A stretch of DNA of 64,000 bases from Romanomermis culicivorax (Eukaryota; Nematoda; Enoplea; Mermithida; Mermithidae). Each line of letters begins with the position of its first letter. Position 1 is the stretch's first letter. The stretch lies in NCBI GenBank assembly GCA_963922205.1, contig CAWUHX010000372.1, positions 1 to 64,000 on the forward strand, given 5' to 3'. The notes below the pieces were generated by a model that saw only the letters and a program-made list of their open reading frames with translations, searched no databases and was not told the DNA's origin. The position numbers were made by a program, and so were the translations under genes. Shown piece by piece: positions 1-64,000 of the stretch.

Positions 1-430
1 TACCCTGCATACTCATATATTTTCGACAAAGTATGAGAGTTTACAAATAAATTGGTTTTAAAATTTTTCAAGTAAAATTCTAGAAATTACGACTTTTGAA
101 CACAAAATTCAAATCTAATTCTTGAAATAAATGTTCGGAAAATTGATTTTCCAGCGTCGCAGAATATCAATACCCAAAAAATTTTTCCGGCGCTTCGCGC
201 CGGAAAGATTACCATCCATTTTGGGTTCTCACTTGTCATCATAGAAAACCTAACCATCGATTTCTCATGTAGTTCTCAAATTCATTATGCTTTTGGATAG
301 TTTGCTTGAAAATGTGTTCCAATGCATGTAGATTAAACTTTGAACTCGAAAATTTCAATTTTTTCCTCAATTTTAATGAATTGACGGGTCTAAAAACACC
401 AGCAGGCTTGAAAAGGCTCAAAAACACCTA
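1..430 (-). repeat. Dispersed non-coding repeat (family R), inverted copy
   Basis: This segment matches, in reverse complement, the segment at about 22,330-22,660, including the stretch that reads to the left of the hairpin at 184-206. Related pieces occur near 11,400-11,520 and 14,820-14,940. The hairpin has 10-bp arms (184-193 and 197-206) around a TTC loop. I see no credible coding frame. It is high-copy interspersed DNA whose element type I cannot assign. Confidence 0.6.
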
Positions 431-990
431 AATAAAGCGCCTGTGAGCATTTTTAAGCGAAAAAAAACGACTTCGGGAAAATGGGGAAAATATTCTGATC
501 CTTTTCCCCATTTGGGTAAAAGGCCCGGGGGAAAAAAACAGTGCGCCGGCTATAACATTAATAATTGTCGTTATCTATTAAGTAGCTCAGGCGCGACTTT
601 TATCATGTCTACTTTCATTTATCACTTAATCTATAATAGTTTTCATAATCTTAAACGTATTATCTCCTGTTTTAATTGGAAATCTTCAATATTCTACAAC
701 AGCGTTTTTTTTTGTGCACGGACATTTGTGCCAATTGGCACATGAGGCCAAAAAAATTTGTGCCAATGGCACAAAATTTTTCTTTCCTACAAGAAACATA
801 CTGAAAACTGCGGAAAAATTTTAGGCCAAAATTTCGATAAAAAGTTAACGTTCAACGCATCAATTTTTTGTAAAAATTTTGTCCAACCTATTTACAGCTA
901 ACCATGTCAGTGAGATAACAATTAAGAAAAAACTGTGCTAGTAGCTCGGGGCGACTCGAAGAGAAATGGAATGCTAAGAAAATTCAAATA
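431..990. repeat. Dispersed repeat carrying a TGTGCCAATTGGCACA palindrome
   Basis: A 16-bp perfect palindrome lies at 727-742 and a related inverted pair follows at about 759-775. The same block, with the leader GTGCACGGACATTTGTG and the trailer ending in GCGGAAAAATT, recurs near 9,190-9,500, 14,200-14,330, 34,190-34,300 and 36,280-36,310. Short open frames here look like chance. Confidence 0.5.
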
Positions 991-1224
991 ACTCTAGAAC
1001 AGGGTTAGCAAGGCTTTGGTTTTTTGGTTTCTGGTTTTTTTTGGTTTTTTAAAAAAACCAAAAAATTGGAAAATCTCTGGTTTTTTGGTTTTTTTTGATT
1101 TTTTTCCAAAATCATTGGGAAAAATGTTTTTTCACATTAGTCGATCTTCTAGCCATCAGAGGTCCCCAAGGTCGAAAATTTAGGTAGGGGTAAAATCGTA
1201 AATTTTAGGGGTAGTACTTGAAAT

Positions 1225-3175
1225 CAGGGTTGGCAAAAACCAAACTTTTGAAATTTCGACTTTTTTGGTTCTTTAGTGGTTTTTAATGGTTTTTTAATGG
1301 TTTTTTCGGTTTTTCTATGTTTTTTTAGTGGTTTTTTTCTGGTTTAATTCTTTAGAATGTTTGGTACATCAGAATAACTATGTAAAAAAGTGCTGGAAGC
1401 TCCCTGTATCATCTAAGACTAGTTAGGGAGCCGTAAAATGGCAGCTAGAAGTATTAATCTTATCAGAAGTGTCATTATTTTATGCTATAGGAAATGCCTA
1501 TTTAGCAATGGAAATACAGTAATAGTGTCATGCGTGAGAAAATAAGAGAATAGATGATGATGCAGATGAGAATTTAGCTGTGTAGCTTGACGATTTATCG
1601 CGCGTTTTAGAAGAGACGTACGGAACGTAGAAGAGCGTGTAGAACGCTAGAAACGGAACACTCGGAGTGTTTTACGAAATCAAAGCAACGATAGTCGAAC
1701 GCAGGAGATTGACGGGCTCGTAGAGAGCGCTGTGTCAATTATCCAGGGATCTTCACTCAGGTTGTCAAAGGTTTTCGGATGCCGAAACTCGGGCCGTGCT
1801 ATCTTAACCGCTTAGGAGTTTCACCTGAATACTCAAACTATTTTCCAAATAGTTTGACTCACTTAGAACACACTTTTCACACAATTTACTAATATACAAA
1901 ATCGCCGCCTCACACTTTTCCAGACAAACAACAAAACACAACCGTCTGGCTACAGTACAACGGAATCTAATGAAAAACATTTTCATAATTTCTTCACGTC
2001 GTAGCCACGCCTCTCCGCAGGTCTTGTCACGATCTTTCTCTTTCGAACTTGCTGATCTTTTTTCGAAAACAACACGAACTTTACAAATACGCCGAATCAC
2101 TCCACAACAATAGTGAGCACATAAAAAAGGAACTATGAGTGAAGAACACAAGAAAAGTAAAAATGGAACAGAGCATGCGATATGTAAGAGGCAAATTCAA
2201 GGAAAAGATGAAAAATTACAAATAAAGAGAAATATACAATACACAATGTATGTAATCAAAACTCAAAAGAAATCAACTACAGATTACAGAATTGTATCAA
2301 TGCATCACATATATACATATGCACAGAGAAGTTGAAATGACACAATTTTCAGGTATACCGTTTTTGATAAGAGGGTTTTAAATTGATAGATTATTACATA
2401 TGTTATTAATATTACAAACTGCAGTCGAATGTCACACATAGACATTACAGATGTTTCCAAATTTTTGCTTCTCAAACCTGTCTGCGAGCTATAACTACAT
2501 CAAGTGGGTCTTTATATATTATTCTCCCTTGCATGATAGATACATATTTTTGTATGATTTTTTCTACTTAGTAGCGACGTCAAGTCCCATAAAAATGAAC
2601 CACTCAAATGCTCCTCTCTTTGTTAACCTACAGTATGCTTGACTGATCTGTATAAAATTTTATTATGGTTGTCTCATTTATATTCTGAAATTTCGAGCTA
2701 AGAAAATTAAAAAGCTTACTGTAACAATAAATTCAGTAATATTAAACTCAATCATATTTTATAACATTTTGAAGATGATGTGGATCAATGGATGTCACCC
2801 CGTATGGTCGGAGTACACTCCAGGAAAGATTTAGTGTCTATTTTTTTGTGAGCAAATTATAGCAAAGTTGACTCATACACTAAATGTGTGGTTGCAAGAT
2901 GGATACAAAGGATATCGATTGATTTATATTATATCTTTTGAGTACGAAATGTATCATAAAAATACGACTTTTTTCTACTTTGTAATGAAGTCAATTCAAC
3001 TAAATTAATTGTTTTGTTGATTTAGATAGACACCAATACATGCCTAGAAGATCGACTAATGCGAAAAACAGTTTCCCAATGATTTTGGAAAAAAACCAAA
3101 AAACCAGAGATTTTCCAATATTTTGGTTTTTCTAAAAAACCAAAAAACCAAAAAACCAAAGCCTTGCCAACCCTG
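1225..3175 (+). mobile_element. hAT-like element A inserted into B
   Basis: The ends are CAGGGTTGGCAAAAACC and, inward from the right, CAGGGTTGGCAAGGC. The 8-bp duplication CTTGAAAT is exact (1217-1224 and 3176-3183) and interrupts B at the same point where the uninterrupted sister copy (near 18,230) reads through. A solo LTR sits inside. A frame of about 66 codons at 2135-2335 is also present in A' (4798-5001, minus), but the similarity is no greater than that of the surrounding DNA, so I do not call it a gene. Confidence 0.85.
1526..2109. mobile_element. Solo LTR inserted in element A
   Basis: This 584-bp block is absent from the otherwise collinear copy A'. It begins TGTCATG, ends CAACA (TG...CA), and is flanked by the 4-bp duplication ATAG (1522-1525 and 2110-2113). 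Its base composition is clearly less AT-rich than its surroundings. These are the expected features of an LTR left by LTR-LTR recombination. Its start resembles that of the proposed LTR at 61,723, but I cannot show they are one family. The transcription direction is unknown. Confidence 0.75.
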
Positions 3176-3383
3176 CTTGAAATATGCGGTGTCCTTTTTT
3201 TTTGCTCCCAACTTTTTGCTCAGGAGGGGGGAGTTGTAATTTCTCGAACTTACAAAAATGATCAATGGCCCTACTATTTCAACTCCATTTTCCAGCTCCC
3301 AATCATGCAACTTTAATGCACTAATTATATGTACAGAATAGTCACACTTCCCGCACATTTCAAGAATCGGGCACAACATACAT

Positions 3384-3775
3384 TTGGAAACATTGTTTCA
3401 ACCAGCATCTTCAGCAGTATGGGCTTCTCCCATCACTGATTAGGCTTGGAACAGTGCTTCCAATTGAAAGTCTTGATGCTGAATGTGGCTTTAGTATTAT
3501 TAATTCCATTAGACTATGAACTACGAGTTTGAAACCAAGTATCACTCCTGATCCACGTCAACAGACCTCACATGTCTCAACTCATAGCAGGAAAGTATGC
3601 CACAGCTTGGGTAACCATATACGCACAGAAGACCCAACGCAGAAGGGGGGAAAAGGAAAGGAGAGCATGAAGTGGCAGAATTTTAAGAACATAATGTTTT
3701 TCTTCCCAAGTGGCGATTTTTTGATTAATCACATATACATAAGTCATTATTTCATCTCCCAATTATATTTATAAT
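3384..3775 (+). pseudogene. hAT transposase C-terminal relic in element B
   Basis: Codons in this part of B read like the end of a hAT transposase of the long-chain type (a tract like RLGTVLPIE, then DAECGFSIIN). The parallel frame in the sister copy is at 18,428-18,700. In better preserved hAT proteins this region forms the C-terminal dimerisation domain. The frame is shifted and has stops, so no protein is expected. The assignment is from pattern memory, supported by the 8-bp TSDs of the host element. Confidence 0.45.
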
Positions 3776-4047
3776 GATTTCCTACAAGTAGTATATATTA
3801 ATGTGCTGATATCCTTTCCTAAAAATCGCTATATGGCACAGAAGTTGCATAATTTCCCATTATCATTTGCTCAGTAAACGTGTCAAAAAGAGCAGTGAGT
3901 AATTCCTCAGAATCACACATTCTACAATTTTTCTCGAATTAGTACAAACTACTGGGGAGAGGATGAAGTCTACCAAAATTTTTTGCTATAGTGAGCTGTT
4001 TTTATGGGGGTAGTAAATGAATTTCCAAATCTAAGATGGGGGTAATA

Positions 4048-4078
4048 CCCCCCCCCCCATACCCCCCGCCCCCCCCCA
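4048..4078 (+). repeat. C-rich low-complexity tract near the right end of element B
   Basis: Runs of C broken by ATA and G occupy 31 bases. The sister element has a much shorter C run at the same place (about 19,146-19,153), so the run has expanded or contracted since the copies diverged. It may be error-prone in assembly. Confidence 0.8.
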
Positions 4079-6069
4079 ATGGGCTGCTCTGCTAGGCATG
4101 TATTGCTGTCTATCTAAATCAACAAAACAATTAATTTAGTTGAATTTATTTCACTACAAGGTAGAAAAAAGTCGTATTTTTATGATACATTTCCTACTCA
4201 AAAGATGTAAAATCAATTGATATCCTTTGTATCCATATTGCAACCACACATTTAGTATATGAGTCAACTTTGCTATAATTTGCTCACAAAAAAGTAGACA
4301 CTAAATCTTTCGTGGAGTGTACTCCGACCATACGGGGTGACATCCATTGATCCATATCATCTTCAAAATGTTATAGAATATGATTGAGTTTAATATACTG
4401 AATTTATTGTTACGGTAAGCTTTTTAATTTTCTTAGCTCGAAATTTCAAAATATAAATGAGACAATAATAAAATTTTATACAGATCAGTTAAGCATACTG
4501 TAGTTTAACAAAGAGAGGAGCTTTTGAGTGGTTCATTTTTAATGGGACTTGACGTCGCTACTAAGTAGAAAAAATCGTACAAAAATATGTATGTATCTAT
4601 CATGCAAGCGAGAATTGTGTATATATAATAAGACCCATTTGCTGTAGTTATAGGTCCCAGACAGGTTTGAAAAGCAAACATTTGGAAACATCTGAAATGT
4701 CTATGTGTGACCTTCAACTGCAGTTTGCAATATTAATAACATTATGTAATAATCTATCAATTTAAACCCCTTTTATCGAAAACAGTATACCTAAAAATTA
4801 TGTCATTTCAACTTCTCTGTGCATATGTATATATGTGATGCATTGATACAATTCTGTAGTTGATTTCTTCTGAGTTTTGATTACGTACATTGTGTATTGT
4901 ATATTTCTCTTTATTTGTAATTTTTCTTCTTTTCCTTGAATTCGCCCCTTACATATCGCATGCTCTGTCCCATTTTTACTTTTCTTGTGTTCTTTACTCA
5001 TGGTTCCTTTTTAATGTGCCCACTATTACTGTATTTCTATTGCTAAATAGGGATTTCCTATAAGTATAAAATAATGACACTCCTGATAAGATTGATACTT
5101 CTAGCTGCCATTTTACGGCTCCCTAAATAGTCTCAGATGATACAGGGAGCTTCCAGCACTTTTTTACATAGTTATTTTGATGTACCAAACATTCTAAAGA
5201 ATTAAACCAGAAAAAAACCACTAAAAACCAAAAAAAAACCATAAAAAACTACTAAAAAAACCAAAAAGTCAAAATTTCAAAAGTTTGGTTTTTGCAAACC
5301 CTGCTCTAGAATGGTTCAGGAATTTCAAATTGATTCAATTTTCGACTAAGGTAAAGTGGGGTAACTTTGGTCAAAATCGAGTCAATTCTACTTCTCCAAC
5401 ATATAATTTGTTATACAGGGAATTCATAAAAATGTTTCATTGAATTCATATGTCGAAAATGTCAGACTAATCGATTAAACACATCATTTCATAAGTAGCG
5501 TGCAGATTTAACCTACCATGGATCGTTGAAAAGAGCTCACTTTTTGACCAATGTTACCCACCATGGTGGTCAACTTTGGTCGCCATAATAATTTCTGTTC
5601 AAGTTACTTTTTCGACAAGTAAAATCGTTATATCTCATCTCAGATAGAACGTAACAAAACAAATTTTGGATATGAGGTAACATTACCATCGATCTTTATT
5701 GTCACAAAATTTCAGCTGAAAATGATGAATATCCTCAACAGCAAAAAAGTTTTCGTAAATCTACTCCCAGCTGTCCCTATGGTGGGTAACTTTGGTCAAT
5801 TGACCTAAAAAAGTGCCTGACGTGGAAAATATTGTGTTATTCAGATACAGCAAGTTAAGAGGTACATGAAAATATCAATATGAATGAAAATAAAAATATC
5901 AATCGTTCAAAATTTATTAACGGAAAAAAATTAACGTGTCGACCAATGTCACCCACCCATTGGTGGGGTAACATTGGTCGACACACAAAAATATGTGGTA
6001 AAGTAAAACAATGATAAATGTGCATTTTCAAGATCAAAATACATGAGATTAACCAAATTTAAAGGAAGA

Positions 6070-7646
6070 TTAATTGTTATGAGTAACACAAACTTGAGAA
6101 ATAAAATCACCAGTGGGATCAAAATCATCAGCCAAACAGTTACCACATATCCACCTATCACAGCACACCCAGTCTTTTTTGTACTTTTTCTTGTAAATTG
6201 TCCATTGAATACGGCAAATGCGACACACATTAGTGCTTTTAGCTTTTTTCGCTTCTTTCAATTCTTTCAGTTGTGCATGGACTTCTGGTTCCATCAAAGA
6301 TTGGCCAAGCACATGACAAAGACGTTTTCTGGACTTTTTCGACTCGGTTTTTTTAGCACTGAAGATACTTGATGACACTGGCTGTCATACATCTCGATGG
6401 TGTAACCTCATTGATGGTGTGGGCATTTCTGAAAATTTTAGATATCATTCCTCTGTAAATTTTGTAACAAAAGTACATACTTTCAAACATTGAAGTCAAT
6501 GACGGAAAAGACAATACCGATAAATTTTGTTGTACTTCGTTTGTTGTACTATTATATGCATTAATTTAGTATTTAATCGCATATAAATGTTCAAAAGTGT
6601 CTATAAGGTACCCTTTGATAGTGGACTGAACATTAAAGAAGCCGATGTATTTTCGGGCAAGTTCAGTTTCTCTAAAAACAAATTATCATTGAGTAATTTA
6701 GTGTGGTTTTAGAAAATATACTTACTGTCAGACTTTGGAGTTGATGCATTTCGAGTTTTTTGAAATGGTTCGAGAGTTGTTTGGTCACCTAAATATTTTA
6801 AATTATACTTTTGCTTTGTCACCATAAATATCACTATGTTTTATATACTTTCTTCTTCATAGGCAAAGGCACTACTTTCACCACAAAATTTGGCCATAAC
6901 TTTGTCACGATGCATTGGGTATAAACTGCTACCCTTGAAATCAGATTTGAAATGATTTTGCTTGAAAGACTTTTGAACCAACTTTTTCAATAAAGCAGGA
7001 ATGCTTTTTTCGAAACTTTTCCCATTGAATTCGATTTACTATGTTATGTAAATAAAAATTTTAAGGATGAATACATATCTGGCGATTGGTAGATATTAAA
7101 TTTGAATTGGGTATTTACCTGTACGCATCCACTATTTAACACCAAGCTGCTTTGATGGGTTTGTACACACCAACATCGAGAGGTTGCAGAGCATGGCTAG
7201 TATGGGACAGCAAAAGAAGCAATGTAATTTTTTTTCAGCTGCTTTTATTGCTAATCTGTAACCGATATGAGATGAATGCCCATCCATAATCAGAATATGA
7301 TGCTCAGAATCACTTGTTTTGCGAATACAAATGGCAAAAAGTTGTTGTAAAACCAATCATAGAAACATCTAAATGAAAGAATCATGAGACAAAGAGATGT
7401 AACAAAAAATCAATGAATTACTTTCCATCCATCCATTTTCTGTAACAGCATAGGGAATGAATCCAACCCACCTAAGCACCAATCGTCCCACAAATTCTTG
7501 CCATCATAGACTACTAGAAGTGGTACACTATCACCTGTTGAGTAATTATTCAGGTATTTGCGAGCATCTAGCTTTCTTTTGTAATGCCTGACCATATTGT
7601 GATGTACGTAAACGATGAAAATTATATACAGGATAAAATAATTCAT
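6070..7646 (-). pseudogene. pogo/DDE_1-type transposase relic
   Basis: The minus strand reads, in order, a block at 7410-7646 with YDGKNLWDDW and KMDGW, then at 7132-7356 ILIMDGHSSH (second catalytic Asp), and after a frameshift LQPLDVGVYKPIK (third Asp). A separate C-terminal frame at 6070-6378 has a PHD-like cysteine cluster (CRIC, then CCDRWICGNC). DGHSSH and LQPLDVG are family signatures of DDE_1 transposases, and a Cys-rich C-terminal finger is common in them. The frames are separated by stops and shifts, and the first Asp and the DNA-binding domain were not found, so the gene is dead. Introns are possible between blocks but were not resolved. Confidence 0.7.
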
Positions 7647-8118
7647 CTAAAAAAGAAGTAAGATCAAATTATTATAGGTAGAAAAATGTGTGGCACCAAA
7701 AATTTTAATTTGACCAAAGTTACCCGCCAAAATATGTGACTAAAGTTACCCACCCTGGCCAAAGTTTCCCGCCAACCGGCCAAAGTTTCCTGCTTTTGGA
7801 CCAATTTTTTTGCTCAAAAATGGGTAGTTATTTTTTTGTACAAAACAGAAAAGAGAAACTCTCTAAAGACACTTAATTGTTAGTGAAAGTTTTGAGTGAT
7901 GCAGATGAGTGGAACCCAAATTTTTTTCAATTTGAAAATTTTCATTAAAAAAATGGCAACTTTATCCACCCACAAATTTCTCAATTTTATTTGGATTTCA
8001 ATTTTCTTTCACAGTAACATGCACTGATCACTTAGATATTAGTGTGCCAAGTTGTATCTGCATACCTTACATGTTGAGGCAACCTTTTCCCGCTACTCGG
8101 GGCTTCAGTAAAAGTTAG

Positions 8119-8191
8119 GCCCGGTCTGGGACTTGAACCCAGGACCTTGCGGCTACCGTCCCCACGCTCTAACCAACTGAGCCAACCGAGC
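8119..8191 (-). tRNA. tRNA-like domain, copy 1 (SINE head or tRNA pseudogene)
   Basis: The minus strand folds by eye as a cloverleaf: acceptor GCTCGGT with ACCGGGC (one G-T pair), D stem GCTC/GAGC, T stem CTGGG/CCCAG. The anticodon stem has one mismatch in this copy only (TGGGG against CCGCA). The loop ACGGTAG would give anticodon GGT (threonine), but position 33 is C instead of the usual T. Its place inside a repeated unit argues against an ordinary tRNA gene. Confidence 0.45.
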
Positions 8192-8347
8192 AGCGGGAAA
8201 GGCGCTCTCTTTTTGCAACAATTCGTAGTTGAGGTGGCTGCTTTGGCCACTCTCAACATCCCTCCGCCGTCGAGTTTGACGGACCGTCAAGGGCCACCAG
8301 TGTTGAGGCAACCTGTTCCCGCCACTCGGGGCTTCAGTAAAAGTTAG

Positions 8348-8420
8348 GCTCGGTCTGGGACTTGAACCCAGGACCTTGCGGCTACCGTCCGCATGCTCTA
8401 ACCAACTGAGCCAACCGAGC
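8348..8420 (-). tRNA. tRNA-like domain, copy 2
   Basis: Same fold as copy 1, with a perfect seven-pair acceptor stem (GCTCGGT with ACCGAGC). The anticodon stem reads TGCGG in copy 3 but TGCGG with a T-for-C neighbour change here. Internal pol III promoter boxes are kept. This copy is the best candidate for a transcribed RNA among the three. Confidence 0.45.
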
Positions 8421-8577
8421 AGCGGGAAAGGTGCTCTCTTTTTGCAACAATTCGTAGTTGAGGTGGCTGCTTTGGCCACTCTCAACATCCCTCCGCCGTC
8501 GAGTTTGACGGACTGTCAAGGGCCACCAGTGTTGAGGCAACCTTTTCCCCGCTACTCGGGGCTTCAGTAAAAGTTAG

Positions 8578-8650
8578 GCCCGGTCTGGGACTTGAACCCA
8601 GGACCTTGCGGCTACCATCCGCACGCTCTAACCAACTGAGCCAACCGAGC
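8578..8650 (-). tRNA. tRNA-like domain, copy 3
   Basis: Acceptor, D and T stems can all pair, and the A and B boxes are the same as in the other copies. The loop carries one base change relative to copies 1 and 2 (ACCATCC on the plus strand instead of ACCGTCC), which would alter the anticodon. Drift in the loop with kept promoter boxes suits a SINE head better than a decoding tRNA. Confidence 0.4.
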
Positions 8651-8778
8651 AGCGGGAAAGGCGCTCTCTTTTTGCAACAATTCGTAGTTGAGGTGGCTGC
8701 TTTGGCCACTCTCAACATACAGAGGAAAAATTCGGCGATGTTTCAAGTGAAACTGACCAAAGTTACCCCACTTTACCT

Positions 8779-9759
8779 TACGGATCTATCTTATTATAAA
8801 TAAGAACAATGTGAAGAGTGAAAATAGTCGGAAATTGTATAAATTTTCGGTCGGAACAATGTATCATTACCAACAACACCGAATTTTCTATTTGAATGAA
8901 TCAAGCTCGAAAAGTAAGGATTTCAGTTTCAAATCCGAATGTGACTGAATGAACAGTGAAGAATTTAGAATTTATTTCCATTCATCATTCATTGACAGCC
9001 TATAAACTTTGCTGCAACGATGCCGATCGACTGTTCGAAGATAACTCATTCGCATTCGGGTCAAATACGAGTATAGCTATAATATTATATTCATCATTGA
9101 CTCGGCGCGAAGCGCCGAAAATCTTTTGCATTTTCGGCCCTTAAATCGTCTAAAGATCAAGGAAGTTTAAAGTTGAACAACCAAAAATTTTCGTGCCAAT
9201 TGGCACAAACGCTCAAAATTTTTTGTGCCATTATAAATTTTTTTATGCCAAAAACCATGTTTTGGCACAAAAAAAACACTGTTCTACAATAATATTTAAG
9301 GTAAAGTGGGGGTGACTTTGATCAGGGGCGACTTTGATCAGAGTATGGCATTTGATAACTATTTGAGATCAGTAGGTTTTTTTGCTGTGGAAACAACCCC
9401 TGCTGTGAGATGTCAAATTTAAACGCAGCTTGTAATATTTTTATCAAACTTTTGGCTTAAAAGCTTTCCGCAGTTTTCAGTATGTTTCTGGTAGAAAAAA
9501 ATTTTTTGTGCCATTGGCAATAATTTTTTTCTTTTATTTTTTTATTTAATATTTGAGGGTCTTTTTGCACACTGGGCCCATATTCAGAGGGGAGGGGAAG
9601 GGGGGAATCCCCCCCTAAATTTTTTTAGAATAAAATTTTCAGCAATATCATTGTACTTACACATCACAGTTCCCAAATTGAAGAATTATATTTGTATGCT
9701 TTTCGTCAAACATAGAATTTAGCCACTAATACTAGCACACATGAACTAACTGAAAATAA
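8779..9759. other. Gene-free stretch of repeat fragments
   Basis: It contains a GCGAAGC hairpin (9102-9118), a GTGCCAATTGGCAC palindrome (9193-9206), a lone pogo-like end (9300-9345) and part of the palindrome-bearing dispersed repeat. No coding frame can be supported. Confidence 0.6.
9300..9345 (+). repeat. Isolated end of a pogo-like element
   Basis: The sequence AGGTAAAGTGGGGGTGACTT followed by two GACTTTGATCAG words resembles the inverted ends of the 5,349-8,778 element. No partner end was found nearby. It is likely a relic of a related family. Confidence 0.5.
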
Positions 9760-10370
9760 GTCGTCTTTAAATGGTTGACATTGAGATTGGCAAATTTTTC
9801 TGCACAACAAAAAGAACTTTCTGCAAACAACGCATTATTTGCCCACACATTTTTTCCCTGGCCACGTTGGATGCTTTTTCAATAATTTGTTTCGGTTACA
9901 CGCCGTTTGTCTCTCGTTCCATGGTATTTGAAAAAATCTACCCGCCAGTTTGGTAGTATCTTTTCCTTTGCCCATGCTGTTTTCATTTTTTCTTGACTAC
10001 ACAATTTGCACGATACAATTTTGTTGGGATAGTCGATTATTTTGAGCCAAGGAAACTGTTTCAGCCATGACTGTTGGAATGAGTATGATTTCGAGATTTC
10101 GAAGTTTTGGCTTCCCTTTTTTTCAGAATTGGCTCAGAGGGTTCTTCTTGGACCACATTTTCTGCACACTGACTGTCATCCATCATTGAGCCATTGTCGT
10201 CGTCGTTGAGTAGAGACTCAACGTCCATTTCAGGTTCAGTCGGATTTGGCTCGGAAACAGCTTCTTGTGAAGTTAATTCATCAACTTTTTTAAAGAAATT
10301 CATAATAGACATCTGTAATGGTAAAATGTTTGCTATAATTAAGATGGATATGATTGTAAAGACAAGTTGA
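9760..10370 (-). pseudogene. hAT transposase N-terminal relic with a BED-type zinc finger
   Basis: The minus-strand frame begins MSIMNFFKKVDE (Met near 10,302), has an acidic linker, then after a frameshift reads WLKQFPWLKIIDYP, VSCKLC and ILPNWRVDFFKYHG. The C-x2-C, downstream tryptophan and histidine spacing fits the BED/TTF-type finger found at the N-terminus of many hAT transposases and ZNF862-like proteins. The second histidine position appears lost. Stops follow near 9,930. No core or C-terminal transposase sequence adjoins it, so it is a truncated relic. Confidence 0.55.
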
Positions 10371-10384
10371 CACGTTACGCGCAT

Positions 10385-13384
10385 AATGTATTAGTTGAGA
10401 AATGCATCAGAAATCAGAATATCAAGTAGAGCAGTCGTACAGTCAAAAGATAACACCAGTAAAAAAATTTTTTGCACCGTGCAAAAAAGTTCGAAAAAAG
10501 TTTTTGCACGGCCAATTTTTTTGCACTGTGCAAAAAAAAAACACTGCCCCCAACCCCCCTTCCCCAATTACAGGTATGAGTGAGGCTTGACTGCTCTTTT
10601 GATTAGGTTATGGGGTTTTCTGTCCAGAGATGCATTTTTATGAGTTCTAAAATGGAAAAAAGTGAAAATTTTCCGGCGCGTAGCGCCGGATTTCAATTCA
10701 CTTATAACTTTTTCTAGTGCGCGGTTAGAAAAGGTTCTAGTTAGTGTTTATACGTTCTAATTATCAACATATTTAGGATAAATGTTTGATCCTGTATTGT
10801 TTCTTGATGAATTTGATGAAAACTAACATTTTTCTCAGTTATTTTCTCCAAATTTTTCTGAGATCTTCATAAAAATTCTGACTTTCATGCAGAGGTCCCC
10901 AAGGTCGAAAATTTAGGTAGGGGTAAAATCTTAAATTTTAAGGGTAGTACTTGAAATATGCCCTGACCTTTTTTTTCTTCGCTATGCGCCGAACACATTG
11001 CTCTAGTCTAGTCATATTAATCTTTCTATTTTCTTCTCTCCAAAACTTAAAAAATTGGGTTTTAAATGCCTACAACCGACGGGGATCGGATGAAATACAA
11101 GAAAACTAGTTTGCGATGGTTTCTCTGATAAATTTAAGCAAATTTATCGATTTCAGAATGAGCGACCAAAAAATTTATCTGTGCAACCAACATTTTTTCC
11201 CAAGTTGCACATTGCAACCTGGCTTGTGCAGAAAAAAGCCTGATTCACCCACTGTTTTTTCCACGAACTTTTTATTTACAAATTTGGAAAGAGATCAAAT
11301 TTTTTCTGCATGTGGAAAATTTTTTTCCCGCTTAAAATCCTCCTTTTTTTCGCTTGAAAATGCTCATAAACGCTTTATTTGAGTGTTTTTGAGCTTTTTA
11401 AAGCATTCTGATCATACATCTCAAAGATTGGATTTAAATTTTGTGTTCATAATCGTAATTTCTAGAAATTTATTATTCGAAAAATTTTAAAACCATTAAT
11501 TTGTTCGTAACCTTTCATAAATTTGGCAGAAAATCTATGGGTCAGAACATCGTTTTTTTCCTCGAAGATTTTTTCGACATGGGAACTGGACCCAAAATTT
11601 TTTAATAATGTGGCTACGGATGCTTTTTTATGCATTTTAGGAGCATACGCAAGCATTTTGTTGTATATTTGGAGACAAAAACCTGCAAAAATGAGGAAAA
11701 AAATTGAGAAACAATTGAAAATTGAAAAAATGATTGGAATTCTGGTTATGTTAGTCAAAATAGCTCATGAAAAATATATTGGTGTTCTACAGGAGCTGTT
11801 GAAGCATGTTGACGATAGAGTTCTCAGAAATTTATCCTCTATTAACATTTGTGTGGTTCCAATTAGAATCATCTAATTTTATTTAGTTCTTGGTCAGGAA
11901 AAGCGCCGGAAAAATTTTTGGATTTCCGCTTTCTAAAACGCTAAAAAATGAACCTCCACAATGTTGAGAAATAAATTAAAATCAAACTGGGGAAGTGTAA
12001 TTTGTTTCAAATTCCGGCGCGTAGCGCGGGAAAAATTTCCGGGTTTTTATATTCTAAGACGCTGGAAAATAAATCTCTCCAACAGATATTCAGGAACAGA
12101 AGTTCTGAAATCGCAATCTAGAATGATGTCTTCAATTTCCATCTTCAATAAACGCAAAAGTTCAGATTGCAAAAGTTTAAAAAATTCCAAGCATTGGGAG
12201 GAAAAGTTTGGAGAATTGATGAAAAATCTCTATTTTCGGCCACATAATTGACTGTTAACGATTAGAAGATGTAACGAGCTAACTTGATTGATAGAAACTG
12301 TTGAGCATTAATTAGTAAGTCGAAGTAGATGTGCTAACGGCCGCGCCTGATAGAAAATAGTCAAGATAAAAGTTTGAAAAAAAACGCTCCAAAAAGATGA
12401 GAAAGTTGACGTGTTCATTTTTATCAATAAATCTATGAAGGAAAAAATGTGGTTCTTCATTAAATATAAAGATATTGTACAAGATTGCCAATTAAACATT
12501 AAATAATACGTGTAAGATGATGAAAACTATTAAAGATTAAATGGTAAGTGAAGGTAGACATGCTAAAAGCCCCGGCTGAGCTTGGTAATAAACAATAAGG
12601 ATTATTAAAGTTATAACTGGCGTGAAGCGCCTAAAATTTTGAGATTTGGACCTGCTAAAATGCACCAAAATGCATCTTTTCAATATGAAAATTCCAAATT
12701 TTTCTTCCACATTTGCGGAAAGACCTCAAAAATTTTTTCTACAGTCCAGATTTTTTTCCCACATTATAGTGCAAGTGTGGAAAAAAACAGTGATTTCATC
12801 CAAGTTTCCAGACTGGCATTTTCGATGCCAATTGCCAGATGTGGCACCGTTTGTAATAATCTGACATTGTTTGAATCTGGTACTAAATCTGGCATGATGT
12901 TCTCATTTTTAGCATAATTCTGGTATAATATTTTAATTTTGGGCATAATTCCAGCATTATTTGAAAATGAAGTTTCTACCGGCTAAGCAAGCAGGCCCGT
13001 ATTTTGAGGGGGAAAGAGAAAGTAAAAAAACCCTGAAAAAATGTAAAAAACCGAAAAAAGTAAAAGAATTTAGGGGGGAATTCCCCCCTTCCCTCCTAAA
13101 TGGGCATGATTGATGACGAAAATTTTAATTTTTGGTGTTTGATACGAACAGAAAAATTGACCTTGTTGGCACACTTTTTCAACAAAAAATTTACGTGATG
13201 TGATTTAGTTTTTTTCAGGAGAAAGCAATTATGTACATTATACATGTGCATGGTACCAGTTTCAGGTCGGGGATAAATCCCAAAATCGTTGGGTAGCAAA
13301 TTTTTGTCCTAATTTTATAAAAGTACAGTTTATTTAGGATACTAACATGATGTTCAGTTATTTCTACCGACTGGCACTTTTAAT
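10385..13384. repeat. Block of interspersed non-coding repeats
   Basis: Segments of family R recur here: 11,370-11,520 matches the edges of the 1-430 and 22,600 copies, and 12,360-12,700 matches 22,790-23,070 in the same orientation. Hairpins with a GCGNAGC-like core lie at 10,672-10,690, 12,014-12,030 and 12,619-12,631. GTGCAACC/GTTGCAC palindromic words occur near 10,480-10,530 and 11,180-11,230. Open frames such as 11,523-11,876 have no recognisable domain. Confidence 0.5.
10892..10970 (+). repeat. Truncated left end of a B-family hAT element
   Basis: About 75 bases beginning CAGAGGTCCCCAAGG match the left end of elements B and B2 almost exactly, then diverge after the TTGAAATATGCC point. 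No right end is present nearby. Confidence 0.65.
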
Positions 13385-13540
13385 GTTCAGTGTGAATATT
13401 GATTTGTCATTAATTTGGTTGTCTAATAAACAGGCTATTTGTCAATAACAATCTGTTCAGTGTGAATATCGATTTGTCAATAATGTGATTGTCTAATGAC
13501 TGGGTTATTTGTCAATAACAACCTGTTTATTGGACAACTA
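13385..13540 (+). repeat. 70-bp tandem repeat, about 2.2 copies
   Basis: Units starting GTTCAGTGTGAATAT begin at 13,385 and 13,455 and differ at several positions. A third partial unit follows. The unit contains TTGTCAATAACAA-type words. Confidence 0.75.
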
Positions 13541-13562
13541 GAAAAAACTTGCAACCACTGAT

Positions 13563-13890
13563 ATACATGCACACAGGGTATGGACAGGGTATGGATTTAC
13601 ACTACCCAAAAAATTTGGCAGAAGTTTACTATAGGCCAAAAATTTGGCAAAGTAAAATGCAACAAACATTTTGAAAAGATTAGAGTACCAAAAAAGATCA
13701 ATTTAAAACACAGGTCAAGATTTATATCAGCAAACAACTTTGTTGAGTAATTATTGATTCAAAAGGCAATAAAATTTCATTTTAAAGTAAAAAAAGTTAC
13801 TAATATATGTACCTGATGTCTGGAAAATATTACTTAAGAACCAATTTTGGTCATTTTATATACCCTGGGACCCCTGACTGTGTCCATGTA
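13563..13890. mobile_element. Small MITE-like element with 13-bp flanking repeats
   Basis: The ends ATACATGCACACAG and, inward from the right, ATACATGGACACAG are inverted. The 13-mer TGCAACCACTGAT flanks both sides exactly (13,550-13,562 and 13,891-13,903). The interior is non-coding. The duplication is longer than the 8 bp of hAT elements, so part of it may be coincidental extension. Confidence 0.6.
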
Positions 13891-13903
13891 TGCAACCACT
13901 GAT

Positions 13904-15303
13904 TGTGCAGCTGAAGACTGGTTGGCCAAAATTGACTGACAGTAAATCCCTGACCTAGGGCCCAGCCTGGGGATTTCCCTGGGCTCCCCCGTCCTGAAAA
14001 TTAAAGAAAAATATAAACTTCCTGACAAAGTCTATAAAAATATCTGAATTCTCGCAGCATTCGATTTTTTTCCAATCCCATAAACCATTTCCTCAATCAG
14101 TTTTTTTTAATCTCACTATGACTTGATAAAATAGCATAGGCGCGATTTTTATGAAAATTAGTGCAGTGAAAGTATCATTAGTTATGCTTTTACCAAACTT
14201 TTGGTATAAAGCTTTTTAAAGGGTTTCAGTACCTATGTTTTTAGGGTGAAAGAAATTTTTTGTGCCATTTGCACAAATTTTTTTGGCCCTTTGTGCCAAT
14301 TGGCACAAATGTCCGTGCAAAAAAATCACTGATTGTAATAAAACTTCAAGCGTTACCGGCAGGCTTTTTTTGCACACAGAATTCCGGGCTGTGCAACCAA
14401 TTTTTTTCTGCCAAGTTGCACAGTGCAACTTGAAGCCCAACTGCCCTTTTGATTAGGCTATAAGGTTTCCTTCCGGAGAATGCAGATGCATTCTTATGCA
14501 CTATAAAATGGAAAATATGGAAATTTTTCTGGCAATTCATTTATAATTTTTTGATATTATTCTAATGTGTGGTTAAAAAATTTCATTCTAACAAATGTTT
14601 ATAGTTTTTAATTGTCAACATATCATGGACATATAACAAATGAAAATTTTTTCAAAAATTTCATTCAGCCTGTGGGATGCCATTGCAACCACTTCCTGCA
14701 CCCCATGTCACTCACTGTGCCCATGTAGCCCAAAAAAATGTTAATCATTTCCGCACTTGGCATCAGAAAAAAGTTTTGGATATTGAAATTTTAGAATGCT
14801 GCAAAATCAATTTTTGGAAAATATATTTGAAAAATTAGACTCAAATTTTCTGTTTGAAAATTGTAAGTTAAGGAATTTTATCATTTGAAAAATTTTAAAA
14901 TGGGTAATTTATTCACAAACTTTCATGAATTTGGCCAGAAAGATGTGAGTAAGTCAAAAGTTTTTTCGCCATTTTCACCATTATCTTTTTTGGCTTAAAA
15001 ATGCTACCATATGTTTTATGTATATGCTTTATTGAGTGTTTCTGAACATATTCATGCTTTTCCAGTCAGTGGTTTATCAAAAATGGAGAAAAAACATATA
15101 TTTTTGATTTTTTATTGTGATCATGATGGAAAGTTATGAAAATTACCATTTTCTTCGCCAAATCAGTGTTTTTGGCAAAAAGATCTGGAAATGTGAGAAA
15201 ATTCTGGGCTCTTTTGCAGAATGATGAAAAAAGTTTTGGATTTTTAAGTTGGAAAGGTGCATTGTTGTGCATTTTAGAATGTCAAAACCCCCTAATTTCC
15301 TGG
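13904..15303. other. Gene-free repeat-derived stretch
   Basis: It contains the 20-bp perfect palindrome TTTGTGCCAATTGGCACAAA at 14,290-14,309, GTGCAACC words near 14,370-14,430, an R-family segment (14,820-14,940) and an inverted segment at 15,160-15,290 resembling 12,640-12,790. I see no gene. Confidence 0.5.
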
Positions 15304-16181
15304 GGGCAGTTTCTCAAAAAGAGTTCAATGTTAAACGCGTCTAACTCACGTCTGAAATGACATCATATGTTTATTCAATGTTTCTCAAGAGACGTTCAAG
15401 CTAAACACGTTTAAAGTTAGACGAAAAATTTAGATTTGGTGGGACCCTGGTTTAAGTAATGTGAAAATTTTTCATATATATCAAACTATTAATTTTTCTA
15501 GAACTGATTGTATTCACCTGCAGTATTGCATTCTTTAAAAATGTTTTAATTTTAGGAATGGAGCATTTGCACTTGAAGAATGATTAAAACATCACGAGCA
15601 AAGGACAATACCAGAAGTTGTTGAAGAATCCCAATTCTTCATTTATTGCCGGATTTTTGAATTTTGGCTGCATGTTTTCAATATGTTTTTTGCATTCTGC
15701 TCGACTGAAGAACGATTGAATGGCTGAAAAATTAGATTTTTTATCCCCGAAATAAATGCTGAAAAAATTCTTGTGCCAGCATTGTTGAATATCAAAATCC
15801 AAATGTTTTTTGGCACTTTGCACCGGAATTAGTGATACTTGAATCCATTTGAGGTGTTTGCACTTTGCAGCTAATTTTTTCGGAACTCGATTATTTAAGC
15901 TTTAGATAGATTGAAAATCATCATTTGAAAATTAAGAAATTATTCAATTTATTGTTACCATTATCTGGACTCAAAAGTTAATTTTTCTTAATTTTTGGTT
16001 CCCTCTGTATATATTAAATTTTTCAAAGCCAAAGAAGCATGAGTAACGCATCTGTGGACTTTTTTGAGTGAAAAAGGTAACTTGAAGAAAATGGCTGAAA
16101 AATGAAAATGAATGAAAGATATTTTTGACCTCTTTCACCAAATGGCGAAATGAGCCATGCAAAAAAACAGTGCATAAGACG

Positions 16182-16913
16182 CATACATGGCCACGGTCAA
16201 AATTTTAGGGTAGGGAAAAATCCTAAAATTGACATATAGCAAATCATTTTTGTGACAATGATAAAAGTCAATTTTAGATGTGTTTGCTTTGCTTTTCGTA
16301 TTTTTTGGATTATGTTGGTGATAAAAACTGGAAGCATTGTTTTTCTGAAATAAATAAATGAGCATGTTGATTGATGATAAAACCAAACTCAAACTCAGTA
16401 AATGCCAGGTTAGTTTTTCTGACATGTTTATTAGCAGTAAACATGCTGAGTAAGTTTTTCTGACATGTTTTACTGGTTTTTTGTTACAATGTTACATCAA
16501 GGCGATCAAGACTCGAAGGAATAAGCCTGGATGCTTTGATGCGCTTAAGAATAAATGGCCCAAATGATTTGGAACAGTTCAAAGCATCAAAATATGCAAA
16601 GGCATGGGTTGCAGAAAACCACATGCGCACTGATGACCCTCATAATCCAAAAAAGAAAACAAGAAAGGAAATGAAATTGGATGATACTGAAATGGAAGAT
16701 GATGTGTATTTGCCAACCAGTAACTTATTTTGATGTTCTCATACTTATTGTCAACCATATACTGTGCATTGCTTGCATCAGTTATTTTTTGTCAATGTAT
16801 TTTTCTTTGTAATTTTTGTAATTTTGTCCAAAAATCGCCAGATAGCAAATGGTTACTCTAAAGTTTAGGGTAGGGATAATGTATACCCTATGTATACCCT
16901 GTGGCCATGTATG
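16182..16913 (+). mobile_element. hAT-like element with TSD ATAAGACG
   Basis: The inverted ends CATACATGGCCAC/GTGGCCATGTATG are perfect, and the 8-bp duplication ATAAGACG is exact (16,174-16,181 and 16,914-16,921). Just inside the left end it resembles the B family (GGTCAAAATTTTAGGGTAGG). It keeps only the last part of a transposase, so it is an internal-deletion derivative of 732 bp. Confidence 0.85.
16497..16733 (+). pseudogene. hAT transposase C-terminal fragment
   Basis: The frame reads LRINGPNDLEQFKASKYAKAW and continues through a lysine-rich, acidic tail to a stop at about 16,733. A closing block like LMRIRINGP is typical of the C-terminus of ZNF862/KIAA1586-like hAT proteins. The open frame starts at 16,536, but the similarity extends upstream through CATCAAGGCGATC. 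Only the end of the gene is present, inside the 732-bp element. Confidence 0.5.
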
Positions 16914-17523
16914 ATAAGACGCCTTATCTCCATTTCTGGTGAACTTTGACCACAGAAGAGATGCATGCTGGTAGCAGGAGTCTTCAAATTTGTCAGAATG
17001 CTGAACAGTATCGCTGATAGCTTAAACTGCATTTGAAACAAATGGTATGCATGATGATGATAACATTTAAATTATTAAATACACAAATAGCAGTGAAGTT
17101 CTAACGAATTTTAAATTAGGAAACATACAGTAATTGGACGTTTATCAGAAGTTCACTTGTAAAGGTAAATAAATGCAAAAATTTTCGGACTTTTATGGTC
17201 CTGAATCCTCTGGCCGGGCTCGTCAAGATAATATTTTTCAACACCCGGGAGCCCAACTCACTCTCGGGCCGGGTGGCCCATAGAGGTCCTTACTTCCCAA
17301 TTGGGAAAGTACACAGATGCATATACATAAACATCAATGTTTACTGAATCTTCCACGCATCTAATTTATTGGCGAGAAACACATATCGTCCATTGCACCC
17401 ATCTAACTTTAAAAGACTACAAGTTCTGTCTAAGTTTAGATGTGTCTAAAGTCCATTCAACTTGGATGCGTCTAAAGTTATACGCGTGTAACTTTAGACG
17501 CTTTTTGAGAAACCAGCCCCTGG

Positions 17524-18029
<506 letters not shown>

Positions 18030-18163
18030 GAATGGCTGACAACAGGGATGAAGAGGATGGGAACAAGCCCCAATGCGTTTAGAGGAAATTGGTCCAGTGG
18101 ATAATAATACACCAACCCCATGAGAAATCTGTGAGTCTGAAAGCAGTAAAATTAGTTTTACAG

Positions 18164-19166
18164 CAGAGGTCCCCAAGGTCGAAAATTTAAGTAGGGGTAA
18201 AATCTTAAATTTTAAGGGTAGTACTTGAAATATACCGTGACCTTTTTTTTTGCTCTCAACTTTTTGCTAAGGAGGGGGGAGTTGTAGTTTCTCGAACTTA
18301 CAAAACTGATTAATGCCCCTACTTTATGCTTTTTACAGTCAAAAAACATTTACTATTTTAACTCCATTTTCCAGCTCCCAATCATGCAACTTTAATGCAC
18401 TAATTATACGTACAGAATAGTCACACTTTGAAGACTGTTGTGCCAACTGATTCCTGCACATTTCAAGAATCAGGCACAACAGTTTGGAAACATTGTTTCA
18501 ACCAGCATCTTCAGCAGTATGGGCTTATCCTATCACTGATTAGGCTTGGAACAGTGCTTCCAATTGAGAGTCCTGATGCTGAATGTGGCTTTAGTATTAT
18601 TAATCCCATTACACTATGAACTACGAGTTTGAAACCAAGTACCACTCCTGATCCACATCAACAGGCCTCACATGTCTCAACTCATAGCAGGAAAGTATGC
18701 CACAGCTTGGGTAACCATATGCGCACAGAAGACCCAACACAGAAGCAGGGAAAAGGAAAGGAGAGCATGAAGAGGCAGAATTTTAAGAACATAATGTTTT
18801 TCTTCCCAAGTGGCGATTTTTTGATTAATCACATATACATAAGTCATTATTTCATCTCCCAATTATATTTATAATGATTTCCTACAAGTAGTATATATTA
18901 ATGTGCTGATATCCTTTCCTAAAAATCGCTATATGGCACAGAAGTTGCATAATTTCCCATTATCATTTGCTCAGTAAATGTGTCAAAAAGAGCAGTGAGT
19001 AATTCCTCAGAATCACACATTCTACAATTTTTCTCGAATTAGTATAACCTACTGGGGAGAGGATGAAGTCTACCAAAATTTTTTGCTATAGTGAGCTGTT
19101 TTTATGGGGGTAGTAAATGAATTTCCAAATCTAAGAGGGGGTAATACCCCCCCATGGGGTGCTCTG
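18164..19166 (+). mobile_element. hAT-like element B2 (full-length copy of family B)
   Basis: The ends are CAGAGGTCCCC and, inward from the right, CAGAGCACCCC. The 8-bp duplication TTTTACAG is exact (18,156-18,163 and 19,167-19,174). Its 1,003 bp are collinear with B (1157-4091) minus the A insertion. Transposase C-terminal remnants lie at 18,428-18,700. Confidence 0.9.
18428..18700 (+). pseudogene. hAT transposase C-terminal relic in B2
   Basis: The frame reads TTVWKHCFNQHLQQYG then LIRLGTVLPIESPDAECGFS, followed by a frame change to a segment with HQQASHVSTHSRKVC. It parallels the relic in B at 3,384-3,775. It looks like the hAT dimerisation region, but the internal deletion leaves no catalytic core. 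Confidence 0.45.
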
Positions 19167-20678
19167 TTTTACAGTATGGGAGGAATTCATTGCAGCACCA
19201 GTAATCTTTTGGTAAATGTCTTGGTGATATACTGGGTCTTTACTGGTAGAAATTTTGAGATAAAATATTGGATCACTGGTGCTTTACTAGTTAATAAGCT
19301 TGGAGGCCATGACGCATTACTGGTGGATTACTGGTAACATACTTCAATAAAATACACACATACTTTTTATATGCAAGTAATCAATACAATGTTCATAGTT
19401 TTGGCCTTCAGTCTGCTTTGCGTTTTTCTCCTTGACAAAAATATGGGCATCCGCCATCGTCATGAATATTAATGAATGAAAAAGCATTTACTTGTTTTCT
19501 CACCAAAAAGTTGTCTAACAAAAAAAGAACAGAAAGGAGGAATGAGTTTTTATTGTGACCATTTCAGCCACTGAGGATTTGAGCTACTGAATACTTCTAG
19601 TTAAATATGAACTGATACTTGCTTTTTAGGTTTTAGTGTAAACGGGTTTCAAGATGCATACTATAAAGTCATCAAATCAGAAAGATTATGACCCTCAATT
19701 TTCAGATAGAAGGAATTTGTGCAGTTTTTGTGTAACTTTTGTTTTCTTTTTTAACTCTCTTCGGTTTCCTACTTGGGAAAGTTGAATATTGAGCAGGCTG
19801 TGTTCAGGCAAATGACAGTCCAGGGGAACAGTTTTTTGACAAAATATCTTATAGTTCATTATGCTTATAATTCCTTCTGAGAACCACAGTGAAAGTTATT
19901 TTTAGCTTTTATCAAAAAGATGATTATAGGTGTGCATTAAAGTTTGAGGCATACTGAGATGTGATCTATTTTTAAATGTAGAAAAATCATAATTCCTTCT
20001 AGTTTTCAACCCGAATTTAAATATACTTAAAGGCTGATGTTCTATCATGTTCATGCCTATAAAAAATAGTGGGTATTTAATTTCTGATGTGTGTCTTGAT
20101 TTGGCCACAGGCACATTTCAGCAACCGAGACTGATACAGTCTTTGTTTATGGAAGTTTTCTGTAACTTCAGGCACCAATCCTTTTTTAGTTATTATTTCT
20201 CATGTAAAGTTTAAACAAGTCAGTTCAAGTAATATGGTAATAGTAGAATGAAAAAAATGTACATTTTGATTGCTTTTGGAAAAATTATCAATTCAAAATA
20301 AAAATGGATAAATACAAACAAATTAGTGGTGGATAAATCAAGACAGAGATCAAAACATCACATTGATGCATGCAGTGTCAGTTTAATTTCACTAAAATTG
20401 TACAGTAGCTTTGATGCTAAGTGGCAGAAGCAGATAGAAGGCTTAAATTGCAGACATTGTATTGATTACTTGCATATAAATAGTATGCATATGTATTTTA
20501 TTGAAGTATGTTACCAGTAATCCACCAGTAATGCGTCATGGCCACCAAACTTATCAACTAGTAAAGCACCAGTAATTCACTATTTCATCTCAAAATTTCT
20601 ACCAGTAAGTACCTAGTATATTGCTAAGACATTCACCAAAAGATTACTGGTGCTGCAATGAATTTGTCCCCTACTGTA

Positions 20679-21410
20679 TATCTTTGAATAATGACATTTT
20701 CAAGAAAAACACATTAATTAATATTTGTGTCAAACTCAAAACAAAAAATGCTGACAATATTTACCCTAGTAATATATGGATGTTAAATAACAACACATTA
20801 AAACTCCATTTCAAGACAAGAGAGAAGCATGATCAAGCTGTAATAATGAAATATAATATATTCAACTTAAAAGTAGAAGTTATCAAGCCACATCCACCTC
20901 GAATTACAAAAATTCTAAATTTAGGACATTTATATGGTAATACCATACCAGAATATGTTAAGCATTCTGAAGTAGAGAATTGGCTAACAATTGAATTCTC
21001 TGGAATTATAATTGCCGATGATAATACAAAATTTTTGTCAATCAAAGATTGCAAATTGATCCATTCCAATGTTCAAGCCATTGAAATTGAGATTACACCA
21101 GATCCCCGGTGTTTTTTGGTTTCATGTTCAACCAGTGATTAAACCTTTTAAATTACAACTCTGGTTTTATGGCATTGAGACTTATTGCCGAAAATGTATG
21201 CAGCGAGGCCACATGCAGAAAGATTGCAGTGTTACTTATGAAAACCTTCCTAAACCACCAACAAACATTAAATCCTTGCCATCTGTTACTGCAACAGTAA
21301 AATCAACACAAGTTGGTAATCGAACACCTTCAGAGTGTTCATCAGTAGCAATTGTTGACTCTGACTTATCAATTTCAAAAATCAATGTCATAGAAAAAAC
21401 ACATCGATGA
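20679..21410 (+). pseudogene. LINE ORF1 (nucleic-acid-binding, CCHC zinc knuckle)
   Basis: The frame open at 20,679-21,142 (SLNNDIFKKNT to EIEITPDPR) passes with a frameshift near 21,120 into the frame ending at 21,410. The second part has YCRKCMQRGHMQKDC, a CX2CX4HX4C zinc knuckle, as in Tx1-type ORF1 proteins that bind element RNA. The N-terminal piece is at about 18,047-18,160, beyond the MITE, with an in-frame TGA there. It ends in TGA at 21,408-21,410, overlapping the ATG of the next ORF as ATGA. Confidence 0.7.
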
Positions 21411-21703
21411 ATAATTACCCCAATCTATTTAATTTTATGTTAATGTCCAAAAAATGGGACTATATACCGTTTTACACTTACAAATGTATTTTGTCAAACC
21501 ATTTCCTGTGTAAATTTACCATCCATGGTCAAACCTATAAGAGTACAGAACATTACTTATTTGCCCAAAAGGCCAGTGCAATGAATCTTCCGGAGAAAGA
21601 AAATCAAAGTATAAATTGTGATAACACAGCTATAGTAAAGCGACTTGGCGAACAATTCGATTGGAGCAACATGACAACAGCTTTGACCAAATTTGCTTCT
21701 AGG

Positions 21704-23354
21704 TAGAGCTTCACACGACAAAAATTTTGTACCCGGGTACCCGTTTATTCATTACCCAGGTACCCGAATTACGCGGGTATACCCGGGTACATGTTAAAAT
21801 GAGTTGTAATGTTAATGTACATATATAATATTAGACAGATACACTGTGAAAATAGAATGATGCATTACACACACTCTGTAGTCCCTACTACATAATATTT
21901 TTCAACACTTGTGTTGAAACACTGGTTGTGTTGTTGTATACAATAGGCTGCATAAGTATGTATATTGCGAATATAATGCAAGAGATGATGATTGATACAC
22001 ATCATCGAGGCACCTACGCTGCAAAATACTACACATCACATCACGATAGCTCAATATTATTGACGAGACAAAGCAAAATTTGCATACCTCCAGGGTTTTT
22101 TTTGACCTACAAGTCACAAGCCCAGTGGCTTGTTGACCTTAAATTTTACAAGCCATTCCAAATTTTTGCAAGCCAATTTTATAATATCAGTATACGTGAA
22201 TAAATTTCAATGCTAGGTTATTTTTTAAAGAAATGTATATATTGAGCATCATGGCAATCGATCGAAAAAGAGATGTCATTCAACATTTATTCAATAACAT
22301 TTTAGAGCCATTAATTCATTAAAATTCAGGAAACATTTGAAATTTTTGAGTTTGATTGAAGTCTAATCTACAAGCATTGTGGAAGAAATTTTCCAGCAAA
22401 CTATCCAAGAACATAATGACTTTGAATTACATGAGAAATCGATGGTTAAGTCGTCTATGATGACAAGTGAGAGCCCAAAAAAGGTATTAATCTTTCCTGC
22501 CTGAAACGCCGGAAAATTTTTTTGGGTATTGACATTCTGCGATACTGGAAAATCAATTTTTCAACCACTTGTTTGAAGAATTAGTTTCAAATTTTCTGTT
22601 CAAAGGTCGTAATTTCTAGAATTTCATGTTTGAAAAATTTTAAAATCATTAATTTATTCACACACTCTAATGAACTTGGCCAAATAGATATGATCAAGAA
22701 ATGTAGAAGTTTCCGAAAACTACTTCCATGAAGCTTTTGGATTGATTTTGCATTGAGAAAGGAATAACCACTTCAAAAAGTTTACAGAATTGATGTATTG
22801 ATCTTTCTCAAAAAATGTGTCAAGGGAAAAATGTGAATCTTCATTAAATATCAAGATGAAATATTGAAGATTACCAATTAAAACATGAGATAATATGTTT
22901 AAGATGATTAAAACTGTTAAAGATTAAATGATAAATGAAGGTAGACATGTTAGAAGCAGCGCCTGAGCTAGGAAATAAATAATAATGCTTATTTAAGTTA
23001 TAACCAGCATGAAGCGCCAGAAAATTTTGAGATTATGACCTTCTAAAATGCACCAAAATGCATCTTTTCTGTATCCGATATGATCAAACACATGACTCAA
23101 AAAATTCTGACAAGCCATTTTTGCTTGTTGGACTAAAATTCTACAAGCCATTTTGTCAGTCCAACAAGCCATGGCTTGTAAAAGGCTAAAAAAACTATGC
23201 ATACACCTCTACTCTCAAGTCTACATATTATACGCGATACAAAATGGGTACCCGAATTACCCGTGTACCTGGGTATACCCGGGTACCCAGGTAATGGTTT
23301 TCATTTTGTACCCGGGTATACCCGGGTAATTCGGGTACCCGGTGTGAAGCTCTA
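21704..23354. mobile_element. hAT-like non-autonomous element N1, splitting the NADAR ORF
   Basis: The inverted ends are TAGAGCTTCACAC/GTGTGAAGCTCTA. The target duplication CTTCTAGG/CTTTAGG (21,696-21,703 and 23,355-23,361) has one base lost. Both ends carry runs of GGGTACCCG and ACCCGGGTA words. Another element (N3, 22,091-23,199) seems nested inside. There is no coding sequence of its own. Confidence 0.8.
22091..23199. mobile_element. Probable hAT-like element N3 nested in N1
   Basis: Ends CAGGGTTTTTTTTG and, inward from the right, CATAGTTTTTTTAG, with flanks CATACCTC and CATACACCTC, which could be an 8-bp duplication with a 2-bp change. Inverted CAAGCC/GGCTTG words cluster at both ends. 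The middle (22,330-23,080) is family R sequence. Confidence 0.5.
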
Positions 23355-23727
23355 CTTTAGGACATTATACGAGGCCAATTGGTATAAGTATTCCCAGTTG
23401 AAGCATTTACGTCATACCTTTTTTAATATGCTCAATTATGAATTAGTCAAAACAAACCCTTTGATCAATATTGAGGTATTGGTATTCAAATGGAGGATCC
23501 TGGTATTAACAACCGCAATAACTGGGGAGCCAACAATTTGGGCAAAATTTTGATGAAGTTACATGACCAGATGGGATTGAATTTTGAATTTCAAAAAGAG
23601 GCAGAGCCATCGACTCATTTTTTGAATGGGCAAGTTAAAAGAGGCCCGGAAGTTTTGTCACCTAATGTAAATGATAGTCAGCAGCCTACAATCTAAACAA
23701 TCTGGTCTGAATTTTCTAACCCTGCAT

Positions 23728-24539
23728 TAGTGCTCCACAGCGGGTACCCAGGTAGACCTGGGTATCTGAGTTAATTTTCTGAATGAAACCCGGGTGCTAC
23801 TGGGGTAGACCCAGGTACCAAGGTCTCAACAAGATATTGTATAAACCGAATATTTATATACTATTACTTGTATTTATGTGCAGTTACAGTGAAGGAACAT
23901 GTTTTCCTGTACTAATTCAGTGCATTTATCTACTCAACGTGTTAAAAAGGCCACTTATGGCTCTCAAAAAGTCACTGTAGCATATTTTTAGCAACAAAAA
24001 ATCAATGTGTATTAACAATGAAGCACGAAACAGAAATATAAAAAAATCTTTGAGAAATTGTGCCTATGTGAAATATTGGTACTCGATACAGTATGAGAAA
24101 ACAATAAAAGTTGTAGAGATGCATTATGTATAAGATTGAAGAGGCATAAAAACAGATGATGATGGACCAGTAGAGATGGCTAAACCCATTCCTGGTGGGA
24201 TATCATTCGTCAAATAGTTGTGATGGGTGACCAGGTCACCACAATTTGCTTAAAAGAGTAAGAAATTTTGAAATATCAATTTTCTTCAAACAAAAATTTT
24301 TTTTTTTGAAAAAAATTTGTTTGAAGAAAATATATTATTGGCTTTCCTAACTTCTGTTTATTAGCACTTTGCAAGGCTCATGCCTCAAAATTTATGAGTT
24401 TTCTGAAAATTTTCATGGAGTGTGTTTATTCACTGACTTTTTAAATACTTGCATATAAAACCCAGGTATATCCAGGTAGCCAAAATACCTGGGTAACCTG
24501 GGTACCCAGGTCCTAGAATTTTGAAAGTGTGGAGCACTA
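23728..24539. mobile_element. hAT-like non-autonomous element N2
   Basis: The inverted ends TAGTGCTCCAC/GTGGAGCACTA are perfect and the 8-bp duplication CCCTGCAT is exact (23,720-23,727 and 24,540-24,547). GGGTACCCAGGT words near both ends relate it to N1. A central hairpin has 15-bp perfect arms (24,280-24,294 and 24,316-24,330). It sits between the NADAR ORF and ORF2. Confidence 0.9.
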
Positions 24540-24609
24540 CCCTGCATTAATCTAAACAGTTTGACTTAGCTTTTTTATTTTTTTTCCAACAACTGCTAGA
24601 CAAGGGAAT

Positions 24610-27140
24610 ATGCTCAGAGTAGCAACTCTGAATTGTGCAGGGTTATGGAGGAATGACTTGAAACTGAGAAAAATTTATGAGCAAACAAAAGATATAGATA
24701 TTCTAGCTTTACAGGAAACACATTTTAAAATTAAAAAAGATTCATTCTTTTTTAAGTGTACTTTTGAGAAATATTTTGCTTATAAACTTTCTTCTGCTGA
24801 CCAAACTGTACTGGTACAGCTTTATTAGTTAACCATACTTGTAGATTAACATTGGAGAGAAACGTTTTTGAAATGAAAGGCAGGGTACTAGCATATCTTG
24901 CAGAACTGGAAAAGAAAAAGTTTTATATTATGGTAATCTATGCTCCTGGGAAAGAAGCTGATAGAGCAAATTTTTGTGACAGTCTTCTCAAAAAAATGAA
25001 TGATTCCTTCAGGCATCATGATGAAGCAATCATCCTAGGCGACTTCAATTTTACAGAATGTGGTTTTCTTGATAGAGATTCATTTAGAGGCAAAGAGTAA
25101 GAAAAAGGAAAAGAAGAGTTTGAGGCTGTGAAAAGTAAGCTGGGATTATATGACATTTTTCGCTTGAACCATCCAAAGCTGAAAATTTTTACACTTATTT
25201 CCAATGCTCATAAGTCTGCTTCAAGAATTGATAGAATTTACACCACAAGAATTTTGTCTGACTCTTTCAAGAGCTACAGAGTATTGGACCTAGGAATAAG
25301 TGGAACTCTAGGAACTCTTTATGGTAACTATCAAATTAAATTTTTTGCTAGTTACATTTGGACCTTCTTTTTGGAAAATGAATGTTAGTTATCTTAGTAC
25401 AAAAGAAAATGAGATCATAAAAGAAGTTAGGAATTATTTCAAGAAAAATTTTGAAGATCTTATGGAAATCTCAGGCAAATCCTTAATTAATAAATGGGAA
25501 AGTTTCAAAGTAAACATAAAGCAGGATTTTATATATCTCAAAAAGAAAATTGATAAGAAGAATTTTAGAATAAGGAAGAATTGTGAAAACAAAATGAGTG
25601 AGATAAGAGAAAAGTTGAAATGTACTAACCAGGATCTGGGATTAAGAAAAAAATATAGAAAAGTTAAGAATGAGTATAAAATAGTGATCAAGGGTTTAAT
25701 TAATGAAAAGCTGAGTAAAACTCATTATCAAGACATTTTTGCTGATAGATGTTCACCTGCAACTGCAAAAGTTTTGCGAAAAAAATCTGCTGAGAATAGA
25801 ATAATAACTTCAGTCAGGACAGAGTGTGGTAATATATTAGAGGATCAATTAGAAGTTTTAGAAGAGTATAGAAGACAATATGAGAAGTTTTTCAAAACAG
25901 TTGGCATAAGTAGAGAATACAAAGAAATTTTCTTGGAAGAAAAATCGATTAAAATGGTTTCTGAGGATCAAAACAAGTTACTCAGAGAAGAATTTTCAGA
26001 AGAAGAAATTAGAAAGGCAATTTTCTCATTCAAGAAAGGAGAATCACCTGGAAGTGATGGAATTCCTATGGAGTATTATCAAAAGTTTATTGATTCTTTG
26101 GTACCTATATTGAAGAAATTATTATCTATTATAAATGATTCAGGTAAGATGACTAATACAATGTATCATAGTATTATATCTCAGATATATAAAGGAGAAC
26201 TTGATAAAGTCTGAAAGAAGTATAAAATTTTGGCAAAAATCTTGGTTAATAGAATGAAAAGTATCATGCCTGACATTGTGCATAAAAACCAGACATGTGC
26301 AGTGAAAGGAAGAGATATTAGAGGTGGACTGTTATCTATCTATAACTTGATTCATTATCAAAAGGAAACAGAAAAAAATCTTTAATTTTATCCATAGATC
26401 AAATGTTAGCTTTTGACATTGTTGAATGGGACCATATCTTTGGTACTTTGGTTTTTTTCAACTTTGATCCAAAATTCATACAATGGATAAAAATAGTTTA
26501 TAATTTAGGGGAATTGCAATCATCAGTATTGGTCAATGGCTATGAAACTTTTCCATTTAATGTAGGCAGAGGAATAAGACAAGGCTGTCCTTTATCACCT
26601 TTGATTTATGTGCTTGTATCAGGGACAGTATGCAATTACATCAGAAAAAATAGTGTAATAAGAGGATTACAAGTTCTAGGGAAAGAATTCAAGATAAATT
26701 GTTATGCTGATGATACAAATTTTTTCTTGACAGATTAATCAGTCAAGAAAATTTTTGATGTGTATGAAATGTTCAGAAAAGCCTCTGGGGCTACTTTGGA
26801 AAAGGAAAAGACTAAAATTCTTTGCATTGGTGACATGAAAGAAAATATTCCACATGAATATAAAGACTTCCTTGTTGAAAAGATGAGAATCTATGGAATC
26901 TACTTCAATAAGCAGGGAGCTGAACAAGATGAAAATGTTAATGCATTGAAAGAAGAAATCAGTAAATTTAGAGGAAACCTAGCATCAAGTAAAATTTCAT
27001 ATTATGCTAGAGCTAAAATTACTGATACATATTTTTTGTCTAAACTATGGTATTCAGCCTGGTTTTGTGACATAAAGCCGGATTTTGTTAAATACATTGA
27101 AAAATTTGCTACAAAGTTAAATTTTTGGTTGCTTTTATGA
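24610..27140 (+). pseudogene. LINE ORF2: AP endonuclease and reverse transcriptase
   Basis: The start MLRVATLNCAGLW is followed by ALQETHFK, ILGDFNF and SRIDRIYTTR, the signatures of an APE-type endonuclease; the final S-D-H motif is lost (GISGTLGTLYG). The linker and fingers at 25,321-26,214 contain KKGESPGSDGIPMEYYQKF. The palm has SIDQMLAFDIVEWD, GIRQGCPLSPLIYV and CYADDTNFF (YADD catalytic pair), then a thumb-like frame 26,760-27,140. Breaks: TTATTAG stop near 24,827, TAA at 25,098, a shift near 25,320, a stop at 26,212 and shifts to 26,403 and 26,739. The usual C-terminal domain is absent. Confidence 0.85.
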
Positions 27141-28349
27141 TTTTACAAATCAAGTGGCATGCTTTCAATATGATTTTTTTGCATTTCGTCTGACTATGAA
27201 AAATGATTGAATTGAATGCAAAATCAGACCAGTTATCAGCGAAATAAATGTCGAAAAGATTCATTTTCCAGTGTTGTAGTATCAAAAATTGAAAAAAACG
27301 TCTGGCAATTCATGCCCTAAGTCTGTTTACAAATGTTGTTGTTTCGCCCATACATGTAAGCAGGCCCCAAGGTCTGGGGGGTTGAACGACTTTTTTTGGG
27401 CCGGGGGTCAGTAATCCTCAAAATTGGGGGGGGGAGGGCCCCAAGGGAAAAAAATCGATTTTTTTCACAAAAAAAGTTCAAAAAATAGTAATTTTTTCCA
27501 AAAAAGATGGAAAAAATGTGTTCATGGTGCGAAGCACCCAGGAAATTCACATATATGTCACAGAAAAATCACAGACCATTTTTTGTTCAAAAATTGACAT
27601 TTTCCATCAAAAAACTAATATTTTTCAGTATTTTTCCGGCTAGAACTATAGGCCTTCCTATGGCTACCATATGGCTAGCCGATTGGAAAATCCTGGAGGG
27701 CAGTTGCCTAGCCATATGGTCGACGATTTCTGGGGAGGGTTTCCATAGCACTCCCCCCCCCCAATTTGTACATGTATATGGTTCCGCCCAAATTTGTGAA
27801 ATATCATTGACTTCAAGCTGATTTCTTAGCTGGTTAGCAGGTTGAAAAGATTGGCACATTCTTCAAGCATGAACATCATTAGGCTGAAAAATCGAATTTC
27901 AAATCATGAAATAAGTATTTAAAATACCCATCCTAAAACGCTCTAGAGTATGGGGATCAGAAAATAAAAAAAAATGATTCATGTGCAGTCTATTATTTTA
28001 CATTTTAACTTTTAACAGTAAGATTTATGCTTCCTAGTTCTACTGGTAGTTTTAACGTTTTGATTGCAACAAAACTCCTTTGGCTAGATGTTGCGCGAAT
28101 GAAGCTTGTAGAAGATCGTTCAATGTGTTTTACAAAAACTCCTCACAGAAAATGAACGCATTCAATAACTTGGAGACATAATACGTGTCAATTATTTTTG
28201 CTCGTGCATAATAGGAAACATTGAAACTAATAGTCTTCGTTTTAATCTTCTCAAATTCATTAGAAATACATACCATTAAGGTTTTCCAAACTACTAATGC
28301 CTAGTTTATCGAAATAGATTCAATAAATTTTAATCTTTTCTATAGTAAA
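27141..28349. other. Repeat-derived stretch with a hairpin and GCGAAGC motif
   Basis: 27,353-27,560 resembles 39,100-39,300 (a G-rich lead, then AAAATCGATTTTTT and a GCGNAGC hairpin at 27,527-27,539). A 13-bp perfect inverted repeat lies at 27,666-27,678 and 27,708-27,720. No gene was recognised. Confidence 0.5.
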
Positions 28350-30060
28350 ATCCTTATAAATATCAGGAACCTGATAATTTACAACATTTCCAAAAAGTAA
28401 AATTTTTGTCTTTACTTTTTTAAAAGTTGCATCAGTAAGCTTTTGAAACATTTCATATGCTTAAAAGATTCTTAGTACAGATTGAAAATCTCCAGCGAAG
28501 AAGTTTGTGTCATCGGCATAATTGCATAGTTTTACTGATTGGATTAAAATTTTTATTCCTTCAACTAAATTATCCCTACTAATAAAATTACTAAGTAACC
28601 TCAGAAACCAAAACATAGATTAAAGCCGAAAGTGGACAACCTTACCTAATTCCTCTACTGATTTCAAAAGGGAATGTTCCATAACCATTAATCAATAGAG
28701 ACAAAGTTAGGTATCCACTTTTGTATATCATTTTGATCCAGCTGATAAATTTTGAACTAAAATTAAAATACTCTAAACTAGAATTTTAGTCAAAGTTTTA
28801 TAGTCAACATTTAACATGGACATTGGAATCCCATTGCTTCTGTCAGTTTTGTCACTACTATCATTTCCTTTATGAATTTCAGAAATGATACTATGGTGCA
28901 TGGACTCACAAAGTTTACCTTCTTTAAACATGGTCAAGTAAGCATATCTTAAAACAGGAACTAGGTAATCTAAAAATTTTATGTGAAATTCTACAGGAGA
29001 CCATCGTTACCTGGAGACTTATCTTTTTAAAGGCTTTTTAAAAATCTTCATTGTCACTTCCTTCCACTGTATTAGGAGGCTAAAAAATAGTTGATGTAAA
29101 AAGCGACAATACTGATTATTGAATTCGCTCAAGACTTCTAACTGATCTTCCAAAGGAGTACCATCTAGCTTTTTAATGCTAAATGTTATTTTATTTTCAG
29201 CGGATCTCTCTTGTAACATTTTTGCTGTTGCAAGAGAATCCATCGGAGAGGATATCATGGTAATGAGTTTTCCTTAATTTGGCTTTAATGCCAGACTTAG
29301 TTAAAATTTTACGTTCATTTTTACTCTCTTTCAAACATTTCGAACATTCGAAGTTTCCTGGATTTTCCCTTATTCTGCCTTGGAATACCTTTATTCTACC
29401 TTCAACGTTTATTTTCTTTCGACAAAAACTTTTTTGCTGTAGTCTTTTAATGCGGGCAAATTCCCATCAACTGTAAAATTTGCCCATTTGTCCAGTGAAT
29501 TTTCAGCAGACTCACTATTTACTGTATTCGAAAGCTTTAAAAAGTGCTTTCGATCAATTCATTTAGCTTTTGATCCTTTGTTTCTAATAGACTTACATCC
29601 ATTTTCCAAAAGGATGGACCAATTTTTTCATCAAAAAATTTTTTGTTAAAGTTAATAACAAAACATTTATGATCACTAAGAATCAGCAAGTAGTCGACTT
29701 GAATAAATTCCATCTATGTATTCGAGAGCCAGTTTTTATGAGCATGTGAAATATGGGTAAACAACTTTAACTTTGGGTTATGAAATCTAAAAACATAAAT
29801 ACAAAAGATTCAGTTTATTTTTAATCGACTCGAAAATATCAGCATCAGTTTCGTTTTGTTTAGAATTTCTTGAAAAATTTCGATCTAGGTCCCTATTTTC
29901 AACAAAATTAAAATCATCTAGCACTAAAATTTCGTCATAATCTCGAAAATTAGTGGAAATATCCTGGTAGAGTTTTTCATAAAAGGTTTTTTGGATAAGT
30001 GGTATAATTTTCCAATCAAAATCATTTTTCTTAATTGGATAAAATGCAAAAAATTATGTT
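28350..30060 (-). pseudogene. Second, antisense relic of the same LINE type (ORF2)
   Basis: On the minus strand, from right to left: an endonuclease block at about 29,900-29,960 (DEILVLDDFNF), a linker block at 29,019-29,258 with TAKMLQERSAENK and LEDQLEVLSEF matching TAKVLRKKSAENR and LEDQLEVLEEY of the first copy, then GCPLSALIY near 28,640 and NYADDTNFF near 28,510. The copy is more decayed than the first; only one frame exceeds 70 codons. ORF1 and a NADAR segment were not seen to the right of it. Confidence 0.75.
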
Positions 30061-33000
30061 AAAGTATGGGACATAATTTAAAAAATCAGACAAGACCAGA
30101 CATGCACGGCAAGAATTTTCTAGGGTTGAGGGTCTTTGAGCTTTTTATCCAGGGGGTAGGGGGGTGGGTGAGCAAAAAACAAAAAAAAAAGTTCTGAAAG
30201 CTCGTTTTTCATACAAAATATGCACAAAAATCATCAAAAAAGCTGTCTTAAAAAAGTTCTGGGGGGGGGTGTTTGACGATTTTTTTAGGCCAGGGGAGGG
30301 TGGCCAGGGTATCAGGTATGGGGGTTTACCCCCCTACCCCCTATGTGCATTATGGACAAGACACCCTAGCATTGGATTTTTCAACCAGCGAAATCTATCA
30401 CTGTCCCAAACCGATGGTGTTCCTCTTTAAATCATCTGCCGAATACAAAGAAATTATTTTCCGAAAGTTCACAAATTTGTGAAAAATATCGAAAAAAATT
30501 TGATTTTCGTGGAATATATACTTAAACACAATGTCAAAGATAAAGTGATTAAACCATGAGATGAGGCATTATAGGTGGTAAGAACTATTGAATGCTAGCT
30601 AGTAAAAGAGGACATGATTACAGTCTTCCCCGAACTAGCTTATAGGAAGCGATGATCATAATAATTATTACCGTCGCGAGGCGCCAAATTTTTTTGTAGT
30701 TTTGACCTTCTAAAGTGTACCAGAAGAAGGCACGTTTTCGACTTGAAAATCCCTTTCGCCATTTCGTGGAAGAGCCCAAAATTTTTTCGTATTTTTCGAA
30801 AAAACGTGCATCATCAATTTGATTGGCCGAAAAAATTTGTCGATTTTTTTAGTTTTTTTCTGGCAAATTTTCTGGCTTAGTCTTAGGCTTAGACTTAATC
30901 TTGGGCCTGGGCTTAGGCCTAGGTTGAGGAGGAGACTTACGGTTGTAACAGTTTTTTGCTCACAGCAACGTTATTTTGGTTGTGCAGTGCAACCAAAGGC
31001 CTGACGTTCGTCCTGATTAGATTATAGGGTTTGCAGCCGGAAGACGCATAAGCGCCGAAATTACTGATATTCGAAACTATTAACACTTGTCACATTATTT
31101 ATGCTTCAGATCATTTGAAATTAATCTCATATAATGTACAACTATGACTCGTAAATTACTGGTTCCAGATATATTAGAATGATCAAACAAGCTCAAAAAA
31201 CATGAATAAAGCATCTGTCAAAATTTTTTAACCACAAAACGATTTCGCGAAAATGACGGAAAATGTTTGGTTCACGATCATCGATACATTAGTTGCAGAA
31301 AAATGAGCTAAAAAATGCGATTTCGGCGTTAAAACTAGTGATATTCCTTGGATATTTTTTGACATCTGGATATCCGGATATAGAGATCGGATATGCGGAT
31401 ATCTGGTGATTATATATGTGACAAAATCGACCTTCCTTCACTGTTTTTAATTTTATGAAAGCTAAGCTTCTAAAATGTTTTTTCATGTCGTCACTGGTGA
31501 TGATAGATATTAAAAGTTTTCCTATTTCAAATTGCCTTACGTTAACTATCATCAAGTGAGAAAAAAATACGAATAAGATTATCAGAAAAGTTAGATTGAA
31601 AAACTAAACGTTGAATATCGATGATTATGGAACATTTTTGACTCTGATTGCGTTGGTGATTGAGAAACGGTACTTCCTGAGCGCCGCGCTTCTTTCATAT
31701 TCAAATTAATAATGGTTACTATAATAGGCAGTGCGCAGAGCTGTAAAATTTAAAGATTTTAACATTTCTAAACGCGCCAGAACTGTTCAAAATTTGATTT
31801 CCAAAAAGCGTCTCCAGTTACAGGCTTCTTTCTACACGTACAAAGATCGGCCGAGAAATCTCTCTGCGAAGAAAATTTTTTATGCAACAAACACGATATT
31901 TCGTTGTTTTTTGCACAAACCTTCTTCCAAGATAGCAATTGAGTTCATTTGCTTCTGACTCAAAAGTATAGGGTTTTGAAAATGCAGCTTCTGTTCTTAT
32001 TGTTTTGTTGTTTCCTACATCATTCTGGCGCTGGGCAACAAATTTTTTTTAGACTTTTTAAAATGCTGGAAAATAAATTTAAGGATAAGTTATTCGATAA
32101 ACATACATGGTTCGAAAACATGTATATATCATTTTACAAACTGCGAAACATGTTCATACTTTCATAAGTTTGACAAATTAAAGCTGAAGTTTATGAAAAT
32201 CGCCTCCATTATGATCATGAATTCAAACTCGGCTCCATATATAAAATAATACTGACAAAAAAGGAAAAATTGAGATTTTTATCTCTCAAATGAACCAAAA
32301 TTCATCTTTTGCATGTCGAACCCCCGTATTTTTTCCCTTTGTCAAGAATTTTTTTCCCAGAAAGTTTGATTTGTTGAAAAACAGTGAATAGACTAATTTG
32401 AAAAATTACACAATAAGATCGGGCGCGAAGCGCCGGAAAATTTTCGATGATTTATGATTTTAGAGCCTGTAAAACACTTACTTCAAGTCAAAAATTGAAT
32501 GAAAATAACTACAATTCACTATGATATTAATGAATAAGTCAAAATTTAAGGACCCAAAATGGCTCCTAGACCTAAAATTTTAGGAGCCATTTCCAAACTT
32601 TTAGGGGCCCAGGCCCCTAAAATGACTAAGAAAAGCCTGGCCAGAAGACACCTTTCTATTCTTAACGGCTGACTTTTTCTTCCACATTTGTGGAAAAAGC
32701 TCAAAGTTAAAAAATCTAAAAAGCTACAAGTAAAAAAAAATTGTGCCTGTGTTTGATATATCAAGTTGATTGTATCTCAACTTGGCGCCCGTCGTGACTT
32801 AGCGTCTTGTTTTCTACTTTGGTGCCCATGGGATGGTAGAAAAATTAATTTATAGATTTCAAAGTACATTCCGTGGTTATATCGATGAAAAATTATTGAT
32901 CAAGAAAGAAAAATAATATATCTAGTTCACAAAGTTTACAAAAATCCGCCAAAGTGAATAGAGTATAATATGAAATTTGTATAATGCGATAGAAACACTT

Positions 33001-36000
33001 GAAATCACTGATCTGTTTATCTTAGTTTCTTAGTGACAAATTTCAAGTACAATCCAAGAACAATACAAAACAAAGCAATAGAAAATTATTTGCGTCTAGA
33101 ACTGAATGTGCTGAAATTTATCATCTATGTACACAGCAGACATTTTTTGAGCGAAATTATATAAATTCCAAGGATTCTGTAAAGACAGAATTTAAAAAAA
33201 GTTGCTATTATAAATTCGTTGAGAAATTTGTCTCACGTAAGAAATGGTACTGTTAATGCAGTCAGATGAAGGAAATCAGAATAAAAAAATCTGAAAAACA
33301 AGCAAAAAATGTCAATCACAGAAGAGGATAAAATAAAGACAGAAGAACTGCAAGTTTATCAATGAAAGCATAACATGTTTATCATTAGCCCTCAACTTTT
33401 TACTTGATCATTTCGCATTAATGTCATTTAAGAATTAGTTTGATATGATTTCACTTTCGCCTGTTCAACGAATCTATTTATTGTTCTGACTCTTCTATCT
33501 TCTAAAGGCCTCCAGTGAAAGGTTCCAATGTCCATATCTGTGTGAATATCCGACGAACATCTTGATGTAAAATTTTTCCTTGGGTGTGCGCCGGAAAAGT
33601 TAGTCTTGCCAGCCTGTTCATTATTTTCCTCAAAAACTCGCAAAATTCAGTTTTAAAAGTCGAAAACTGACGCCAATTCAATGAAATACAAGAAAATTAG
33701 TTTTTAATGTTTTTCCTTTGAAAATATCAATGAAAATATCAAAATATCAAATTTATCAATTTTAGAGTGAGCAACCAAAAATTCATCTGTGCAACCAAAT
33801 TTTCTTCCTCAAGGTGCACATTGCAACCTGGCCTGTGCAAAAAAGAACCCTGTATGGAAATGTTGCAGTTATTAGGTTTTTTTCGGCCAGTGAAATTGAT
33901 GATACAATTTTTTTCGACCAATCAATTTGAAGACAGTTTTCGATCTACACTGCTTCGTTCAGACGCATTGTCGTTTCTTCAAATTTCATTCCATCCCGAG
34001 CAAACATGCACATAGGGAGTGTATACGAGTAAACCCTCCTACTTGAGACCCTGGACACCCCGTGGCCCCAAAAAGTCGTCAAACACCCCCGTGAACTTTT
34101 TCGAAGATAGTTTTTTAAAATGATTTTTATGCATATATTGTAGGAAAACATTTTTTCGTTTCTTTGTGCACCCACCCCATCCCCAATGTTTTTTGTGCAC
34201 GGACATTTGTGCCGATTGACACAAGAGGTAAAAGAATTGTGTCAGTAGCACACAAAAAATTCTTCTCACTAGAAACATATCTCAAACTGCGAAAAAATTC
34301 CAGGTCAAAAGTTTGAAATCGTGCCCACCGTTCATCAACTCAATGTGACTGACCTCACCAGAATTTTCTTTTCCTCATTTTTGCAGGTTACTGACTCCAT
34401 AAACATCTGAATGTTTGGTTATGCTCCTAAAATTCGTAGCCACATTATACACGTTTAAAAAAATGTGGAAAATTTTTGGAAAATGAAAAAAGTTTTGGGT
34501 GTGGTACTCATGTGGAAAAAATCTTCGAGGAAAAACGGTGCTCCGATTTCCTTTCTTTTATTTGTCCCCACTATTTTTATGTGAAAAAGTCATGGTGTGG
34601 AATAAACCTGCGCTCTTCAAAAAAAATTTGGAAAAAATTTGGCCGTCAATGCTGAAAGGGTGTACTTGCACTGTTTTTTTTCGCATGGATCGCTGAAGAG
34701 GCAGTGTTGTTTGTGTGCCGAAAGATGGCTTTTGGCACAAAAAAATTTGAGATGGGCAAAAAGTTTTGAGCGTTTGTGCCAATTGACACAAATCTTTTGA
34801 CTGATCAAAGACTAAGTTTCCTTGATTTTTATGTATTTTATGGGCCGAAATACTGTTTTTTTCGCCAAATCTGTGTTTTTGGCGGAAAAAATCTGGAAAT
34901 GCGAAAAAATATTCTGGACACTTTCGTTAAAACGCGGAAAATTTTTTGGGGCTCGAAATCGGTAAGGTGTATTTTGGTGCATTCTAGAAGGTCAAAACAT
35001 CAAATGATTACATATTATAATAATTCTTTGCTATAATCCATCTCAGCCACGACAGTTAGCATGTCTATTTAAATCAAGATTTCTTTCATTGTTTTCCCGA
35101 AATCTTTTTGTGTTCTTTAAGAAATTTTGAATTCTGTGAACCGGCACATGGTTAAAACGTCAAAAAAACAGTGACTGAAGATCTTGTTGGTTGAAGAATC
35201 AAAATTTTGGGTAGCTTGTCTGATTTTTTAATTTGAGTTGCTTGCTTGCTTCCAATATGATTTTTGCATTTTGTCCTAGTATGGAAAATAATTGAATTAA
35301 CTGAAAAATTAGACCACTTATCCGGGAAACAAATTTTGAAAAGATTTATTTTCCGGCCTTCTAATATCAAAATCCATTTAAATTTTCGGTATGTCGCGTC
35401 GAAATTTTTTCAATAATTTTTTATGTTCCGCCCGAATTTAACGTTTACTTCAGACTCTGTTGACCTGACCTAAAAGTCAAAAATTTTATTCGTCTTAATT
35501 TATTATGAAATAGTGACTGCAGAAACGTGAAAATATTTCAATAAGCTCCAAAAACGTGAATAAATCATGCGTAAGCATTTTTGAGCGAAAAAACGATATG
35601 GCAAAAACGGCGAAAAAATTTTGACTTCTTTCGCCAAATGGCGAAAAGGTCCACGCGAATAAAACCAGTGGGCCAAAAACGCAAAAATTTTTCGGCGCCC
35701 GTGCCGAATCAGTGGTTATAAAGTGGGTATTTTTAACTACTTCTATTTGTCCTGAACGCGGGTGAATTTACTTCAAATAGTATATTCGCCGTATCGTCGT
35801 AGCAAACTTATAAGTCGTCAATGACTCATAAATAAATGGAAATTCTGAACTTCCTCTGTTCATTCAGTTGGATTGGGAACTGAAATTCTTATTTTTGGTG
35901 TTTGATTCAAATAGAAAAATTTGCATTCTTGGCTAAATTTTTCGATCAAAAACTTACGCAACCTTTGATTTAATTTTCTCAAGGAGTAAGCAACTATAGA

Positions 36001-37000
36001 CATCCTCAATTCGATCTTTACATCTAAAGAAATTAAATTACCCGACTATTTTATTGGACCTGGACCCGATATTTTCAAAATATGCTATCCGATACATCTC
36101 TATAAAATATAAACTTCCTCAACAATTCTAAGATATTGTAATTCTCACGGCGTTGTATTTTTTTCAGTTTTATTTTAGTCTTTTTTGATATGGAAAATAG
36201 AGTGACCCGATTTCTATTATACGTATATATTAGTGCAGCACAGTAAATGAAGCATTAATTACATTTTTATCAAAGTTTTGACCTGAAATTTTTTCGCAGT
36301 TTTCAGTAGTGTTGTGCGTCGGATATCCAGATATCCGGACGGATATTTTGAAAAACGGATACCCGGATATTTTCACTGTTCAAAAAAGAAGTCAAGGTTA
36401 ATGATAAGTTGGGTGCTACATCATTACACAAAGCTTCAGCAAGAAAACAACAAAAGGTTCAAATTATATAAGTGTATATACTGTTCATATACTATTCACT
36501 GGAATAAATACGGAAAATTGTTGATTTTAAATTTGTGGTGAAGAATAAAATGCCATCAAATGTTAACTAAAAAAGTAAACATAGACACGCTAACAGCCAG
36601 CCTGAGTGAGATCAAGACGATAAATATTGTTTTAAGATTTTGATTTTTAAAATGCACTCGGATCTCAAAACTCCGAAAATTTTTTTCACAGAAAGCACGA
36701 TTTGGGAGGTGAACAGTGATTATAACTGCATAAACGGATGATAAATGAAATTAGCACAATTTTTCAGCATATTAAATGCACTGAATCGAGCTTTACAATG
36801 GTTTATAATAGTCGAAAAATATCAGTTTCCGATGTTTTCATTGAAAAAATTCTGCACAAAAGGAGAAAACTCCATTTTTCCTCATATAGGAGAAGTGGAA
36901 GGTTCGAAATTCTTCCTATATTTACCAGACTGTCCCATAAGAATGGGTATGCTGGGGCATTGCCCCTACTCGAAGTCCTGAAAATTGATCACTGGGTACC
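30061..37000. repeat. Long block of dispersed non-coding repeats
   Basis: Recurrent pieces: G-rich/C-rich words near 30,250-30,345 and inverted near 34,020-34,110; family R-like segments at 30,530-30,800 and 32,400-32,480; GTGCAACC words near 30,970 and 33,790; the GTGCCAATTGGCAC-type block near 34,195-34,300 and 34,770; GGATATCCGGATAT words at about 31,355-31,405 and 36,318-36,372; and a segment at 35,890-36,000 related to 13,110-13,240. A palindrome pair lies at 32,559-32,626. I found no exon-like frame with flanking splice sites. Confidence 0.45.
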
Positions 37001-37235
37001 TAATTTTAGGACAAAGTGGCTGGATTATTAGACATCTAGCTACACTACTCCCACAAAATTTTGATTCTACCTCTACCTGAAAATCTGACCTTGACGACCT
37101 CGGATATTTACGTTTTCATGCTTTGAAATGCTCAAAATCTAAACGTTTTCGAGCTTATTTGTGATGTTTCCTGAGACACTACTCTGTTAGAAATGAGAAT
37201 TTTGCCTTTTTAGCTCTTTTTTTGTTATTGGAAAA

Positions 37236-37426
37236 ATGGCCGCTTTGACCCAAGACGTAGATTTGGCACCTCTGCGTAATATGGACGATTTCTTGTTGGG
37301 TTCGGCTCGTTTCGGCCTGCCGCCTTACAAAGATATGGATCGTTGGGCTAATAGAATAATAAAAAATCTAATTTATTACCAGACTAATTATTTCGCTATA
37401 ATTGTGACGTTTTTTGTGCTAATTAG
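37236..37426 (+). CDS. ARL6IP5-like exon 1
   Basis: It starts at ATG 37,236 and ends ATTAG before donor GTGAAG, phase 2. It encodes the cytosolic N-terminus and the first half of the first membrane hairpin. A pyrimidine-rich TTTTTAG about 25 bases upstream of the ATG could be a 5'-UTR or trans-splice acceptor. Confidence 0.9.
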
Positions 37427-40400
37427 GTGAAGAAAAACGTAAATTAGTCTAGATTCTTTCGAATTTGAAATTAGAGTTTACTGTGGTTTTTTCTTGACAT
37501 GTAAAAGTGGAAACATGTGCTTTTTCGTATTTTCTTGATTTTCTGCTAAATCATAGGTGATATAGGGAAGGAAATTTGCAACCATACATGACTAACTTTT
37601 AATAACGTTTTGTATTAAAAAACTATACACTAAAAGTTTTGTATAAACGATTTTGACAACAAAGTTCATTTTTTTGAATAAAGAAGAACTATTAAATAGT
37701 GAACTGAATTCTCATTTTATACGCCAAAAAACTCACGTCCTCTTTCATTTCTTTCCAGTTTGATTCATCCTCGAGAAATGGTGCTCGGTTTTGTTGTAAT
37801 AGCGGCTGGCGGTTTCGTCTTACTGTACGCGACGAGCAAACACCCGGAGGCCGTACAGTTCAAGAAAGAGCACCCGTTGGTCAGTTTAGCAGTCATTTTG
37901 ATCGTCGGTTATTTGGCTATTTGCGCTTTGGGCTGCGTTATAACGTTTTTGTTCGGGTTAGCGCTGCCTATGTTAAGTGAGCAGAAGATCTAGTAGACTT
38001 GAACTTTCTTGTTCGAAAATTTGGCTGGAAAATCAACGAGCTACAAAAATTATCGGAATTTTCAACAATCTTCGAAATTGGAATAAATAAAAGCTGCAAT
38101 CTTGGTAGTATGAAACCATTTTTGTCCTTCGAATTTTGTTAAACTGGTGATTTGCATTTTACTCAAAATTGAAATTTATACAATTTTTAGTTTTTTCTTC
38201 CGAAAATTTCATTGTTTCATTTTCTTCATGCAAGATTTTGTTCCGTCCAATGTTTTCTCATTTTGTTTCTCTCCGCTTTTATCTTCGTCTTCGTTTCTCT
38301 CGTTTTTCTGCATTCTTTTGATTTTACTACAGTTTTCCAAAACTCATTTGTTTCTGTATCGTATTATCCTTGTTTTCTAGCTTGTGGATCGTTTCAATTT
38401 TTTCCAGTTCATGCACTCCCGATTTGACTTGATGTCGTTTCTTGATTCCTCAAATTTTCTGTTTTAGTTTATTTTTTTCGTTTTCTTCATTTATTCTTTA
38501 TGCTTTTTGTTGTTATCTTTGTAAACTACTTTTGGATAAATTCGATTTCTTTACTTTTCTTAGCTATTTTTCGTTTGAATCTTTCAAAGTTATATTTCTT
38601 TTCTCTTGTTTTTTCAATTTTTAGTTTTATTCGATTTTATGACATTTTGTTTGTGCATTTGTCTTATTGTCCTTTAGTATGCTTAGATTTTTCTACGCTG
38701 TTTTTTCGTTTGAATCCTTTAAAATGTTCATTGTGTTTTATTATTGTTTCATGTTTATATTATTCAAATGAAATATGCGGGTTCAATTTTTCGGTTTCGT
38801 TCGTTTCCTTTCTATGTTTTCACTTAATTTCCCGTTTTAATTCTTTTATTTTTCATTTTAATTAATTTCTCTTATGCTTTTTATTTACATATATTTTTAT
38901 GCCGATTTCTTTGCGTGTAACTCTGGACAGTTTTGATTTATTCACTGAGCTATTTTTTATTTAAACCTTGCAAATCTACTTTATTTTGTTTTGTTATCGT
39001 TTTTTGTCAAGTCATTAATACCGCTTTATTTTTCATTGATTTCGTTTACGTTTAATCTTTCTCTTGTTTTTCGTTCTGTTCTCCTCATACATGAAATGGC
39101 GTCCGGGGGTAGTCAGGTGACTTTTTTGGAGCCTGAGGTCACTCATTCCCCAAATTTTTGGGGCAGGGTCTTTAGAGGAAAAAATCGATTTTTTCGCCTA
39201 AAGAGCCCGATAAACGATTAAAAAATAGTAATTTTTGTTCAAAAAAACCGTAAAATGTGTATTCATGGCGCGGAGCGCCAAGAAAATTGACATTTTTGAC
39301 CATTAATTTTTCCATTTCCCCGCACTTCTATATATGTCGGTGGATTGTTTTATCATTTCTCATGCCTTATAAAATTTTGAATTTTCTTGTCGCTCCTTCT
39401 TCATTTATTACTTCTTGTTCCTTCTTTATTATTTCCTGTTGTTTTCATTCATTTTCCTTATTTTTAGGGATTTTTGTTTACATTCATGCATTTGAAGATT
39501 TTCTATTATGTATGATTTTATTTAAAACGCATTTTATCTCTTGTATTATTCAACTTTTGGATTTTTTCTTTTGTTTCAGCCTTTTTTCAACATGAATGAA
39601 TCTTGTAAATTTTCTTTTTATTGTTTTTATCAATTTCTATCGTTTTTTTGTGTATTTATTGCTCAAATTATCTGCTCTTATGTTTTGTTTTCGACTAAGA
39701 TTTTTTTGTTGACGATTTTTTATTTTTTGTTGTCATTCTGTTGTGTTTGTTTTTCCATTTTATGTTATTTTATTGCACTTTTATGTATATTTTACTTAAC
39801 TGATCTTGCTTCTAACTTTCGAACAGTTTTTTACTCATTTTTTACTTAAAGTTTGTGCGTTTTCATTTATTTCTTTGTTTTCTCTTCTTAGTTCGCGTTT
39901 CATTTTTATTGGTTCTATTTTTCGTTTGGTACTTTCCATTCTGTTGCTTTTATTCTAGTTTATTACACTCTTTTTATTTAACTTTTATTCAGTTACATTA
40001 CTTGTTTCTAACTTTTTGTTTTGTTTTCTATTTTTGCACATTTAATACTTAAGACACGATTTCTGAGAGGATTCAGCTTAGTTGTGATAAGTAAAAAATT
40101 GACCCTACCTGAAAATCACATATTTGGTGTAACTTGATGCGCTAGGAACGAAAATAATATTTATTTCGTCTGAAAATCAAACTTCGCATAGCTACAGTAA
40201 GACGAAAGTTGAAAATTTTCGAATTTTTCGATTTTTGACATGTCAACTTGGGCTATTCCGGACACTTTTCAACTTTAGAGAGCTGTATCTTTATACCGGC
40301 TGCTGATAAACACTTTCTTTTTCTCAAAATTCTGGTCTCAAGTCAACTTAGATGTTACTTAGAACTTTTTTAAAAAAAAACCTCGGTGTCCAGATTTAAA

Positions 40401-43400
40401 CTAGCTAGGGGCCTATTCCGGACACTACGCAAATTTAAAAAAAATGCATATTGGAAGCCATCCGACCGAGAAAGCCTTTATAAAGGGGTAATGTCGGACA
40501 CTTCAAGAGTTTTTAAAAAAATATTCAATGCAGAACAAACAGAAAACAAATCGAACAAATCATATTAGATCATAATCAACGAAAATAAAGGCACGCCAAC
40601 AATAATTATGACATGACAAGTAAAGATAATCACGGTAATATGACGAAGATCAAGGCGCAACTGCTGATATTATACAACGGTGTGCAGGAAAAAAAAGTAA
40701 AAATTTACAGACCAGGATTGTCGGGGCTATTTTGGACAGGTGTTTGGAATTGCCCTACGATTATGAAAAAAATGACAGTTTTACCTATCTACAATAATTA
40801 TTTTTCTACCGGTAATTGATTAGATAAAGTGTCTATTGGACGATAAAGTAAAGATTTTAAGCTATCTAAATGAAAAATTATAACATCGAAGTTTCGAACA
40901 GTCACAAATACTGGAGAAAGTTCGCAAGCAATGAAATTCAGCTGAAAAAGTAACATTATGTAGGTAGGCTGCAGTAACCCAAAAATCAGCACGGATAATT
41001 TCTTTGAAGCATTATGTAATCTATAAAGCATCATACGTTTCGCTGAAAAAAGGTTTGGACAATATTATCAATACATTCGGAGAAAAAGTTATCAAGGGTC
41101 TAAAATGAAAGTTTGTCCAGAATAACCCTGGTTGACGCTACATTTCTTTCAACTTTTGCAAGTTTAGATACGTCAGACATCGTGTTCCGAAAATTTACCC
41201 TCTATAAGGCCAATAGATGGCCACAATTTACTGTAGGATTCATCAGTAAGTGCTTATTAGGAATACAGTGATGCTCGAAACATCAAATTTTGAGAGTAAA
41301 AATTTGCGTTTTTTCACAAAAATCACCATACTTAATGCTAAAGCTCAGAAGTTCCAAAAACTTCCCTATACAGTAGATAGCTTACGATGTCTTCTACCTG
41401 ATTACAAAAAATAACGGAAATTCATGTACTGCTAGAGGGACGCACAACCTGAAGTTAGAACACTATCTTATAATTGTATTCTCCGGTAGTTCAACCAACT
41501 ACTAGAGCTTCATAAATTTTAAAAATGAGACAGTAATACAAGTTTTGTATAGTGAACTTTAAGATAATCTCCAAACTCATAAAAAATAAAATTCGCAGGG
41601 CTACAGTATCCCAAAGTTTGTAAATTTTGCATTTTTTATCATTTTTCTGTCTATTTATGTGACTTGAGATGTATCAGCCTGGGCATGAAGTATTTTTATT
41701 ATTGACCGTGTATTTGATACAGAATACAATGCTCTATAATGTGGTATGAAAAGGTTTTCCGAATTTTGCATTTTACACTTTTTAGGAAGTTTTAAAATGT
41801 CAGAAATGAGACTGTAAAAATAGTGAAAAAGCAGGTTTCTCCCACGAAAATGACTATATGTACTGCTTAAGCTAAAAACATCTAAAATTTCTCTATACAG
41901 TGGGTATATTACGATGTCTGCTAGTTGCGTGCAAAAAATTTATCCGTGCAGTGCATCAAGATATGATACAGCATGATTGGATTACTAGCTTATGGGATGA
42001 TAAAATATTCATGCAGCTAGATGGGGCTGTGAAATTTCTACCAATCAGTGGCTGTGAAGATCAATCAAACTGGTATGGCAAGAGAGGGATACCTTGGCAT
42101 ATTACGTACATTCTAGCTGATATCAGCCAAGAGCTCTACTCGAGGACTTACATACATGTATTTGATCCACTATTACAGGATAGTGATGCAGTCATTGCAA
42201 TCATCAGCAATAAACTACTGCGAGTCAAACAAGAACTTCCAAACATATGTCGGGCGTATATCTACTGAGACAATGTCGCTTGCTATCATTTATCCAACTC
42301 TTTAAGTTCCATGCATGTAATCTCAAAAAGAATGGGCTTTTTCTGATCCTCAGTTTGGTAAAGGACCCTGTGATTGTATTGCAGCACTCCTGAAGTGGCA
42401 AGTTTGGCTGTTCATCAATCAAAACAATAAATGCACCAACTCAAAACAATTTATCCAATGTGCAAAAGTGTCTGATGGTGTCAAAGGTGCAACTTTTATC
42501 CAAAGTTGACTCAAATATCCTCTCAAAGTAATGAAAATCCAACTGCCAAGAATAAGCACCTACTTCAACTTCGATTTTGATATTGACCATATCTGTGCAT
42601 GGCGTTCTTACCAGATAGGTTCTGGGGCCGTATTCATAGAAAGGCTAAAGTCTATAGACCAAAGTCGGGAAAAAACGGTATTCATAAAAAGTCTAAAGTC
42701 TAAAAGTCCGTGTAAATCGGTCGACTTTTAGACCGAAAATTTAGCCTGCTACCAAAATTTTTCATTGAAATGGCTGCCTTCTTAAAATTTGGGTGTTGAG
42801 GCGAGAAAGAGTTTTTCGAGATTATACGAGATTCCTTAGCTTTTAAACAAAAAATGCAAAGATTCAATTTTGATCGTCACGTCAAGATATATTGAACATT
42901 ACTGAATTGATTTGTGGAGATATTGAAAGTCTGACTTGGAGAAATTGATCTATTTCTGCGATTTTGCAAGTTTGCATTGCTATACGGTGCTATTCTTGTA
43001 GGACAATTCAAATGGTAATTAGTGACTGATAGTATTAGTCAACCAACAGCATGTCGAACTATTCATAAAGTTACTGCTGCGATTTGACGTCATTTGCCAC
43101 AGTATATCAGTTTTCCAAATGGAGATCAAATTCAAAAAGTTAAATCTGATTTCACTTTAAAGCTAGTTTTCCTGGTAGGCATTCATGTTTTCTCTAGAAC
43201 TTTGGAATATGGGAGGAAGGAATTCGTCAGATATGCTTACTCTGCTGTTCTAGTAGCTGAGTTTCAATAATAGAAGTTTAAGATTATTTCGTTATTCTAG
43301 GTATAATCGTTGTTCTATTGTTTCACTTCTTTATGAGTACATTGCAACGATCATTACTTCCTCATCAGCTGTAAATCTTGGTCTGATGCTCATTGTGCTG

Positions 43401-46400
43401 ATCAGGGACCAACGAGATTATGACTATGTCCGTTAGTTCCTGTGTTTTTTACACATGATCGAAACTATTTTTAACTCAATTTATTCGAACTTGGGGCTGA
43501 GGAATGGCCATGCTTACGCCTTTCGTTCAATGATCGACACAATATTTTGAAGTATTTTTTACTTCTATGCTTTATTTATAGATTAGAAAGGCATATAAGC
43601 TTATCTTACTTTTTCTCTTCATTGATTGAAAGTGGAATTTTTTAGAAATAGTGACATTGTTGTGACCATTCATCAGTGAAGAGACTTCAACAACTATCCT
43701 ATTGCATATAAAAGTTTTTGAAGGATATAATGATGATAAAATATTCGATCGAGCAATCAGGAAATATTAGTATTTTCTCTTATAGGATATTTGAACATTT
43801 TGTATTTAAATTTACGGTATGGAAAACCTTTTTTCTGGGCGTTAGAGTTTTTTGTTCCAGAATGCGACAAACTAGGCATCGATTTGTAGATTTCCCTGAG
43901 ACTAGCCCAAAACGATCTTTCAAAAAGTTCTATCTCAATTATTTATAGAGTTATGGCTACTAATATTCGATTCTATTAGTAATATCACAGTTTCTACTAG
44001 TCTTTTTCTGACGGGCTAAAGTCTATAGACCGGTCTACATTTAGACAGCCAAAAAAATCTTTTATGAATACAGACTTTAGCCCGGTCTAAATGTAGATCG
44101 GTCTATAGATTTTAGCTCGGTCTATAGACATTAGACTTTAGCCTCCTTTATGAATACGGCCCCTGGCATCTTATTTTCCCTTGGAAAAGTTAGTTCCAAA
44201 GGTGCCCAGCTTCCAGAAATTGCTGTAATGAATGTTTTTCACCAGAAGAATAGGCAACTAGCTGCATCTGGTGATTCAAGCATGTGGCAATCAATGAGTG
44301 ATGGAAGTAAGGCGAGTACTGCACCAAGAGGATACTGATCAAATGGCAGCATCTTCCAACTTCGAAGATTATATGGAGGATGGAAATCCACAATGTGAGA
44401 ACAGTCCCTTTGATTGTGCAGAAGAAGGATGTGTCAAGTCTTTCCTCAAGCATGATAACCTACTCCAACATCTACTTATTGCTAATCATCAACTGATACC
44501 ACAAAGAGTCAGCTTAAGAAACACTACTATAAATGCATATAACAGAAAACTGAAAGCAGCCTGTTCAATGCCATTACTTCCAGATCTTCAAGAAGCATTA
44601 CAAGAACAAATATTGTAGAAGGAGGATGGGCACTCAAAAGTCAACAAAGATGTAAAACACTCACAGAAAAGCAGAAGCAGTTTCTACTGAGCAAATTTGA
44701 TCAAGGAATCTGTCTCAAACAAAGTTTGATGCTGAAATGGTATCCAGGCTGATGTGCAAAAATGGACACATTTCCAAAGATGAATTTCTAACAGGCCAAC
44801 AAATTGCAGGCTTCTGGTCATGGGGGGCAAGTTCCCACCGTGAAGACCAAGGAACATAGTACAATCCTGCTGAAGTAGACAGTTTGTGTGGAGAAGAGGA
44901 AGCTGAAGCTATGAACGACCCAACACTATATGACTGGACTCTGCAGATGGAAAGTGAATTGCTTCAAACTGATTTGCTTCGAGAGCTTATGATGCTTTGT
45001 TTTTCTATTTATGTTCAAACTTCCAATATTTACCTATCATCTCAACTGGAACATGAAATTTCGAGAAAAGTAAACATTTGTTGATCAAGAATTGAAAATT
45101 GAAATTTATCAACTATAATAGTTGTTTGCAGATTTAACACCCTAGTAGTACATGAACTTTGGAAATTTTTTGTAGGCAACTAGCACACATGGTAATATAT
45201 TCAATGTATAGGCAAATTTCGGGTGCTTTTGGCTTTAGCAGAACATGTAGTTATTTTCGTGGAGAGAAAACTGTTTTTTCACCAATTTTACGGTCTTGTT
45301 TTTGACATTTTAAAACTTCCTAAAAAGTGTAAAATGCAAAATTCGGAAAACATTTTCATGCCACATTATAGAGCATTTTATTCGGTATCAAATACATGGT
45401 CAATAATAAAATAACTTCATGCCCAGGCCGATACATCTCAAGTCACGTAAATATACAGAAAAATACTAAAAAATGCAAAAATTCCAAATTTTGGGATACT
45501 TTAGCCCTCCGAATTTTAATTTTATGGAATTATCTTGATATTCACCATGGCCTCATTTTTAAAATTTATCGAGCTCTAGTAGTTCCACAATCTAGGTCGG
45601 AACTACCAGAAAATACAATTATAAGATAGTGTTCTAACTTCAGGTTGTGCGACCCTCTAGCAATGCACGAATTTCCATAATTTTTTGTCAGCAGGTAGAA
45701 GACTTCGTAAGCTATCTATTGTATAGGGAATTTTTTTGGTGCTTCTGAGCTTAGGCAGTGTATATGGTGATTTCTGTGAAAAAAATGACAATTTTTGCTC
45801 TCAAAATTTGATGTTTCGAGCTTCACTATATTCCCAATAAGCACTTTACATTAAAGAATCCTACGGTAAATTGTGGCCCATCTATTGGCCTAATATTGGG
45901 TAAATTTTCAGAACACTATGTCTGACGTACCTAAATTTGAAAAAAATGAAAGAAGTGTATGTCAAAAATCGAAAAATTCGAGAATTTTCAACTTTTGTCT
46001 TACTGTAGCTATGCGAGTTTTGATTTTCAGACGAAATGAATATCATTTTCGTTCCTAGCGCATCAAGTTACACCAAATATGTGGTTTTCAGGTAGGGTTA
46101 ATTTTTTTACTTATCACAACTCTCTGTATAAGAAGCTGAATTTTCTCAGACATTGTCTCTTAAAGTTTCTTGTTGGTATATTTCCGCTTTTGTTTTTTTG
46201 TTTTCGTTTGTAAAATATTCTTTTGTTATAAAATCAAATATTTTTTCAGTCGTGTTCATCCACGCGTCTTGCCGTTTGCGAAATTTGGCCAATAAAATCG
46301 CCAACAAAACAGAAAGTTTAGGCTTGAAAAAGACCATAATGGCGCATATTTTGATTTTAATCGGTTTTGATATCGACGGTGAAAGCGGCAACGAAAAATA

Positions 46401-46401
46401 A
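37236..46401 (+). CDS. ARL6IP5/PRAF3-like PRA1-family membrane protein (3 exons)
   Basis: Three exons, 37,236-37,426, 37,759-37,976 and 46,250-46,401, join in frame to 186 residues (human ARL6IP5 has 188). The chosen start has a good context (AAAAATGG). Seen: [20 protein letters not shown] and [20 protein letters not shown] at the N-terminus; hydrophobic segments about 48-64 and 71-88; a charged loop with EHP; hydrophobic 104-140; then [18 protein letters not shown] and GLKKTIM. The FIHAS.RLRNL block and the length are diagnostic of the ARL6IP5/JWA branch, which sits in the ER membrane and affects protein trafficking and glutamate transporter delivery in vertebrates. The C-terminus is shorter and diverges from the vertebrate sequence. 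Exon 2 unspliced would end after MLSEQKI. Intron 2 is 8.3 kb and full of transposon. Confidence 0.9.
37759..37976 (+). CDS. ARL6IP5-like exon 2
   Basis: Acceptor CTTTCCAG, donor A|GTGAGC, phase 1 at the end. It encodes [13 protein letters not shown] through [10 protein letters not shown], covering most of the membrane region. Confidence 0.9.
38150..40045 (+). repeat. 1.9-kb T-rich, A-poor tract in intron 2
   Basis: The plus strand is dominated by TTT, TTC and TTG words with few As, so all three frames run open for long distances and produce many spurious membrane-like proteins. The skew starts just after exon 2 and stops at the TTAA transposon. It is interrupted at about 39,095-39,310 by a dispersed repeat with a GCGNAGC hairpin (39,266-39,280). 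No known family was recognised. Confidence 0.7.
40241..41139. mobile_element. Element E1 nested in the left arm of the TTAA transposon
   Basis: It is absent from the corresponding position of the right arm. The ends are GTCAACTTGGGCTATTCCGG and, inward from the right, GTCAACCAGGGTTATTCTGG. Related words GGCCTATTCCGGACAC (near 40,411) and GGGGCTATTTTGGACAG (near 40,725) recur inside. The target duplication is unclear, so boundaries may be off by a few bases. Confidence 0.7.
41939..45084 (+). pseudogene. Transposase of the TTAA element (C2H2-finger protein), interrupted
   Basis: The first part (41,939-42,621) has [40 protein letters not shown] and AYIY then stop, DNVACYH; the aspartates in LDGA and DNVACYH could be catalytic. 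The second part (44,163-45,084) continues [20 protein letters not shown], then a C2H2 finger ([12 protein letters not shown] with [10 protein letters not shown]) and [22 protein letters not shown]. The same order of blocks occurs, as I recall, in large uncharacterised families of cnidarian and molluscan proteins. E2 splits it; removing E2 with one CTG rejoins the frame. Several stops and shifts make this copy inactive. Confidence 0.6.
42625..44162. mobile_element. Element E2 with GGGCCGTATTCAT ends and 3-bp TSD
   Basis: The inverted ends GGGCCGTATTCAT/ATGAATACGGCCC are followed inward by many CTAAAGTCTATAGACC words in both orientations. The 3-bp duplication CTG (42,622-42,624 and 44,163-44,165) is supported by the in-frame rejoining of the transposase (YQIGSG then ILFSLG). 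The interior of about 1.2 kb has no recognised ORF. Confidence 0.8.
46250..46401 (+). CDS. ARL6IP5-like exon 3
   Basis: Acceptor TTTTTTCAG. With the carried-over A it gives [16 protein letters not shown] and ends GESGNEK, TAA at 46,399-46,401. The first 30 codons match the conserved family block well; the last 20 do not, though the frame stays open to a natural stop. Confidence 0.9.
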
Positions 46402-48137
46402 AAAAAGCAAAGAAGAATCGGAAATGAGTTTTCCGTTGTGTAATTTTTTATTAGCGGTTGAAATTTTTTTCAAATTCGATTTTTTGATTGAAAATGCTCA
46501 AGGAAGCATTTCGGGAAAAGCGAATCATGTGTGCGTGTGTGTATCAGACAGTGTTTCGGTTTTGATATTTTCCACATTTCTGTGCTTTTACGTTTTCTTT
46601 TGATTTTATAGATTTTGCTATTTCGATTTTTTGAATTTCTCACATTTTGTGCCAATATATTTATGTACGAGTTCAAAAAAATTAGTCGAACTTTCATTCG
46701 GTGCCTTTTTTGCCAATCATTCTATTTTCGTGATGTCAAATAATAGAGTTGATATGTGACCTGTAGTCTGTGTTTTTCTAAAAATGTTTCAGAATACAAA
46801 ATCTGAAAAGCGTTTCTAATTTTTACAATTTTTATTTGGGCTGAAAATTTTTGAGCATACAAATAACTGGCAATATTTTGAGTAAAAAAATCTCTGGTAA
46901 TCGGATTTAACCACAATACTATATTCCATTCATTTATCTTAATTATCTTTGTTTCGCTCTTTTTGTTAGTTTTTCATTTTTTCTATTTCCTACGTGCACT
47001 GATGTCACAAAATATTTTTCAATTTAGATTTTTGACCACATTCTTTTATCAATAGTCCAAAGGATTCATGCCGAAATTATGTCAGTGTTTAATCCTACAG
47101 ATTGAAGCTTCCGTTTTGGAGTCTCAGCTTCTGTGATTATTCTTTCACCATGCAATCATGATTCGGACTATTTGCAAATATGCCAATTATAGATGCTTTT
47201 TTAGCTTATAAACTGAATTTCTTCATGAACATGAATATTCCATGCATTCAAGTTTCTTGTCAAGTGCAAATGGTCATGATCCCTTGGCATCAGAAAGTGT
47301 ACCAAAACTGAATTTCATATTAAATTCAAAAATTATAGTAAAAGTGTGGTACAACATTTGGTAGACGGCAATAAGTGTGGCGTAGTTCTGACACCGACTC
47401 GCTTGATAAAAATAGAAGTATTGATAAAAATAAACAAAAAAATTTACTCGTGTTTTCAATTGCTAAATCACTGGAAACAACATTTTCCCAGAAATTCATG
47501 CATATTTTATAAAATGTATTTTTGACATCTCTAACTCAAAGACGATCCAAAATGCTAGACAGCGATCGTTTATGACTAAGAAATCTGACGCAGAATCATC
47601 GCCAGCCGTGAAAAATTCGTCAATTTTAGTGGAAGCATATCAACCTTATTGCAAAATGCACGTATATGTTCTATTTGATAAGAATTTTCGTAGGAATCAC
47701 TGAGCTCCAAAAAGATTGGAGCATTTATTTCGGGTATGCAAAGAATTTTTTCGAACCCTAAATTTCGCAAATGATCAATACTGAGGAAAAGAGAGAAATG
47801 ATTATGCTCATGCTGCGTCTCTGACATTTCAAAATTTTAATGGAAGACTGCTCGTGACACAGACACGTGAAAGCAAAATTGACAACATAAATCACAAGTA
47901 GCCGTTTTTTACAAAATGGTTATAAATTCAAAAATAACAAAAATTAGGACTGCCATCACAATCCTTTACACGAAGCTCCTACTGTAGAATTTTTCACTCA
48001 GAAAATGGTTCAAGATAAGTTCAGTATGTTTACAAACTTTATTGCAGTGCGTTAAAAAAATCGCAAAAATATGAAACAGAACTTGCTTTGCACTCTAATG
48101 CTTTGGAAGGGTTTCATGAAACACTGACAATGATTGT
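46402..48137. other. 3' flank of the ARL6IP5-like gene and unassigned DNA
   Basis: It probably includes the 3' UTR; I saw no convincing AATAAA close to the stop. A minus-strand frame at 47,576-47,827 (starting MSETQHEHNH) has fairly balanced composition but no recognised domain and no clear splice context, so it is not called. Confidence 0.4.
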
Positions 48138-49592
48138 GTCCGAACTTGGCATCCGTGCTAACTTGGCGTCCGCCTTAACTTGGCGTATTATATGCTTTGG
48201 ACCAAAATTTACTCAAATTCACTTTTAATTGATTATTGAAAAATAAGCATTTACGAGTAATACACATTTATTAATACAGTTGTAGGAGCTATTCAATATG
48301 CGCAAATTTTACTCATATTTTTCTATATATAGAAACAGTTCTCCAATGAAGAAAGCACGTAGTTTCACAAAGAAACATTGCATTTTTGCATGCAAACTAG
48401 GTTCCCAGAATTTCGAAAAATGAATAATAAATTATTTACGTTTTCAAAATCTAACAGACTTCCCGTAAAAATGTTCATTTGAATTTGAGTTTTTAAATAT
48501 AGTTAATCCATGGCGCTGTTCTCTAAAATATGGGTGATTTTGGAGAAGCAAAGAGAATGGAGAGAAGCAAAGAGATTGTCCGATAAATCGTTGCAATTCA
48601 TTCACATTTTCTTCTTTCTTTCTTTACCTCCTTTCTCATAATTTATTTTTCGTTTATTTTTTATTTATTCACTTGAACCTTGTTCTTTGAGAGAGGATGT
48701 AAAGGGGGAGGGCCCGAACAAGACAGAATGAAGGAAGGGAGGAACATGACTAAACGACAAATCCAAAATAATTTCGTGATTAAATAGAGATCAACTCTCA
48801 GCTCCATAATCCCAGAGTTCTGAGCGGCTTTGCTGCTCTGTTGCTCTCTGTCAGAGCAGCCATGGATAAAGGTGGTCCGGAGGTCCTTACATTTTTGTCA
48901 GTTTGTTTATTGTAGTTTAGGTGAAATGAATGCGACAAATAAGCTCCTTGGTTAACTAAGGTGGATTTTTTCACTTCTGTCTTGCTCTACTTAATTCCCA
49001 AGTTATTCACATGGTACTTGGTCGGAGAGAGCCGCGGCCCCACTTGACTCTCCTGTGCGGCAGCTTGATTTTTCCCATTCATCTTATTTTCATCGTTTTG
49101 TTTATTTTTCTTTGTATCCTTTTTTTATTTAATTTTTTTGTCTGTGTTTCCGTTTCTCCTTTCTTCCTCTTTCTATTTTCCCTTCCATATTCTCTACTAC
49201 TCTCTTTTATTCATTTTGGATTTGGTTAGTAGTGTAATAAAATGTTGGTGTATAAAAGTGTATTAATGCGATTAGTGCACAAATTATAGATAGGGAGACC
49301 TACAAAAAGAGTCTCAAGGGAAAAAAAGAATGATAAAACGTAATAAAGTTAAAGAAAAAGAACAAATACAAATAAATTCGAAGACCAAAAAGATGAAAAA
49401 ATGGAAGAATCAATTTAACTTTGATTTTTTGATACGCTGGACGCCATGTTGGGAATGGATGCCAAGGTAGAACAGACGCCAAGTTAGGATGACGCCAAGT
49501 TGAGTATATACATATTTAGCTTCTAGTATAGCATTGGACGCCAAGTTAGGACGGACGCCAAGTTGGGATGGACGCCAAAGTGGGGATAGAAC
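48138..49592. mobile_element. Foldback-like element with AACTTGGCGTCC terminal repeats
   Basis: The left end has three words of the type AACTTGGC(G/A)TCCG (48,144-48,185). The right end has the inverse, GGACGCCAAGTT, at least five times between 49,436 and 49,580. The inner part contains T-rich (49,080-49,220) and A-rich (49,310-49,400) stretches that may pair. No transposase was seen. The exact ends and target duplication were not resolved. Confidence 0.5.
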
Positions 49593-49712
49593 GAAATTTT
49601 GGGCACCCATGCATGAAATCGCGCTGACCCCTCAAACCTTCTTCACATATAACGTGATATTTCCACAGAGATTTTGGGAAACTTTAAGAATGACTGATAA
49701 TTTTACGATTGT

Positions 49713-50685
49713 GTCTCACTTCGGCGCCCGTCTCACCTTGGCGCCCATCTCACTTTGACGTCCGTCTCACTTTAGCGCCCTTCTTACTTTGGTGCCCGTC
49801 TCACTTTGGCGCCCGTACTACTTTAGCGCATTGTATGTCCTAATAAACAAGCGATGTGTCTTTATCTTTTCATAAAACGAAAATGGCTGATTTCGAGGAA
49901 GCCCGCTTTATCCTGTCTTTGTATGGTCAAATGTCAATGTTGGTTTGTGAAAGTAGAGTTAATCGGATCATTTTTATTTGTTCAAAAAGAAAAAATTGGA
50001 ACGATTTGCCATAGGTGATGAAGTCATGTACTTCGAATGCGCTTCTTGCGACAGTCATGGGAATCCCACGGGTCGTTCTACAGTTCATGAAGGCAGGGTG
50101 CTATCAAATCCGGATCACGATCACAATCTACTTTGGATGCCCCTTACCCTATCTGAAGTTGCAGCTAAGCGTATCAAACGTAAAATAATTTTTTATTTTT
50201 TTCTTATTTTTCACCAATTTTTATTACTATGCGAATTTTGTGCGAAATCCTGCAATTTACAATGTCCTCAGGCAAAATTATTTACAAAATGCAATCTAAA
50301 AATAGCATTCATCTATTTTTGGGTAAACGGAATTTGACAATTTTGAGGAATAGGGACTTTTGAGAAAAAGCTTTGAAGCATTCTTCGGGGAAAGAGGAAT
50401 TTGGGGGAAGCAGGACCTTCGGCGAATAGGCATTCACCCAAATAAATGATCAGCATGAATGCCGAAAAGCAGACTATGACAGGGCGCCAATGTGAGATGG
50501 GCGCCAAAGTGAGACGAGCGCCAAAGTGAGACGAGAGTCAAGGTGAGACGGGCGCCAATGTGAGATGGGCGCCAAGTTAGGACATCCAAGAAAAGTCATT
50601 ATTAAACAATGGGCGCCAAAGTGAGACGGGCGCCAAAGTGAGATGGGCGCCAAAGTGAGACAGGCGGCAAAGTGAGACTGTACCT
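49713..50685. mobile_element. Foldback-like element with arrays of a 17-bp iteron
   Basis: The left array (49,713-49,832) has about seven units of GTCTCACTTTGGCGCCC. The right array (about 50,482-50,685) has at least nine units in the reverse orientation, broken near 50,580-50,610. Units vary by one to three bases. Terminal inverted repeats made of short tandem units recall Drosophila foldback elements. The interior includes a coding-like segment at 49,884-50,190. A related few units occur at 32,780-32,835. Confidence 0.65.
49884..50190 (+). other. Coding-like segment between the iteron arrays
   Basis: One frame starts MADFEEARFILSLYGQMSM at 49,884 and stops near 50,010. A second starts at 49,978 and reads ERFAIGDEVMYFECASCDSH, then STVHEGRV and LLWMPLTLSEVAAKRIK, with a possible donor GTAAAA after it. 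The codon choice looks coding and the end resembles an exon boundary. I do not recognise the protein. It could be a transposase piece or a captured host exon. Confidence 0.3.
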
Positions 50686-50690
50686 AATTT

Positions 50691-51826
50691 TACATGTTTC
50701 AGATCGAACATTGGTACCAATATCCATATATGCAGAATGCTGATAATCAAAATTGATAACTGTCATAATGTTGACCACCCATGACCACCAAAAAGCGTCA
50801 TCTTTGAATAATGTCTAAAAACTTCTGCTTACTGTAGTATCCTCGTCTGCATGCACTTTTTTTGTTATCGAATTGTTGTCTTGCCCTATGGGGAACGGTG
50901 GCCCTTCGACCTGTTATCTCTCCTGCGTTCATGCGTTTATTTCAGCAGCTTTATACGTTGAAGAGCTAATGCTTCTTTCTCTTTTCTCACATGCTCCATA
51001 AATGTATGTGAACCGTGATTTGTACATTATGCGTGTAGTATATAGCACATGGAAAAAGACGCCAAATTAATAATCGCATTTTATATATACAGTGCTGCGT
51101 CTGTTTTGGTCGGTCATGTAATGTATACGGCAGCAGAGCAGCATTGCCTATATGAAATGCATGGATACTTTTGACTGTGTAGTCATTCACGCATGTAAAT
51201 TCATTATGAACGCTACGATTTAGACATTAGTATGTGTTTTGTTCGTGGTGCAACATGTTTACTTCTTACGTCGACTATTATATGGTCATCGGCGATTTTC
51301 GAGTGACCCAAGAACAGAGTGACCACCCGTGTCTCTCTCTCTCTCTCACTCAACCTGCTGCTGTTGTGTGGTTGTGAAAAATTTTCTTCTCTTTTCCGGT
51401 CGAAAGTAGTTACTTTTGACGAATTGGGCTCCTGTTTTTTTGCAAACTTTCGAAGATGATATATGCACTAGCAAGAAAAAAAAGTTCTGGATTCTCATCA
51501 TAAAACGGAAGTCTTTGTGGGTGTCTCGCCTGATAGACTGGAAGCACTTGCATCCCACGTATACGCAGAGAAAAGTTTTACTTGGTCGTTAATCACAGTA
51601 TAAGCTTAGCAACAACTTCCCCAAAGAGACCAGTTGCTGCTTTGAGAAAAAACTCTTTCCTTTAGTATCACATATCCTCTGTAATCTATTGGGCAACTTT
51701 GTTAACCTAAAATCTGGCTTTGTTGATCTTTCTTCTTTCTAGCTTTAGCTTTTCATGCTTTTATTATATCTTTGGACGAGGAAGAGAAGCCGCCGCATTT
51801 TTCCAAAATATCGTCATGATACCGGC
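50691..51826. other. Upstream region of the ephrin gene
   Basis: It contains a (TC)n microsatellite at 51,331-51,346 and an acceptor-like TTCTTCTTTCTAG ending at 51,740, which could end a 5'-UTR intron or be a trans-splice site. No TATA-type promoter is clear. No other gene was seen. Confidence 0.4.
51331..51346 (+). repeat. (TC)n microsatellite
   Basis: Eight TC/CT units in a row, about 0.5 kb upstream of the ephrin start codon. Confidence 0.85.
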
Positions 51827-51957
51827 ATGCCGTTATTGCCCACCTGGTCGTCGTTGATCGTACTTTTTTGGTCGCCGTTGGCCGTTTTGGCTAACGTCGT
51901 CCCCATTACAGGCGCGAAATTGCTGCCCGACGTTTATTGGAATTCGTCGAGTAGCAT
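51827..51957 (+). CDS. Ephrin exon 1
   Basis: Signal peptide and first strand (KLLPDVYWNSSSS). Donor GTATGT, phase 2. The intron after it is 4.5 kb. Confidence 0.85.
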
Positions 51958-54900
51958 GTATGTAAAGATCTGTTTTTTTGGGGAAAGTGGCTTTTCGATT
52001 TTGTAAAAAATAGATTTTTTGGGGCAAAATTGGTCAAAATCGATAGAATATGCTACCAAAATATACTGGCCAACAAGAATATGGACTCTGTGACATTTGA
52101 CTCGATGCAAAAATCTTCAAATAGTCAGTAATTGCTTAAATAGATTGCTGTCCAAGAAGGACTCACTTAAAAAGTCTGTAGTACCTCATCCAGTCGGCCC
52201 AGAGCATTCGGGTTTATTCAGTCTATAGTCTATACTGTAGTTTCACACCTCAAAATTTCAAATCCGCGGCTACAGTATACCATGAACTATACTCATTCCT
52301 GTGAAATCACGACTTTTTTATGTCAATTTTTACTTCAGTCTTAGAAAATTCAGAAGAAATCGGCAGTTTCAATGTATGCTTAACGCAACAAGTGAATGTG
52401 TCATTTTGATGCTCGTTGATCAAAGGTACTGTTTCTGGAAAAATGTCCGATTTTCCAATAAGCTCAACACTTGTCTAACTGAGTAGCTGTGACAAGGTTA
52501 TGATATGTTTTGTATGTATAAGTTAAGCTGCAGCTGAGTTGCCCCCGAACAGCATGGTGTAACATATAGAGTTAAGCAACGACTGAAGCTGCAGCTAAGC
52601 TGGAGCTTAAATCTCTTCGATGAAATCGGCCCCTGGGACTCCAGATCTGCTCCGGTTACTGTACTGAAGCTTTTCTAGGCGTGTACAACATTTTCCGATC
52701 GATGTCAATATTATTGATCTGCTCGAAAGAATAACTTCTGGTGGATCACGTATCCTGACAGTTTGTCACTTATTCCTATGAATTGATACTAATCTATTTA
52801 TTTTGAAATGATCGATGCAGTGATAATCAAAAAATAGGTTCAATTTGGTACGTAATTTTTACTGATTGGAAAACTTTACCTTATAGAAAAACCCAACATT
52901 CTGGGAAGGTCAAAATCATATAAAAACCACCATGTTTGCCCACTTTTGATTTGGATAGGACTGTGTTTGATCTGAGAGGAAACTTCCTGTTGTTCTATTT
53001 ACCACTCATGGATAAGAAGTTTTCTTTCTTCATTATAGTAATGAGCTTCACTTATTTTTCCGTGTCGAACTTACTTTCGTGGGATCTGCATCGATCATTG
53101 CAAGATAAATGGAGTATTAATATACAACAGCAAAAAAACAAGAACAGTGCTCAATGGGAAAAGTCACTGGGCAATTTTTGAATTGATTCCTCTCGCATTG
53201 GAGAAATTTGATTGTTTGATCATCCATCGAATGAAATGGGGTAATATTAGAATTAATAATAATAAAGACGTGGATTTCTATCCACCGAGGATGATCAATA
53301 TGCAATAAATTGTGTCAGAATATTGCCTGCATTTTATTCTCGTATAGAAACTCTTTGAGAATAGACGGATAGTTGACACGTCTTTTCACTAATTTGGCGG
53401 TGCTTTCTTATAAAAATCAGAATATTTTTCATTACATTGACTTTCATACTCATTAGCAATGATTGAATGAGTTTTTTGTCATATACGGGTCAATTCTTTG
53501 TGCGGAATTTTTCATACTTGGGTTAAAGAAAAACATTATTTTCGTACGGCATTAGGAAGTTTTACCTCTCCGTGGAAAATGAGCATATGATTCTTTTTTC
53601 CTTTCCTAGACCAAAATCGCTCAAGCTTTGATGATTTTGGTCAGAATTTCTAAGGGCGTTTCAAAAAAATAGAGGATTAAGAATATTGTGGTGCCGTATA
53701 TACTATAGATGAATTTTAAATTTTTTGATTTTTGCACTTATAAAATAATGTATTCAGAGATGAGCAATACTTATGATTTAAAATAGTAAGCCATATACAA
53801 ATACAAAATGAGGCATTAATTTTTGTTTTACGAAACTAATAGGTGCCTCACGAAAATCTTGGATTCTGCCAAATAACAACTATTCCTAAAAATTGTTGTA
53901 TTTTTGTAGGACTTTATTTTTTATAGTCGTTCGTTATTCACGCTTCGTGCACATTCCCATGAAAATCTGGAACAAGTGCACAAGGCGGGGTGCAGATTAT
54001 TTACTTTGTACTTTCCATATTTTAACAGTTTCATTAATGGTCTGCACTGCTCTCTAGAGATGTATGTCAAATACGAACAATCGGCGATCATTCAAGTTAT
54101 CAAAGCTATCTTTGTACACACACGAAAACTGGTTTTTAAACGTGGATGCGAAAATTTCAAGTGAAACTAAAATGTCCTTTTGTATTTTTCAAAGTTATAG
54201 AAATAATTACACGAAAATTTTGGCGATTATTCGCGAAACTTTGTGTTAAAAGTTTCACGGTTGTTATAGTAGGTGAAAAGTTTGGTTAAAATCGAAGGTC
54301 GATACTTGGATCAGAAAATTCATGTGTGCAAAATTTCTTTTCAGTCACGTGACTCAAGCCACACAATCGAAATTTGCAACTTTGGAATTTTTTACGCACA
54401 TCGTCTAAGTTACAAAGTTGAAAGTTTAAAACTGTGAACTTTTTCCGTAGAATTTTTTAATGCATATAAATCAAGACATGACCAAAATCATAAATGTCGT
54501 CAAAATTTTTAATAAAATATGAAAAGTTTCCAATCCTATCTGACTTGCAGGTTGTGTAAAAAATCGTAAAAATATGAAAAACAACTTTCTTTTTCTAACA
54601 TTTTTATGTAAAAGCATTTTCAGAAAAATATACTAGAGTTACGTGATTCAAGTAGTACTAGATAATTTGGTCAAGTGATTCAAGTCACAAATTTGAAATT
54701 CATTATTATTGTGAAATTTTTTCCTCACGTGGTCCTTGAAAATTCACAAGTTTAAGCTTTTCCCAGTGTTTTGATTCAAAGCACAGTTCTGAATCCACAA
54801 CTGTGAGTTTACTATCTGGGGCCGGTTGCAATAAACAGGATGATCCCGAGCTCGAAATAATCGCGAACATTTTTTGCACAGGGAATATATAAAAAAAGTT

Positions 54901-57900
54901 CGCGATTTTCTCGTTTATTGCATCCCGCACCGTCGACAATTCACAGCTGCGATATTTCTATTCGATCACGTTGAGAAATTTTTATTGGTCACTTGATTGC
55001 GAAGTTGAAAATTCACTGATGTCATTTTTTTCTCTCACTTGATTCGAGTCGCATGTAGGAAATTTGCAAATGCGAATGTCTTATTTAGCCACGTGATGAA
55101 TATAATAAAGTTGCGATTTTGCAGTCGTCAAATTTCGTTCTGTCGCGTGATCGAAGTTGAAACTGTTGTTGTTCTTGGACTCTTGTCAATACCGTGTTTT
55201 GTTAGGAAAACATCGAAAACAAAGTAAACAAGTCCGAAACATGCGAAAATAGACACTTGGTGCAAGTATTGGTCAGTTGACGTAAGATCGATAGCTTACA
55301 TGTCCACTACTATAATAAAGCTTATTATAGAGCAAAGTTCCTGCCAGGAAAGCTAAGCTTGTTAGTTGGATTTTTGGTCAGCTTAATAAAATTTAACGTC
55401 GTCCTAGTATAGTTGCATAGCAAACTAATTTTCTGTCAACTTTCATTTGTGTTCAGTTGATGAAGTCAGTTCTCAGAAGTGGAAAGGCTAACGTTGGCAT
55501 ATTGCCGAAAGGGGAACTAGCCACACGACAAACTCATAGAATGGCGAAATTTGATTCTCGATGTCTAAGAATTATAATCAGGAAGAGAGAAAGCTAGAAG
55601 TGATAATGGGATTTTGAGATTTTTAAATCTGGAAACTGATACGTTCCCGGAGGGTTGCAGGAAAATTTTCGTAGCAATGACGTCAAAGATAAGCAACAAA
55701 TTCTATACGAAGTGAGAAAATCTGCAAAAATAAGCAATGCGAGGTCCATATTCCGTATCACTAAAATGATTCTCACGTGCAAACTTTTGGAAAATTGCGT
55801 AATGAATATCTTGGTCCTAGCGTACTCTACGGTACCCTAACCTTACCGTAATGCACTGATTATGGCATTGACTAGCCGGAAAATCAAATAATCAATAATT
55901 TCTGACCAATGGTGCAGATCTTATTGTGAAAATTCTAAATAGCCGATGAAAACTGAAGCGACTAAATATTGGTTATTTTCGGTTTCAATGGTTATGTTCA
56001 GCTCACATACGATTTCAAATTACATTCTTAGTGGTTCAGGTTTTGTGAAATGTGCCAAAAAAGCATGCAGGAAAAGCAAGGAAAACCAGTGTTTCCACTT
56101 TAGGAATGCTCATGAAGTTATAGATTTTGAAGTTTCTATTTTGAAATAGATTGCTAGAATGGAAGCTAAGATGCCTGTTGTTTACTCTAACACAGTAGTT
56201 CATTTTCAATCATACTTTTGTCAGTATTGTAGCATTCTGAATTACGTATGTTGCTTTTTCGTTGATCAACCGCAGAACTTATAGAGAACTGACATTGTTT
56301 CCAATTACACGAAAATGAGCTGTCCATGAAGTTGTATTTATTCTTACACACGTACTCGTACGAATCAAGATCTGAATTTTCTTTGCAGTTTCAATTTCAA
56401 AATTCATAGGACAAATTTCACATTCTGACGATGAGGAAGAAGTGGAAAAACACCGAATTGAAAATCAGAAAAAACAATAACGCTAATGACTGTTCGAAAT
56501 TTTAAGATTCCGCGCCGATACCACCGATCACGTGATCAATGTGAACATTCGCGATCAATTGAACATCCGGTGCCCCGTATATAATAAAAGTGTGCTCAAC
56601 GACGAACATCACTTCGAATATTCGGAGATTTATAGTGTAAGATATTTTTTTCCACTCCCAAAAAAGCTTTCAAGCTTTGTAATTGATAAGCTGCCCGCAA
56701 AATGCCAATTAGGTGATCAAAAACTCGTATGGTGTGTTTGTTTTTCACGTGAATATAGTACAAAATTGGCTTTTCGCTTTACTGGTCGTTACAGTAATTG
56801 CGTGTCTCTCGAGCCGGAGCCAAATCGATTTTTCGCTCCAAAAGGAAAAGAATAAGAAGAATGAAGCTCATTTGTCAGCTTATTGTTCAATTTAATGAAC
56901 TGACACTTACAGTAACGAAAACGAACTGGTCGAAATGCTTGGCCCTAATTTGCGTATTATGCAATTCGAGTGTTGGAAACAAATCTTGATAGCATGATTC
57001 AAATCATGTCTGGCAGATATGAAAATCTAATGCATCAAATTTATAGCCTTGATCAAAATTAAGCCATTTGGTGTATTGATCTTTCACTCTAGAGATTTAA
57101 AGGAGAGCTGGAAAAGCTGCCAAGAAACGCAAGGTTCTGCTTGATCTACTGTAGACGAGGGTTGAAAGAACTATAACCATGAACCACGGATGAATTGTGA
57201 CTGGATTTTATACAAAATTCAAGATTTTCTCTGCACAAACCGCAGTAAACCTTTGAACTTTGTCCACTTGAAACAGCTGACAAATGTTTTGTCTTCTGAG
57301 TATGCGGGTTGTCGAAAGGAAAACCTAAAACAGCAATTCTACAGTAAGCAGAACAAATCTAAAGTTTCGGTCATCATTGAAATTCTTAAATTTGCTGGAG
57401 TATCCTGATACAAAATTTTTTGCACTGTCATGAACAATTTTTTTTTGACTGATTAGCACAGATATAAATATTTGAATTGTTTTGCAGCTCACACTATTAG
57501 AAAATTTTAGAAAACTGCGAATTTTCTTAGAAACAGTGCTCTCTGTCCAATATTATCAGAGTCAAAAGTTGTCGTCGAGAAACCAGATATGTTCTTAGTA
57601 GAACCCGTCCAGTTTTCATTCATGGTAAGACATTTTTATTGTAAGCTAACCGAATACCATGAAAATTGGCATAAACACTGTGGATATTATCAGTGAGTAT
57701 GGGTAGGTATAGATGTATAGATGCAGTAGGTATAGAAATGCAATTTCAATGTCAGCAATATGTGCGTCAATTTTTCGATCACGGTCTACAGTGTCGAAAA
57801 TTAAGGTTCCAAAATGGAGCTACGACAACTGCGTTTTGACGTCGGAAGCCAAAATCGTCGGCGTTTGCAGAAACTCCGTCATCGTTCCCGAGTCCATAAT

Positions 57901-60361
57901 TACTGTAGTTTTCAGAGAATTTACTCCTTTACCCAGCGGTCTGGAATTTACGCCGGGAAAAAGCTACTACTTTATTAGTAAGTTTTGCCTACCACACAAG
58001 TCTTTGACAGCATTTGTTAAAAATTTTCGTCCTTGTTTGCACAAAAAATAGAAAAATAATTTCCTGTATTGGAAAAATTGAGGATGAAAAAATAAATTAG
58101 GTTTGGCCACAATATCTCAATGCCCGATTATTTATGGCGTCTTTCATTTAATGGGGTGATGTTCCATCTCAGAACTATCAACAATTTTTTCATTGTGCAT
58201 GTTTTGTGGTTCAAAGAAAAGACCTCCCGTAGCGGCGGTTCATTTTTCCTGTTCGAACCTTAAAATTTTTTTTTCGTTTCTTGATCCTTTAATCTGCACA
58301 ATAGCAGCATTTAAAGCATTTTTCCGAACCCGCGAAAACTATGTTTTTACAAGAGAGCCATTAACCCCGATGAAAAATCGTCCAATAATTGAATTCCGTC
58401 CAAAAAAGGTTAATGGTTGGTTTTTGGTGGGTTGGTTACTATAACCGAAGAGGAAAATTATCGATCCGCAGGCTATTCCGTGTTTATTAAAACTAAATGT
58501 AGCCAATTTAATTTTACATGCCTAACGAGATGTTCGGCGAAAATTTAATTATAGAAGGGCGCAGGAGATGCGAAAAATGTTTAAAAATAACTAAAAAATG
58601 AAAATTGCGTTAATAGCATTGACGTTTCACTCTAAATGCGATTTTTGAGGCGTGCATTACGACCGAGGTAAAAGTTCAAAAATAAGACATAATCTTGTGC
58701 GTGATGTTGCTTTTTCAAGTCAGCAAAATTCGAGTCTCATTTAGGTAGAAAATTTTTGAAAACAAAACTTGCAGATGAAAGTTAAAACTTTGAAACCAAA
58801 GTTGGATTACTGTATCATCATTTTATACTTTTCAGCCACGTCAGACGGTTCCCAAGCCGGCTTATCTAACCGCAAAGGCGGCCTTTGTTCGACGAAGAAT
58901 ATGAAACTGAAATTCATTGTTCACCATCAAATACAAAGTAAAAATTTGCATATTTCATATTACACAGAAAAATCGAGCTTGTTTACCAATCTGTGTTTTT
59001 TCTTCAGCAAGAAAGTCATAAAACCAATAATTTATGCTGTAGACAAATTTTTTCCAAAGAATTCTAGGGATAATTTTTCATAATCCAAATGTAGGCAACA
59101 AAAGTGCGCATAAATGGACGGAGATTAATGAATGTTTTAGAGATGAACTAAAATTCTAGTTTGTCATTCACTGAGAAAATCGAGGCGGTTTCAGGGAAGG
59201 CACTAAGAATACGACATGTAATCTAGAATCTGAAGAAACTTGGAATCAACTCATGGTAGCTATATCGTTCTTGTAGCAGATTGGTTCAAGAAGATGCTAA
59301 GAATCTGACAAGCGTCTAGAAATTTCAAGGTTCTAATGGGTTGTGTCTTTCCTAATCAGTAAAATGGTTCAAAAAGTCACCAAGAATTTAAAATGTGACT
59401 ATAACAACCAAGAAACTTAGAATCAAGCCATATTTTTCGTTGTATTTTTTACTATAGATCAAGAATACGCTAAGAATCTGACCGATAGTCGCGTTCTTCT
59501 TGCTGTTGTAGGTTGATCCAAGAAGACACAAAGTATCTGACATGTTATCAAAACATTCAATATGAATGATTAAAGGAGACACTAAAAATCTAACATGCGG
59601 CCTGGAAAATAGACATAAAGTCTCAATTTTTTCTACCAACGTAGATCTTTGACAGAGCGACTTTTTTCTTTAGGGTCAACATCGTTTTCGCCATCGGTCG
59701 ATGCTTCGACTGAACTCGTCTTTAACAGTTTTGGCGCCAAAAACTCCAAGTCTACTGTAGCCTACAGAAACCTCATTAATAACGAGCAACAATCTTTTTC
59801 TAGAAGTACAGACACTAATGACTTGTCGCAACAAAATTCTAGACGCTTATCTAGCGACGATAATAATAATTTACATAATCAATATGCAAATTCGTTAGAA
59901 CTTGGCGGTAATTATCATCATCGGACAGCGTTAGTTAACGGTGGTAATTACCCCTCTAATAGCAATAATAATAATAATAGTCATTCGGATACTACTAGTA
60001 CTACTACTTCGGCAATTATCTGGTACGAAATTCATACTAGACATCCGGGTGATGATCTTCGGACGTCGAATATAATGAACGAAAGATCGACTCGGGATTA
60101 TACAAATTATTACGGTAATTTGAAAAACTGATCAGCATGCACAACTGAAATTAATTTTAAATTTTTTTTACATGTTAGTGCGTTAACTCAAACTTATATT
60201 TCAACCATGAATTGAAATTTTCAGGTTCCAGTTCCAAGCACACGGCCAATCGTGCGCAATTGAACTTTTCGTGGCGCGACGTCTTCTTCGTTTTACTTTG
60301 TGTGATTGTATCATCGTTATTAGGTGAAAATCCGGTCTACAACGAAGATCTTCCATTTTAG
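51827..60361 (+). CDS. Ephrin (Eph receptor ligand), six exons, 370 residues
   Basis: Exons 51,827-51,957, 56,507-56,636, 57,806-57,977, 58,836-58,937, 59,674-60,114 and 60,225-60,361 total 1,113 nt in one frame. Seen: signal peptide MPLLPTWSSLIVLFWSPLAV (cleavage likely after VLA-22); PDVYWNSSSS with a sequon at N39; VNIRDQLNIRCPVYN; FREFTPLPSGLEFTPGKSYY; GGLCSTKNMKLKFIV. The four ephrin-fold cysteines are C66, C96, C108 and C162. A Ser/Asn-rich stalk (about 180-340) follows, then hydrophobic 345-359 and the tail ENPVYNEDLPF. Ephrins are cell-surface ligands for Eph receptor kinases in cell guidance. Whether this one is GPI-linked or transmembrane is open. An in-frame ATG at 51,755 would add 24 residues before the signal peptide; I prefer 51,827. 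Confidence 0.9.
51958..56506 (+). other. Ephrin intron 1
   Basis: 4.5 kb of AT-rich sequence with no recognised gene or well-bounded transposon. Several CTACAGTA/TACTGTAG octamers (52,233 and 52,270) are present. Short open frames here lack domain character. Confidence 0.5.
56507..56636 (+). CDS. Ephrin exon 2
   Basis: Acceptor ATTTTAAG, an unusual -3 A. It reads FRADTTDHVINVNIRDQLNI then RCPVYN and EIYS; donor GTAAGA, phase 0. The D-H-x-I-x-V pattern before the first cysteine is typical of ephrins. Confidence 0.85.
57806..57977 (+). CDS. Ephrin exon 3
   Basis: Acceptor AAATTAAG, again with A at -3; the TCTACAG 11 bases upstream would give a frame that stops at once. It carries C96, C108 and the receptor-binding loop region FREFTPLPSGLEF. 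Donor GTAAGT, phase 1. Confidence 0.85.
58836..58937 (+). CDS. Ephrin exon 4
   Basis: Acceptor ACTTTTCAG. It carries C162 and the last strand (MKLKFIV). Donor GTAAAA, phase 1. Confidence 0.85.
59674..60114 (+). CDS. Ephrin exon 5 (stalk)
   Basis: Acceptor TTTCTTTAG. It encodes a Ser/Thr/Asn-rich stalk with an asparagine run (SNSNNNNNSH) and several possible N-glycosylation sites. Donor GTAATT, phase 1. One TACTGTAG octamer lies inside (59,753-59,760). Confidence 0.85.
60225..60361 (+). CDS. Ephrin exon 6 (hydrophobic C-terminus)
   Basis: Acceptor ATTTTCAG. It reads SWRDVFFVLLCVIVSSLLG then ENPVYNEDLPF and TAG at 60,359-60,361. A possible internal donor (TTAG|GTGAAA at 60,321-60,329) could remove the tail in another isoform. 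Confidence 0.8.
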
Positions 60362-60813
60362 AGACGAAAAGACTGGACCATTTGTCCTTATATCGTTCAT
60401 ATTGATCGATATTCCATAAAATTTCGGTTAATTCGGATTTTTTATTCTTGCTGTGATCGACAGATTGTTATTTGATATTGTTTTGTATAGCAGATCCACG
60501 TTTTTTGTGTACATTTTGTATGTGTCGATTTTGTATATTTAAGTAACTGGTCATTGAAAACGAGCTACAGTAAACTAACTACTTTTTAATATGATTATCC
60601 TTGTCATATCTTGTAAATGCAGCTGTGTGCAGAGCTGACAAAACCAGGCTTTCTCCTACATCAAAACAGTATTAGAATAGGAACATCACGGCTTGAATCC
60701 CACGCAAAACGACTGCGGTGCTCTGATGCACATTTTTTCAAGAGGAATATTTAATTTTCCGAAATTATCCAACTTATGAATCCGAAAATGTCATGCTGTA
60801 TTTTTTAATATGC

Positions 60814-60819
60814 AATAAA
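60814..60819 (+). promoter_or_regulatory. Candidate polyadenylation signal of the ephrin gene
   Basis: AATAAA occurs 453 bases after the stop codon, the first clear copy I found. The 3' end itself cannot be placed from sequence alone. Confidence 0.35.
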
Positions 60820-61722
60820 AAGACTTTCAGACATGTGAAAACATAAGAAATTTCCAGGTATAAACTCATGAGAAGGATTCATCTACTGAGAACATAGATG
60901 AAATTTTTTTTCAATTGTTCATTGTCAAGAAGTATAGCTGACTAAGATGAGCAGAACGTATTCAAGAGTTTCGATTTGTTTCAAGGCACACTTTTTCCCT
61001 AAAAATTCACGAAATGTTTTTGTGTCCAGGTTTCTTGGAACGACTTTGACAGTTTTCACACTCTCACAATTTTGAACTGAAGATCATCAGAGTGAGCATT
61101 GCACTAGGCTCACACTCTGATGACCTCAAAAAATATGGTCACTTGACAATTCCGATCAATAAATTATTGAGATCAATGTCAACCAGTGATCATTTGAGTG
61201 ATAAGTGGTCATGCCGTAGTTATCTGAATGTTTGACTCCAGTCAAATACTGAATTTTCATGGTGAGAAAGATTTTTTTGTTCCAAAACGCAACAAATTGG
61301 GCATCAGTCGACAGACTTGGCTGCGTATCTCCTTTTCACGGAATTATAAGTGGCTAAAATTTGACTTCCTCCTAATTTTCTTCTGTGTTGGTGCGGTTTT
61401 CTGGAGAAAAATTTGTCCAACGATCTGTTATCAGGCGTAATTCCAATATGCGAAAAATTTCAAAACTCTGTTTGCAAAAACTGTTTTGTTCGGCTGAAAA
61501 ATTACCGTTTTTGGTTTTATGCAAATATGAAAAACGTGGGACATTTTTTCTCAATTAATTAACTTATGAACATCATTCCACAGATTTCAGAACATCGATT
61601 TTAGAAAAAATATTCATTTTTTTATTATGAAGAATTCACCAAATATTGGCCAAAATTTTGTGAAAGGTGTCCGACGTCGTACATGGTTGGGTTATCTTTA
61701 GTTAGATCATTCACTGTACTGA
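60820..61722. other. Intergenic stretch before the LTR element
   Basis: No gene recognised. A weak inverted pair around GAGTGTGAG/CTCACACTC lies near 61,060-61,120. A frame at 61,228-61,440 has no domain. Confidence 0.4.
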
Positions 61723-62531
61723 TGTCACGAGGAGTGACAAAAATGTAAAGTTATGTAAAGTTATGTACTGTATATTCTCTGAAAATTCTACCATGTTTTT
61801 CCTCCAAAAAAATTCCGGTTAAAACCTGTTTTTGTACAGTTATTTTTCGTTCATTAGAATTACGAGTTTTATGCACTCGAGCACTTTTTATTGTAATTAT
61901 GCACACCTCAACGAAAATGGTGGCGACGACTCAAAAACACTAATTAGGAACTCTCGCGTAATTATGCACTTCAACGAAAGTGGTGGCGACATCTAAAAAC
62001 ACTAATTACGGGCATTTGCATAACAGGGCTAATTGTGGCGCCCTGTAGATTTCAGAACCTACAGTAACTCGAGTATGGTCCGCGCCGACCACTGTAGGTG
62101 TTTTTCATGTCTGAAATGTGGGTCAAGTGGGTCTGAGACGAAGAAGAAGACCCTGTTTTTCGAAAGATGACCAGTCTTGGTTCTTCGCAGCAACCAGAAT
62201 AGTTGGATCCCGCGCCGGATTCCATCGGTTATTCTTCGTTACGCGAATCTTTGGTTTTTACGTCGACCTCAGCAATTGAATCCCGCGCCGGATTCTGTCA
62301 GTAATTGTGCCTTACAAGAATCGTCCCGCGACTGGACCGTTATTTCGTTTGTGTATTTTCGCGCCGAGTGTTACGTAGTGTAATTCCGCACCCGTTTTAC
62401 GTTTGCGTTTTGCACCGATTTTACATTTCGTATCGAACCAACGTTTGTACGAAGGTTGTAAGTTGTAAATTAGTAAAGTCAAAACCCAACTTGCTTAGGT
62501 ACACACCAACCAGTTACAGTAACCGCTGACA
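61723..62531 (+). mobile_element. Probable 5' LTR of a retrotransposon
   Basis: A boundary is suggested by TGTCACG at the left and GCTGACA at the right (inverted TGTCA/TGACA), placed just before a primer-binding-like site and a gag ORF. An internal 65-bp tandem repeat starts at 61,893 and 61,958. The right end is better supported than the left, since the 3' LTR lies outside the window. Confidence 0.5.
61893..62010 (+). repeat. 65-bp tandem repeat in the proposed LTR
   Basis: Two units begin GTAATTATGCAC at 61,893 and 61,958 and share GGTGGCGAC and AAAAACACTAATTA. Tandem enhancer-like repeats are common in the U3 part of LTRs. Confidence 0.75.
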
Positions 62532-62537
62532 TAAACG

Positions 62538-62555
62538 TGGTGACCTAATAACAGG
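62538..62555 (+). promoter_or_regulatory. Candidate primer-binding site
   Basis: TGGTGACCTAATAACAGG starts six bases after the proposed LTR end. TGG is the complement of the tRNA CCA end, and TGGTGACC matches the start of sites used by tRNA-Trp-primed elements; the remaining bases do not, so the primer is unassigned. Confidence 0.5.
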
Positions 62556-62744
62556 GGAACCCAGAAACTTTTTCTTTAGCCTTATCCAAACAAAAATCTA
62601 TATAATTCTTGGTCAAATCTTTTTTTTTCTCTTCCAAAAATTTCATCAAAACAGTCCGGTCGGTATACTGTAACTAAAGAAACGTTGTGTGACGTCTTTA
62701 AACGCATCGAGCGTGAAACTAGGGAACAAACCCTTAACGAAAAA

Positions 62745-64000
62745 ATGCCTCATCACGACCAAATTATAGACCCATTGGGACATGTAGTTCAGGATGCTCT
62801 CGCCACTGTTTTGGATGGGCGTCTGCGGGAGCTCGAAGCTCAAATTGCACGAAAAGTGTCCACTACTGAAGCGGGTCTAAATGAGTTAAGAATTGGACAT
62901 CTTAGGAGCGAAATGTCCACGAAAAATCGCGATTTTCCACATTTCACTGGTAGGCCCTCTGAAAATTTTGAAGAATGGGCCAAGAAGCTTGAAAAACAAA
63001 TGCTTTTAAAGGGGCTCAAAGCTGATGATGATGCCCTCAAGCTTATATTTTTGGAATTCCACTTGGATGGGGACGCCTTGGTAAAATTCGAAAATATTTC
63101 CAACTCCCCTAATTCTCCTCAGACGTACGATCAATTTAAACGGGCTCTGCTGGATGCCTTCCCTGTTGTTCAAGACACCCTGTTTCATCGTCAAATCTTG
63201 AGGGATCGAAAACAAAAACGAACTGAAACAGTAATGGCTTTCTTTAACGAACTCGAAAAATTGGGCCGGCTTGCCTATCCTAATTTTGAACTAGCTTTAC
63301 GGGAGAATTTAATTGAACCCGTTTTCCGTGAGGGTCTGTTGAGTGATATTCAAAGTGTCATCAAGTACAAACAGTACCCTGATTTAGCTGCCCTCGTTTC
63401 TGAAGCCGTATTCATAGAACGACAAATGTTGCGGGACGAAGCCAAAGTCCCCTGTCCTATGTCATATCCCTCGTTTGTCAGGGAACCAGTTTTAGCGGTC
63501 CAACATGAGGACCCTTTGAAAAATCAGGTCGATCAGCTGAGCCAAAAGTTTGACAAAATTTTGGATGAACTTCGAAATCATAGTAAAAATGAAAAACAGA
63601 GGCGTTCAGATCACAGTGTCACATGCTATAAATGTGGGAAAAAGGGGCATTACGCTAATACTTGCAAGAAAGCCCCTGACTCCCCTACGGTTCCTACGAG
63701 TTCTTCATGTTCTATTTGTAGTCGAGAAGGCCATGTGGCCTCTGAGTGTAAATCAAAATGTCGCTTTTGTAAAAAAGTGGGACATAAGCACAATAAGTGC
63801 CCTACCATAGAATGTAGGAAATGTAAACACAAAGGGCATTTGGAAAAATATTGCCCCCAAAAGTATGGTCAGAATCACAATAATGGGTTATCTATCAATC
63901 TTCTGGATAGTGACGACCCTGGAATGACCACTTTAAATCATTGTTCTGTCACAGGTCCGGTCATGTCACTAGCATACGACCCCGACTGGAGTAAGGACGA
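62745..64000 (+). CDS. Retrotransposon gag with four CCHC zinc knuckles, open at the window end
   Basis: The frame runs from ATG 62,745 to the window edge without a stop (418 codons). The frame is also open upstream to about 62,620 without another ATG. Early residues (DFPHFTGRPSENFEEWAKKL, then HLDGDALVKFEN and ETVMAFFNELEKLGRLAYP) fit the retrotransposon gag capsid region of Ty3/gypsy-like elements. Four knuckles follow: CYKCGKKGHYANTC (63,624-63,665), CSICSREGHVASEC (63,708-63,749), CRFCKKVGHKHNKC (63,759-63,800) and CRKCKHKGHLEKYC (63,813-63,854), which would bind genomic RNA. The ORF is undamaged here, so the element may be young. Pol would lie beyond the window, so gypsy versus BEL/Pao cannot be settled. 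Confidence 0.85.
   Translation, partial: MPHHDQIIDPLGHVVQDALATVLDGRLRELEAQIARKVSTTEAGLNELRIGHLRSEMSTKNRDFPHFTGRPSENFEEWAKKLEKQMLLKGLKADDDALKLIFLEFHLDGDALVKFENISNSPNSPQTYDQFKRALLDAFPVVQDTLFHRQILRDRKQKRTETVMAFFNELEKLGRLAYPNFELALRENLIEPVFREGLLSDIQSVIKYKQYPDLAALVSEAVFIERQMLRDEAKVPCPMSYPSFVREPVLAVQHEDPLKNQVDQLSQKFDKILDELRNHSKNEKQRRSDHSVTCYKCGKKGHYANTCKKAPDSPTVPTSSSCSICSREGHVASECKSKCRFCKKVGHKHNKCPTIECRKCKHKGHLEKYCPQKYGQNHNNGLSINLLDSDDPGMTTLNHCSVTGPVMSLAYDPDWSKD

What the first reader, a model, noticed from the sequence alone, without database searches (positions are those of the whole stretch)
20679..23696. A LINE that encodes a NADAR domain between ORF1 and ORF2, coupled to ORF1 by ATGA
The order zinc-knuckle ORF1, NADAR ORF, endonuclease/RT ORF2 on one strand, with the NADAR start codon overlapping the ORF1 stop (ATGA, 21,407-21,410), suggests the domain is part of the element. 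Known NADAR enzymes remove ADP-ribose from modified guanine or cleave related N-glycosidic bonds. A retrotransposon carrying one could be erasing a host ADP-ribosylation mark from its RNA or cDNA; that role is my inference. The core motifs STEHYLFAQ and NNLGKILMKL are present.
Basis: partly seen in the sequence, partly recalled or inferred. Interest (0 to 1): 0.85.

Follow-up and report, generated by a model that had tools for sequence, protein, structure and literature searches.

The report
Decayed LINE carrying a NADAR gene
A broken copy of a jumping gene carries, between its two usual genes, the remains of a gene for a NADAR enzyme, a kind known to strip ADP-ribose from guanine; such domains were already reported in oyster elements, so this looks like a further case rather than a new kind.

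Summary
The NADAR domain is real. Pieces at 21407-21703 and 23475-23693 match Pfam NADAR in complementary parts (E 6.9e-5, 2.3e-4). Against a profile built here they are the top two of 2139 six-frame segments, and 0 of 5000 shuffles reach either score. It lies between a zinc-knuckle ORF1 and an endonuclease/RT ORF2 on one strand, with no spacer before it and 93 nt after it once a later insertion is discounted, so it most likely belongs to the LINE. The copy is dead: a 1651-bp transposon-like insertion splits the NADAR ORF, which also has a frame change and a stop; ORF1 changes frame; ORF2 is broken; both ends are lost. The ATGA overlap exists, but in one decayed copy it is weak evidence. There is precedent: PMC12477816 (passages read) reports NADAR domains in ORF1 proteins of Crassostrea gigas Tx1 LINEs and in Ectocarpus Gypsy elements. 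Most likely this is another member, perhaps a three-ORF variant. Clearing ADP-ribose from LINE RNA or cDNA is inference.

The parts
20679..21103 (+). ORF1, 5' portion (first reading frame); true 5' end lost next to a TA-flanked inverted-repeat element
   Evidence: open frame segment 20609-21139; the part upstream of 20679 belongs to the inverted-repeat element
21105..21410 (+). ORF1, 3' portion in a shifted frame, with a CCHC zinc knuckle; ends at TGA 21408-21410
   Evidence: zf-CCHC E 0.0019, 18.6 bits, just below the 20.8 cut-off; frame change near 21,100 judged from the two overlapping frames
21407..21703 (+). NADAR ORF, N-terminal piece with the Glu and Lys of STEHYLFAQK
   Evidence: PF08719 profile 10-77, E 6.9e-5; TIGR02464 E 1.3e-7; phrog_1017 E 2.6e-10, a phage family of unnamed function; own profile 34.7 bits, 0 of 5000 shuffles
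21704..23354 (.). insertion splitting the NADAR ORF: 13-bp perfect terminal inverted repeats TAGAGCTTCACAC, flanks CTTCTAGG / CTTTAGG; hAT-like by recalled criteria; carries other repeats; its longest ORF has no Pfam match
23362..23474 (+). NADAR ORF, middle part, two frames, in-frame stop 23472-23474; assigned by position and by eye
   Evidence: not significant alone (1.3 bits, E 30)
23475..23696 (+). NADAR ORF, C-terminal piece, ending in TAA 23694-23696
   Evidence: PF08719 profile 130-162, E 2.3e-4; TIGR02464 E 0.002; own profile 12.2 bits, 0 of 5000 shuffles
23728..24539 (.). second insertion between the NADAR ORF and ORF2: 12-bp perfect terminal inverted repeats TAGTGCTCCACA, identical 8-bp flanks CCCTGCAT
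24610..26211 (+). ORF2, endonuclease and linker region, broken
   Evidence: ATG 24610; Exo_endo_phos_2 E 0.0029, below cut-off; segments
26346..27118 (+). ORF2, reverse transcriptase and following region; 3' end lost where a repeat shared with 35202-35372 begins
   Evidence: RVT_1 E 5.1e-12, above cut-off; LINE-1 ORF2p chains E 3e-15; repeat from 27119

Best explanation
This is a dead, end-truncated copy of an APE-type, L1/Tx1-like LINE whose family carries a YbiA/NADAR-type hydrolase gene between ORF1 and ORF2. In an intact relative I expect the NADAR protein to be made from the LINE mRNA after ORF1 by stop-start reinitiation, to stay with the LINE ribonucleoprotein, and to hydrolyse ADP-ribose from guanine in the LINE RNA or single-stranded cDNA, undoing modification by host ADP-ribosyltransferases. 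Shown: the homology, the gene order, the packing and the breakage. Inferred: membership in a mobile family, reinitiation, enzyme activity and substrate. I put the identity (a NADAR gene belonging to the LINE) at about 0.85 and the guanine-ADP-ribose mechanism at about 0.35.
For: Two co-linear NADAR matches on either side of an insertion, in one strand with ORF1 and ORF2. ORF1 stop and NADAR start overlap, and NADAR stop to ORF2 ATG is 913 nt, or 93 nt without the insertion and one duplication. The Glu and Lys of STEHYLFAQK align with YbiA E48 and K55, conserved in 15 of 16 and 13 of 16 of my references; the equivalent residues E88 and K95 are catalytic in E. coli C7 NADAR (PMC11543638, passages). 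NADARs hydrolyse guanine-ADP-ribose, including a eukaryotic one (PMC11543638; PMC11125620, passages). NADAR domains are reported in Tx1 LINEs of Crassostrea gigas and in Ectocarpus Gypsy elements (PMC12477816, passages) and in animal RNA viruses (PMC9503650, passages). ORF2 translation that depends on ORF1 translation is described for SART1 and human L1 (PMC2881922, passages).
Against: Single copy; no second copy with the NADAR ORF was found. The copy is broken and lacks two family residues as it stands: the last-strand Glu position reads Lys (by eye, on an alignment of only 1.1 bits) and the motif Trp position is a stop. The middle piece is not significant alone. Both pieces fail the curated whole-domain cut-offs and find no PDB chain at E up to 1. 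ATGA may be chance. Nothing here bears on the substrate, and no host ADP-ribosylation of LINE RNA was looked for.
Confidence: 0.45

Rival explanations
1. The NADAR belongs to the LINE but acts on small molecules (ADP-ribose signals, RNA-repair by-products, NAD-derived caps), not on the nucleic acid itself.
For: For phage NADARs a preference for soluble ADP-ribose derivatives is argued, and RNA-processing by-products are named as possible substrates (PMC9503650, passages). YbiA is an N-glycosidase on riboflavin-pathway intermediates (PMC9303266, passages).
Against: The same paper argues that NADARs of eukaryotic RNA viruses mainly target macromolecular ADP-ribose; tested NADARs hydrolyse guanine-ADP-ribose in DNA.
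Confidence: 0.3
2. In the intact element NADAR is fused to, or is itself, what annotators call ORF1; the separate ORF and the ATGA overlap seen here are products of frameshift decay.
For: The published Crassostrea gigas cases are described as ORF1 proteins (PMC12477816, passages). ORF1 here has shifted frame at least once and the NADAR frame stays open for 14 codons upstream of the ATG.
Against: ORF1 ends exactly where a plausible NADAR start lies, with about 20 residues before the domain match, and a stop lies just upstream of 21365 in the NADAR frame.
Confidence: 0.3
3. The NADAR protein has lost catalysis and serves as an RNA- or protein-binding part of the LINE particle.
For: This copy lacks the last-strand Glu and the motif Trp. 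In SNA-3, a nematode trans-splicing protein with three NADAR domains, the key residues are not conserved in the first domain (PMC9303266, passages).
Against: The first two catalytic residues are kept, and the losses sit in a dead copy, so they say little about the source element.
Confidence: 0.12
4. The NADAR is a host or foreign sequence that landed in this one LINE copy by chance.
For: Only one copy could be seen, and the region is full of nested insertions.
Against: No spacer before it, 93 nt after it, same strand and a flush start at the ORF1 stop; independent report of NADAR in LINEs.
Confidence: 0.1

Closest known systems
Tx1 LINEs of Crassostrea gigas with YbiA-family NADAR domains (PMC12477816, passages read)
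   Same: A LINE with a YbiA/NADAR domain encoded on its 5' side, in front of the endonuclease/RT ORF as far as the text says (ORF1 proteins).
   Different: There the domain is described in ORF1 proteins; here it is a separate frame behind a zinc-knuckle ORF1. I could not see the oyster sequences, so the difference may be one of naming. Tx1 membership was not tested here.
NADAR-bearing Gypsy lineage of Ectocarpus (Gypsy-12_Ec32; PMC12477816, passages read)
   Same: A retrotransposon with an acquired NADAR domain.
   [quoted passage not shown] not a LINE.
NADAR/YbiA family (PF08719, TIGR02464; E. coli YbiA, DarT1-associated NADAR)
   Same: Significant profile match in two co-linear pieces; Glu and Lys of the SEHY..QK region present.
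   Different: Encoded by a retrotransposon copy and broken; last-strand Glu and motif Trp missing in this copy.
NADAR domains of animal positive-strand RNA viruses (PMC9503650, passages read)
   Same: Domain encoded beside an element's own polymerase.
   Different: In the viruses it is embedded in polyproteins; here it is an ORF of a LINE. No sequence comparison with them was made.
Viral-helicase-carrying LINEs, TRAS and Jockey in insects (PMC5563155, abstract and outline read)
   Same: A LINE that acquired an extra enzymatic domain with a proposed counter-silencing role.
   Different: Another enzyme; the domain is fused into ORF2 or ORF1.

Membership tests
NADAR / YbiA | Significant match to the family profile | tested here: met
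   Pfam E 6.9e-5 and 2.3e-4, NCBIfam 1.3e-7 and 0.002, own profile with 0 of 5000 shuffles reaching either score; each piece below the curated whole-domain cut-offs
NADAR / YbiA | Full-length domain match | tested here: inconclusive
   profile positions 10-77 and 130-162 of 163 matched; the middle part not significant alone, E 30
NADAR / YbiA | Catalytic Glu and Lys (YbiA E48, K55) | tested here: met
   aligned; conserved in 15 of 16 and 13 of 16 references
NADAR / YbiA | Glutamate of the last strand, and Asp and Trp of the D..W motif | tested here: not met
   in this decayed copy the Glu position reads Lys (weak alignment), Asp is present, Trp position is a stop; references: Glu 14 of 16, Asp 14 of 16, Trp 15 of 16
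NADAR / YbiA | Hydrolysis of guanine-ADP-ribose | not testable with these tools
   needs an assay
APE-type LINE (L1 group) | Non-LTR reverse transcriptase nearest to L1 | tested here: met
   RVT_1 E 5.1e-12; LINE-1 ORF2p chains at E 3e-15 to 8e-15 against 4e-5 or worse for the R2-type chains
APE-type LINE (L1 group) | APE-like endonuclease in front of the RT | tested here: inconclusive
   Exo_endo_phos_2 E 0.0029 and Exo_endo_phos E 0.025, both below cut-off, for a fragment
APE-type LINE (L1 group) | ORF1 with zinc knuckle | tested here: inconclusive
   zf-CCHC E 0.0019, 18.6 bits against a cut-off of 20.8
Tx1 clade | RT groups with Tx1 in a tree | not tested
   no Tx1 reference sequences at hand
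hAT transposon (the insertion in NADAR) | 8-bp target duplication and short terminal inverted repeats | tested here: inconclusive
   13-bp perfect repeats but flanks CTTCTAGG / CTTTAGG, imperfect; criteria recalled; no transposase match in the one ORF scanned

The most novel reading that the evidence does not exclude
A three-ORF LINE lineage (zinc-knuckle ORF1, free-standing NADAR hydrolase, endonuclease/RT ORF2), the hydrolase made by stop-start reinitiation, that uses de-ADP-ribosylation of its own RNA or cDNA to escape a host ADP-ribosylation defence in animals.
Probability: 0.2. Interest if true: 0.8.

Novelty: new member of a known kind. Interest (0 to 1): 0.42.

Why it matters
If retrotransposons repeatedly recruit NADAR hydrolases (oyster LINEs and Ectocarpus Gypsy elements in print, this one here), then nucleic-acid ADP-ribosylation is a plausible, little-studied barrier to retrotransposition, and the roles of animal NADARs, described as unclear in PMC11125620 (passages), become testable through such elements. 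This window adds one case, dead, with a possible separate-ORF layout.

Tried and rejected
Searches for further copies: window self-comparison found a related LINE relic on the minus strand (28142-29984, 27-64% amino-acid identity by segment) that stops inside the endonuclease; tblastn of all nine pieces in 29800-36500 at E up to 1 gave nothing for ORF1 or NADAR better than E 0.14. Scans of viral contigs with the RT, NADAR and linker pieces and of genome contigs with the NADAR and RT pieces confirmed no relative; these scans use short exact peptides and prokaryote or viral collections, so the absence says little about animal genomes. tblastn of the N-terminal NADAR piece in phages gave 3 records (29.5% identity, E 6e-3 to 8e-3), in plasmids none; the C-terminal piece in phages none at E up to 0.1; the RT in plasmids none.

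dN/dS among copies, a Tx1 tree and a comparison with oyster or viral NADARs were not possible: no such sequences at hand. Structure prediction was not run, because the NADAR frame is split. Host identity was not established; an ephrin-like fragment only suggests an animal.

Considered and rejected: chance match; the low-scoring Pfam hits L_protein_N (0.035), DUF2452 (0.016), DUF3047 (0.058), BBE and DUF6104 are below cut-off and taken as chance.

Full report
What is in the sequence. No host genome is held for the window. Between 20679 and 27118, on the + strand, lie the remains of a LINE: an ORF1 in two frames whose second part has a CCHC knuckle (zf-CCHC E 0.0019, slightly below cut-off), a NADAR-like region, and an ORF2 with a weak endonuclease match (E 0.0029, below cut-off) and a clear reverse transcriptase (RVT_1 E 5.1e-12). 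Among solved structures the RT is nearest to LINE-1 ORF2p (E 3e-15), with R2-type proteins at 4e-5 or worse. Membership in the Tx1 clade was not tested.

The NADAR domain. The piece 21407-21703 matches PF08719 at profile positions 10-77 (E 6.9e-5) and the piece 23475-23693 at positions 130-162 (E 2.3e-4), each below the curated whole-domain cut-off of 35.1 bits. NCBIfam TIGR02464 (riboflavin-intermediate N-glycosidase) gives 1.3e-7 and 0.002, again below its cut-off; phrog_1017, a phage family of unnamed function, gives 2.6e-10 and 0.025. Neither piece finds a PDB chain at E up to 1. I built a profile from 16 phage, plasmid and E. coli NADARs; in 2139 six-frame segments of the window these two pieces rank first (E 2.1e-9) and second (E 0.013), the next at E 0.61. 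Of 5000 shuffles of each piece none reaches its score (best 10.2 against 34.7 bits, and 6.7 against 12.2), and the reversed window gives at most 4.8 bits. The part between them, 23362-23474, is not significant alone (1.3 bits, E 30) and is assigned by position and by eye.

How it is broken. An insertion with 13-bp perfect terminal inverted repeats (21704-23354, 1651 bp; flanks CTTCTAGG and CTTTAGG) interrupts the NADAR frame and supplies its first stop. A second insertion with 12-bp perfect repeats and identical 8-bp flanks (23728-24539, 812 bp) lies between the NADAR ORF and ORF2. Both look hAT-like by recalled criteria; the one long ORF inside the first has no Pfam match. After the first insertion the NADAR region runs through two frames and an in-frame stop at 23472-23474. 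On the 5' side a TA-flanked inverted-repeat element, mariner-like by recalled criteria, ends at 20676, and beyond its other end lies a repeat also found at 3900-4054, so the LINE's 5' end is lost. ORF2 loses its 3' end near 27119, where a repeat shared with 35202-35372 begins. The copy cannot make any of its proteins whole.

Is NADAR part of the element? It is on the same strand, its ATG overlaps the ORF1 stop, and its final stop lies 913 nt before the ORF2 ATG, or 93 nt without the second insertion and one duplication. That packing is what an element's own ORF would show. A single copy cannot prove it: the only LINE relative seen, a minus-strand relic at 28142-29984, ends inside the endonuclease, and scans of viral and prokaryote collections found none, as expected for an animal element. 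The ATGA overlap is weak evidence alone: an ATG overlaps 568 of 3615 stop triplets on the + strand of the window and 89 of 417 in 20680-27140, and ORF1 has shifted frame.

How it may work. The Glu and Lys of STEHYLFAQK (21542-21571) align with YbiA E48 and K55, present in 15 and 13 of 16 references; the corresponding E88 and K95 of E. coli C7 NADAR are catalytic for guanine de-ADP-ribosylation (PMC11543638, passages). The last-strand Glu position reads Lys and the motif Trp is a stop in this copy, which in a dead copy says little about its source. NADARs from bacteria, phage and a eukaryote hydrolyse guanine-ADP-ribose (PMC11543638, PMC11125620, passages), and RNA viruses carry the domain, argued there to counter macromolecular ADP-ribosylation (PMC9503650, passages). 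By analogy the intact LINE enzyme would clear ADP-ribose from LINE RNA or cDNA. This is inference; action on small molecules or a non-catalytic role are live rivals. Translation after ORF1 could use reinitiation, as ORF2 translation depends on ORF1 translation in SART1 and human L1 (PMC2881922, passages).

What is known. Literature searches for NADAR with retrotransposon, Tx1 or reverse transcriptase, for NADAR domain, for YbiA with transposable element, for DUF1768, and for Tx1, non-LTR, ORF1 and mollusc terms brought up one paper on NADAR in retrotransposons, judged from the listings (one search listed 20 of 97): PMC12477816 (passages). It reports a NADAR domain in one Ectocarpus Gypsy lineage and, from Repbase, divergent NADAR-like ORF1 proteins in several Tx1 LINE families of Crassostrea gigas, and suggests a role in processing RNA intermediates. 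So the idea of a NADAR-bearing LINE is in print. What may be new is the free-standing ORF behind a zinc-knuckle ORF1; I could not see the oyster sequences, so this may be only a difference of naming.

Verdict.

Noticed in passing
28142-29984 (-): A second, related LINE ORF2 relic, 27-64% amino-acid identity by segment to the one studied, with stops, cut off inside the endonuclease.
   Followed up: partly
8072-8718: A 229-bp tandem repeat (2.8 copies), each unit holding a predicted tRNA-Thr (anticodon ggt) on the minus strand, three in all.
   Followed up: no
62580-63998 (+): A 473-residue open frame reaching the window end with retrotransposon gag, Ty3-capsid-like and zinc-knuckle matches.
   Followed up: no
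19172-20676: A 1505-bp element with long inverted repeats (88% over about 250 bp) and TA flanks, directly 5' of the LINE.
   Followed up: partly
56490-56852 (+): An ephrin-like fragment (PF00812 E 2.3e-6, above cut-off), which suggests an animal host.
   Followed up: no
18980-19153 and 3880-4054: Two copies of a repeat, 98% identical over 155 bp.
   Followed up: no
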